DNA of 60,252 nt from Gonapodya prolifera JEL478 (lineage: Eukaryota > Monoblepharomycota > Monoblepharidomycetes > Monoblepharidales > Gonapodyaceae): assembly GCA_001574975.1 (NCBI GenBank), contig KQ965767.1, positions 20,815-81,066 on the forward strand, in the 5' to 3' direction. The notes under the pieces are model-generated. The model saw nothing but the letters and a program-made list of their open reading frames with translations, did no database searches and was not told the origin of the DNA. Shown here one piece after another: positions 1-60,252 of the stretch. Position numbers and translations under genes: made by a program. The stretch's first letter is position 1. Each line of letters starts with the position of its first letter.

Positions 1-762
1 GTTGCGGGACTCAAGGAGGTCTTGGAGGCGATGGGGGGCGGGAAGCAGTGTGCGAGGATGCCGGGGGGCGGAAGCGGTCATGAGGCTGTCAAGGAGTGTT
101 GCCGAGGCGTGGCTGGCTGCTGTTGCAAACACCTCTAATTCATCTGCACTCGTCCTCCAACTCCTCCACCAAGCTCATCCCCTCCCTCCCACCAGCCTAC
201 ATATCTCATCGCCAATCACTCACCGCATCGTTCTTCATGCCTTCTTCTCTCGTCAACTGTGCGGCGCTCGCAAGAGTGTGGGTGCTGGGACAGGAGTACG
301 GCAAGGATTTGACAGAGTGTGGTGGCACCCTGAGGAGGTGGTGTGCGCAGTGGGCGGGAGTGGAGGGGAACTTGGACTTGCCAGATGTTCCAGTGGGACT
401 GTTGCAGGACAATATCGTGCTGGTCGGTACTGTACCAAAGCTTGACGAGGAAGTCAAGGCCGCAGTACTGAGAGATAGTCAACTGGACGCCGACATATCA
501 ATGGAAAAAGCCTCGCTCGTCTCCCCGGCGCCTTCTTGAGCGACACTGACACCACCGTGGACAAATCACTCGCCGACCTTACATCCACTCGATCACTCTC
601 GACGCCTTTTTCGGCGGGCATATCGGGGCTCCGGAGAAAATGGCGGAGACGCATGCTGAGGGGGCGGCAGTGGAGGCGCCGGCGACTGTGAAAGGGAAAG
701 AGAAGAAGTAGTAGAAGAGACGGGCAGGCGGCGAGGGTGGGGATGAGATCGACATGATTTTC
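1..762 (+). other. Possible 3' end of an unidentified gene
   Basis: No family is recognised here. Short open stretches lie in different plus-strand frames: one ends at about 138 in a Cys-rich tail, one runs from about 240 to 539, and one ends at about 710 with a Lys-rich tail (ending VKGKEKK). They could be terminal exons of a gene that begins left of the window, but I could not find a phase-consistent chain of donors and acceptors. Treat the stretch as unresolved coding-like sequence. Confidence 0.2.
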
Positions 763-2018
763 AAACGAACGAAAAGCTAGCTACCACTGCAGTCGCAGCA
801 TTGATAATCGATGCGTTTATATGCAGCTTCAACATTACGAAGGCGCCCACGTCACGTATCTGTGATTAGGTGTGTTGAAACTCGATTTCTCCTTACGCTT
901 GTTCTGTATGATCAAAGCCAGTCCAAGACACGGTTTTTGTGTGGACGTGATTTGGAGGTTACAGCTACTCCCGAAATAGTGTATTGGAGTTTTCAGCCCA
1001 CTTATTCCATTACATCTCTCCTCAAATCCAGACCGTCTAAAGGTCACGTGAAGCGACCTCTGATACTCACTGAACCATTGGCAGGTGAGCAGCTGGTACC
1101 ATCGCCTGCCATTTCAGCTTGATGGCCCTGATAGCAAAACGGTTCGACTACCCCAACAAAAATGAAAGTCAGCGATTGTACAAGTAGTTGCACCGCTCGA
1201 AGCTGTATGCATATACATCATCAACGCACCAGTTCTGCAAATGATCGTAGAGCTAAATCGTCCAATACTGGTGACATTTCCTGCTCATTCAAGGGTACCC
1301 ACAGCTGCGCGGCGCGCTGGGAATAGACATTATCGCGAGATGAACTTGCGATTCTTTGTTTCCATTTCACTAAACTTCACGTACTTTTGCCGTTTCAACG
1401 TCCACCATCTTGCACAAAAGAGGACAAGATCACAGATAGTCACAAGCGCAATGTGTGCGATCAATTACCTTTCGGACACGTGGGCTATCAATCATTTCCG
1501 ATCTTTCCAGGAGGCTGCTTCGATGTTCCCGCAGGAAAAGTTCGGAAGCAAAAACAAAAAAGGTCCCCGAAAACATATCCGCTAAAAGCGTTTCCATTTG
1601 CGTCTCCCCAACGGAACATGCCGCAGCCCAGAGTACAGTTTGATCAAACAGTACGCTGTAGGCAGGTCCAACGTTGGCTGGATCAGCAGCGATCCAACCA
1701 CAAGTCGCAACTTACCGTAAAAACAACGAAGATTTTTGCAATACTCCCATCGACAAAATGGCACGTTGCAACCCCAGGCAGCAAACATTGCCCAAAAACG
1801 AGATGATCTTCGCGGCGTACTCATTCAAAACAATTGGGCTGTGTGGCAACAGAGACCAGTCGACCAGGCACGTTCGAGTAGCCTTCGACCTGACAAAATA
1901 TCCATCCACCATACGTTTGCGTCACTCAAGGTTGACGAGCAGAAATCGTCAGCACCAGCTCTCACCTGCATCGCCATCCACGTTATGAAAAGCGTACTTC
2001 CAGACTCCGTTAACAGAT
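763..2018. other. Unassigned stretch
   Basis: Only short overlapping open frames on both strands, with no recognisable domain, repeat or RNA gene. It lies downstream of the minus-strand gene ending at 2019. Confidence 0.35.
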
Positions 2019-3884
2019 TCATCTGGAAGACAGCTTTGGATTACTTTGTATCGAGCAGCTGAGAGAGTTTTTGAAACTAGAAGTGAGAAATGGTGCTGCA
2101 ATCTCCACTGCTATCTCGAGCCAAACCGAAGACCGCACGCCTTGGTTCGATGATTCCGCCAAAATTGTGCTCCTTATGTTGCTTGCCAATCTCAACATGG
2201 CATTAATGATCTCAGCAGGAACCTTTGACGTAGGAAGCAGAGAACTGCTTCCAAACTGAGATGTGATCATAAGGTCGTGTGATATCGTGGGAGTTACTCC
2301 GTCCTCTTCCGCTCCTCGTTGCCGGAACGGGACCTTCGCGACTCCCATCCAAGTGGGATAACAAAGCAACGAAGATGCGAGAATCGTATTTTCGGCCTCT
2401 TTGAGCGCAGTCTCTCGTAAGAGTGCCACATCAGCTCCCACCGTGGACTGTACCAGTTCTAACAGTTGCAATCGATGTTCGTTGAGATCATTCCATCCGG
2501 AAATTGCACATTCAAGCGAAGAGTCCAGTACAGTTGTTGGAACATCTTTCGTCTTGTCTTTCATGTCATCCAGAATGTCAACAATAAATGCCTTCGTGGG
2601 AGTTAGATATTCTGCCAAAGAGTTGTCCGTTCCAACAATCTTGAGAGCGATTATTAAAATCTCTGTCGTTTGCAGAACTTGTCCGAGCTGCCGTTGTTAT
2701 GAAGAACAGGAGATCCCCAATGTCTTCCGCATCCAGATTATCAAATGTTTTCCTCAAACAAATGTGCGGTAAACAAAAATCGCGAGTTTTCCGAGATTGG
2801 GAGCAGGAATTCCAACACCTTGGAAGACTTTGGAGAGAAGCTTCGGGTCAAAATCTCCAGCTTTAAGGAAGTACGCCCAAAAGAGATTGAGGGCGACAAA
2901 GAAATAAAGTGTTGTCGAATCATCTGGGGCGTGGCCCACAGATTGAAATGTTTTAAAATACAATCGCGCCAACGTGACGCCAAAGAGTGGGATCAACTCT
3001 GAGAAGTACCTCACAGCATCACCATCGAAATGATTGAAGAGGTCATCAAAAGAGCGAACACACGCCACGTTCTGCAGCAAGACGAAATTGAGGTTCTACT
3101 GTGCGAACGCTTTCCTGGGGTACAGAAAGATGAAACACGAGGACAACAGCACGCAAACAGCCAGCTAGATGATCTCCACAAGGTCACGAGTAACAACCTG
3201 TTTCGCCAGTCCCTCCCAGAGAATCCTACCGAAATCTCTTGCCTCTTTGCGCCATTGAAAAAGTAGTAAGATAACTCCCAGCATGGCGCTTTCAGAAACT
3301 CTGATATTCGTGTCATTTAGTACTAAAGCCACAGTCACATCCACAAACAACTCGTCAAGCACTCTGTCCACCAAAAAGCATTCTGGATACTCCAGAATCT
3401 CCGAGATTACAGGAAGGCAGTCACCAGCAAGGGCCCGTTGTCGGGCGAGTGGCGAGCTCGTCCTCATCTTCAGATTCCTGGGTATCTTTGATGGTCCTGA
3501 GATCACGCAGCGTTTGCAGTTCTTGAGACGCCCAGTTCAAACGTTCAAGAACTCGGTCCCGGTCCCACTGTTGGATGTGTCCCATCACTTCAGCAGTAGC
3601 TGGGGTAACGGCGCCACGGGCGGCAAAGATGGCAGAAAAGCTGGGTTTGCAGACCGTGTGATAGGACCGGACACAGTCTACACAGTTTCAAAGGCTTCAC
3701 GCGAATCGTTCGAGAGCAATGGCTGCATCGCTCCGGTTATCGGTTGAGAAGAGAGTGTTTCAACCCACCGCGCGTTGAGGTCGTCCTGTACGCAAAGGTC
3801 AGCAAGTGCTTTGAGTCGCAATATCAACGTGTTGGAGAGATAGCGACCTTCGATAGCCCAATACTTTTTGAAGATTTCGTGCTT
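2019..3884 (-). CDS. Unknown helical-repeat-like protein with frame breaks
   Basis: The minus strand reads as a largely alpha-helical, Leu-rich protein (coding segments about 3884-3680, 3650-3425, 3430-3165, 3080-2754, 2745-2680 and 2680-2019, the last ending at a stop at 2019). The composition resembles ARM/HEAT-type superhelical proteins, but no family motif is visible. Adjoining segments change frame near 3425 and near 2680 without a usable GT-AG intron, so single-base indels (decay or assembly error) are likely. The block at 3884 begins right after a good acceptor (TCACAG), so it may continue the membrane-protein gene upstream, although the phases do not match (2 into 0). Function unknown. 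Confidence 0.4.
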
Positions 3885-3924
3885 CTGTGATGAAAAAAGT
3901 GGTTTCAAGATCAATCATGCTCAC

Positions 3925-6081
3925 CTGGTCCCCAAGCGTATCCCCTCTTCAGTTTCATCCAAATTCGCCCCATCCCCAGCGTCGGACTCCTCAGCAAGGT
4001 CACCTTGCTCCAAGCGCGAGTAGCCCTCGCCGTATGTCTCGTAAATCAGGGCGTACAGCCGGGGCAGAGGAAGGACAGCCGCAAGTACGAGAAAGAAGAT
4101 CACGAGACCTTCAAAGGGAATCGAGTTGCTGTAGCCCACTTACGCAAATGTCAGAGAGCGTCTCACCACAGGAGTAGATGTCCGATTTATCAAAACCTGC
4201 TATTTTGTGCTTCGGATCCTTAAATGCATCTGCACCCCAGGCAGAATGTCGGAATGGAGGAGACTCGGAGATTACTGCGACGTCTCCCGTGTCTGCGAGT
4301 TTGGCCTTGCAGTCGGTGATGGACTTAAAAACGGAGGGCGGACCACCACACTTTCCAAGCAGACTTCGCGACGTCCACTCTACTAGGTGCGATAGCTCCC
4401 CCAATCAATCACCGGGTAAAGGCGAGTCGGCAGCTGCTGAAACTCGAAGACTGCCAGTTGGGCCTCGCGTCTTCCAGCCAGCTCGTGGGAGGGCATCCCC
4501 GATTCCACTCAGTGACCGCAGGCATCACAGGCTTCTTCGGTTGCACCTTTTATACGCTCGCCGGAAACACAGGCCGTTGGGAATGCAACTGTTGCTGAAT
4601 GATTCGTGCCGCCACAAATATGTGCTTTGATAGATGTCGTTGCAGCGTATCGAGAAAGTTAGGTTTGAAGGAAAGGGACGACTTAGTCGTCGAATCAAAC
4701 GCAACTCCTGCGTAGCAGCGAAAGCGTCAATAAAAACACACACCCATGAATTGAGTGACGAAAGGTCAAAAGTTCCCTTGGGAGGAACTTTGAAGAGATG
4801 AGGAACTTCTGTGATATCAGACATGCAAAATCAGCCTTGCACTTGAACGGTCAAAAATGTCAGTATCAACTCACTTACTCTTGCAGCATAGGAGCTCGAT
4901 CCAAGTTGGGTACGATGTCTATGTATGTGAGCTGAATCAGACGGGGAACACAAAGAGCGCATCATCCACATGAATTCACAAGGAGTAATGTGTGGTACTG
5001 ACCTAAAACGGATAGGCACCAGCGAGGAATTGGTGCTTGAATGTGTAGATTCCATATTGTTTGACGAAGTGAAGTAATCGATCCGATAAGAGCCAGAGAG
5101 ATAGAATTTCGGATTGACATGAACCTATGACGGAAACGAAAATCTTTGAAATGCGAACGTGGAGCGGTTGGGACTAGCACACCAGTCCACACCGAGAAAC
5201 AGGTTTCCCGAAATCCTGTTCGTTCCCTCGCTTCCAGGCGAAGCCACAGTTGATTTGAATCATTACTATGATTTCGACTCCAAAATGGTAGCGAAATCTC
5301 CACGGATTCGATCGATTCTCCGCAGAGTTCTGTTGCCTTGCGCCGACGCCGACACACGTTTCCTCTTGTCGTGCGGGTCCGACAGAGTCCAAACACACGA
5401 CGCCCGAGCGTAATAGCTCCCCTGAGCGACTGTGAGGCTCCGCGCGGGTCCGCGCAATCGGCTTGAATCGAGTTGCAAATAAGTGCGATCGTTTCCAGCG
5501 CTGCGGTCGCAGCGTTTTGTCTCGTGCTGTGGTCTCCCTTTTTTGTCGAGCAGAATCGAAAGAAATTCGCCAACGGTCGCTGGGAAGCGCGAAAGAGGTG
5601 TTGTGAACCGAGGACACTGGCAAAATTGTGGCGCGGTTTCTGGCCGGCAGAAAGACCTGAATCGGCAGAACTGACAGTGTTGTGTGGACTACAAAAGTGG
5701 TTTTAACTTTGAAAATTATAATGTCGAAATCTTCCACTCTTCATCGCGATCAGGAAACCGCATCTTATCTCTGTCATTCTAAAGATTACTTTCAGGTCGT
5801 CTCTCTCTCCGAATCGTGTTCCAGACGAGAGCGTGCGGTAATCGTGTGCGGAACGTGATGCCTGCCTTCGATGCTCCAACACGCACCCGGTACGACTCAC
5901 TGCGACGCTTGTGAGGATGCACGAAAGCTTGCTTTTTGTGTCCTGCGTACGTTCCGATTAAGCGCACGATAATAACGTTATGGACTACAATTAGAAATGT
6001 AATTATAAACCTCACGATCGTCAGGACGAAGGCTAGTGCCGGGTAGCCCCGAATAATTCCCTTCAGGCTATTTTCCAGCAT
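3925..6081 (-). CDS. Putative multi-exon membrane protein
   Basis: The ATG at 6081 opens a hydrophobic N-terminal segment (about 6060-5960). Later coding segments are about 5480-5266 (ending in an extracellular-looking stretch with SYYARASCVWTLSDP, loosely like a CUB domain), 4824-4555, about 4525-4390 and 4404-4150. A second hydrophobic helix (GLVIFFLVLAAVLPL) lies at about 4125-4070, followed by an acidic tail to a GTGAGC donor at 3924. This suggests an exoplasmic region anchored near its C terminus. The exon chain is uncertain, and joins between 5.9 and 4.8 kb were not resolved. The part at 4555-4602 is clearly similar to the gene at 21.9-23.2 kb; here the matching donor is GC instead of GT. 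No named family. Confidence 0.35.
4555..4602 (-). repeat. Segment shared with the 22.3 kb gene (copy A)
   Basis: About 48 bases closely match 22283-22331 in the same orientation (roughly 42 positions identical by eye). The encoded peptides are FSNSCIPNGLCF here and FGNGCTPNGHVF there. Weaker similarity continues past the block (CACGAGCTG near 4479-4490 and 22235-22249). It is best read as a shared exon of two paralogous genes. Confidence 0.6.
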
Positions 6082-6627
6082 TGTCGTGCGCACCAGTTTG
6101 TTTCTGTGTCTGAATGGCTCGTTTCGCAATAGTGCCTATGAGAATACGACTAGAACTCCCCCGCGAACCGCTGCTTCTCTTCTCCATATCTCTACTTTCA
6201 TTTGAGCTTCTGCTTCTTGTCCTCGTGTGGTTTCTCTCTTGCTCTTGGATCTCTTCCGGGACTCAGCTCACACTCGCCCCAGCACCCGTCCCACGCTCTC
6301 TCACCCTAAGGACCGCAACCAGCGCCCTCACGGCTTGCAGACCACAATTATGGATCTCGTCCAAAGTTATTGACGAGCAACACATAATTTCAACCAGCCG
6401 CTCCTGTAAGGAGGGAGGGGACATTTCTTGCAGAACTTGGTAACACGGAGAGGGAACACGGGAGATGAATTTTCTCGCACTCGCTCCTCGCTTTCCAGCA
6501 AAAGTTGCAAGGCTGAATTATATATCACAATGCTATCATAACCGACGAATCTGATAAAAATTAGATCGGCCTTCCAATATATTAAGCGATAACAGTTCTC
6601 AATTCCCGCATTTTTTAACTCCAAGTC
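6082..6627. other. Intergenic, nothing recognised
   Basis: Lies between the 3' end of the kinase-LRR gene (6628) and the start of the next minus-strand gene (6081). Pyrimidine-rich on the plus strand. No domain or RNA gene seen. Confidence 0.4.
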
Positions 6628-9230
6628 CTAAAGATAGATGTTCAGACTGGGTAAGCTCTTTAGCCCTTCGCGAAGGGCAGTCACTCCGTTGTCTCCAATA
6701 TTGTTATCTGGTTGACCAACACTCAACACGAAACCGCACAAACAGCAAGAAGGTGATCCAACTCACCTTCGAGATGCAAAGAAATGAGGTTCGTAAGACT
6801 CTTGAGCCCTTTTGCAAAGGCCTTTGCCCCACCATCTCCGATTAAATTGTCTGTACCGCCGAACATTGTCACAGTGTCAGACGCTGCAACGTCAGTGGAC
6901 TCAACTCACAAGAAAGATCCAAAGTTGCGAGACTGGTCAAGTTTTTGAGTCCTTCAGCAAGGGCCTTCGCTCCAATATCTCCAGTGCTGTTATCTGCAAA
7001 GGCATTTGACGATGTCGGAAAACCATCTTCCAAACCTTGAGCAATGCGTCTTACCTCCGAGATTTAATACAGTGAGGTGGGTGAGGCCCTTGAGTGCTTC
7101 TCCGAGGGCCTTTGCTCCAACATTTCCAAATGCGTTGCCTGCGCAATTGAAAATACAATCACGTCATGCGTGACAAAGCTTTCACGTATTATCACTAACC
7201 CTTGAGGTCCAGAGTAGTGAGGCTGGTCAGGCTCTTTATCCCTTCACTGAGACCCTTCACACCATCGTCTGCAAACTCATTCCCTACAGTGCACTCAAGA
7301 TTGAAATTGGAGTCACAGGACACACAAAATTCAATTCAAATTACCGGAAAGATCCAACGTAGTGAGATTCGTCAGGTCCTTGATTCCCTTGCCAATGGCC
7401 GTTGCTCCATCGTCTCCGAGACCATTATCTGCACATCCAACCATATTCAGACGCTGTGTCACCTGACCCAACGCTGCCTGATTCAACTCACGACATAGAT
7501 TTAAGCCAGTGAGGCCTTTTAGGCTTTTCAGAGCTTCGCCAAGGGACTCTGCTCCGTCATCTGAGATGCTGTTCCCTGTAACATCCGAGAGAGACTGGTC
7601 ATTGGATCACGCAGCACGAAACACATATGATCAACTTACAAGAAAGATCCCACGTAGAGAGGCTGGTCGCGCCACTGAGTCCGTCCGCAAGGGCCTTTAT
7701 GCCTTCGTCTCCAATTTCGTTCCCTACACCAAAATCCAAATATCATCGTCCATGAACCCTGACAATGTGCCAAGTGTCGCTAAGTTGCCAGACTCCACTT
7801 ACGGCTCAAAACCAGCGTAGTAAGAGTTTTCTTCATGCCTTTTAGCCCTTCTGCAAGTGCAATAGCTCCGTCATCTCCAATTTGATTCCCTGTCCAATTG
7901 ATTTCTCAAAGTTCCATATCACATAGAAAATTATGTAACGCAACTCACGCCTTATATACAAAAACACGAGACTGTGAAGACCTTTGAGGCCTTCACTGAG
8001 GGCCTTTGCGCCATCATCTCCAATTTGGTTCCCTTACCGTTTCACAACTTGAGTCCAAGCCAGTCACATCACATTTGGCAAATTTCAACTCACAGGAGAG
8101 GTCCAAAGATGCGAGGTGCTTCAGCTCCTTCATCCCTTCACGAAGAGCGCTTGCTCCGTCCTTTCCGATTTGGTTGTCTAAACCAACAGCCATTCTTGCA
8201 GTGACACTTGACAGACACAGCAACTTGGCTTACAAGCAAGATTCAAAGAAGAAAGATTTCCAATGGTCTTCAGCCCTTCAGAAAGAGCCCTCACACCATT
8301 GTCCCCAATTTGGTTTTCTAATCAATTAACCATGAGTCCATGCAGAGCCCACTGCAGCACAAAACATCTCACCGTTGAGATCAAAAATGCTGAGACTGGT
8401 CAAGCCCTTGATCCCTTCAGCAAGGGCCTTTGCTCCATCATCGCCGATGTCGTTGCCTTTAGATTGAAGCCCAAACGGATTACTGTAATTCAAATCGAGA
8501 CCACAAACATTGAAACTCACTTTGAACGTCCAAATAATGCAAATTGGTTTGCATGCGAATGGCTCCAGCGAGCTCAACCATACCAGTAGGACCCATTCCG
8601 AGTCCTGTGCAGCAAAAAAAAGTCGTAAGGTTTGTTTTGAAGAAATAGCATGACTTCGCTTACCTGCAACGTTGAGTTTCTGCAATTTTCTCAGATTTGA
8701 TAGAGCTTTTGCGAGAAAAGCAGCACCCGATTTTCCGAAGTTGTTGTCTACCATGGTGGTTTCATGAATGAAGCAGAGTATACGATTGCGAGACAGCGTG
8801 AGGGCACTCAACATGCAAGACTCAAATGAGTCAGATTTTCAAGTCTTTTGAAAAAGGGCACCATTGCCCCCATATTCTGTTCAGTCAAATTGATATCTGC
8901 GGGCGCAATAAAGGAATATTGTTGTACAAAAACAAACACGAGGTTAGATTCTTACCTGCAAGGTTAAGTTGCTCCAGTGTTTCTTTTGAGCTGAGTGCAC
9001 CCGGAAGTTGGGGTAGTTTCCCAGCAGTTGGGTTGCCTAAATTGAACATAAGTCAATCAAATTTGAAAAAAATCTTCTGGATCGACCATACGCACTGGAT
9101 ACATCCAAAAGCATCAGCTTACCACACTCTGCAAGAGAAGCCGTGATAGATTCCAGAACCTCCGGGTTAACACCTGACCACGCAACTCTTAGCAGAAGAG
9201 CACTGGCGTGGCTTCAATCATATCTCACTT
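6628..9230 (-). repeat. Array of one-LRR-per-exon modules
   Basis: About 17 leucine-rich repeats are each encoded by one exon of about 84 bases (28 residues) separated by introns of about 55-75 bases. Units follow [20 protein letters not shown]. Introns sit after the first base of the codon for the leading Asp/Gly/Glu, so exons are symmetrical (phase 1-1) and can be gained, lost or skipped without shifting the frame. Units near 8.8-9.1 kb (N-terminal) are more divergent; the last unit ends the protein at 6628. Confidence 0.85.
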
Positions 9231-11055
9231 TTTAGCCAGAGGTGCGTGAGATCCGAGTCATCCATATCAATTACGGCATTCAATTGCTCTATGTCGGAGG
9301 GGCTCAATGATTTCCCTAAAGGGTGTGTCAAAGTGCAAAAGTCACCACTCGTCACTCACTCCATCACGAGCAATAAATAAATTAAACTGCGTGTTCAACA
9401 AACCTTGTAGACATACTTTGAAGGTCCTGTTTCGTGCATACGGGATGACCGCCATCGCAACTTCGAGATCGAATATGTCATTTACCAAAGGAATCCATCC
9501 TGTCTTGCCAGTTCGAAGATTTTTCACTCGGCAAATGGCGCGATCACTATCCCAGTGAGTAACTTGGACTTCATCGCCAGGTTCGACTTCAATCTCCCTT
9601 CGAGATGTGGGAACGTATGGTACTCTGAGATTGAGCAGCAAGCCAGACCTTGGTTCAGAACTATGCCGAAGTAACTGTACTGCAATCCCACTTCACCTCG
9701 CGCGAAGAACCCATCCCGCAAGACTCGCAAAGCACGAGGAATCCATTGCTTTGCGCTCGTCAGTGCGATCTTTGTCGATAGATTCATCTGAAAACCAAAG
9801 CTCCCGATCTTTTTGAGATCGAAGTTCTGCATTTTATAAAAATACAGTTCATGCAAATTTCCTTTAGGAAGCAACAGTGTCGTCAGGAAAAACAGCGACA
9901 TACCTTGACGAACTTCCGTAAAGTTCGCAGAATCTGGACTATGATAGGAAACAAGAAAACAGATGAAGACAGCAGGAGCCTAATTTGGTGCGCTTATGGG
10001 CGATGTACTCACACATACGGTTGTAGTGCCGTCACGATATCGTTAAATGAAGGCCGGGATTTCGGACTGTCATCCCAGCATTTTTGCACGAGGGAGATAA
10101 CCTCTTCAGGCACATCTGCTAGACAGGACACATCTGGCCGCTTCTTATCGACAATTGCTTGGGCGATTTCAGTGTCAGTGTTATAGCCTTCGAATGGTTT
10201 TTTCCCCGAAAGCATCTGCATCAATGGTTTGAGCTCCACTGGGTTGTTACATCTACGAACACAAAAACTCACTGAGAACGCGGTCATGCCATACGCAAAA
10301 ACGTCGCCAGCCTTAGTGGTTGGTTCTCCGAAGAACCTTTCCGGCGGCATGTAAGCAGTCGTACCAACCCGATCGCCTTTTGTCGTTTCTGAGTTGCCCA
10401 TTTTGACAGACCCAAAGTCAACCAAGCGAGCATTCCCGTTCTCGTCGACCATCACGTTGATCGCCTTCAAGTCTGCGTGTATTATGTTGAGAGAGTGCAA
10501 ATACTCCATCCCACGGGCAATGCCATAAAGCTGTGAAGAGGACATTTGAATCCGATAACAATAGCAGAGTTATAGATGAAAGGAGCTCACCAGCTTGAGC
10601 TTATCGCCGCCTGGGGTCTTTTCGAGATAGGTTCGGCAATCACCGTTTTTCATATACGGTGAAGCCATGAAGAAGCACTCTTGGTGGACACCATTCCATT
10701 TCCAGCTGTAGGAGCCTGCGCCATACAATGGCATTACGTTGGGATGGTCTTTCAGTTTCCACCAGGCAGCTGCTTCGCGTCGAAATGCTTCCGCGTGCTC
10801 CTGAATATGTGGACTCGCAAACTTGGGATCGAGGACCTTGATGGCAACTCCTGAGATGCCGCGAACTTCGCCCAGGAAGACTCTGCTGTATCCACCTGCG
10901 CCGACACTGTAGTCTTGACACTTGACCATGCGTGAATCTTTGAACCATGGTTCCTCCTCGATCGGAGCTTGACCTTGATCCTGAATCGGCCCTTTCGAGT
11001 CCCGGCTCTGTCCTTCCGCGAGCATTTGGAATGGGTGGATGCGCGATTGCAACAT
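6628..11055 (-). CDS. TKL-like protein kinase with SH3 domain and LRR array
   Basis: Exons 11055-10591, 10530-10273, 10215-10019, 9938-9904, 9826-9697, 9660-9404 and 9315-9229 join in phase, followed by about 17 LRR exons down to a TAG at 6628. Kinase features: glycine loop [15 protein letters not shown] lysine, HADLKAIN catalytic loop (HRD arginine replaced by Ala, so non-RD), DFG and MPPERF. A charged linker ([13 protein letters not shown]) leads to an SH3 domain ([10 protein letters not shown]...TGKTGWIP) at about 9640-9480; its usual first Trp is missing. LRRs of RNI type follow. Predicted length is near 950-1000 residues; the join between the 9229 exon and the first LRR exon is not phase-resolved. 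Likely an intracellular signalling or scaffold kinase; ligand and target are unknown. The ATG at 11055 is the first in frame after an upstream stop. Confidence 0.75.
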
Positions 11056-12496
11056 TCGGTGAGAACTGGTCCGAGAACTGTTCCAGTTCGATTGACGTTT
11101 GATGAAATGCAGCTCCCATCAATCACTTTCATTATAGAATAGAGTGGTTTGACTTGGTCGCGGTAGTCGCTCCAAAGAGTTTGTGCAACATTTATGAGCC
11201 GGGGGCAACGGTGTCCATGGAATGTCAGTCTGACACACCGCGAATGCAATCAATTCATTTTGTCGAAAATTTGGATCTCTAGTTGCATAAAGTCATATTG
11301 TGTAGCTAACGCCGAAACAAGTTTCACGTCCCCGCTTCTCATTCCTACTTGCGATCTGTCAGTCTCCTTCACCACCGGTAACTGGCCGGATTCTGCGCAA
11401 TGTGGTGCCGGGCCCTTCCTCTCTTCGTATGCAGAGTTCGCCGATGAAGCTTTCCGCGCCAGCGGGGTACAGCCTACACTAATTTTGGCGGTGTCGTGGT
11501 AAACAGTCTCGCTTTCCGCACAGCCAGTGCCCTACAAGGGAAGCCAAACGTACAAAAGCGTTAGTACGTCCACAGTGCTTGTGTGCAAAAATCGATGACA
11601 CAGAGAAAGAACTTATGAACACAACCTTGCGTGACGTGTTCATAACCCACCGAGTGACTTCGCCACTCACTGACGCAAAGTTGTGAAGGAAAAGAATCGG
11701 ACATCGGTAACCATGAAGACGTTAGGGCTTGTGGAAGCAGACGTTTGTGCGAAATGAGCACAGTGTCCAGTCATTGAGGTTTCAATTGACGAGATCGACG
11801 TTCTGATCTGCTGTGAGGTAACTGAGGTGGCAGCGGGAGTAGCCAGAGGGGCGGCCAGAATGACAGCTTGACAAGCTGACAGATCATGATTCGACAGAAA
11901 CAGTGCCAGTACTGTCGTTCCTCTCCATGGAGGTTCTACGAGAGCTCCAATGCGGTTCCACGGACGTCCCTCCGTCGACCTCCTGCTCACCGACGTGACA
12001 TCGATCCCACCTTGACCAGATGCCTTCATTGATAGATCCGCCCAACACTCTGCTTACGAAAGGAGCTTTCCATCGCGTCCAGATGTAAATCGAGAAGATC
12101 CACTCGTCCGCTTGCACCATTATAAGGCTGTCATTTCCGGCACCATGCCGTTCGCTGTACGGGCTGCGCATGACGAGCGGCTGCGAACTAGCCGTTCTAT
12201 GAAGTCGGCAGACGTACGTATCTGTTCGCGGATTAAAAGCCGAGTATCAATGTAGCTAGGCTCCTATCGTGGCTCTTCGAGCTCAACGCGTCGTCAGTGG
12301 TGGTTCGGCGGTAAAAGATTTCGAATTGAGAGGCGCATTGCGACAAAGAGTCTCGAAAGGTGTTTTGAATGAGGAACGTGAGGCCACCGTGCGGTGATCG
12401 AAACGAGCTCTCCAGTTTCCATCTTTTTCCAAAGAGGACAAGCAGCAGTGCCACTTTTGTTGTGCGCCATGTTACCACAGCCATCTTCACCTCGAC
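11056..12496. other. Divergent intergenic region between kinase-LRR gene and COG2
   Basis: 1.4 kb with short open frames on both strands and no recognisable domain. It should hold the promoters of the minus-strand kinase gene and plus-strand COG2; no specific site is convincing by eye. Confidence 0.4.
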
Positions 12497-15329
12497 ATGT
12501 TTGCAATTGAGCCGAACACGGCCGACGCCAAATCTTCGCTGTCATTCTCGACGTTTGATCCCTCTCACTTTGAAGATGCGGACTTTGATCCTGCAGATTT
12601 TCTCTCGGAGCGGCGGGTCAGTGATGAAGTTCGGTGATGGCGGAATCCGTAACTTACACCAATGGATTGATGGCATCAAATTGTAGATGTTTCCACTGGA
12701 AATTCTCTCTAGAGGTACGTCTGATACTACTTTCTCCGTAATGTGGGACCTTGTTCAATCGATTCTTATTTAATCCACGAGCAGAGCTGACGAGTTTTCA
12801 GGCACTCCTTCGCTCCGACATGATGGACCTCATCAACCGCAATTCCGCTGACTTCATCAACCTATCCACCAATCTCATTGGGGTGGACTCCATTATCGAA
12901 AACGTTCGCGGACCTGCGGAACAAAAGCTTCGAGGATCGGTAACGGTGAGCTGATTCGCGGTCGGCCAAGCCTGATTGAAACGCCAAAAGTCATTGTGCT
13001 GCAGGATGTGCGTGACCTGATTCAAGATTCCGTGGACCAGATGAATACGAAGTTGGAGAAGCTTGGGCAGCTTCGAGAGCGAAAGGTGAGATATTTCACC
13101 GACTAGCGTACCACTGGCATGCTTGTAACTAACTCTTGCGTCAAGGCACTCCTCGAGCTTTTCATTGGGATACACGATGCTCTCGTGAAGGTGGAGGGTC
13201 TTCTTGCGGACATCTCGCAGAATTTCAGCTCCACTACAGATTCGGGAGAGGCAGGCGTCGCCCGAGACGTACCGTCACCTGATATGAAACTATTGGAGCG
13301 TGTCGCAATCGAGTACAATCAGCTCAGATATTCTGTTGAACGAGCACAAGGACTTCCCTTTGTAGAGAACTTGTCTGAGGTGAGCAATCTCAATAACCTC
13401 CTTGTCGATGTTGCCCCAAAACATTAACATTACTTTTTGTCCCAGCGAATCGCAACGGCAACTGAATCTCTGGAATCCATTCTCTCCACCATGCTCTCTG
13501 GGTTGCTTCTGGCATCAAGTGACCTACCCGAAGGCGCCGACAATGCAGAATCTGTTGCACTCACTCAATGCATGAGAATCTTTACCGGGATTCAGCGATC
13601 GGCGTTGGCGGAGCAGGTCGTCCGGGAGACGTTGGTGAAACCTTGCATAACCACGACACTGTCCCCCACAACGCCCGATATCTCGAGCGAACAGCTCAAC
13701 GACCTGTTCCATACTGCCTTGAAGACTCTCCAAAGGAAATGCGGAAAGATCATTCAGATTTCGGTGAACGTGAAGGATGCAGATTGCCATATCGTGGCAC
13801 ATTCAATCTTTCCCGAAGTGTGTTCGGCAATTGAAAGGCACATGCCGCAAATATTTATGCCCGGGATTGCGGACACGTTTCATAAGGTACGTTTCCCCCG
13901 TCATTTGTTGGTCGAGGGTAGTGTTTGAGTACATTTACAGAACTACACGGCGACGATGCGATTTATTATCGACCTCGAGTCTCTGGCGCCTTCTCTGGCG
14001 GAAGTTGTTTACCTCAGACAGCAACCGTATTATACTGACCTCATGAAGAAGTGGCAACTCCCCGTGTATTTTCAACTCCGATTTTCGCACATTTCTGCAG
14101 AGCTCGAGAACAGTCTGGCAAAGGATGCACTTGAGGACCCTACCAACTTCACCTCGAGAATTTCAGATGGTTCGAAACTTTCGATCCCGTCCAGTCGATG
14201 TGTCGTGGATCTTGTCAGGTACTGCTGGAGTGGCGACGTGTGGCTCCATATCTTGTCAGCACGGTTCTGGCGACTCACTCTTCAGGTGCGTAAAAGTAGC
14301 TCTATTCACAAGCCATTTTCCAGAATCCAACGTATCAGGGCTTTTCAGATCACCAGCAGATATTCGACGTGGCTCGAGAAGGACTTTCTTGGAAACCAAT
14401 CTGAGAGCTTGTGGAGTCTCGCTATTGGGTTCCGGAGGTGGATCGTTGCCACGCGAGATTTGGATGCACTGGATGGACTTGTGCGTAGCACTACTGGAAG
14501 CTTACACTCCCGCTCAAGTGTGCTTTATCAAACACTCGTTTTTAGCTACGAGAATGCTTTTCGGATGTCATTCGGGGCCGCTTGCCGCCCTCAGTCACCT
14601 CTAAATCAAGCCTTGAGGCGGATCTACTTCAAACACTCGACCCGGCCCGTCAGGCTCTCACATCAATCGGTCAACGTTTGAAAGAGCGTACTGTCGATGC
14701 CTCTTTTGAAGCGGTGAAGCAAATTCGGAATGTCCCCGGATTGTTCAGAAAAACAAACAAAGAGGTGAACCGAACTTCATCCTGGTGTCTTTAAATGAGG
14801 ACTGCTTATCGACGCTGAATGACAGCCGCCGACAAAACCATCACCTTACGTGTCGCAAATGTTTCGTGTCATCCTTGATCTATCATCCCCGTACGAGACA
14901 GAGCTGTCGCCAATGGTAACAGCCTGGAGAACCGACACTGTCCTTGAAGTGACCAGGAGGTAAGGCAAAACGATTACTTTTGGATTGTGAAGTCGTTACA
15001 GGTAAGGCATTGTGGATACCAGATACAGAGCAGCGGCCGAGGAATTACTTACGACGATTCGAAAGACTGAGGAATCTCTGAAGCGATTGAAGCGATCATT
15101 GAAGAAGTCGCAACCGGGAGAGGACGAAGCAGGGAATATGACAGACGAGGACAAGATTCGGATGCAGATTGCGCTTGACGCTCAGGCATTTGCCCACGAG
15201 GTTGGTGAATCTTTTCGCACACTGAAAGTTTCAGTCTACTGACTGTAAAGTCTCCAGCTCGAGCAGTTCGGTATCCTCCCCCAAGACCATGAAGAATACC
15301 AGGAACTTCTGCGTGTAGTCAAAATATGA
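12497..15329 (+). CDS. COG2: Conserved oligomeric Golgi complex subunit 2
   Basis: Twelve exons join in phase: 12497-12616, 12687-12714, 12785-12945, 13005-13085, 13146-13379, 13446-13886, 13941-14285, 14349-14480, 14546-14764, 14826-14959, 15023-15200 and 15258-15329, giving 714 residues, about the size of other COG2 proteins. The N terminus has the family signature: acidic FDP/DFD-like stretch with F.S.RR, then LLRSDMMDLINRNSADFINL and STNLIG. The C terminus has the KTEESLKRLKR and DEDKIRMQIALDAQ blocks. COG2 belongs to lobe A of the COG tether that captures retrograde intra-Golgi vesicles at the cytosolic face of the Golgi. The first exon is placed by its ATG at 12497 and a GTCAGT donor. 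The last short exon (22 codons) is the least certain part. Confidence 0.93.
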
Positions 15330-16263
15330 ATCGAAACATGATTTTACGGAATTATTTGCATAGCGCATCCAATCAGCTGAAATTATGTCACAAAATTCAA
15401 ACATCCATTTCGTTCGTTTCGAAGAATTGCTGTGTTCAGCTGTTGGATTCTTTCTCTTCTTGGAGGAGCTAGCTCCTTTATCCGACTCGATGGCAAACTT
15501 TGTTTTGTTCGATTGGATCTTGCCGCATCGGTTGGATACAGATTCTGGATTCCCAATTTGACGTTAACTGGCGACGACATAGTTCAACACCGAAACCACT
15601 CACAGCTGGGGTTTGGAGGAGAGTGTACGCGTTATGATCAAAGCGACAAAAGCGCCCGAGCTTTTACGCATCGCCAATGAGGTCAGCCCACACCGGATTC
15701 TTGGTCAGAGCCCCCGACCTCCCGACGATCCAAAGGGAACTCTTCGCTCGCGTCGCTGCTACATTTAAGCGACGGTCTTTGAAAATCATGCATCAGAGTC
15801 ATGAAATTCGATAGTAAAATGCTTTTGCTTATACCACTTGCAGCTCGAACACAAGTGAAGACGATGATGTCTTTGACAGTGCGGTTGACTTCTGAGGATC
15901 ACATGACACACACACACACACCCGTTGCCCACCACCATCCCAGATGCCGGCGCTGCTCGAACCGTCTCTCCCGGTTCAGGTTCCTCGACCGCGGCTCCGC
16001 ATGGTAGGCAGGTGAGTTTTTCTCTCTGCCGCGTGTGCCACTTCCGTTGCGGTCGCGTTGGGCTGAAACATCTGTTGGAATATGCGTCAGGCCCCACACC
16101 CCTCCTATCCAAAGCAGTTCGTGTACCTGCAACAATGCTTGGAAAGAACAGATAATATTTATCAATGCATAAATCTAGAATCTCCACACAACCAAATACA
16201 AAGAAAAGAAGAAGATATTGCAAAAGACCTGATGCTGATCGGGGAACCACACATCGATCATCG
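15330..16263. other. Intergenic, convergent gene ends
   Basis: Lies between the 3' ends of COG2 (plus) and the next gene (minus). It holds a short CA-dinucleotide tract at about 15906-15921 and no convincing coding frame. Confidence 0.45.
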
Positions 16264-17892
16264 TTAACCGCACCAAGTCACAGGTTGACGACTCCCATCA
16301 CTTCCACGACCCGCGTCAAGTCCATTCGCAGAATGAGTATCGATATTTCCACTAGGAGTCTGACTGCTAGTCGGGTTCTCGTGATCCGCGGGACCTTTGC
16401 TCGACGACAGCCGTTCATCCGAAAGTTCTGTCTCCTCGACCTTCAAACTATCTTCTCCTGAGACTGATGTGGCCGGAGTCTCTGACGCACCGTCCCCAAC
16501 GGAGTCTGAGACAGCCGCTGCCTTTCGTTCTCTGCGGAATTCTGCTTCCTCCCGCTGGCGTCGCTGTGCCATCATACTTGTGATGATGGCCTGCCTCTCC
16601 GATTCCGTGTCTATGGAAGTGCAAGGTTGTAGGGATGGGAGAGTGAGAGATTATATCGACGGGTCCGGGGAAAATATGTCATCGAAGGCGACGAGAACAT
16701 AAGATTCTTTCAGTACCAGGAGACGGCTGAATATCTTTTCGGTAAAAGCTCACCCGGCCAAAAAGAGTCCGCAAACATCTTGAACCTCTGTCCACCTTCA
16801 ATCAACTTGTATGCATAAAGCATAACGGGCAGTCCAGCCGTACTAGCCGCGAATGCAGAAGAATGGTATATTATATCTAGGAGGAGGGTTGTACGGGCAA
16901 TATCAGCATGAGGAGACAAGGCGATCACCATGGAACAGGAAAGCCCAACCCTCGATGAAATGTCCAGGCGCTTTTATCCAGAGTCCGGCGGCTACATGCG
17001 AAGCCTCCAAAGCTTCAAGTGATTCAAGTCTTGAAGAATTGCAACATGGGTAGCAACTCTACTTTGCGTCCATGTATCCTCACGGCAAAAGTCAAACCGT
17101 AAATCCCGTCACAACATGGAGGTCAAGAGACCGACAGTCATAGTGCGATAGTGATAAGAAACATTTTCATCTGGTTGCGGTTACTTCTGAAACTTCCCCG
17201 TTGTCCATGTCAGGACCTCCAGTATAAGGTGCAATGATCTGTTCCTCGCCGACACCAGCCGCAGGGAACAGCACCCATCCTCCCACTCCATCCGCCTCAC
17301 ACGTCTCCATCTTATTTATCATAGATCGCAATCAACCCGTGCGTGACTCACCCTTTCTCTTCAGGGACTCTTTCCATGCTTCCTGCTCGGACTGAAAAAA
17401 CTCCTTCACCGATCCCTTGGCGTCCATCGCGCCGCACAGCGACGTTACATAGTCTTCCGAGTACCCCAGCTTTCTGAGTGTCTCTGCAAGCTCGGTAGGG
17501 TCCGTGTCGGGAGCTCGAGATTCCATGGAGACATTTGAGGATCGCCGTGTTCGCCGCGCGGGGATCCGCGTGAAGGGGATCTGCGATCGCGCGTGTGCCA
17601 GGAAGCGGCGCCACGTGGTTGATGGTGGATTTTGGTTGGTCATCGGGGAATTTTGCGTTTCTGGGGCGACAAACCCTGAGGTGGCAAAACGAGTTGTTCC
17701 CGCGATGCGAAAGCCTCCTTGATTTCCCAGAAGATTAGAACGGCTCTGTAGTTCAAAATAAGTTAACAGAAGCTTTACATGGGATAGGTTATATTCAATA
17801 TACGAGGAACTGCCACTGCCACGATGTTGGGACAAGGGGTTGGCCGACACAAGACCCAAATAGGTTCCGATTGAGTGTTGTCTTGCTGCCAT
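16264..17892 (-). CDS. Unknown protein with hydrophobic segment and basic coiled tail
   Basis: The ATG at 17892 opens a 180-codon exon to about 17351 whose end (ELAETLRKLGYSEDYV) looks like a small helical, ubiquitin-binding-like fold, without a firm match. Coding-like sequence at about 17312-17180 and a segment ending at 16929 (HVAAGLWIKAPGHF) follow. Exons 16876-16754 and 16610-16264 are phase-consistent with that segment; together they give a moderately hydrophobic stretch (AFAASTAGLPVMLYAYKL), a charged helix (MMAQRRQREEAEFRRER) and a Ser-rich tail ending at a TAA. The joins between 17351 and 16930 are unresolved. The start lies only 90 bases downstream of the SET gene on the same strand. 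Function unknown. Confidence 0.5.
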
Positions 17893-17982
17893 CAGTATCC
17901 CATTTCCGTTTCTTCACCAAAATTGTTTACAGATACCGTGGGAGCTGTTCCAGTACCCCCATCACCGATCTCAGCTGGTCCA

Positions 17983-19730
17983 CTACTTTGCCTTGTTCTT
18001 CTTCCCTTTCCCCCTCCCCCTCCCAACCTTCCTCTTCCCTCTTCCCGCTGACTGCTGCCAGCCCCCAACGGGCCGTGACGTTCCACTCCTCGCCGCCGCA
18101 CTGACCTGTTCTTCCTCAGTGCATCGTTCACATTGGCACTGGAAGTAGTAGTCGGCGCGGAGCTTTTCACGGCGCGCAGCGAGGGGGAGGTGTTGGGGGA
18201 TGTAAGAGATTGTGAGGGGGTCGCCTGACAGGTCAAGGAAGGGGTGAGGTTAGTCAGTATGTTTGTGTCGCTCTCGAGAATGGAGATCTCATTTAGACTC
18301 ACCAAGTTCCAAATTCCTCAGCGATACAAACGTCAGTATGGATCCTTTTTGTTCAGGCTCGCAAGTGGGTTTGCAAGAGTGCTAGATACGTGGATCAAAG
18401 GTTCACATGGCGCAGGAGGTTCTGTACCAGACAAGTGGACTTACGTTGAACAACGAGCCCCAGGGGTATACTGCTCTCTTAAAACACCGTGGGGTTTCAC
18501 GCCGATCGGTGAGATGATATACAGAATCTTTTTGAAACGAAAATACGTACTCCCATGCAAACTTGCTTTGCATTCCATATGCCAAACGCATTGGACTCCA
18601 CCGCGGAAACGAGATGGAGCAGGAGGTCCTCCCTAGTGAGAAATGTCCTCGCTTTCACCAGGTTGCCGTCACCACCCTCTCCAGAATCCACTTCACTGGC
18701 TGGAACATCCAAATCCCCAGTCCACGGACACACCGGCACAAGCGGCGGTTCAAGCGCACACGCGTCCAGTGTCTTTTCGAGGACGCGCACGCTACGGCGC
18801 CAGTCGTCCACATCGGACGAGGGCCATGAGTCCAAGTGCGATTGAAGTTGGAGGAAGGACGAGAAGTCGCCCGCGAGAGGTGCTAGGTCCGATATGAGCT
18901 GCAGGTCGTCTTCGTCGGGGAGGAAGGAGTCTGCGCCGGGTTGTTCGTCGGGGTTGTTCTCAGTTTGTACCTCATTGGTGCTTTCTCCACATTGAATCGA
19001 GTTCGGCTCCCCTGGCGACTCATCGTCGGAACCAACTCCACCGACATGATTTCTTTCTTCGCTTTCTGATGGTTCCTCCGAGGTGGGCTCTGGCGCCTTT
19101 ACTGGGCCTGGACAAGTCCACGTTTGGGCTATGTGCTCCATATCAAAACCTCCCTTCATCGAGTTCTCAGCAACAAGCTTCGTATGCCGACTCAGTAGCG
19201 CCGTCGCAACAAGTTTACAGACGGATTTGGCATGGCTTGGTCCCTTGGAGAGAGAGCTGGAGTCGGTACCATAACGCCCGAGCGAAAGACAGAATCCACC
19301 TTCCACGTCGTCAACGACCGTAAGGCGCCGCAGAGAAGGTCATGTCGTGACCGAATGATCCAGTCTCGACACTGCTCTGAGCAGACGTAGACGCAATCGC
19401 ACTTTCTTGGATTGCGATAACAGGGGATGACTTCGCCATGCTGTCGAGAAGCAATATCTCATCGTCCATCACTCACCTGCATCTGATTGCCAGCTGACCA
19501 CCAGTTCTTTCCCGCAAACAAGCCGCGCAGACGCGTTTCCGGTAGTTGTCGAAGACCGACTGGCAATAGGGCACGCCCTGGAACACCACATCGCCTTCGG
19601 GTATGCGGTCACTGCAGGAGAGATGGCGGCCTTCTTTGGAGGAGAAAAGGACGTCGACGGGGAATGATTGCAGGGCTGGCGGAGTGGGGAGTTGATATGC
19701 AGAGTCGTCGCCGATTGCAGTCGACCCCAT
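17983..19730 (-). CDS. SET/MYND-domain lysine methyltransferase (SMYD-like)
   Basis: Six exons join in phase: 19730-19477, 19405-19307, 19256-18551, 18477-18445, 18381-18303 and 18224-17983, for 470 residues, typical of SMYD proteins. The SET domain is split by a MYND zinc finger (CAAC...CRKC...C SEQ C...H...C, residues about 70-115). An acidic insert follows, then SNAFGIW, the core GRAVYPWGSLFNHSC motif (assembled across three exons), GDPLTISYIP and a post-SET Cys cluster (FQCQCERC). The C terminus is a basic Gly/Lys/Arg tail. SMYD enzymes transfer methyl from S-adenosylmethionine to lysines on histones or other proteins; the substrate here is unknown. The ATG at 19730 is chosen because it precedes the first SET-N block; upstream in-frame codons lack an ATG. 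Confidence 0.9.
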
Positions 19731-20687
19731 GAGAGGATGGAAGGATGAGATGTGTTCTCCAGAACTCCGAGTAATGATAGCTCCTTCTGTCCAAGGCAAC
19801 AGTTTTCTTCCAAAGGGAGGGTTGGACTTGGCCAAAGCAACAACTCTTCAAGGACTGATCGATTGGGAAGAGCACGGTCCGTCGGAGTTTGCGCTGGCGA
19901 TGGAGTCGAACGCTTTTGTGATGCCTCGCTGCACTTGGAGGACTCGTGTTTCTGTAATCGTTGGCTCACTCTGAGCAAAGCTGCACTCGTCGTCAGACTC
20001 TTGTCGCATCATCACGCGGTCGATGCTCCTCTCCAATCATCCGCCTTTGTAACGAAAACCCTACTTCGAAGACAGCACAACACCTGTCAACGAACCGACA
20101 GCTTCAACTCTTATGTAACATGCTTCCCAACATCGCGAGCTCGCGTATCCGCATTTGTCTTTCGTCGACCACGCTAATGTGACTTGACTGGTCTACAATT
20201 GTCACGCATCTCCTGGATGAAAAGGTCCTAGTTGGATCGTAAGCCTTTGAAAGAACGGACAATTCTGTAAACCCCAATTGCTCGAGGACTGCCTTCTCTG
20301 TTATCTCTCAAACTGCGATTTGAGCCTCGCTGCTCGAACTTGTTCATGTTTCCTTGGTACTTCTCTTGGGGATCCGCTTTACTCTTCCGACACAAATTAA
20401 ATGATAGCGCATGATCCAAATCTGGTAGACAGCGAAGACGAAAGTAAAGCACATAACTGTCTGATGGCCATCGTACGAAAGTTGCTAACTCTATTCCGGC
20501 GTCTCCGATTGCTTGGCCCTTGGTACAAAGTTTGGAATTATGTCCAAGACGGCTCAACAATGATTTGATTGCTCTTGAGGCGCATTTATTTTCCGTTACA
20601 AGTGACAAGAACGGGAAAAAACCTTGTGGTCAGAGACTTCTATTTTTCCGTTGCAAAACTGCCGGACGACCCCTCAGCGACGTTGTG
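19731..20687. other. Intergenic, nothing recognised
   Basis: Upstream of the SET/MYND gene and downstream of the coiled-coil gene ending at 20688. Short open frames only. Confidence 0.4.
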
Positions 20688-21906
20688 TTACGTCGGTGGT
20701 CCCTCTTGTTGTGTGGCCGCGGCATCACTTTCCGTCAGGGCGTTATACTTTTGTTCAAGCGCGGTAAGTCTCGCGCCCTGTAATTTGATGTGAGGTGATA
20801 ATTTGATAGCAAGGTGATGAATGAAACAAACCATGTCATCGACTTTTGAGTTCCAGTTTTCTACGGTTTTGATCAGCGCTTCAAAATGCTCCAGGATTTG
20901 TTTTGACTGCGTTACAAGGCGCGCGGCGATCTCCAACTGCGCGAGCTGTCGGAGGATCAATTTCTATATATATGACATTTTCATGACAAAGCTTTGGAAA
21001 TCACTGCATACCGTCAATTCCAGTTTCCGAGTAAGGTCGTCGACCATGTCTGCACTAACAGGATCACTCCAAAATTGTTCGGAGCAGCCTGGAATACCGT
21101 TGGTGTGGAAGTAGAATGGGACGATAGTACCTGGCCTATCGCTGCAGGAAGGAAGAGCGAATATAAATTTTCAAAATCACCTAGAAACGTAGAAATAATT
21201 TAAGTATCTGAAATAAAATTCAAAGGAATGAATGGGAAACTCTCACATTCGTCCGTTGGGCCTCGACTCCATCAGGCGGTATCGGCTCACGTGGCTCCTC
21301 TGATTGAGCCGGTCGTCCAATCAAAAGGGCACCCGCTTTCGAAAAGAAGTTGGAAATTGCTATCTTTGCCGGGCTTTTCGAGCCCAGGTTCGGTGCCAGA
21401 GGTCCCCGTGAAGGTGGGGCGTGGGATTCCAGGTGTGAGCTTCTTGATCCGCCAGTGTTGCCGGCCCTGGACCCAGGCTCCTTTGATGATAAGAGCTCGG
21501 TGGATGTACCAGCGGGAAGGGTTGAGGGCGGATGGGTGGTTCCCGGGAACGCTGAATCAGCGTTCCGAACCGAATGCTAGGTGGCATTTTTCCACGCATC
21601 AGCGGGCCATCCAGAGTCGAGAAGCAATAATAAGATTCCAAGAACGTACTGTCACGCGGTCCATGCCAGCCTCCTTCGCAACTTCTGTTTTTGCAATCGG
21701 GCATCCCGTTCACGATCATGCCCCGCTTTTTTGATCGCATCTTCTGCGCTTCCCAGTCCTGTACTTCCTGTCGCTGATTCTGGGACCACGTGCTCGGAGA
21801 GTTTGGCCTTCGCGGCACGAGCTGGCCGTCCTGACTTCTCCATGTTATTTTCATTTTCTCCATTTGACGTTACGTCATAAGTGTCTACTTTTCGTGCCCG
21901 AGCCAT
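20688..21906 (-). CDS. Unknown protein with charged N terminus and coiled-coil C terminus
   Basis: The ATG at 21906 opens a Lys/Arg/Glu-rich exon (to about 21655). A Ser/Pro-rich exon at about 21590-21240 contains AKIAISNFFSKA, which resembles but does not match a PCNA-binding box. A short segment at about 21155-21012 contains WSDPVSADMVDDLTRKLELT, and a final exon at about 20968-20688 is a predicted coiled coil (LRQLAQLEIAARL...ALEQKYNALTE). Splice phases between the first three segments do not agree, so this could be two genes; in that case the coiled-coil gene would start at the ATG at 21047. The size and shape of the coiled-coil part recall small kinetochore or microtubule subunits, but there is no family match. 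Confidence 0.4.
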
Positions 21907-21939
21907 CTTTAAGGCAAAAAACGTTCCACTCGAAAAGAT

Positions 21940-23155
21940 TTACAGTAAATAGAGATCCTTAGAAAAGCTGTCTTGATCGTCCTTGCAAATATCTTGAGCC
22001 GGCGTTTCAGGGGGAAAGGAAAAGTAGATGAGTCTGCGGTCTGTGAAGGAGTGACCCTTTCCACTGAAGGAAAGCGATATGCTGAAGCCAATCTCCGCCG
22101 TTGTCGCCGTGGCACCGCAAGAGATATCGCCGAGCGATGCAAAGATGACCGCTCCACAGAGCGGATCCTGTGCCACTCCCCAGTCGCAGGCAGATGTTCA
22201 CCAGTTCCACCCGGCAACGAATCGCGCAATGCGGTCAGCTCGTGCGAGGATGGAGAGTCGCCGCCTACTCCCACCAATTAGTCGCTCACCGGGAACACGT
22301 GGCCGTTGGGAGTGCAACCGTTGCCGAATGGTGTGTACTGCAGGGAGCTGATGCATTTCGATTGGAAATGGTCGTCACTGCGAATCGTGATGACAGTTGG
22401 AGAGGAAGGGAAGGAGAAAATTTGTTGTTTGATCTTTAGAGTTCGAGCAGGTTGCATATAGTGCCGGCGAAAACTCACACGGATCCATTGAGTCAACGAC
22501 TTGTGGGACTAGTGGTGTCTTCTGCACCATTACACATGTGAAATCAGCGAAATGGCCACTTGCGAGAGCCAATTCTGAATGCGTGATTGTAAGAGGGAGA
22601 ATTACCTCCGGTATCGACAAGCGCCTACATTTCTAAACTCACGATTATGGAAGGCTCATTGATGGAAGGTATGACAACGAGTTCACGGAAAGAGTTTTCG
22701 ATGGGCAAGACCGTTGTCGAGACTCGAAGAGTGACCACCGACAGTGAAATCAAGCGGCAGGCGCGGAAACTTCATGATGGGCTCGAGAATATGTGACAAT
22801 AGCTGCACGTTGGACGTGCGTTAGATTTTCAAACCGTGGACCGCCAAACAGACCGAAACTCACCACAAGTCGGAGAAGGAGAGTTGATGGCATTCAAAAG
22901 CGTCTCCTCTCACAACATGTGGCCCCTGGGGAACGGAAGCGACCACTGGGACGACGGAACTGTCAGTTGGCGTTCCTCACGACAAGGCGGCCTCGGCATG
23001 GGCTCCACTCTGAGCACGGGTGCATCATCAAAGCATTCTTGGGAGCCCATGTATCGTCCCAAATTAAGCGAATAATGGTGTTTGTGTGGCCGGCAAAATT
23101 TTGGAGGGTTCATCCGGGCTGAATGCTGAATCTCAACAAATCTCGGCACGAACAA
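21940..23155 (-). CDS. Unknown multi-exon protein, paralogue of the 4.5 kb gene
   Basis: Likely coding segments run from about 23155 or earlier: 23155-22865 (CFDDAPVLRVEPMPRP), about 22790-22645 (TVLPIENSFRELVVIP), about 22576-22497, about 22405-22290 (ending FGNGCTPNGHVFP at a GTGAGC donor) and about 22200-21940 (CGAVIFASLGDISCGATA, ending DLYLL at a stop). Cys pairs and beta-like composition suggest a secreted or lumenal domain. It shares the FGNGCTPNG exon with the gene at 3.9-6.1 kb, pointing to a lineage-specific family. The true start is not located. Confidence 0.4.
22283..22331 (-). repeat. Segment shared with the 4.5 kb gene (copy B)
   Basis: Partner of 4555-4602. In this copy the block ends in a normal GTGAGC donor. 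Confidence 0.6.
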
Positions 23156-23891
23156 GAAACGAAGCCCGATTTACCAACACCAAATCGTATTGGCTATTCA
23201 GACTTCTCTTGCAGATATTTCACCTAAATTTGATCAAGGAACCACCGCTGAATTATCGAACTTCAGCGCCTAATAAAATGTTTCCTCTAATCTCACGTGG
23301 ACTCAAGTAGAGGGGTCACTTCAGCCAGTGCATTGCCGGAGTACGGAGCTGCATTTCACCTGTGACAGCTCGGCGGATGTGATAGAATGTAAGTGACGCT
23401 TGGGGGAGATTAACTATTTAGAAGTTTGAGCATCATTGCACTCGCACAACGTTGTAAACTTGAAGGAAGGTGCATTTTAGGACGGATCAGGGGCGTGACC
23501 GGCGTTTGTATCCGTAATTATGTATAAATGTGCTTGTAAATAACTTGCATGGGCGATGAACTGTGTTGGAGCTCGGAGCTCCAACTTGATCAAACCGCGA
23601 GCGTTATCTCCACGAGATAAGACGCAATATCAGTTAAGTTTCCCCGATCAGAAAATCGCGCTTCGCTTCTTACGGGTGTCGAGAACGTGCATGTATTTCC
23701 TGAAGTAAATGTATTTAAATTTCAAAAATGGAAGATGCAAAAGAGGAGAGAAGAGCCGAAGTTACAGAAACTATACATAGCGATTATTATTCACTGCTTT
23801 GAGTCAAAATTTTACTCGGAAAAGTCTCCATTTCCAGTCGACTATCCGAGATTCCAGTAAACGCTCGCGTTTATCCTGTTCAAGAATTAGA
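23156..23891. other. Intergenic, A+T-rich
   Basis: No convincing coding frame, RNA gene or repeat. It lies between the 5' side of the 22-23 kb gene and the 3' end of the rhamnosidase gene. Confidence 0.45.
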
Positions 23892-25919
23892 TTAGATCCG
23901 CGATGAAACACAGTCCGTTCCCGGCGGCGGAGAAGTCGTCGTTATGGTCTGCGTTGAAAAAAATGCCCTTTCGTCGTTCCACAACTTCGACTGAATGGTC
24001 GTACGAAGCTCCACGGACGTATTCCGCCGTTTCTCGGCAGCCGCGGCGTCCTCCGCTGCCTCTGCGAGCTCGGTTGCCTTGTCGAGAACCAACACGGTGA
24101 TACACGACGATGCCGCTCCGCCATGTCCGCCTCCACGGAATGGCCCGTTCGGAAGGTGCACAAGCCCGTCCGTCCCATTGATTTGCGCCACGAAGTACTC
24201 GACGGTGCGCTTCCACAACCCCCAGTTACTGCGCAGGTGGGCAACGTCCCCGCTTCCCCGTACGTAGTGATAAACGCCAACACACCCAAATGCACGTAAT
24301 CCTGGTAAACCCATACCCACCAACCTTCAAGCCCGCCTCGTACCCGATCGGGAAAGCAAGCGCAATCTCGCCGCTCGGCAGTTGAGTCTGGATCTGCGCC
24401 TCCAGCGTCGACCCGAGCACTTCCCATCGCTGCGTCGACGCGGACACGATCCGAACGGTGTGGTACAGATCCCGCAACCACATCATGCGGTCGCGTTTGG
24501 CCCCGTCCGGGCAGACACCGGCGGGGTTTGGCTGGACACCGTACTCGGCGAGGATAGCGTCTGACTCGGAGGTGGATGTGGACGTGAGGTTGTTGGCGTA
24601 GAGCACTGTGCCGTTGAGCAGGTCCGTCGCGACTACGTTCCTGTACCGCGCGCGACAATCCTGCCACGCGCCGAACCCGAACCCGCCCATGAGCGATTCA
24701 GGCGCGGCGGAGTAAGAGGCGACAGAGACGTTGAGCACGGGCATGCTGTTGATGGCGACCGAAAGGTCGCCGTTGGCGCGGTATGTGGTGCGGAAACGGT
24801 ACTCCGTGTTCTCGTCGACGGAGAGAGGGAGAGAGAAGCGGTGTTGGTTTGTGATGGTCGTCCCGTTTGGTAAGACACGCCCGAACCCGACGTCGATGGT
24901 GTTGCGGGGGAGAGCGGTGTAGTCGTGGTTGAGGAACGAGGAGGCGGGCATGGAGCCGGTGAGCAGGAGTAAGATTCCGCCGCCGAGGCGGGCGACGATG
25001 GGCCATCCCTATATCATCGTGTAATTTGGAAAGTGGATGGCGCCAGTATGTTGGTTGGAGTACCAGTGACCGTACAACGTGATAATTTGGGAACGGAAAC
25101 CCACCACTCCCCACAACAGCCCGCCTCTCACAACCTGCGCGTCGAACCCGAGCGCGTAGTTCTTGAGCTCAGTCGTGAGATGGGACACCGCGGGTCTTTG
25201 ACTCTCCACGACAACTCCATCCTTGTCGACGAGCCAGGACGCCGGTTGCTCCTTCGGCGCGAGACACACAGCCTGGACCGCACGAGTTCCGAGTTTCCAT
25301 ATGGCGTTCAGCTCGCTGTCGTCGCTCTCAAAGTAGCCTGGGAGGTCGGAGGAGGGGAGGGATTGGAACGAGGCTCTTAACCTGACGGCAGTGAATGTTA
25401 CGGAGCCCTGATCGACGTTGAGGAGGCGAATGGACTGCCACCGTTGCCCGCCTTGGACTTGGAACGAAGACAGGCGACCGGTGGTCGTGACGTTAAATGT
25501 TTCGACGCGGAATGTGTTGTTGGAGACCAGTGACGAAATAGAATGGACCGTCAGAGTTTTCTGTGACGATAGTGGGGAACGCTTCAGAATACTTCACTTC
25601 AATCTGAAGCCCTGGTATGCTCAGCGACGAGATTTCGAACCAAGGCACACCCGCGACTTCGATTCCATAGCTAATGTGGCCAAGGGGTTGGTGCCGTCGA
25701 GCGTGAAGGTTGCGAATTTGGAAACGTGCGGGTCCAGCTTGGTCCCCACGTGCAGGCCGGTGGGAGTAAAGTCTTCTGGCCTTCTGCAGCGAGGACATGA
25801 TGTGCGTTAGTTGAGCGTTACATAAAAGAAAACGACAGCACCGCAACTCACGCAGTGGCAGTAACGCAGCCCAGGATGACGCCGATGACGAGCGCAGTCA
25901 GGAGACGCGTCTCGTGCAT
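23892..25919 (-). pseudogene. GH78 alpha-L-rhamnosidase-like gene with frame breaks
   Basis: The ATG at 25919 begins a signal peptide (MHETRLLTALVIGVILGCVTA). A phase-2 intron (25851-25785) leads to the beta-sandwich region (NNTFRVETFNVTTTG), then YFESDDSELNAIWKLGTR and the diagnostic CPDGAKRDRMMWLRDLYHTV motif of six-hairpin GH78 enzymes at about 24530-24460; the frame ends at a TAA at 23892. GH78 enzymes hydrolyse terminal alpha-L-rhamnose from pectic side chains and plant glycosides. The reading frame shifts at about 25685 (one base short), 25545 (one base long, restoring frame), about 24310 and about 24250, with good family sequence on both sides of each. It is therefore broken, or the consensus is wrong. 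It diverges from the rhamnose dehydrogenase gene over 286 bases. Confidence 0.8.
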
Positions 25920-26205
25920 TGTGTTGCAGTCGCGGTGGGAGAAGTCCGTTTCCTGCTTTTTGATTTGGCCCTGAATCGGAGCCAGGTTCTGGGTGACACC
26001 GCCCACGCCCACACGGAGACTCCATACTACGCGCACGGTGACGAGCTGGTGCGTGGTGGCAGAAACGCAAGGCCCGGGTGTTGGGAAACACACGTGACCG
26101 CGGGTAAGGGGGTTCACCCACGGGAAATGGCCCGACTTGCCGAGAGGGCGGCAGGCGCAGGCGGATCCCCACGCTTACTACACTCTGCTGTTACTACACT
26201 CTGGC
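25920..26205. promoter_or_regulatory. Shared divergent promoter of rhamnosidase and L-rhamnose dehydrogenase
   Basis: 286 bases separate the two start codons, so both genes must be driven from here. It contains a 13-base direct repeat next to the dehydrogenase ATG (26175-26203) and several GC-rich CCGCGG/CGCGG-like words. Co-regulation is inferred from layout only. Confidence 0.5.
26175..26203 (+). repeat. 13-base direct repeat in front of LRA1-like start codon
   Basis: TTACTACACTCTG occurs at 26175-26187 and again at 26191-26203, separated by CTG, ending two bases before the ATG at 26206. It could be a regulator site, a 5'-leader element or a small slippage duplication. Confidence 0.7.
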
Positions 26206-27055
26206 ATGTCGCTGCTGACGGACAAGGTCGCGGCAATCACGGGCGGCGTCACGGGAATCGGGCGCGCGATCGCACTNNNNNNNNNNNNNNNNNNNNNNNN
26301 NGTGGCCGTCAACCATTTCCCGGACGACAAGTCGGCGGAGCAGTTCCAGACGATGCTGAAGGAGGCGGGAGATAAGGCAGATGGCCACTTGATTGCGGTG
26401 CCGGGCGACATCAGGTTCCCCGAGACGGGCCAGAATCTCGTCAAGAAAGCCGTCGAGCGATGGGGCCGTTTGGACGTGCTCGTCTCCAACGCGGGTATCT
26501 GCGAGTTCTCCGAGTTCTTGACGTGAGACCCCAATCATTCATCGCGGTGGTATTGCCCAATTCCTCTATCTCGGTTCGTTCCCACCCGACAGTATGACCG
26601 CAGAACTCGTGAACCAAACCGTCGCCACCAACCTCAACGGCGCCTTCTTCGCCGTACAAGCCGCCGCTCAACAGATGGTCAAACAAACTCCCATCGGGGG
26701 CAGCATCATTGGCATATCCTCCATCTCGGCCCTCGTCGGTGGCGCAGGGCAGACCCACTACACCCCGACCAAAGCCGGCGTGCTCTCCCTCATGCAAAGC
26801 ACCGCGTGCGCGTTGGGCAAGTACAATATCAGATGCAATGCCCTCCTCCCGGGCACGATCAGGACGCAGCTCAACGATGTGGATCTGAGCGATGAGAATA
26901 AGAGAAAGTATATGGAGGGCAGGATTCCGTTGGGGAGGTTAGGTCAGACAACGGATTTGGCCGGGCCAGCGGTGTTTTTAGCCAGCGATTTGAGCGGATA
27001 TGTCACGGGCGCGCAGTTGTTGGTGGATGGAGGACTATTTGTCAACTTGCAGTAG
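26206..27055 (+). CDS. LRA1: L-rhamnose 1-dehydrogenase (short-chain dehydrogenase)
   Basis: Two exons (26206-26522, 26593-27055) give 259 residues, typical of a classical SDR. The nucleotide-binding motif is TGGVTGIG (residues about 13-20); SNAG follows, then catalytic Ser in ISSISAL and YTPTK. The C-terminal half (STACALGKYNIRCNALLPGT, EGRIPLGRLGQTTDLAGPA, LLVDGGLFVNLQ) matches what I recall of yeast LRA1, which oxidises L-rhamnose to L-rhamnono-1,4-lactone with NAD(P)+, the first step of the non-phosphorylative rhamnose pathway in the cytosol. Codons for about 8 residues near position 25-32 fall in a 25-base N-gap; frame is preserved across it at that gap length. Neighbours (GH78 rhamnosidase, 6-deoxyhexose-type permease) support the assignment over a generic SDR. 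Confidence 0.87.
26277..26301. other. Assembly gap, 25 N
   Basis: Unknown bases inside exon 1 of the L-rhamnose dehydrogenase gene. The same frame is open on both sides. Confidence 0.99.
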
Positions 27056-27478
27056 TGAGAAAAAAATAACAATCAACTGTAGTACGTTGTAGTTGGCAAT
27101 ACTCGGAATGTACGTTCTTCGACTGCTTCCTGCTTTTCCGCTGTTTCCATGTAGTAAAGCACATACAATCGAAGACGATCCTCGAAAATGCACTGGCACC
27201 TTTTGCTGAGGGATTCTTCGTCATTTTTGGGTGTGCCATATCTTCGGATAAAATGGAGCGAAACTGATGAAACGTACCGACGACTTGCTTGTTATTCCTC
27301 GCTGTAAATCCTCCAACATAAGTACGAAACTCCACAGATGAAACAAAAAGTGAAGAGAATTCCGGCCTTCTCTATTTCATCACGTTTTCGTTTTCATAGT
27401 TTACCAAGTCTATTGTCTACGTATGTCGTTGTAAATTTGATTCGCAGTTCGGTACAACTTTCGACCCCGGAGCTGCAC
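27056..27478. other. Intergenic between convergent genes
   Basis: 423 A+T-rich bases between the 3' ends of the rhamnose dehydrogenase and the hydroxyacid dehydrogenase. Poly(A)-rich signals follow the first stop (AAAAAAATAA region at about 27060). No gene seen. Confidence 0.55.
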
Positions 27479-28896
27479 TTATTTCCTGTACCGCGCCATA
27501 TCAATCTCGGCCGGCATAAGTTGTCCGTGGGCCCCCTTAATCCCATTCTCGACACACATAAGAGCCATCGAGTCTCTGATATACGCGGGAAAGGGGAGAG
27601 ATGGTTGTGAGCGAGTTGCGAGTCTGAGACGGAGAAGGAAAACAAGGAAAGCCGGTGTCTCACCTCGTTTCGACAGTGGCGGTACCCTGGTGCGGAAGCA
27701 GGACTGCGTTCTCGAGTGACAAGAGTTCGTGGTTCGGTGGGAGGGGTTCGGGGTCCATTACCTGTCAAGAACCAACACCAGTGAGACACAGACCAACCGC
27801 AAGTAGAAGAACATTCTTGCTCACGTCAAGTCCCGCTCCTTGCACCCACCCCTCCTTCAACCCCCTCACCAGCGCGTCTTGATCCACCACCGGCCCGCGG
27901 CCCACATTCACAACCCACCCGCCCTTCCCACCCCTCAACTTCCTCAAAAGCCTCTCGCCAACCATCCCCCTCGTGGACGCGTTGAGGTCACACGCGACCA
28001 CAAGCATGTCACTCTTCTCGGCAAGCAAGTCGGCCCCCGGGACGTACTCGAGCGAACCCTGGCCCGTGACGGTGGCCACGGGGACGGGCCGGATGTCGGT
28101 GTATCGGATGACGCAGCCGAATGGCGCTAGGCGGTATGCGCATTCGAGACCGACACGCCCGAGGCCGATGATGCCGATGTTGAGGTGGCGGAGGTCGTTG
28201 CCGAGTGGGATGTGGTTGACGGACCACTGGTGAAGGTACAAAGAATCGAAGTCGAAAGTCGAAGTCGAGACAAAGAAGAACGACATTACACCAGAGCGAA
28301 AACGATCCACCAGAACACGGACTGTAACGTACGTCACCCGACTTGAGCGCCTTCTGCATGCCGTTCCACTTGCGCAGGGTCGCCAGAACGAGCAACACGC
28401 AGGTCTCGGCAACGGCATGGTTCAGAATGGACGGGCTGTGGCCCAGTCTGACGCTTCGCGACGCAAGAGAGGGTACGGAGATGTGATCGAAGCCTACGGA
28501 CTGTTGTTGGAGAAACACGTCGTCGATTGGAGTTGAGACTGGAGAAGGTTGGTCGACCAAAGTACACACGCGAGGGGACTCACAGGAGTCGAAACGACTT
28601 TCAGTTCTGGCCCGCAGGCATCGAGGACTTCGTCGTTGACGGGGTTCAAGTATCCGACAAGCCCGTGGATTGGCTGGTTTTCGCGAATCAATTGGAGGAT
28701 CTCCGCTCTTCACAAGCAAAACCAACCCTCATGAGCAATCGATGGCACGATTCCGGTCCACCCCCGCACACGGCACATACCTCGACGCCTTTTCCGGCGG
28801 CGGACCAATCAGAACGATTGAGTCGTTGCGTGCGAGTTGCTCGACGGCGACTGGTCTGAGGCCACCGGGGCAGAAAATTCTGGGCTTGGTAGACAT
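27479..28896 (-). CDS. D-2-hydroxyacid dehydrogenase (glyoxylate/hydroxypyruvate reductase-like)
   Basis: Six phase-consistent exons (28896-28781, 28707-28584, 28500-28333, 28226-27825, 27761-27664, 27575-27479) give 334 residues, the usual family length. Features in order: [27 protein letters not shown]-binding GIIGLGRVG, catalytic Arg in [14 protein letters not shown], the Glu of MDPEPLPPN and the His of LLPHQGTAT. The pattern is closest to eukaryotic GRHPR, which reduces glyoxylate or hydroxypyruvate with NAD(P)H. It shares a 262-base divergent promoter with the sugar permease and converges on the rhamnose dehydrogenase, so it may act on a 2-oxo acid from deoxysugar breakdown. That role is inference; the reductase family is secure. 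Confidence 0.9.
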
Positions 28897-29158
28897 TGCG
28901 ACGGGGATTCCAAAAGAAGGAGATGGATTCAAACGCGGTGAGAAAGAAAGAAGGCAATCGGCGGATTCCACGCTGGAGATCGCGTGCAGAGTTTGAGGGT
29001 GTGGGGGCTCAGTCGCGGCTAATACGCTTTACCCCCGGCGGCAACTTTAGTAGGGCGCTGTCAGCAAAACCCTCAAATGTCCCCCGCAACGTGCTATATC
29101 AACCACCAGATTCGCGCTCCAGCGTATTCCCAACTTACCCCACGCAATCGATTGAGTC
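28897..29158. promoter_or_regulatory. Shared divergent promoter of hydroxyacid dehydrogenase and permease
   Basis: 262 bases between two divergent ATGs (28896 minus, 29159 plus). No unmistakable operator was seen. Confidence 0.5.
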
Positions 29159-30890
29159 ATGCCCGGCGGTGCAGTAGCAACGGGCGGCGCCTTCGCCAAC
29201 CCATTCAAGCAACCAATCGTCAAGCGTGGCTACGGTGAGTGGCAGTCTTCCGGAAATTCCGGAAAAGAGTGTTCACCAAACGTCTGCACCGTCTGCGTTA
29301 AGTCTGGCCATATCTTCTTGTAACGTCACTATTCTTCTTGTGGGGATTCGCCTACGGACTGCTCGACGTGCTCAACAAGCACTTCCAGAACGTGCTCGGA
29401 ATATCAAAGACCCAATCGACGACTTTGCAAGTGGCCTACTTTGGTGTTGGATACTTCTTGTAAGTCAACCCCGCACTTGGCTAGATCACTTTGGGAAAAT
29501 CCCTTCTCCTCATCGCTCCCATCCCAGGTTCTCTCCCATCGCCGGTGAAATTCTCAAACGCAAAGGCTACAAATTCACAGTCATCACCGGACTAGCATTC
29601 TGTAAGTACACTCATAGATACCCTCATCTCCTAGTTCACTCGCTAGACTGACCTACTCCATCTCCAGACTCCACGGGGGCCATCTTCTTCTGGCCCGTCG
29701 CCAAATTTTCGGTCGGCACCACCAACCCCGGCTCCATCTTCGCCGGCTTCGTGGTCTGCACCGCCGTGATCGCCTGCGGCCTCGCCACGCTCGAGGTCGC
29801 CGCCAACTCGTACGCGTCCGTGGTCCCGCCCGTCAAGTACGCCAACCTGCGCCTGCAATTCTCGCAGGCCTGCAACGGCGTCGCGTCCTTCACGGGTCCC
29901 CTCCTGGCCTCGCACGTGTTCTTCTCCGACGAGAACGCCGACAACTTGAACAACGTCCAGTGGGTCTACCTCGGCGTGTCCCTTCTGGGCGTCGCCATCG
30001 CCACGCTCTTCTTCTTCTCCGACATCCCCGAAGTCACCGAGGAGGCCCTGCAATCCGAAATCGAGGACCTCTCGCAGTACCCCGGCCTGACCGAAAAGCT
30101 CGCCAAACCCTTCTGGCACCAAACCCGCGCCATCACGGGCTTCGTCGCCCAGTTCCTCTACGTCGGCGCGCAGGTCACGATCGGGTCCTTCTTCCTCAAC
30201 TACACCGCCGAGAACGCTGGTATCGCTGACTCGCTTGGGTCAAACTTGCTCTCGTACGGTCTCATCATGTTCACCGTCGGGCGCTTCATCGGCACCGCCA
30301 TCTTGGTCTTCGTGTCGGGCCCCGTCGTCCTCTTTGGCGCGGCTACCATCGCGGCGATCCTTTCGATTCTTATCGGCACGCTTCATGGATGGTCCGGAGT
30401 CGTGAGTTTCGCTCTGCATCGATCTCATATGATGGAACTGTTCTCAAGCAGATTTTTTTTGTCTTCGCTTCGCCAGGTCTGCGCAATGCTGATCATGTTC
30501 TTCGAGTCGGTCCAGTTCCCTATCATCTTCGTCCTGTCGACCACAAACCTCGGCCGCCACACTCGCCGCGCATCCGCTCTTCTCGTCGTAAGTCCAAACT
30601 ATCCCGCTTCGAAACCTCTCCACATCTTACTAAATGTTCACTTTCCCATTCACTTACAGATGGGCATCTCCGGCGGCGCCGCCTTCCCCCCAATCCAAGG
30701 CGTTATCGCCGACACCTACGGCATCCGCCCCTCCTTCTTCATTGTCCTGCCCTGCTTCATCTACCTCATGCTCTGGGCCGTGTACATGTGGAACGAAGAG
30801 GGCCGCAGGGTTTGGGTCAGCAAGTCGGACGAGCCCGAGAGCCCGAGACTCAAGGCGGATGATAAGGTGGGGAAGCCGCTTGTGGCGTAA
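29159..30890 (+). CDS. MFS sugar permease, FucP (L-fucose:proton symporter) family
   Basis: Six phase-consistent exons (29159-29234, 29303-29459, 29528-29601, 29668-30401, 30477-30587, 30660-30890) give 460 residues. The FucP-type signature is at the first helix (SLFFLWGFAYGLLDVLNKHF), followed by FSPIAGEILKRKGYK, NSYASVVPP with LRLQFSQACNGVASFTGP, and about 12 hydrophobic segments. The C-terminal half has QFLYVGAQVTIGSFFLNY and GISGGAAFPPIQGVIAD. These transporters import L-fucose and related hexoses with protons across the plasma membrane. Next to a rhamnosidase and a rhamnose dehydrogenase, L-rhamnose is a reasonable substrate guess. Exon 2 starts after a TTAAG acceptor that restores frame. 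Confidence 0.92.
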
Positions 30891-31164
30891 CCCCGGAGTG
30901 GAAAGCGCGAGCACTTGTAGGATTAATGTGTGTATAAAGACATGAGATACAATTTTTGATTTTCGAAACTTGTCGTGGACATCAAAGGGCGAGACGTTGC
31001 GTGGGTGCCGATGCGCGTGCGATGGTGGATGCGATGGCCAGAAATTAAAGTGCTCATTAATCTGAAAGGCCGCAGCAACTTCGGTGACCGGATCACTCAA
31101 ACCACCAACTCTATTCGATCGCCGCGAAAAACGACTTCTCGCAGGCGTCATCTCCATCATCGCA

Positions 31165-31781
31165 ATGCTCGCCTCATTGGATTCACTCCCGGACGAACTC
31201 CTCCTCGCCATTTTCAAAGATCTTTGTCCCCGAGACTTGTTCCGCTCGATCGTTCGCCTCTCCCGACGATACCGCAGCCTCGTATCAGAACTCTTCTACA
31301 CCCTCGGCAAACCATTCCTACAGATCGCTATCACAGTGTTATCAGAAGACCGCATCAAGGCCCTGGAGCATGAAGCCCACTTCGTGTTTCGTCGGGTTCA
31401 AAGTGAGAATCCGCGTCTTGCCTGAATGCATCGTCATGGAAGGAGGGAACAAAGTCGCCGCGACACTGGACATTTAAGTCAATCGTCGCGACCAATATAA
31501 ACTGCACCTGGGCGCCGCGTTTCCCTCGTCTTCGGGAACATCTCATTCAGGAAATGGACGCACTGATCTACAAGAAATTTGTGAAGTTTATCGCACAACA
31601 GCATGCACGCCGGGTAATGCACGCATTCTCGCACACGCAAGCCAAGTCCCAGAAGCTCACAGATGTCTCGCGAGCGGAGACACTGGTGAACAAGTTCCAG
31701 AGGAAAATGCAGGACGAACTTGTCGCGCGTCGGCTGGAGAAGGAAATCGTATGCACGTTACGTGCTTCGTCGAAGAGTTGA
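31165..31781 (+). pseudogene. F-box protein fragment
   Basis: The ATG at 31165 starts an F-box (SLDSLPDELLLAIFKDLCPR, then DLFRSIVRLSRRYRSLV) that runs to a stop at 31425 (87 residues). A second coding-like stretch in another frame (about 31441-31781) encodes a Lys-rich helical segment (MDALIYKKFVKFIAQQHARR). No splice pair joins them in phase, so the gene looks broken. It is paralogous to the F-box gene at 48.5 kb. F-box proteins normally bring substrates to SCF ubiquitin ligases. Confidence 0.5.
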
Positions 31782-34465
31782 ATTAGTAGCTTCGCGTCAG
31801 AATTTTCAGTTGTGTCGCAGTTACTGATTTTAGAATTTGAAGCTTGCTTGGAGTTGAATTCATGATGCACAGACGCTGAACTTGAGTTCCCAAAAGAGAG
31901 AAGCCTTTCGGTTGGTTTCCGTCTTCAGTATCACGCATCACGCATCCAAAATGTCCTCTGCAATGCGGTCGTTTTTTTTTTTTTTGAACGATTGCGAGGG
32001 AGTCCGGCACCTTGAAGGCGATGCCAAGAACGTTCCTGCGTACGCTTTCCGGCTCCAGCAGGGTTCGCGGGAGCTGGTATTGTATGCCTTTGTTGAATGA
32101 GTAAGTGACACAGTCAGAGATGCATTCCGCAAATCTCCAATCCTGATGTTGTCAGTGATTTTTGGGTGGGGATTTCAACCGACGTAGACGTCCAAGACCG
32201 CTGCTGTGACGCTCAGTGCACAGACAGTCCTTCCTTTCGCGCCCGAGAGTAGGCGATGCGTCGATTCCTCGAAATTCGTCGATAGACGACATCCACAAAC
32301 CGACCCCCGCGATTGCGGGATCCACAAGACTTGGCCACTCGAAACTCCACTCAGACGAAGTTTTCGTCTCGCAATTCAAAATGCCAGTATTTTCGGCCGT
32401 CCGCCTCGAAGTGTTGGAGACTGCAGTGGATCGCGATAATCAAAGCTTTGTCTGAGTGGAGCTGCGCGTCACAGAACCTTGTGGATGGCGCTATCGTGGC
32501 GGTTGTACTGCGAATGTCGGCTTTCGAAGAATTACAAGGAATCGAAGCATCGCACACTCTCTGACACCAGCGACAAGTACTGTTCGTGTTGCTGAACGTC
32601 GCATCAATGGTCTTGAGGATCAAATAGACGTTATCATGGCCAGAAGGCAGCATTCCTCAGCTTGGTTTGTGAAAGACATTGTCGGTCCGATATCCCAATT
32701 TCGGGCACACAGCTTGTTGCAGAAGGAAATATCAATCCGGCAACGTTTTTCACGTACTATGAAGACGATGTGGACTTCTATCATCGGGACACCGGAGTTG
32801 CCCGCGTTTTCCGAAGGTCGCAGTTGTCTTGTGGGAGCAAGCTAGCAGAAAAGTCAAGCCAGATTTTGTCCTTCGCCCCGACATTTTGAGTCTCTGTGTA
32901 TGATACGGGGGCGCGAGATGGTCGGTCACAGGCCCTTCGTTTCAGATTTTCCGACAATTGATCAAGTAGGCCATGGTTGACTACTGGTTCAGACTAAGCG
33001 ACCAAGATTTGGCCGCGGTTTACTTATCGATTGAGCTTTGTCCATCCTTGTACCTTGGTTCTGTCGCTTGGGTGTCTTGTCCGGGAGCAACTCGGGTCAC
33101 AGAAAGTGTCAGTCGCGCACCATCGTAGGCCACGCAAAAGGTCTCTCTTGTTCAACATCGCCCTTTTGCTTATTGAGTGCAACTAAGCCTCTCCTACAAA
33201 TCTCCAAATTTCCAACGACCATCAAAGCACATGCGTAAGCATCACCACCCCTTTTCAATTGTCGCGATATCTGTCATTGCGACCAAAGTGGACTCAGAGT
33301 ATCGACATTTCACCGGAGCTTCATTATGGCGCTACATTAGCCTCGGTCACATCGAGCGTCGACCGTCGTTGGAACAATTCCTGACAGATTTCTTCTCCAC
33401 GCCCGCCCTGGACCCGACGAGACACATTTCAACTTTTGCATCCGTGCCACGAAAAGTGGTTGGAGAGTATCAGCAGTAGACACAAAGCAACTGCTTTGTT
33501 ATGCTATGTTGTATCCTTCACATAAATACCAAAATGTGAGAAAAGATAGCACAAAAAGCATTTGTTTCCAAGCTCATCTCGAGGCGCCTTCTCCTACGGT
33601 TGCGTCTCTTATTCCTTTGTCTTTTTGATTTCACTTGCGTATGTCCCGAGGTGAAATGTTACTAATTCCGAAATGAAGTGTCGCATTGCATCCACTGTGA
33701 AGTGCGATCCTCGCTACCGTACTCGCTATGCCGAAAAGAAGAGCCTTCCTCCCTTTCCGTCTGCTCCCGCACCGTTCTCGCAGACACTACCACGGATATT
33801 CCAATGTAAAACCCCTCGAATGTGCCGCTGCCGATTTTGCAGAACTTTCATGAAGGATTCTTCGCAACAGGCGGATTGTGGAGCCACGGACTGCTGCACT
33901 GCACGCCTTCTCCCTTCGTTTAGAGCGGCGGTTGATCGGGGTCACCTCTCGCAGTGGGGCGTCTGTCCATGGCGACAAATTAAAAATTGACCGACCGGGG
34001 CCGGTATTGTCACTCAAAGACCGGCGTCCGGTCCAGAACGCTCGGTCTCGCTGCCGAGACCGTATCTCGAAAAGTCCCGATGTCGACGTCAGGTTCTTGG
34101 ATTGGAGTCATCGGGGCAGTGGATCAGAGCAGAGAAAGAGCAAGAGCAGGTCTTGCTCCTAGGAAATGGGCGACTGGTGCAGGACGGGCGGTGACCATTT
34201 AAGCGTAAAACACTACAGTCGAACGAGCGCAGATCGAAGCAGCAGAATGTATTCTGCATATCGGCGAGGCGGAAGGGAGCGATTTACGGCGGAAAGGCGG
34301 ATCACGGCGACAGTACTCAAGTAATTGTGAAAGACTGGCGACTGCTCTGGCTCAGGGCCAGCACTGGCGCTCAAAGAACTTTACTTTGAATTATTCGAAA
34401 AGTGACTTCTATTATGTAATGAAAGGAATTACAAAAAAAGGGGGCCGGGGAAAAAGAGATCAGCC
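31782..34465. other. Gene-fragment region
   Basis: 2.7 kb without a confident gene. It holds a 13-T run at about 31973-31985, an inverted duplication (32245-32562), coding-like sequence at about 32580-32890, and an 82-codon open frame at 33231-33479 (SEYRHFTGASLWRYISLGHI) with no recognised family. It interrupts the link between the sugar cluster and the RraA gene. Confidence 0.4.
32245..32562. repeat. Imperfect inverted duplication of a coding-like segment
   Basis: Arms of about 116 bases (32245-32360 on plus; 32447-32562 reverse-complemented) align without gaps at roughly three quarters identity by eye, around an 86-base spacer. The plus arm encodes RVGDASIPRNSS...LHSDE; the minus arm encodes RVCDASIPCNSS...LHSDK (about 22 of 38 residues the same). 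Confidence 0.75.
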
Positions 34466-35946
34466 CTAGGCTTTGTACGTCGACAGAGCCTCGAACTGCT
34501 TGAAGAAGTCGGGGGAGCGGATCTGCTTGAGCATGTCGTCTTCGACTTTTTTGAACTGGGAAGGGGGAAGGGGGAGGGGGGGAGAAGAAGAGTTCGAGGA
34601 AAGTCGGATGAATCATGAGCGAACAATGAAAGGGAAGGAATGGAAAACGCAGTCTGCATGATTGGCTCTTCCCTCAATTGAACTGTACACCGGCCCGCCA
34701 AATCCATCCCACCACCTTCGACCGACACTCACGTCAACAGTCGCCTGATAAATCGTCTCCTGGACCTCCTTCGGGATAATGCAGACGCCGTTCTCGTCAG
34801 CGTGGATGAGATCCCCCGTGCGCACGTACATCCCGTTGATGTTGGCGGGCACGCCGACGTCGTAGATGAAGGGGCGACCGTGAGCTACGACCAGGCCTGT
34901 GGATGTGGATGGAAGGAGTGGATACGTGGCAGGGAGAAGAGAGGACAAGGGATACGGATAAGAGTGATATGTCAGATGATCAATATGTCACAATAATTCA
35001 TTCCAACGAAATGATTCCACATACCTCGCCCAAAGTACCACAAATCACCCATCTCCCTAACCTCCTCAATATCCCTCACGCCCCCATCCGAAATAACTCC
35101 CACGGCGCCACACCTGCGAAACGTCGTTGCCATGATCTCGCCCAAATGGCAGGACCAGTCGATCTTTGCCGGGTCTCCGTCGTCGTCGATGCACACGACG
35201 ACAGGGAGAGGGTTGGTCTCCCCACCGGCTTGGTGCAGGGCGTGGATGGACGCGTACAGTTGGGGGTGCGCTTGGGCGACGGATTTGTGCTCGGTGGTGG
35301 AGTCCCCGCGGACGGTGACGGCGTAGGCGACCTGCGGGGAGTGGGAGTTGCAGGGGCACGAGGGGGGATCGAGGGAGGAGTGAGTACGGATCATTCGCCT
35401 CATTGTCATTCAAGTCGCTCCGGCTGAAATAGGGGGTCCGTTGTGTATTATTCGCCTCCGGCCGGAATATGCGCGTCGCGAAGATCATCTCGCTTCACTC
35501 GACAGCCTCGGTCAGCGCCGAGCGGCGCTTAGGCCTCGGTGTCGTCGCTCCGCTCGGAAGGCTCGCCCCCTCGCGAGACTCACCAGAGCCTTACCCTTTC
35601 CCTTTGCGAGGAGTCTCACGCCTGTGCCGGTGTATCCTTGAACACGGGGTTGGACTTTGAAAGTCTGCGTGCCGTCGAGTGGAGAATCGGCGGTCCAAGG
35701 AAACGAGAGGATGAGTGGAATCCAATGCCACGACGAATCAAATCTCCTACCCACCTCGATGGCATTCGCGATCGAGGGCGAGTCGATGGACGCCAGCTGC
35801 TCGAGCTGCTCCTTTGAGAGCGGCTTCCAGTCTGCGGGGCGGGATTGGTAGAAGTTAGAGCGAGGGAATCATCAGTAGCGAGCAGCAAGAAGCGACGCAC
35901 CGTTTGGCAGGAGTTCAGCGAGGGGGCCGGAGACGGCGACTGTCAT
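34466..35946 (-). CDS. RraA-family aldolase/decarboxylase-like protein
   Basis: Six phase-consistent exons (35946-35901, 35831-35755, 35664-35584, 35331-35025, 34896-34733, 34555-34466) give 254 residues. Features: SIDSPSIANAIETFKVQPR near the N terminus, WSCHLGEIMATTFRRCGAVG and SDGGVRDIEEVREM carrying the DGxxRD active-site motif, then PANINGMYVRTGDLIHADE. This fold includes 4-hydroxy-4-methyl-2-oxoglutarate/4-carboxy-4-hydroxy-2-oxoadipate aldolases and oxaloacetate decarboxylases: metal-dependent, making or using pyruvate enolate. The protein is longer than bacterial RraA, as is usual for fungal members. It lies 3.6 kb from the deoxysugar cluster; a role in cleaving a 2-keto-3-deoxy acid is possible but unproven. 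Confidence 0.88.
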
Positions 35947-37159
35947 TGCGGCGGGCGGTGGAGACGGGGTTGGCGGATGCGAGTGCAAGTAGTGAAAAGC
36001 GCCGAGCGCCGGTCTTGTCCCTTAACAGCGGCGGCCACATTTCGCGGTGGTGTGCTGCGGGGAACAACTACTCGGGTCATCCCCTTCACCCACCACCCTC
36101 ACTCTCCCAGCACCCTCATCTGGCCACACACAGAAACTCGCCGGCACCAATTGGCAGCTGGGTTCCGTGTGCCCTGCCACTGCGACAACTCTCTATTTTT
36201 CTGTTGGTGTGGGCAAAGAAACCATGTCGATGCAACATCACAGTCCTGGACGTTGTGCAGACTTTGTTCACCGAAATATCACTCCAAGCCGGGGCAAAGC
36301 CAGCTCCATGGAGTACCGGTGATGTGAATTCCGCTTGGTTTTGTTGCAACGGAGGCAGGGGGAAAGCAAGGGGAGTGGTGGGACGGCAACGGTGACTCAC
36401 AGAACCACGAACTGACAATGTGCTTTTCACGCTCGCAAACTTTTAGCTTAGCACCTCCGTTCACAATCCGGTTCACTCCTTGTGAACTATGGGCTCGCAA
36501 TAACCAAAACACATCAAGCTTAAATATATTGCATTGAATACGATGACCACTCCCCATCGTACAGAGGCACCATCTCGACCGAGGTGTGAGAAATGGATCC
36601 CGATGTTGTGACATGACTCGCACCTCGTTTATCCGGGAGAAGACCTTTCATTTGCTTGACATTGTGATTATTTTCGGGCCCGGACTGTCGTAATGGGAGG
36701 CAGTGGATTTTTTGGTTTTCGAAACACCAAATGCGAATGCCACATAAACTTTTAGATGGACACGCATTCCGGGGAGAATCGAGGTTGCACTCACGATTCA
36801 CATGTGTTTGATTGATCGCTACGATCAGGATCCTCATTTTCAAACATCTTGTTCAAATGCCGTCACGGAAGCTCGATCGGTTTCGTGGATGGGAGTTTCG
36901 TGGGCCCTGGAGGACCCAACTAACGGAAAGACTACGAAGCGCGGTATATCCAAGATTCAATCTCATTGGCTACTTACACACCTCTCACGGAGATTTACTT
37001 GACTTTGTTGATGCTCGATGATGCAAATAAAGATTTCAGGTCGATCCACCATGGAAATATCGTGCCTCAGTCATCGAATGTGATTTACAACCCCTATCAT
37101 ACATATTTACGGGCGCATACACGTAAGCCAGACCCCCTCCGTCCTCAAATGCACCTTCC
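35947..37159. other. Intergenic, nothing recognised
   Basis: 1.2 kb upstream of the RraA gene and downstream of the disordered-protein gene. Only short overlapping frames. Confidence 0.45.
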
Positions 37160-39330
37160 TCAAGTCTGCCTTATTCCACCAGCCTGCATTTTCCCCCTCA
37201 TCTCACCCACTCCACCCCTTCCTCTCGTCAAACTGCCCCACCGATGCACCAAACTGTCAAACCGCCGCAGCTTTCCGATGGGTCCAAGCTCGCCGCCAAG
37301 CATCTTTGTCTGCATCTCGAGGTCGGGCGCCGGCAGGGGTTGTTTGGAGCCGGGCACATGTCGTCCCACACGACCGTGGAGGGAGTCTACGCGACGAGGC
37401 AGAGGTTCTTGCGGGTCATCCCCACGATTGTCACGAGACAGAACTTCCATGATGCGAGGAGCCGCAGGTATAGCACGGGATGGAAGTGGTGACGTTGACC
37501 GGGGGGGGTACGAGCCTTGATCCTGGAACCGCGCTTCGACAACTGCTGTTGGAGATAGCGGCGGGGGTAGCGGGGACAAAGAGCGCGGGCGTAAGAAGGG
37601 GTTTGGAGAGCGGGTGGCGGCTGCCGCGGTGGATACAGGCGGAGGTAGAGGGGGGTACGGGGTCGTCTCCGGCAGCTCACTCCGTGCCTCAGTGTGGGAG
37701 TAAACGTGAGACACGTCCTCACGTGTCGCCCCTGGTGCCGGAGGAAGGGAAGACCTCCCGCTAACCCGCCCAGACCCGAAAGATTCAATCTCCCACGAAC
37801 TCGACCCCGCAGAGTCTGCGCCTTCAGACCCAGAACAGGGACTGGTCTCCCCATACTCGGTGTCACTGTACGTCGATGACTCCTGTTCCCAGTCTCCCCG
37901 CACGTTCACGCCAAAACACTCATCACCAATGTCCTCTCCCTCCTCTGTCCGCAAGGGGAACGACCCCGCCTCCCCGCCTCCATCCTCCCTTCTCGTCATT
38001 GAAACCTCAAACACGGGGACTTGGGCCCACACGCCCTTTTCGTCAAAGAGGCGGGCATGGGCTGCGAGTATTGGAATGTCAGCCGCGGTTGGAGAAAGTG
38101 TAGGAGCGGGACTTGCGATGACGACGCGGCGAGCTGATCGCGTGGAGCGGGGCCGGGGTGCAGCGGCAGGGCGTGTGGGGCGTTTGAGGATGGAGCGGGG
38201 TGGGGGGTGAGGTGCGGTTGTGCCATTAAGTGATTCTGAAGTTGAATGAGAGGTGTGTGTGTGTCCGTGTGCGTGAGCAATGGAAGGAGGTTGGTCCTGC
38301 TGAACCAGTCGAGACCATAAGTCCGCCGAAGACGTCGGGCGGGCAGGGGTCAGTGACGGTGTGCTGATTGTAGTTTGGATGGATACGGGTGCGGGGAGGA
38401 TGAGCGACGGAGGTTGGCGTCGTAGGATGTATTCAAGTTGGGTTGAGTTTGGTGGTTCTGATACGGTGCTGGCTTCGTCGGTATAAGGTGAAGACTGGGG
38501 AGGTACGTTTTTAGGCTCATTGGTCGAGTTAAGCGGGGCGGACGAGGCAGATGCGTCCTCGACGTGCGCCAAACTGTTAGACAAAGAGGTGGTGTGCTGA
38601 AAGGCGGTGGAGCTGTACTTGTCCAGTACTTCAATAGCACGAGGTACATCAACTCCCCCAACAGAGCTCAACGACATTCCAGAATCGACTCTGGGCCACC
38701 GGTCAGACCATCTCGGAACGTCCAGCAGGTCTCCCTGCAACGAATCAAGGCTGGATGACCGCGAGCGCTCCCGCTCTTGGGGCGGTCTGAACGAGGGACG
38801 TTGCACACCAGCTCTCGGGGGCAGAGGTCGCGCTTGCCTCTCTTCCTGCCCTTGGCGTCCACGGTGCTCCTCGGCGGCCCTACGGTCAATTTCGGACATG
38901 TACGCGCCGAGTTTGCGTTCGAGGTTTTCGACAATGTGAGGTGGCAAGGAACCCGTGGGGTCTTGGGCTATTGAGAGTCCGGCACAGAGAGTGAAGTAGC
39001 TGAAAATGGGGTTGGGGGAAAGCAACCGTCAGCGTTTCGTTCGGAGAAGAGGGATTCGCGAGTTGGTGTTCACAACGATCAGGACACGCACTTTTCTCTG
39101 AGCTCCTCTTCGGAAAGAGATCCCAAGACGTTTGGTAGCGTGGGCTCATCTATGTCATCATCTGCAGAGCGCAGGTGCCGATGTGATGGATCGTCGACGT
39201 GTTGCAGTGCGGTGTTCGTTGTGAGCGAGCCACGTCGCGTTCGCGGAGGGTTCCGATCCGACAAGGGGACGTCCGGAACTGATGGTGATTTCTTGTGCGA
39301 TGTCCGCGGCGTGAGCTGCTGCTGCTGCAT
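37160..39330 (-). CDS. Large intrinsically disordered Ser/Pro-rich protein
   Basis: Two exons (39330-39092 and 38999-37160) join in phase for 692 residues from an ATG followed by a Gln run. The only ordered-looking parts are a helical block across the intron (SLSEEELRENYFTLCAGLSI...LERKLGAYMSEIDRRAA, residues about 72-125) and a basic C terminus (LRRFDSLVHRWGSLTRGR). The rest is Ser/Pro/Arg-rich low complexity. The conserved helical block suggests a real interaction module, but I recognise no family. Additional 5' exons are possible, because an open in-frame stretch precedes the ATG. Confidence 0.65.
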
Positions 39331-40214
39331 GTGTGGCAGTGTGATGGGGTTGTGGATTTCTCCGCTCTCGGGGGCTGGTCCGAGAAACGGAACTCTCTCT
39401 GTGTCGTCTGATGATTTCCGTTCCGTTGATGCGTTTCAGCGTGTGCTGCGATGTATCTGCAGACACGTTGGCGATTCTTGCGTCAATGGGTCCTTCTTGC
39501 TGAGACAAGGTGAAGGTCACATGCAAGGGTGCCCCCAACAAATCAAAAGCGACGGACTCTCACTCAGCACATTCCGACACCCCTCAACACGCAAGTCTTC
39601 CCGGCGAAGCATTGCAAAGAACTACTACTGCGTGAGGTTTTCTTCATTTATTTATGCACATCGAGTATGAGCCGTGTTCGCCTCTGAGCAACTTCGTGAA
39701 GACTAAAGCTATTTGTCCCAGCTGAGAGGAACTTTTCAATTCTTTTCCACCTCACTGCATCAAAGGGGTGAGCAGGCTGGTGGAGCGTATGAGTCTGAGT
39801 GTTGCGGATATGTTTGCGAATGTCCACAGCAGCGATTCTGAACTACGACGATTGCTGAACTACGACGATACAGAACACACGTGCGCTTTGTTCTGCAGAG
39901 AGCGTCGGTTATCGCCGACCAACTGATCCAAGGCTGGTGGAAACTGTGGGGCTGTCACCTATGGGAAGCCGTTGATTGGTCGCGATTCTAGCACTTTTGC
40001 GAGTCTTGAGGTGACAAAGAGTGTAGTGGTGGAGACAAAGGTCGAATGAAACTGACGAAGACAATGTGAGCGAAAGATTGATGATGCCGATGGACGGGGC
40101 GTTTGTGCGTCTCATGAGATTGATCAATCACCACCCACCACCCGATGAAAAGGAATTGGATTCGAATGCTTTCAAGGCGTGATACCATACCGTTCTCCAC
40201 TTGCCACAACGATT
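39331..40214. other. Intergenic, nothing recognised
   Basis: No convincing coding frame or RNA gene. Presumed promoter side of the disordered-protein gene. Confidence 0.4.
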
Positions 40215-40530
40215 ATGCTTCACCCCGACGACGTCGAACATGGTCTGTCTTCGAATACATATTCGTGGACCGAAGTGGAACTTTTGTTTCATATTTTGCG
40301 CACGATTGAAGACTGGCGCCCCAACCTTGCTTCGCATACTGGAGGTTGAAAGAAAACTGGGCGAAAGAGCTTACAGCTCGTACTCACGTCCTCCCTCGAC
40401 GACGACCCACCCGGGTCCAAGTCTAATTTCGATCATCTCTTGTGTATTTTCACCTAACGCCTTACCCATAAACCACCCAGACTCTAATGGATCCCCGAGA
40501 CCTCATCGAACGGCTCCTCACGAGTAGTTG
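40215..40530 (+). CDS. Possible small multi-exon protein
   Basis: The ATG at 40215 opens a clean reading stretch (SWTEVELLFHILRTIEDWRP) to about 40350. A second coding-like stretch (LLRILEVERKLGERAYS) overlaps in another frame at about 40330-40380. After a likely CACCCAG acceptor there is a short terminal peptide (LMDPRDLIERLLTSS) ending at 40530. Splice phases are not settled. Confidence 0.3.
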
Positions 40531-41677
40531 AAGAGAAGGGATGGTGGAAGGGGAGGAGGGGTAGTAGGTGGAGAAATGAATGAATGCAATACATATAATC
40601 GGATAAGACAATAATTCATCTTCTGCGAATAATCCTTGCTTCGCTCTTGGGTGATTTTATTGCCAAAGAAATGAGGATTTGAAACCGACCACGGCAAGCC
40701 ACACTGAAGTTTGCAGCATGGGAGAGCTCGACCCGGTCGAAATCGGTCACGGTCACTCTGCTATCACTCACTAACACGGTCTGGATCATAAATCGCCGTG
40801 TTTGTCCGGTTACCGCGTCGTGACGGCAGGTACGCAAAACCAAACACATTTAGGGACCAACTTAATCGCGGGATGAGCCTGGGCCAGGAATTGAAGCTCG
40901 AGCATTCTGTCTGATCGAAAAAGTTTTTTTCCGATGGGATGTCGTGCCGTAGGGCTTGAATCCAAGCCAGACAGACCTGTGGTGACGGTTCGCTCACAAA
41001 ACCTCAAAACCACAACTTGACAAGAACGACGCTTCGACAAGGTCGAGGGCGGGCGATCACCTTTTTCACTCTTGGGAGGATCCGGCGAAGGTCGCTTTGG
41101 ACTGGAGGAGCGCTGGACGTGGGCAGTACTTCCCCTTGTCGCAGCCATTTCTGTTGGAGCTCCCCGGATCCTCAGTTTCCAGCCAGCGTCGAGTGGAAGT
41201 CAAGCCTTTTTCCGGCTTGGGTCCATTCGCCTGGAAGCTGCCGGGAAGGGACGTCAGGAGTGAGCCAAAGACTGGTGACCTCTTCTCGGATCATCGCCAG
41301 CCTTTCCCTCAATGGCACCTCTCGACAACCATACGGTTTTCAAGCCAAAGGTCTGTTGGATGGATGTGTGGCGCAGGGACTCATCAAGCGGAGCTTTCGC
41401 CTGTGACTTTCTTTCATCAGAAAATGTGAGTCTCTCTCTCACCCATCGATGGCTCGCGTGTACTGATGATTGCTTTATGGATTCTTCTCATTCCCATCGT
41501 GTGGTTCCGCTGGGTGATTAGGGTAAGTGTCCGCTCGTTCATCATGCGCCAGCAGGAGGATCATCCATCATTCACGCACTTCACCCCATCTGCTATCTCT
41601 GAATAGACTCTCAACGTCTTTCAACTCTTCATCATCGCCTTCGGGCTCTCAGTACGTATTCTGCGCGTCCTCATCTA
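40531..41677. other. Unassigned stretch
   Basis: Overlapping short frames on both strands. A minus-strand segment at about 40998-40616 looks weakly coding, but no domain is seen. Confidence 0.35.
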
Positions 41678-42175
41678 ATGAACGCGAACTCATCCATGCG
41701 ATTAATACCTACATGCGAGTTCCAGAGCATCCTCGCTCTCGTTCACGAGCTAGCCGTAGCGTCCACTCTCGGCTTCAAGTTTGGCCTCTCGACTCTGGCA
41801 TGTGACCGTCCCCCCATTCCGTCCATCTTCCAGTTCCAGTCGACCAGGAGGAACGCGGAGAGTAAAGTTCATCACACGTCGGCAACCCAAGATTCTTTGC
41901 TCGCTCCTGTTCAAGAGCCCGCCGCAGCGTCCACTCTCGGCTTCAAGCCCCAGTCCACAAGTATCTCAACTCCGGCACGTGACCCTTCGCCGAGTCCGAC
42001 TACCGTCCAGACCACAACGAAAGCCGAGTGTACCGTTCAGAACACTTCGGGAACCCAAGACACTTCGGTGTACTCGTCCACTGACCGAGACCGCGACATT
42101 GGGTCGTTCACATTGGCCTCAGACGACATAAGCATCCCTTCCTTCATGGATTTCACCTCCAACGGGCTGCTCTAG
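41678..42175 (+). CDS. Small Ser/Thr-rich protein with internal duplication
   Basis: An uninterrupted 165-residue frame from the ATG at 41678. Residues 17-72 and 73-128 are two copies of a 56-residue unit (S.LA.V.E.A.ASTLGFK ... TS.TQD), followed by a Ser/Asp-rich tail ending FMDFTSNGLL. Upstream sequence is open in pieces, so this may be the last exon of a longer gene. No family recognised. Confidence 0.55.
   Translation: MNANSSMRLIPTCEFQSILALVHELAVASTLGFKFGLSTLACDRPPIPSIFQFQSTRRNAESKVHHTSATQDSLLAPVQEPAAASTLGFKPQSTSISTPARDPSPSPTTVQTTTKAECTVQNTSGTQDTSVYSSTDRDRDIGSFTLASDDISIPSFMDFTSNGLL
41726..42061 (+). repeat. Exact-length tandem duplication, 2 x 168 bases, in coding sequence
   Basis: 41726-41893 and 41894-42061 encode two 56-residue units sharing ASTLGFK and a TS.TQD end. 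The middle has diverged strongly while total length is preserved. Confidence 0.8.
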
Positions 42176-43166
42176 TCTGCCAACCGTTTCTTTCTGGCGT
42201 TTACGACCACGTTGGACACCTATTGCACATTTACCTCCGCGTTTACTTTTTTCCACCCCATATCAATGGTATGTAGCCCGCATGTCCCCTGCCTGCAAGA
42301 TGTTTCCTTACATCTCCTTTCGCGACCGAAGGGTATCATTTGGCTGCCCGCTCTCAGAACCTTTTTTGCCCGTGAGTAGATGACTCTGTTTTAGGCCATG
42401 CGTGAGCGTGATTATTAATATTTAACTTTGGATTTGCAAAGGATTCCTGAACTCAGGTCCGCAGAACGGGACCACGCAGCACTAGATCAGGATCTCACCC
42501 CTCTCTGCGTCACGTCGCCCATGTTTACGAATGAAAGTGGACGATTATGTCGTGCGGCAGGCCACGATCGGAGACTGCCCGGGCTCGCGTTTGGTGGTGG
42601 ACCTTGAAGGGCGCCTGAAAAAGGCCACCCCTGCATCAGTTGTCAAAGAACACCTCTGCTGTGAGTTGTCACTCTGGTTGTGGTTGTCGATGGAAATGCT
42701 CAACTTGTAACTTGTCTTCTGCAGAGGATTCCTCCACGCAGACTACCCAAACGCGCAGAACGAAAACGAAGCAGCATTAACCGACACTCGCGCGCCAATA
42801 AAAACCACGTGCCAATGAAAGACCCGCGCCAATTGGCAAGATTCACGCGGCAAGTTCACGAATGAAGGTGGATGTGACGACGTGGGTCCAGCCACTCCAT
42901 ATGCCGGAATACAAACAAGTCACCAATGGGCGCGCGCAATTTGCACATGAACAAACGCGCTGAGTTCGGCAGATTTCCACTCGAACGAGAAGAGAGATAC
43001 TTTTATCCACCAATGTAAACGAAATTACACGAATGCTTAAAACACTTCCACAAAGCGTTGAAGAACCACGTTCCGAGGGAAAGAAATCAAATCGATTGTG
43101 CAATCCAATACATCAGAAAGAAACAGCTACCACGTTGCACTTCCTCAACGCCCCGCAAACACCAGA
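42176..43166. other. Intergenic, nothing recognised
   Basis: About 1 kb between convergent gene ends. No coding frame, RNA gene or repeat stands out. Confidence 0.45.
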
Positions 43167-44450
43167 CTACAACGACGCCGACCCGCCCGCAACCTCCTTC
43201 ACTCCCACCATCGCTTCATTTCTCCTGACCCACGGCAGGGCCCAGGGCGGGTTGTACCCCGCCGTTGTGACCTTTCCGTTCCTGATAAACGTGTCGATCT
43301 CCCATTTTCCGTCGGTTGCCAAAGCTTTGAGGAGTTCGGATCCCATGGTTTGGGAGAGCGACGTCGAGAGGAGACCGGACCGTCGCAGGACGGCGAGAGT
43401 CATGGGAGATTGGGTTTTGAGCTTGACGCGGGGGTCGACTGGGGTTGCGGGTGAGTAGATGATGTTTATAGTGCCCGACATACAGTACATTTGCCTTCAA
43501 CGATGGAAGAGAAGACACTCACGAGGCTCAGGAAGGTCCTCGACGGTCTTGTACTTGCTCGGCATGATGAAGGACATGGTCATGCTGGTTGTGGTTCCGT
43601 CCATCATAACGGGTGCCGTCTGATCATTGGAAATTGGGAGACATGGGAGAGATGGTCCAGGTACGAATAGAAGACAAGTTGAGGACGGGCCACCCACCAT
43701 GGCTATTTTCTCAGACGAGTTTGGTTCCATGAGCACGGGTGCTGTCTGTATAGGACGTCTCGAAATGATAAATGCCGGTCGAAGGGAAGGCAAGGGGGGA
43801 TCTTCAGCTCACCATAGCGATCTTTTCCGAAGAGTTTGGTTCCATGAGAACGGGTGCTGTCTGTTTCGGGGCAAGGGAGAAGGAGACGTTGGTTATCGAT
43901 CATCAAGAGTACTTTGAAATGTCCAAGAGAGTCTGCTCACCATGGCGACCTTCTCCCCCTCACTCCCGCCTCGTTTCTTGTTCTTGCCTGAACGGCGAAC
44001 GGGATATTGTCAATCGTACTCCACGGCTGAGGGAAGGCAAACACAACTTATCATCGACGTACTCACCGAAAATGTACCCCGCGACGGTCATGAAGCCTCC
44101 GCCATAATTGCCGTTCACGACCTCGTACGTCGTTTCTGCAACAATCAGCTGCGGGTACTGCCGGACTTCGAACCCGTGGGGTGATGTGTAGATGACTTTG
44201 TAGTCTGGTTGCTCGACATGCTGCCATCGGCACGGGGAGAGCCTCAGCGTCAACGCCAAAGCGCGAGATGCAGCTTCACGTTGCGTCCATCGCTCACCTC
44301 GTATCCAAAGATACTTCCCACTGCTCCCATTGCCTTGCCGAAACGCGACAGGAATCGACGGCCGTCGGGAAAGGAGACGACGATGACTGCGCCAATGAGC
44401 GCGGATGTTGCTATGGGATGTGCGCGTGCGAGCGTGACGACGGAGTTCAT
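43167..44450 (-). CDS. SOUL-family haem-binding protein
   Basis: Seven phase-consistent exons (44450-44298, 44220-44067, 43987-43941, 43860-43813, 43745-43698, 43619-43523, 43438-43167) give 272 residues, or 256 if one duplicated exon is skipped. An N-terminal hydrophobic helix (ATSALIGAVIVVSF) may anchor it in a membrane. The SOUL core reads YTSPHGFEVRQYPQLIVAET, GGGFMTVAGYIFGKNK, KIAMTAPV-type strands, FIMPSKY and the C-terminal YNPPWALPWVRRNE. SOUL/HEBP proteins bind tetrapyrroles; the role in fungi is not settled. Exons four and five encode the same 16 residues. Start chosen at the first ATG before the helix. Confidence 0.9.
43698..43860 (-). repeat. Tandemly duplicated 48-base micro-exon in the SOUL gene
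   Basis: Exons 43860-43813 and 43745-43698 are both 48 bases, phase 0 on both sides, and encode the identical peptide TAPVLMEPNSSEKIAM. They differ at 7 third-codon positions, all synonymous. Each has its own acceptor (AAACAG, ATACAG) and donor (GTGAGC, GTGGGT). Confidence 0.92.
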
Positions 44451-44622
44451 GCGAACGGGAAGGGAAACGCGGGTTGGTTGGACAAGTCGCGCGTAATGGG
44501 GTTGAAGCTCGCGCCGACGTGTCCGGACCCGAGATGCGTAATCGCATCAATTTACTCAATTATTAGAAAAAATGCGAATTTGCATATACGGATAGAGTGG
44601 TGTCCAACAACGTCTCGTATTG

Positions 44623-45695
44623 CTACACATCCATCTTTTCCTTTCTTTCTTCTATACATTGTGTCAGAAGTGCTAAACCTGCGCGACTATCTTCATCAAT
44701 TACACTGTCCTGTATTAATCTGTCAACCACGTGGTCCGCCAATATTGCTCCCCGTGCGAGCAAAATCTGAACAGTATCCTTGCTGCCACTACAAGCGCCC
44801 TTGTACAGCGCTTCTTCCTGAATTTCAGCACCACAGTCCAGAAGATAGCTTACGAGATCTGCCCTCCCATCTGTGGCCGCTGCAATGAGAGGTCCGCCAG
44901 ATAGGGAGTTGACATCGACTCCGAGTTTCAGGAAAAACTTCACGGCTTCCAAGTGGCCCCCATGAGCAGTTGTAACCAAATACCGCGCACATTGCTCCCC
45001 TTGCCGGCCAGGTGCACCAGAGTTCAGTTCAGCACCATAAGACAGCAAGATGTCAACGATGTCAAGGTAACCCCTTTGAAAAGCGAAATGCATTGCCAAA
45101 GCGATATCCCGTGGTCGATCAAATTCTTGGTCGAGCAACAAACGAACGGTGTCCTTCCGGCCCTTCGAAACAGCAGCCCGGAGGCAGATGTTCCGGTATC
45201 GTACCTGGCCAAGTCCACTCCCCGGTCCAGAAGGACTTTAAGAATGTCACTGTGTCCATGTGTAGACGCCTCCAAGACAGCGTTTCGAAAAGGACTTATT
45301 ACGATTATCGCTCCTGCGTTGAGCAAGAACTGAACAGCCTTCAAGTGTCCGTACGCTTCGGCCACTTGGAGTGGGAAGCATTTCTCCCCACGAAACTGGA
45401 CATGCGCGTTAACATCAGCACCGCGCTCGCACAGGTCACTGATGACGGAGACGTCTTCCACCCTTACAGCTTCCGCCACAAGCGCCATTTCCGGTGAGGC
45501 GTACCGGACGAGGGCACGCGACGCAATGTCTCTTGGATCGGATAATACGAGTCTCAAGTACCGATTGAGTGCGCCAGTGGGGAAGGCGAGGCGATTGGTG
45601 GGGGAGAATGTTGCGACCCGGGCGATGATTTCGGGGGGAAAGTCGAGGAGACGGAACCGGAACCCGTGCGACTCGGAGTTAGGTTCAGTCGCCAT
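44623..45695 (-). CDS. Ankyrin-repeat protein with F-box-like N terminus, one frame break
   Basis: The ATG at 45695 is followed by an F-box-like helix pair (FRLLDFPPEIIARVATFSP), then ankyrin repeats (AYGHLKAVQFLLNAGA, THGHSDILKVLLDRGVDL, SKGRKDTVRLLLDQ, QRGYLDIVDILLSYGAELN, HGGHLEAVKFFLKLGVDVN and others) to a stop at 44623; at least seven repeats. The frame slips by one base near 45210, inside the repeat after GVDLARY; the sequence on each side is normal ankyrin. An intron there would remove most of a repeat, so an indel is more likely. Function would be protein-protein adaptor. Confidence 0.75.
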
Positions 45696-46119
45696 CAGGC
45701 GTCGGTATGCAGCGCTTCGATGATGGGCCTTGGCAGGAAAGGAAGTGAAGGCCCAGGACTCGGTAGTCGCCAGGCACGACCAAAGCGCTTTCGTCGGTAA
45801 ACCAACTCACACTGATTCCGCCGTTTGCGCGCCAGTGGAGTTCCGTATCTGTTACTTCGACCAAGGTATCAGGAACTGGCTGTGGAACATCCTGAGCAAA
45901 CCGCTGAGCTCAATCGGCGACGTAATATCTTGGTCCTGAACTAAACCAAATGACTTGATCCAAAACTAAACTTCTGGATCATCTTTTCGAACCCCAGCAT
46001 ACCTCCTCTCTCTAAATAAGGTCACCCGAAATCCCTTCCTTCGCTTCCCCACCTTAGGTGAACGTCAATTCCTGTCCAACCACTCCACAGAGTCCAGCAC
46101 GTCCGGGCGATCCCGTCAG
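45696..46119. other. Intergenic, nothing recognised
   Basis: Upstream of the ankyrin gene. No convincing frame. Confidence 0.4.
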
Positions 46120-46412
46120 TTACGTCGGCCACTTGCCGAGAATCCCTGGTTGCGCGCTGAACCACAGCGGGTGAAAGGAATGTGTGGCAAACGCTGCCAT
46201 CAAATAGACGGTCGACATGGTGTGTGAGGGCGTCGAAGGTTCATGGATAGAAGTGTAAGGGATCTTCTCGAACATGCAATGGTACACGTTCTCCATGGAG
46301 GACCGGACATCTTCTACGTCAGAGATATGCTGAAGACTAGCTGGTCGCTGATGAGTTGGGGCAGTCTCATTGGAACGATTTGTGTTCGCGGTGGGGTAAG
46401 TTCTTCATAGAG
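46120..46412 (-). CDS. 3' exon of an unidentified gene
   Basis: A clean minus-strand frame begins after a likely AAG acceptor at about 46412 (TYPTANTNRSNE), continues through DVEDVRSSMENVYHCMFEKI and ends HPLWFSAQPGILGKWPT at a TAA at 46120. Amino-acid usage is protein-like throughout (aromatics, balanced charges). Upstream exons may lie at 46.5-47.9 kb, partly inside the N-gap; coding-like minus-strand sequence is present at 46853-46563. Family unknown. Confidence 0.5.
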
Positions 46413-46885
46413 TATTACTTGACTGCGTACACGGCGTGGTTTTCTACGAACAGGGTGGCGCTCGTGTTTGAAGAGTCTCATTGGGGAGGCGGAGGTCCCA
46501 GCATTTCGACTACATATCGCAGTAACCGCTGGTTTTTGTTCAGTCCTTGATGTGAGCAGGGATTATTCGGCACCCTCGCGGTGCTTGTAGAGCTTCATTC
46601 CGATTCTATTATGGCAGATAAACCCATCCAGTACTATGTCAGATCTGGACTCAAATCTGAGTAAAGAAAGTGAGCGGCAGCCCACAAGCGTATTCTTCGA
46701 ACGCATCAGTTCCAGAAGTTCGAGGGCGTGTCTTCGGCGAGCGAGCATGGTGAGGCAAGGCGTGCAAGGTATTGAGGCAACGAATACTTCAGGAGTGTTC
46801 TCGAAACGGCTTGTGCTCCCTTGNAATCGGGAATTCGTTCTAATTTTGGACACTCGAGTTGAACATCAGGGTACGACATCGATTC

Positions 46886-47504
46886 NNNNNNNNNNNNNNN
46901 NNNNNNNNNNNNNNNNNNNNNNNNNNNNNNNNNNNNNNNNNNNNNNNNNNNNNNNNNNNNNNNNNNNNNNNNNNNNNNNNNNNNNNNNNNNNNNNNNNNN
47001 NNNNNNNNNNNNNNNNNNNNNNNNNNNNNNNNNNNNNNNNNNNNNNNNNNNNNNNNNNNNNNNNNNNNNNNNNNNNNNNNNNNNNNNNNNNNNNNNNNNN
47101 NNNNNNNNNNNNNNNNNNNNNNNNNNNNNNNNNNNNNNNNNNNNNNNNNNNNNNNNNNNNNNNNNNNNNNNNNNNNNNNNNNNNNNNNNNNNNNNNNNNN
47201 NNNNNNNNNNNNNNNNNNNNNNNNNNNNNNNNNNNNNNNNNNNNNNNNNNNNNNNNNNNNNNNNNNNNNNNNNNNNNNNNNNNNNNNNNNNNNNNNNNNN
47301 NNNNNNNNNNNNNNNNNNNNNNNNNNNNNNNNNNNNNNNNNNNNNNNNNNNNNNNNNNNNNNNNNNNNNNNNNNNNNNNNNNNNNNNNNNNNNNNNNNNN
47401 NNNNNNNNNNNNNNNNNNNNNNNNNNNNNNNNNNNNNNNNNNNNNNNNNNNNNNNNNNNNNNNNNNNNNNNNNNNNNNNNNNNNNNNNNNNNNNNNNNNN
47501 NNNN
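46886..47504. other. Assembly gap, 619 N
   Basis: Unknown bases. Single ambiguous bases at 46824 and 47690 flank it. Open frames drawn through the gap carry no information. Confidence 0.99.
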
Positions 47505-48475
47505 GAGGCTGAATCATGCTCCAGGTGTCTCCAGAGTCCTTCGAGGATGGATGATTCGAATGACGAGCCAAACTTTCGCGACTCCAAAGTCCGCTGCGCC
47601 GAGTCACCGCTCCATCCGTTGTCCAAACTTTCCCGTCCCGTCCGTTCCGCATGGAGCAATTGAAGACACCGATTGAGTAGCATTGCGTTNCGGGGTGTTT
47701 GCCGCGCCGTCGCAGACCGTGTCACCTTCCAAGGCTGTGGAAATTTGTGCTTCACTGGCCTCACGCAGCACCCCCGGCGCAACCGTTGAGCCTGCAATAC
47801 AAGGAACCTTGTCAAAGCAATGGCAGTGTGGCAAAGTAACTGCGGCAGACTTTTGTGCACGCTAACTCGAGAGGAGCCGCAGCTCCGCTGATATAAAAAC
47901 GCCCCCGCACCCACCCAAAGTCATTGAGCCCCGTTCGACGGTCAGCAGCAACAGGCACCCGCAGCAGGGACCCGACGACGGCATCAAGAGGTGGCTCCAC
48001 TTGGCTCATCGGGGCGTGGCCGCGGAGGATCGCGGGACCCGGAGGAGGGCTGTCGCCTCTTGGGACCAGTGGTCCGATGCGAACGCTTTCGTGGCGGGCT
48101 CGGACACGGACGTCAACGGCAGTCTGGCAAAGTCTGGCAAAGTCTGGTAAAGTCTGGCTCAAGCGGGTCCCCATTTTAAATATAAAATCCAATGAAAAAA
48201 ATCCACTTGACGGTGGTGTTTGTGCAAAGCAAAAGCGAGGGAGGGTACCCAGTCAAAATGCATTTAGTAATGTAAAACTTCATTAAAATTTTAAGTCGGT
48301 GTGTACTTCGAATGTATGGGTTCGGCAGTCATGTGGAGTCTCGCAGTCTCAATGGCAAGAAGGCAATCGTGACGGGAGCGGTACGTTCCGACCGAATGCC
48401 GATTAAAGATGGAATAACATTCATGTAACCGGGGATGGACAGAACATCCGGTCGTTTCTCTGGTGCACCGCTCCA
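47505..48475. other. Unassigned stretch with a short minisatellite
   Basis: No confident gene. Contains the decamer repeat at 48121-48157 and lies upstream of the F-box gene. Confidence 0.4.
48121..48157 (+). repeat. Decamer tandem repeat, about 3.7 copies
   Basis: AGTCTGGCAA is repeated head to tail; the third copy has T for C. Confidence 0.9.
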
Positions 48476-49902
48476 TTGATCTTTATCCGAAACGCAGACG
48501 CTGAGCGGACCGAGCTTCCATCGCCCGCTTTTCATCGGACGTCTCTCGATTGCCTTCCCAACGAGGTGATCCTCCTTATCTTCAATTATCTCGCCCCGCA
48601 CGACATCTTCCGCTCCTTCGGCTACATCTCACGAAGGTATCATCACCTCGTGCCGCGGGTCTTTCCCCCAGACGGACGGGCTGGCATCCTAGTCGAACTG
48701 GTGGACCGGTCGAACATTGTCCGCTTTGGCACGTCCCCAAATGGTGGCGAACGGATGAGGCTGGGCTCCCTCTCGCGGTTTCGCTTTGTGCGAGCATGGG
48801 CCTTTGTGAATGGACGCAAAGTCGTTGCCGATCATCCTGTACCGCTCAATTCAAACGTGGATTTCGGCGCCATCGCAGAGGCAGTTAGTGAACTGGGCAA
48901 CTTTGTCTTTGTGGGAGTCGGCGGGATAGGAATACGCGATGGAACTGCCCAGACCGACTGGATAATTTCCTTGCTCTCTAACCCCGTCAGTGCACCCAAG
49001 AAGTTCTCACTTGGAGAAAAAACTGCTCTGGAGATGCTTTCCATGCCACAACTCTCCTTTCTCAGAGTATCAAATTTAGATGTGTCATTTGGCGCATCCT
49101 TCGATGTTCCTCAACATCTCCTCACTCAGCAGCCACCGGGTATGTTCCCGTCCTGTGAGACCATCAACGTTTGGAGTGCGTCGACGGATTGCGTCAGGGA
49201 CGTAGCATATACTATTCGTGCCATTACCGGAGCGAACCCAAGGTCTCGACTAAGTCAGATTGTAATGAGCTTTGGAACGGGCGAGCGACATGGTCACATA
49301 TTCATCTCCGAGATCCCTCTGATAATGGCAGTGTTAAACATTTCCAACGCTCACAACTTTCAAGCTGAGAAACAACATTGGATGGATTGCCTTGCCCGGT
49401 ATCGGGAAGGCGAAGGACGCAACAAAACGTGCCCGCTATCGTGGTATTTCCAACTTGAGGAACCTTGAACTCCACACAGACAGTGTTCCAAGGAAATTTT
49501 CGAGTCTTCTGGAATACGCTCAGGTGCTTTCCATTATTTTTCCTTCTTTGGACTATCTCATTCTGGTCTTCCACGAAGACGTTCGCCCTGAAGACATGTG
49601 CCGCCCTCAAGAAGCGTTGCCCGCCTTTGTGGACTTTGTCGCCACTCAACCTGCCAAAAACGTCTACTTGAGGTTCTATCTCCCGTATGGAAGAAATATG
49701 TGGAGGAATGCGCCTCTGCATAGTGCCGGTCGAGTTGAGGATGTACATACCCAACTGGCGCAACACGCGCGAGGCCGAAGTGTCCGAAGTCGTCGAGCAG
49801 TTCGGTACAGAAGCTCAGCAAGGCCTTCAGGCGCGTGGATTTGGAGGGAAAAGGGTGGTGGTGTCGTTGGATGTAGCGTGTCAGCATTCCGTGCCCGTGT
49901 AA
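48476..49902 (+). CDS. F-box protein with frame breaks
   Basis: An F-box (TSLDCLPNEVILLIFNYLAP, HDIFRSFGYISRRYHHLVP) at about 48540-48660 opens a 330-codon frame of beta/Leu-rich F-box-associated sequence ending at 49468. Coding continues in the next frame (KFSSLLEYAQVLSIIFPSLD, AFVDFVATQPAKNVYLRFYL) and then the third (ELRMYIPNWRNTREAEVSEV) to a stop near 49902, with no GT-AG pairs at the shifts near 49430 and 49730. No in-frame ATG precedes the F-box before the next upstream stop, so the first exon is missing or initiation is unusual. It is paralogous to the fragment at 31.2 kb. Possibly a pseudogene. Confidence 0.65.
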
Positions 49903-51714
49903 TGAGCGGGATTGGGTCTCGAGATTATGTTTGATAAACAGGCAAAATATACTGGTGCGAACGGGGACAGCGCGTTGTCGCAAGAGTTTTCTGCTCACGC
50001 GGAGGAATGCGTTGTGCGAATCTGTGGTCTGTTCGAGTACGGGTTGAGTGGTGTCTCAGAAGTGATGATCTTAACAGCTGGCCGAAGGGCGGAGTAATAA
50101 CGTCAGAAACCCGAGTCTTTCTTGGGTGAGCATATATGTATTGAGGCACTGTGACAACACACGACGAAAAGATTGATCAAACTGCTTTTGCGTGCGTCGC
50201 AAAGGGTTGCCAAGGAAGGCTCGGGCAAGAACGCTAAGGCTTTCGTGGTTTAAAGCGAGGGTAACAGAAAGGGGCGGGAGGAGCGGATTGCTTTGCTAAT
50301 CCGGCGGCGGAGGCTACGTGGTGAAGGATGGTGAAGGGACGCCAAGAAAGTCGTCGGGTACGCAACGATGCCGGGAGTGGCAGTCAGGGGCGCCGGCAGG
50401 GCAAGTTGGAGAATTCATTTAGCGACAACCGTCACGTGAAAATGGTGAGAGCGTCTCCCACCATGAAAGGTCTTTTACTGGGAGACGGGAGTATTCGTTG
50501 GTGCAACGACGGTCGCAATGGCGGGAAGGCTCGGGCAAGATTGAGTCCCGATTTGGCTTGATGATTGGGCGGCGGCCGTGAGCTTGGCCCTGTGATTATG
50601 CATGACGTAAGGAGGTCGTTTGCGTCTCAAGAGGGGCATGAGGGTTGCCAAGAAGTCGGTCGATTTTGTAAATGCCGAAATACAAAAAGTAAGAGCGAGT
50701 GCCGTAACATGAAAAGGGCAACTCCCAACAGGGAAGGATTGTTACTGGTAGTATGTATCACTTTGGTGCAGCAATGGCTTTTGTATGTTATCTGTGCCCG
50801 GTAATTAGTATTGCAGTGGAGGTCGAAGCATTCTCGAGACTTATAATAATTGAACCGTTCTCGCACCTGCTGCACCGGGAAAAAGCCTCGGGACTCATTC
50901 ACGAGCACGTGCTCCGACGTCTGCCGCAAGTTTGGTCGAACCGATGGAGGGAAAATTGGGATTGAACTTCTCATCAGGTAAAAAGAAAAAGAAATCCCCG
51001 CCCGCCGCCCGCCAACGAAGCGGTCAAAGAATGGCGCCGGCTTTATAATGGCACGTCATGGGCTTCATCCGCCATCCGTCGGTGATCAATGCGCGGCCTG
51101 GACTCTCCGCTTGTCTGTGGCATGGATACTACTTCCCGCGGGGATCGAATTCGCGGAAAGTTTGGTGCGGCGCTTGGCGAATTTGAGCGAGACAGGAGAA
51201 TGAGAGATGGCAGATTGATGCCGACCGATTCTTTGTTTGCTCGGCGGTTGTGGTGAGGAGCTGTGGGATGAGGGATTGGTAACTGCGGTACCAGCGGCGA
51301 TGCAAGGGCAGAGCAAATTCGTGAGCCTTCGTCGTCTGTGAGAAGGAAATTGATAGAGAAAGAGTCGCTAATTTGAGAAGGCTTTTTGAGTTTGTACTTT
51401 CGAAATTTAGCACTTAGGGTGGAGCCAAACGGAAGAACTTTTGTCACACGGCCAGAGAGGCACCCGAGGAGAGAGGAAAAGTTACCGAGCGCAAAGAGAG
51501 TCGTAGCACCGGACAGACGAGGAAGGCGGGAGATAGGACGACAACACCGAGAAGGACAAATACCGAAAAGCCGATTTTTGGGCTGGATTCCGAGCAAGGA
51601 AAAAGAGAGTGATAGGTTGCCCCACCAAAAGGCTTGTTTCGAGGGATCTTGGACGGGCGATTCGAGACCACGGGACCGTCGACGACGTAGCGCAGTAAAG
51701 CGCAAGGACCGCTG
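49903..51714. other. Long intergenic region upstream of the GATA factor
   Basis: 1.8 kb without a confident gene. It contains two diverged direct copies (50320-50530 and 50640-50780) and a TATAAT-like word at about 51042. Probably holds the regulatory region and long 5' leader of the AreA-like gene. Confidence 0.45.
50320..50780 (+). repeat. Diverged direct duplication
   Basis: GCCAAGAAAGTCG... at about 50342 and GCCAAGAAGTCGG... at about 50647 begin segments that stay similar through ATGAAAAGG/GTGAAAATGG, CTCCCA, TTACTGG and TTGGTGCA motifs, ending near 50510 and 50780. About two thirds identity by eye with small indels. No coding frame is shared. Confidence 0.5.
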
Positions 51715-54700
51715 ATGGCATCGATGCAAGGTGCGGGAGGAGCAGCAGCTGCGGGAGGTGTTGGCCCCGACCTGTCACGAGGTGGGCGGATGCAGCTCCT
51801 GGCCGCTCGTATGCAGCCCCCGACTTACAGCGGGATAGGCGTCAGGATGCTGCGTGGTGTGGGACTGACTGGAACCGGTGGTGGGTTCGGTGGGGAAAGT
51901 GGTAGTGGGGACGTTCGAGCCCAGGGCCAACCCGGAGGCCAAGTGGGTCAAACAGGAGTGACGAAGGCAGAACGAATCCACGGGTACCCGTCTCCCGAAG
52001 ACAACGTGATGGGTGTTGCTGCGTCTGCGTCTGCCGAGGGACACTCTGCGAATGTTAAGGGGGTGGAAGGTCGGGTGGTGGGAACCGGCATGTTGAGTGG
52101 ACTCATGGCAGGACTCGGCCATTCGGGGCAGCCTCTTGCTCCTCCTCGACCCATTCCCTTACCCACGCCGCCAGTGAACGCTCTTGACAGTTTGGTGCCC
52201 CCCTTGGGCGCAAATGCAGCTACCGAAGGTGTCTCGTCGGAGGATAAAGCAGACCCGTTGGCACTGTGGCGAATGGCGTCTCGGGCACGAGATGCGCTGC
52301 CCAATGCGCAGAGGCTGGAAAACCTGGCGTGGCGGATGCTGGGTGCCAAGAACAGGGTCAAGACGGCAGAAGCAGAAGGACTTGGTGATCAAGGCGGCGC
52401 AGACCGACGAGCTGCCGAAGGTGGCGACGTGATGGAGGAGAGTGACTTGATGAAGGTGGAACAGGTCAACGGAGAGGAGCCCGAGTGGATGGTGAGCGCC
52501 CTGTTTTGATCCTTCCACCACATCACCCTCACCAAGTCACCTCTCCCCCACCTCGCCGCACGACCCAACCCAGCACGTCGACTCCACCCACCCCACCGAC
52601 CCATCCACCCAAGTCGACTGGCTCGCCCAATTCACATCCCTCGCATCGCCATCCCCCGACCTTTCTTCCTTCCGCACGACCATCGACCCCGCCATCAAAC
52701 TCGAGCCCGACGACTCCACAACCTCCCATTCCACCCTCACCACCGATCAAACCACGCTCTACTCCCCCGACTCCGCCTCGCACCTCCTGTCCCAACTCCG
52801 CCTGCACAACAACACCCCGCCCAGCGCTGCCTTGGCCTCCCGGGGCAACGTCATATCGGCCTCCTTCGTGTCGGCACTCGCCCAAGCAACGGCACAATCA
52901 CCCGCGTCTTCGACCTCATCCCCGGCCGCGTCATCGTCCAGCTCGGCAACACCGAGGTCAGACTCGGACGATACTGTGTCCCACTCCACGCTCGAGGCGT
53001 CCACCATCTCCATCTCTGCATCCGCATCCTCGCCTCCCCCTACCTCCCTCGCCGCCCCGGGGTCCACAACTTCCACCTACCCGCACCCATCACGAACCCC
53101 ACCGGGCACCCCGCCCTCCGAAACCCCCGAATGCTCCAACTGTCACACGACGCGCACCCCGCTGTGGCGCCGCACGGACTCGGGCCGCCTGTGTAACGCG
53201 TGCGGGCTGTTCTACAAGCTGCATGGGACGATGAGGCCGGCGTCGATGCGGACAGAGGTCATCAAGAAGAGGAATAGGAAGGGCCCTGTGGCCGTCGCGG
53301 CTGAAGGGCAGGGGCAGGGGCAGCCAGGGCAGCCCACGGTGCAGGGTGTCTCGTTGCCTACCTCTATGCCGATGGGATCCATGCCGAACGGGCAGGGCCA
53401 GTTCATGGCGGCTTCCTTCCCGGGGGGACCCATGTTGGGATCCAGCTTCCCCATGTACCCGGGCGGGATGGCTCAGGGCCCTCCGATCCACGCGGGCGGG
53501 ATGGTCCTGACGCCACAGTTTTACGGGTCCCACATGGGGTTCCCCATAAATGTGTCCGCGCAGCTCCCGACAGCACTTCCGGTCTCCCCCACGACTGCCA
53601 GCGCCTCGGCCGAACACACCCTCGCGACGATATCCCTCCCCTCAAAGGCCCACAAGCCGAACTCCCCATCGGCAAACCCCGTGCTCGTCACCGCCACGGC
53701 GTCGTCGGCGTCGGGCGGGCTGGTGGCGCTGTCGTCCACGCCGTCGACGTCTTCGGTGGGGAGTACCAGCATTCATCGAACATCGTCGCAGGGGACAGCA
53801 CCTATATCGATAGGCCGATCCTCCTCCTCTGTTGTGTCGTCATCCTCAACACCCACGTCATCCCTTGCCGCCCACTACCCCCTTCCCCATCCTTCCGTTC
53901 CCCAACCACTCAATCGCACATCTTCCTCCTCGACTCCTCCCAACTCCTCAAACCCACAATCCGCACCACACACCGTCTTCGTCGCCGCGTCAAGCCCCGC
54001 CCAAGCACTCCTCGAAGCCCGAGCGGGGAACGGCGTCCCACTCGGCCTCATCGTCGGGTCGCCTCCCGCCTCCCCATCCTCGCCACCTGCCGGAGCAAAC
54101 ATTGTTCGAACAAAATCCGCGGCCGGAATGGGCCCTGTGCGCACCCGCTCGCCGCGTCCTGCACCCCCAAGAGCCCCCACTCGTGGCGGGTCGGTCCACC
54201 TGCCATACTCGGGTCCGACGGGGGGCCCTCCTGGTCGCAAGAGGGTTCGCCGGGAAGGCAGCGGCGCCCTCCCGGCGTCACTAGGCACGTCTCCGTCGTC
54301 ATCCTTCACGTTTCCCTCGTCAGCGCCGTTCGCCTTACCTCCTGGCGTGGCTGGATGGAACCCCGCCCACCTCGGAATGGGCACGACGCCTTGGCCGGAC
54401 GACGACGGCGTGGACATGTTCAGGTCCGAGTCAGCCCCGAGTGCGTTGTTGTATTCGGAACAGCCGAGGGTCGGGCCAGGAGGAGCGCCACTTCGACAGA
54501 TTCACAGAGTCCCATCTGTGCGACCTTCGGCCCCGCCTGTAGTCGCACCCACACCGATGTATACTCCCGCGGGTCCTGGTGGCGGCCCTGGCGGTGTTCT
54601 GAGCGACGTGGTCGGTGACACAATGGCTTTGATTGGTGCTCAAGCAGCACAGAATGGTGGAGGTGTGACAGCAGAGGATCTGTTCGGGACCTTGAGGCAG

Positions 54701-55513
54701 ATCATGGTTCTGGCAGAACAGGATAAAGCAAGGAGGAGCGGTGTTGGAGTTTCGGGTATCGCTTTCGACGGGGTGGTTGGATCGCAGGGAGGACGGCAGC
54801 CCCCATCTACAAATCCAGGACCCCGGCATTCACCACCATCTCAGCCCCCAGCCGGCGACCAAGGGATCACTCCTGGGATGCTGTTCAACCAACTGCAGCA
54901 GCTCATCGACCTGCACAAGATGCAGCTGGAGGTCCAGCAGCGCAACGCCGAGGTGATCGCGGCGGCGGCTTACGGCACTGGAAACGTGGCGTTCACAGGA
55001 TCGCCAAATGCACTTGGAGGAATGAACCCGCCGACCGTGATTGCGGCACCTCGACCTGTGGTCGGACAGCAGTTGATCGACCTGGCCGGGTTGATGGAAT
55101 CTCCACCCTCAGCCACCACCAGCGAGGTGCCCAGTCCGGTGGCGGCCGTTGTGGACGAGTCGCCTGCTGATTCAGGTGTGGGGATGCTGAGCGCCTCTCC
55201 GAGGACGGGTGAGATGAGATGGGGCAGTGTTGGTGGTCCAACGGATAGGCAGGGTCAAGTGAAGTCAGGACAGGGCCAAAGTGGACAGTCAATGCAAGTG
55301 GACGTGAAGCCCGGTCCTGGTGATCATGCGGGGTTCGCAGGCATGAAGCCCGGCGCCGACGCTTCTGTTTTAGTGGGTGGCAGTGGCTTGTGGGATGGCA
55401 TGGGTGGATTGAGCGGGTTCGGTGTGAGTGGTCTGGGGATGGAGGACGGGTTTCTAGGCTCGGGCATGTTGGAGGACATGGTTGCGTTTGATGACCACCA
55501 GATGGAGTACTGA
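51715..55513 (+). CDS. areA: AreA/NIT2/Gaf1-like GATA transcription factor
   Basis: Two exons (51715-52491, 52574-55513; 82-base intron, phase 0) give 1238 residues. Residues about 180-215 carry the conserved N-terminal block of fungal nitrogen GATA factors ([20 protein letters not shown] followed by LENLAWRML). A single GATA finger lies at residues about 450-475 ([14 protein letters not shown]... [13 protein letters not shown]) with the downstream basic region [11 protein letters not shown]. The rest is Ser/Pro/Gly-rich activation-type sequence plus a Gln/Leu helix ([20 protein letters not shown]) near residue 1035. AreA-type proteins bind HGATAR sites and activate genes for secondary nitrogen sources. 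The zinc loop has 16 residues between Cys pairs, one fewer than the usual 17. Confidence 0.9.
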
Positions 55514-55922
55514 CGGACGAGCGTCGACGAACACTTTTAACGAGGATGTTTTGCAAAGTGTACTCATCACGGACGATGTTGGTATACGGCGATAGACTCT
55601 AGAGAGAGCGATTCCTTTGTTTTTGTTTTGCATGAAAAGTTTCCATTTTATACGAAATACATGCGAGTACGCTCGACACGATGCGAAGCTGAAGTTAGTC
55701 CAAAATGCACTGACGGATTGGAAGGGAATTACGTAAGGCCTGGGAGGACGTGTTGGGTAGAGAGATGAGGGAGTGCGATGTGCAATATATGGACAAATTA
55801 AGCTCTCTGATAATATGTTACTGTAAATCCAAAGCTGAATGCCCAGTGAATATTGTACATGACTTGATTACACGACAAACGTAATCCATTGGAACCGAAT
55901 CAAAGTCCAGAAGTCCCCGGCC
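55514..55922. other. Intergenic between convergent gene ends
   Basis: About 400 A+T-rich bases, 3' flanks of the AreA-like gene and the minus-strand regulator. No gene seen. Confidence 0.55.
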
Positions 55923-58616
55923 CTACCACAAACATTTGTGCATCAACCCATCCGCCTCCTCGTCACCCTTTGCAAACGGCAAATCAAGCGTTGGTTCTTC
56001 CGCCTCAGACGAGAGCATACGCCATCGTGCTCCAGCATCATTAAGAATCAGGCCCCAGCGCTGGTTGAGCTCATCAACCGTGGACGAGTTCAACATGGCT
56101 GTGAAAAAGCGCTGCACGAGGCGCACACGGGCTTTGGGACCAGCTAGTTAGTCTTTTTTTTTTGCCATGGCTATGAGAAGCAGAATTAGTCACGAAGCTC
56201 ACCTGCGCCAATAAACCACTCCCTGTCGTGTTTTAACGCCACTCTCAGTATGCCATTCACGTACGTGCCGGTACGATTAATGAGCGCTTGGAGGTTACTG
56301 TCGTAAACCACCGGCTCAAAGTTGCTGGTCGTATCGACTGTGAGGCTTCCACCCTCCCTTCCTGATACCGCAGAAGACGCAGTTTTTCCTCGTAACAGTT
56401 CCTTGATGGTTATATAAAAGGGAAGAATCGCCATAGCCGCTGAGAGAGAAAATGTCAACGTGGACGCTGCCAACCGAAACCCAAAACTCACGGTTCAAAT
56501 CCCACCCTCCCGGCACGTAGTCATACACCTCCTCCAACAAATGCACCGTGACCATCACTTCGAACACATCCAACGCGAGCTCAGAATGTGCAATGCACAT
56601 TGTGAATGTGGGCCCACAAATCCATGCGGCAATGTTGGGAGGGGCGATCCCCGCAGGCCCACTTTCGTACAACAGAATGTCTCGAAGCGCGCGCACAAAA
56701 CTTGGTATTTTTGGTCGGGCGCCCTTGTTGGGCTCGTGGGCGGTGTGAGATGATGTGTCCAGAGGGATGGGAGACATCCAAAAGACCCAGAGGAGGTGAT
56801 ACTGTAGACAAAGCGCGAATGCCCATGGAGCTAGTACGATGAGTGGGTGGACGGCGGCAGCAGCAGTTGGAGGTGTCGTTAGGGCCGATTCCAATGAGTA
56901 GTGAACGGGTGGCGGTTTAGCTCCCACGGCTGTGTGCAGGCGCGCAAGCCACGTTGTAAGTGCGAGGGTAATTTGGTCCGCTAGGACGCGGGCTTGGGTA
57001 AGAGGGTTGGCGGTAGACCTGATCATTTGAGAATCGAAAGGAAGGTGACTGGGTCGGGGTGCTAATGGAAATGTGAAAATGCCGTTCGCGACACAAAACC
57101 GTCGCTGGAGTCATTAAGGCAAAGCAAAAAATTGAAAACGGGATGGCCTTTGCGATCATAAAGCAAGTACTCACGTATTCGTTCACTTTGCCGTAACAGT
57201 AAACATAGAGACCCATTGAGAAGGACCCGTAACCTAAGGGCGCCTGCAAAGCATCTTCTGGTTGCCATGCAATTGGGTTGAAGAAGCTGTGAATCGTAGC
57301 CCTCCCAGGGATGTACGGTGTTGACAGGGACAAGGTGACCTCGACGTTGCCAGCTTGCGTGAGGCGCCAGAGTTGTTCATCGGTGGGACTGAGGTATGGG
57401 TCCAGAAAATTGTGTAAACAGAGGTTACCACCAAGGGGGGAATTATGTCGGCTCACAGGGGGATAATTCCAATGTCCTCAATCGCTCCCACTTTGCGACT
57501 TTCCCTTGAGCGCTCTGCGGTGGTACGGTCAACCCACGCTGCGTACCATGCAGTCCGTCGTACCTCCTCCTCAGAAATCCAATGACCCAGAGTTTGTGGC
57601 TGGACCCCGTTTTCTCTCTGCCGGAACGCTGGGTCCTTCTGCAACAGACTTTGCATACTCGCTGTGCACTCCGCAATGGCGGCGGCAAACAAGTCCTTGT
57701 GCAGTCCTTGGCTGTAAAAGATAGCAATGTGGAGAAGCGTTTGAACGTGGTCAATACTGCTGCTTAATTGGGAGCTGGCGATAGGGAGGAGCCGGGCCAT
57801 GTATGATGAGAGGGACTTTTGGTGCATTTTCCGTAGTGTGTCATTGTCGTGGTAGAAAATGCCGACGGCCATCATGCTGCGCCCAGATTTGTTAATTCCT
57901 CAAACAAAGGAAAGCAATGCTCAACTGTTATAAATTACCTCAAGATGAGAGGAACATTCAAGCTCTTAGCACCAGTGTTGAAGTTTTGGGGGTGCATGAA
58001 GGAAAACCGAGATGCAAAACGTTTGAAATAGGTTTGTAGTAGCAGGTTGCATTCTTCGAAATCTGGCAACGGAGGAAGACCGTCAAAGACAGAGATCTCA
58101 ATGGTAGCTGGATTAGGCACTGGCGACACAAATGGGACCACTGTCGACGGGTTTGTCAACTGGAAACTTTCCGTACAACTGTCCCCACACTCCGAACTGC
58201 TGGTCCCCTCAGAGTTGGAGGCTGCCAAGAATTGGTCGGAGCTTGTAAGCGAAAGTGGTGAGGCCGAGAGATATTCGAATGATCACCTTCGTCGATGGTT
58301 TTCTGTGAATGACCGAGGGTGCCGTTGTGAATTGTTGTTGTGCCGTAGTGCCGGGAGAAGTGCCTGCCACGCCTGGCACCATCGTCCGCCTTCTTTCGGG
58401 TCCCCTTCCTGGCTCCTCGTTCTTTAGACTCTCTCGATTTTGGCGGCGATGGCAGTCCCAAAGCTGCCTCGAGAATCGCTATCCTGTCGGTCATTCTTGC
58501 CGACATGTTCGTTTCGTAAGATTCGATCGGTGAGATGAACACAGACCTGGCCCTCACCTCGGCCGTTTCGGTTCTCCATCGTGCTTTTCCTTGCGCTCGC
58601 GAACTTGCGAAGGCAT
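55923..58616 (-). CDS. Fungal-specific transcription-factor-domain protein lacking a zinc cluster
   Basis: The ATG at 58616 starts a short basic exon (58616-58558, MPSQVRERKEKHDGEPKRP) that joins in phase to an exon starting 58495 with a coiled linker (RMTDRIAILEAALGL). Later coding segments: about 58225-57940 (LQTYFKRFASRFSFMHPQNF), 57875-57460 (LLHIAIFYSQGL, EEEVRRTAWYAAWVDR), 57455-57180, 57010-56490 (VMVTVHLLEEVYDYVPGGWD), about 56440-56200 and 56140-55923. This is the Fungal_trans middle-homology pattern of Zn(II)2Cys6 regulators, normally preceded by a six-Cys zinc cluster. No such cluster is visible here. Likely a nuclear regulator or a derivative that works without its own DNA-binding domain. 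Internal joins are partly unresolved. Confidence 0.72.
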
Positions 58617-59365
58617 AGTATTTTGGGGCGAATTTCGTTCAGGGTTCGTTGGAGAACGAGTACCTTTTCAGGTACTATCAGGAATCGTCTACGCCACCGT
58701 TTTCAGAATCGCCGTCCAGGTTTCTATAAGATTTCCGTGGAATCGTACAATTTCCGGAATTCGGCTAGGATGGAAGTGCGGTGGACTTACGACCACTCGA
58801 AACCATGCCAGCGAGGATCCTGGGCCGAAAAGACGCCAGTCCGGTCGAACGCCTTCTTATATCTGAATCTGGCTGGAGAAATCTGGATTTACGGACTAAT
58901 TCGGGTATAGTCGGCGTCCACGCCTTCAGATTTTCGGACTGCTGGCGCAGCACGGATTATGCCTCGAACTTAATGAGTTGTGGGTATCCGGAAGAAAGAC
59001 CACATAGAATACAGGATCTCCGGTATCGCAGGTAAATGAGCATTCTGGGACAGATTGAAGAGCCCTTGCAACATTTGCACTGTCACCCATCGATGTCGAT
59101 GTGTATGCCGGTGCATGTGTGGTGCTTATGGACAAGATGATGTGGATTTATAGTGCAGCATTACGTGACAGTATGGATCGAGAGGGCATGAGGGGCTCGG
59201 GGTCGCCCTCACAGGTTTGCTGCGCCACACTTGATCTCAGAACCTGAAGGGAGGAAGAATCGAGAAGCCGGCCTGTGCGGATTCTCCGCAGCAGAGGGAT
59301 TCTCCACTTGCTCACACCCCCAAATCTGCTCCAAATCGTCCCAAATCACTCCCTCGCAATCGGCC
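58617..59365. other. Intergenic, nothing recognised
   Basis: Between the 5' end of the minus-strand regulator and the right-end ORF. I looked here for a missing zinc-cluster exon (six Cys) and found none. Confidence 0.4.
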
Positions 59366-60163
59366 ATGACAGGATCTCCCTCACCATCACCCGCGCTCGC
59401 GATTGTGTCCCCACGAACACCGCTCGCACCCATAAGAGCATTAACTCTCGACCCAACAATGGCCCCACGGAGCCAGGACAAGGGAAAGTCGCCCCTCAGA
59501 CGCCCAGCTCCTCTTTCTCAACTCCCTGCACCTTCTGTTCCCCCTTGCGGCAGTCTGCTTGATCGTTTCAGAGTCAACATGTTGCCATCGTCACTCACTG
59601 CTTGCTTAGCTGCTTTGTCATCATCTTCATCTCACCAAGCAATGGGACGCAATCTACTGGTCACTCCTGTGGTGGCCCCAAGCTTGCTGGGACTGGAGAT
59701 TGCTGGTGTGACAGAGGTTGCTGAACAACTTGGCCTTCCCTCTTACTCCAGGGGAGCGTCACTCACCAGTGGCTTTAATGCTGTCCCAGACACTGTTCTG
59801 AGGACGACCATTGGTCACCCAACATCCTTCATCCAGTGCGCAACTCACCTCCCTGCTCCCGTCACACCACTTGTTCCACCTCTGCTTCAGGAAGGAAATG
59901 GTGCACAAGGCCCCCCACCACTGCCGCAAAATGGAGTACCTGGTCAAACAATATCTTTTGCACCCCCATCTGGAACTATGTCTCAAGTTTTTGGGAATGC
60001 GTCATTGTATGTTCCTCTGACCTCCAATGCTTTGCCTGCCAGTTCTGCAGGCATTCTGATGCTTCAGCAAGCTTCATTTACTGCTCCACTGGCTGGCATT
60101 TGGAGTGGACCAGATTCATGGGGAAATGGAGGTGGTGCAATTGGTGCTAGACAACCTAGGTGA
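59366..60163 (+). CDS. Ser/Pro-rich ORF, possibly part of a mobile element (incomplete)
   Basis: An open frame from the ATG at 59366 runs 265 codons to a stop at 60161-60163; a GTGAGC donor-like site (CCTAG|GTGAGC) overlaps the stop, so it may continue past the window. The product is Pro/Ser/Ala-rich with no domain I recognise (LLDRFRVNMLPSSLTACLAA). From about 59580 onward the DNA has very few CpG (about 9 in 600 bases) with many TpG/CpA, unlike neighbouring genes. CTGCAGGAA occurs at 60181 and again at 60244. This fits a methylated or foreign element, but no terminal repeats or integrase/transposase are in view. Confidence 0.45.
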   Translation: MTGSPSPSPALAIVSPRTPLAPIRALTLDPTMAPRSQDKGKSPLRRPAPLSQLPAPSVPPCGSLLDRFRVNMLPSSLTACLAALSSSSSHQAMGRNLLVTPVVAPSLLGLEIAGVTEVAEQLGLPSYSRGASLTSGFNAVPDTVLRTTIGHPTSFIQCATHLPAPVTPLVPPLLQEGNGAQGPPPLPQNGVPGQTISFAPPSGTMSQVFGNASLYVPLTSNALPASSAGILMLQQASFTAPLAGIWSGPDSWGNGGGAIGARQPR

Positions 60164-60252
60164 GCTGCACGAGCCTGTAAACTGCAGGAACGTGTATATA
60201 TGATCAGATGTACATAGCAAGACGTAATGTGCATAGAACTCACCTGCAGGAA

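Follow-up and report, generated by a model that had tools for sequence, protein, structure and literature searches.

The locus at 23892-30890 of the window (the whole stretch of 60,252 nucleotides analysed here) can probably be considered a rearranged and partly decayed cluster for the uptake and first oxidation of L-rhamnose, in which the probable substrate of a linked D-2-hydroxyacid dehydrogenase is one of the later acids of the pathway. The gene content, the intact frames of three genes, the decay of a GH78 gene and the existence of another copy of the cluster (contig C83) were observed directly. The gene order, the strands and both divergent spacers, as read from the sequence, match the first-pass annotation, which had given the spacers as 286 and 262 bases; the start codons at 25919 (minus), 26206 (plus), 28896 (minus) and 29159 (plus) fit these lengths. 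The features are listed below, with the contig C109 standing for the location of a GH78 paralogue used as a reference.

23892-25919, minus strand: GH78 (alpha-L-rhamnosidase-like) pseudogene with five frameshifts and the last quarter gone, from the match to 8iwd and the comparison with C109 and C83
25920-26205, no strand: divergent spacer of 286 bases, its SDR promoter side conserved between the copies
26206-27055, plus strand: LRA1-type L-rhamnose 1-dehydrogenase (SDR), by sequence, with exons 26206-26522 and 26593-27055, from profile and PDB matches
27479-28896, minus strand: D-2-hydroxyacid dehydrogenase, GRHPR-like, six exons, 334 aa, from Pfam and the match to human GRHPR
28897-29158, no strand: divergent spacer of 262 bases, aligned to C83
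29159-30890, plus strand: FucP/RhtA-type permease (MFS), six exons, 460 aa, from the fucP model and E. coli FucP
34616-35868, minus strand: RraA-like gene (aldolase/decarboxylase fold), PF03737, 3.7 kb past the permease

The SDR, dehydrogenase and permease genes all have open spliced frames with GT-AG introns, the SDR product being 259 aa from two exons when a short masked stretch in exon 1 is counted. The linkage of the genes was seen in two copies within one genome; the C83 copy, which includes a GH78 gene with different lesions, is most likely the other haplotype. Of two marker families typical of agaricomycetes, PF20151 had no match, nor any in the controls, and PF18759 had a single one of 39.5 bits, which is too slight a basis for placing the fungus; its dense short introns and the two divergent copies would suggest an agaricomycete. 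Between the two copies the filtered dN/dS values are 0.033 for the SDR, 0.046 for the dehydrogenase, 0.074 for the permease and 0.184 for GH78. They replace unfiltered values of 0.045, 0.242, 0.224 and 0.445, respectively, because the unfiltered alignments crossed introns and frameshifts; the filter lowers the GH78 value too. By these values the dehydrogenase is kept by selection and constrained like the SDR and the permease. The alignment of the 286-base spacer to C83, over its bases 23-286, has 248 matched positions, 10 mismatches and 7 gap columns; for the 262-base spacer the corresponding figures are 220, 35 and 11. Promoter words common to both spacers were considered and rejected, the shared 7- to 10-mers being within the range of shuffled sequences (30 shared 7-mers versus a mean of 19.5 and a maximum of 56). 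The motif GGGTAAR, picked after inspection and thus a lead only, occurs at 26102, 29034 and 29140, three of its 11 sites in the window; it is also found upstream of the C109 GH78 gene and is absent at the permease on C73, where it was looked for.

Sequence comparison places the SDR among the LRA1-type L-rhamnose 1-dehydrogenases, with a predicted activity, as the first-pass annotation had proposed. Its best solved relatives are those of the 7b81/7do5 group, with 260.8 bits versus 134.9 for the next SDR; we take 7b81 to be the L-rhamnose dehydrogenase of A. vinelandii. Among the NCBIfam models RhamDHLra1 reached 323.9 bits, the archaeal L-rhamnose dehydrogenase 205.5 and FabG 171.4; the RhamDHLra1 score is below the cut-off of 400, for a query that starts after the mask without its first 32 residues and covers model residues 31-252. 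The protein carries the motif TGGVTGIGR and, by eye, the residues N, S, Y and K where they would be expected, in agreement with the description of fungal LRA1 enzymes in PMC12028159, namely TGGxTGIG with a Thr (NAD+) and an N-S-Y-K tetrad. Bacterial LRA1-type loci were compared using the best 80 of 536 relatives, from Sphingomonadales and others, to which the SDR is 58-71% identical. A homologue of L-rhamnonate dehydratase lies in the fetched flank of 75 of these 80 loci. Both this neighbourhood and the closeness of the SDR to L-rhamnose dehydrogenases argue for a rhamnose cluster.

The expected FucP-type permease was likewise recovered, with the fucP model (185.9 bits; gluP 146.7) and E. coli FucP (136.6 bits) as its best matches and 3o7q and 3o7p as the sole PDB matches at E <= 0.01. 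The score of 185.9 bits is below the fucP equivalog cut-off of 280.4; by sequence the protein is FucP-type, its assignment as an L-fucose symporter falling short of that cut-off. Carboxylates are retained in the alignment at FucP D46 and E135, presumably residues with a functional role. RhtA of A. niger, another FucP-type permease, is an L-rhamnose carrier whose gene has a GH78 gene linked to it (PMC5161314); the likeness to this carrier, the low dN/dS values and the intact frames all favour the rhamnose reading. Counted against it are the RhamDHLra1 and fucP scores below their cut-offs and the fact that no LRA3 was found, as well as some L-fucose activity of LraA-type enzymes (PMC12028159), the scant expression on L-rhamnose of rhtA orthologues in A. 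nidulans and P. subrubescens, and a linkage that is confined to the two copies of a single genome. It is unlikely that the cluster serves L-fucose, or L-fucose together with other 6-deoxy sugars, instead of L-rhamnose. The permease is nearest to L-fucose symporter models, and according to PMC12028159 L-fucose is accepted by some yeast and bacterial LRA1 enzymes and weakly (55-fold lower) by A. niger LraA, but the SDR is nearest to L-rhamnose dehydrogenases, the GH78 remnant indicates rhamnose, and L-rhamnose is what RhtA, a permease of the same type, transports (PMC5161314).

The first-pass annotation had placed a GH78 rhamnosidase at 23892-25919 and, with it, the release of rhamnose by the locus; neither a working enzyme nor such a release is supported, since the window gene is a pseudogene and the gene in the second copy is also broken, by other deletions and frame changes. 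Compared with the intact C109 paralogue (800 aa modelled, no frameshifts), the window gene changes frame near reference residues 35, 86, 456, 468 and 574, and its match stops at residue 592 of 800. At this point 1,061 bases present in the C83 copy are absent from the window; the stop at 23892 is met after this loss and is therefore not the ancestral gene end. The read-through has 8iwd, an alpha-L-rhamnosidase, as its sole PDB match (E 1e-8), and no GH78 Pfam match was found in three fragments of the window gene. A stop near 25010 was rejected as a lesion, lying inside an intron common to the C109 paralogue, and an intron near 24230-24320 was also rejected, as C109 is continuous coding there and frameshifts fit better. 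It is very unlikely that GH78 works and that its frameshifts arose as mistakes in sequencing or assembly. Some of the frame changes are located near short single-base runs, where base-calling errors gather, and the catalytic residues of the middle part look retained (DGAKRDR...D in the 8iwd alignment); however, the three neighbouring genes contain no frameshift, miscalled bases do not account for a loss of 1,061 bases, the C83 gene bears different deletions and frame changes, and the C109 paralogue is clean by the identical method.

The call of a GRHPR-like 2-hydroxyacid dehydrogenase was also borne out: PF02826 (144.8 bits) and PF00389 (60.7 bits) both exceed their cut-offs, and the best solved relative is human glyoxylate/hydroxypyruvate reductase, GRHPR (2h1s/2gcg, 193.4 bits). 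Three residues of GRHPR that we take to be catalytic, Arg, Glu and His, are aligned in the window protein, whereas a different residue is aligned with the Trp of GRHPR that presumably lies at the dimer interface. The two also differ after beta-strand 2, where GRHPR has YTGRQ and the window dehydrogenase YTDIR; the Asp at this point suggests a preference for NAD(H) rather than NADP(H).

What follows LRA1 in the pathway is left open, as no LRA3 (L-rhamnonate dehydratase) was found in the genome with PF13378, E. coli RhmD or Sphingomonas RhmD, in an exon-wise search that may miss genes. No lactonase or HpcH aldolase was recognized by Pfam among 17 window proteins or fragments, a subset of the frames. 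Elsewhere in the genome there are HpcH-type aldolase exons on C18, C14, C25 and C13 (seven matches, five above the cut-off) and 15 matches to PF00920 (IlvD/EDD) on C60, C88, C2 and C29, perhaps two genes in two haplotypes. In two basidiomycetes, according to a paper of 2022, LRA1 and LRA4 are kept, LRA2 and LRA3 are absent, and alternative enzymes for the absent steps were suggested (PMC9781776). Within the window, PF03737 matches the RraA-like gene at 34972-35409 (38.6 bits) and at 34616-34987 (23.9 bits, slightly below the cut-off of 24.5), the outer exon 35515-35868 has no Pfam match and was assigned by eye, and an F-box gene sits between it and the permease; the RraA-like gene is a putative, unproven member of the cluster.

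The chance is substantial, if a little short of even, that only LRA1 and the permease form a rhamnose pair, the dehydrogenase being a chance neighbour and an ordinary glyoxylate/hydroxypyruvate reductase, with rhamnonate dehydrated elsewhere, e.g., by an IlvD/EDD enzyme. This would agree with GRHPR being the best solved relative, with the PF00920 matches on four contigs, the HpcH-type exons and the alternative enzymes proposed in PMC9781776, and with the dehydrogenase having its spacer in common with the permease and not with LRA1. On the other hand, the dehydrogenase has LRA1 on one side and the permease on the other, and it is equally constrained; constraint alone is silent on the pathway.

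The gene set differs from that of the yeast LRA clusters, as had been claimed. The linkage of GH78 and a FucP-type permease is already known from A. niger rhaB-rhtA, a tandem co-regulated under RhaR (PMC5161314). The window resembles it in having both genes within one small locus and differs in that GH78 is a pseudogene and that LRA1 and the 2-hydroxyacid dehydrogenase lie in between. The fungal LRA clusters, LRA1-4 of S. stipitis and lraA/lraB/lraC with rhaR of A. niger (PMC12028159, PMC7532622, PMC4245848), also have an LRA1-type SDR inside a small catabolic cluster. Unlike them, the window cluster has a permease and a 2-hydroxyacid dehydrogenase as partners, in a genome with no detected dehydratase and with neither lactonase nor HpcH aldolase in the scanned window fragments. 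As to the adjacency of LRA1 and the dehydrogenase, a homologue of the latter was found in the fetched flanks of none of the best 80 of 536 bacterial loci, and no account of such a pair was found in the literature searched.

For the cluster as a whole, we infer the substrates, the reaction direction, the cofactor and the pathway membership of the dehydrogenase as follows. Rhamnose would be released by the intact C109 GH78 or by other enzymes, the linked GH78 having decayed; the permease would import L-rhamnose by proton symport, the SDR would convert L-rhamnose and NAD+ to L-rhamnono-lactone, and the dehydrogenase would probably act on a later acid. It is improbable, and best regarded as speculation, that the organism has a dehydratase-free L-rhamnose route without LRA3. 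Along such a route the dehydrogenase, which looks NAD-dependent, would make 2-keto-L-rhamnonate from L-rhamnonate (C2 = R) by oxidation. Cleavage of this product between C3 and C4 by an aldolase of the RraA or HpcH type would give hydroxypyruvate and L-lactaldehyde, and hydroxypyruvate would be reduced to D-glycerate by a GRHPR-like reductase, which may be the dehydrogenase itself. If true, it would account for L-rhamnose use by fungi that have LRA1 and lack LRA2 and LRA3.

The locus can be viewed as a cluster that is losing its hydrolase through different lesions in two copies, the genes for import and oxidation being constrained. With LRA1 next to genes for a transporter and a 2-hydroxyacid dehydrogenase, and LRA3 undetected, it offers a concrete candidate for a step of rhamnose use that has so far been poorly explained.

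The window occupies C37 (its contig):20815-81066 in a 47.56-Mb assembly of 207 contigs. The four genes of the cluster, drawn from open frames and spliced models and given from left to right, and three others in the window are:

23892-25919, minus strand: GH78 remnant
26206-27055, plus strand: SDR, 2 exons, 259 aa, with a short masked stretch in exon 1
27479-28896, minus strand: D-2-hydroxyacid dehydrogenase, 6 exons, 334 aa
29159-30890, plus strand: permease, 6 exons, 460 aa
43170-44559, minus strand: SOUL heme-binding protein gene
45027-45806, minus strand: frame with ankyrin repeats
52496-55510, plus strand: 1005-codon frame with a GATA zinc finger

The models used for searching differed slightly from these (dehydrogenase 336 aa, permease 455 aa). 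The spacers between the divergent pairs measure 286 and 262 bases, exactly as the first-pass annotation, which proposed a compact L-rhamnose cluster, had given them. The word GGGTAAR, chosen post hoc and with no significance claimed, occurs in both spacers (26102, 29034, 29140) and on another contig, C109, near 85644, upstream of an unlinked intact GH78 gene.

The SDR is well described as LRA1-like, the name it had been given. With the 227 aa downstream of the masked stretch as query, its top solved match was the 7b81/7do5 group (260.8 bits; next solved SDR, 134.9), which we take to be the A. vinelandii L-rhamnose dehydrogenase, the database entry itself saying SDR only. Among NCBIfam models RhamDHLra1 led with 323.9 bits against a cut-off of 400, followed by the archaeal L-rhamnose dehydrogenase (205.5) and a FabG model (171.4). 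The SDR motif TGGVTGIG contains the Thr that, in TGGxTGIG-type motifs of fungal enzymes, is linked to NAD+ use in PMC12028159.

The permease is likewise of the FucP type, as proposed: the fucP model gave its best score (185.9 bits; cut-off 280.4), and a PDB search with a limit of E 0.01 matched E. coli FucP (3o7q, 3o7p) alone. According to PMC5161314, RhtA of A. niger has the same domain type and is established as a transporter of L-rhamnose; its gene and the GH78 gene rhaB form a tandem under the control of RhaR. The rhtA orthologues of A. nidulans and P. subrubescens show hardly any expression on L-rhamnose according to PMC12028159, which calls for caution in reading the permease. A permease paralogue on contig C73 shares 69% identity across the longest exon; inspection of its surroundings (C73:208000-217999) without a family scan recognised no partner gene.

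A second set of all four genes lies on contig C83 at about 207.1-214 kb; the gene order is kept but the block is inverted, with 86.1% identity over 5,767 alignment columns. Matching blocks extend into the flanks as well, from 1.8 to 45.7 kb in window coordinates. A large structural difference separates the two versions of the region: between matching blocks, about 12.4 kb of the window (about 3754-16124) stands against about 0.3 kb (4022-4323 of the compared C83 stretch). The C83 dehydrogenase, permease, and compared part of the SDR are open frames (the first permease exon judged by eye). After filtering, dN/dS between the two copies comes to 0.033 for the SDR (225 codons; bootstrap 0-0.085), 0.046 for the dehydrogenase (289 codons; 0.017-0.084), 0.074 for the permease (401 codons; 0.031-0.127), and 0.184 for GH78 (252 codons; 0.117-0.309), the last two ranges overlapping slightly. 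The GH78 value of 0.18 indicates a gene constrained part of the time, with constraint lost late. The last 264 bases of the GH78/SDR spacer have hardly changed (248 matches, 10 mismatches, 7 gap columns); the dehydrogenase/permease spacer is less conserved (220 matches, 35 mismatches, 11 gap columns). The mitochondrial RNA polymerase family PF00940, taken as a control, is also present in two copies, on C76 and C99 (92.4% identity over 2,843 columns), the outer portions of the compared 6-kb stretches being unmatched. The simplest reading is that the window and C83 copies are two haplotypes within one assembly; a large segmental duplication is a less simple alternative.

The gene annotated as a GH78 rhamnosidase is broken. 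Its joined read-through has a single PDB match within a limit of E 1, to the alpha-L-rhamnosidase 8iwd (E 1e-8). Two of its three fragments had no Pfam match and the third reached MGH1-like_GH at 22.7 bits, under the cut-off; NCBIfam returned none. The C109 relative reads clean (800 aa modelled, two introns, zero frameshifts). Against it the window gene changes frame around residues 35, 86, 456, 468, and 574, the same five under two alignment settings, and the match stops at residue 592; 1,061 bases lying between two matching blocks of C83 are missing. The C83 gene retains its 3' part, but its match is ragged at about residues 224-293 and it shows separate frame changes, e.g., near 441, 452, 602, and 738. 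The C109 gene (about 3.75-6.46 kb of C109:82000-91999) is unlinked to the cluster, with a kinesin-like frame upstream, by eye.

As for later steps, the L-rhamnonate dehydratase LRA3 is probably absent from the genome, because exon-wise searches, whose empty outcome alone proves nothing, gave no match to PF13378 (found in all 14 control genomes), to E. coli RhmD (E up to 1), or to Sphingomonas RhmD (E up to 10), while RhmD reaches the Gibberella rhamnonate dehydratase 3fxg (362.5 bits) and the same type of search yields 15 matches to PF00920 and seven to PF03328, E. coli YfaU being recognisable in two of three PF03328 loci compared (28-40% identity). PMC9781776 reports for P. chrysosporium and D. 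squalens that the genes of the first and last rhamnose steps are present, that those of the second and third are missing, and that growth on L-rhamnose is poor; alternative enzymes are suggested there. Basidiomycetes are not uniform, as PMC7532622 counts Cryptococcus neoformans with the fungi whose LRA cluster is conserved in part.

Bacterial and archaeal genomes yielded at least 536 SDR relatives, the best 80 of which are 58-71% identical. In their fetched flanks, an L-rhamnonate dehydratase homologue accompanies 75 of the 80; three of the five loci lacking it have shortened flanks. A homologue of the window's dehydrogenase accompanies none, a permease homologue occurs at one locus, GH78 at one (weak, 48.9 bits), and an E. 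coli-type KDR aldolase at six (E up to 1e-6).

The dehydrogenase merits the family name GRHPR-like: it matches PF02826 and PF00389, human GRHPR is its top solved relative (193.4 bits), and the active-site Arg, Glu, and His are retained. Where GRHPR has Gly-Arg after the second beta strand, the window protein has Asp at the strand end. In Rossmann enzymes Asp in this position generally favours NAD(H), and this enzyme may use it too. The plainer view, that it is an adjoining gene with a different job, is favoured by IlvD/EDD dehydratases (PF00920) elsewhere in the genome, and is about as probable as the view that it is an unrecognised pathway enzyme. In the boldest version of the latter, which we consider quite improbable, it would oxidise C2 of L-rhamnonate, a carbon with the R configuration that fits a D-2-hydroxyacid dehydrogenase, and aldol cleavage would then give hydroxypyruvate and L-lactaldehyde. 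Candidate lyases would be HpcH-type aldolases elsewhere and the RraA-like gene (PF03737) past the permease (34616-35868, minus strand; 85.9% protein identity to C83 over the main exon), whose top solved relatives are 5x15, a 'putative transferase', and 3noj, 4-carboxy-4-hydroxy-2-oxoadipate aldolase/oxaloacetate decarboxylase. Searches of papers, mostly outside subscription journals, that link rhamnose to a 2-hydroxyacid dehydrogenase or a hydroxypyruvate reductase, or that treat its catabolism in basidiomycetes or agaricomycetes, turned up no account of this gene set. Since the two views of the dehydrogenase are about even, the odds of the rivals overlap with those of what we regard as the best reading, held at somewhat better than even: the permease would import L-rhamnose and the SDR would oxidise it.
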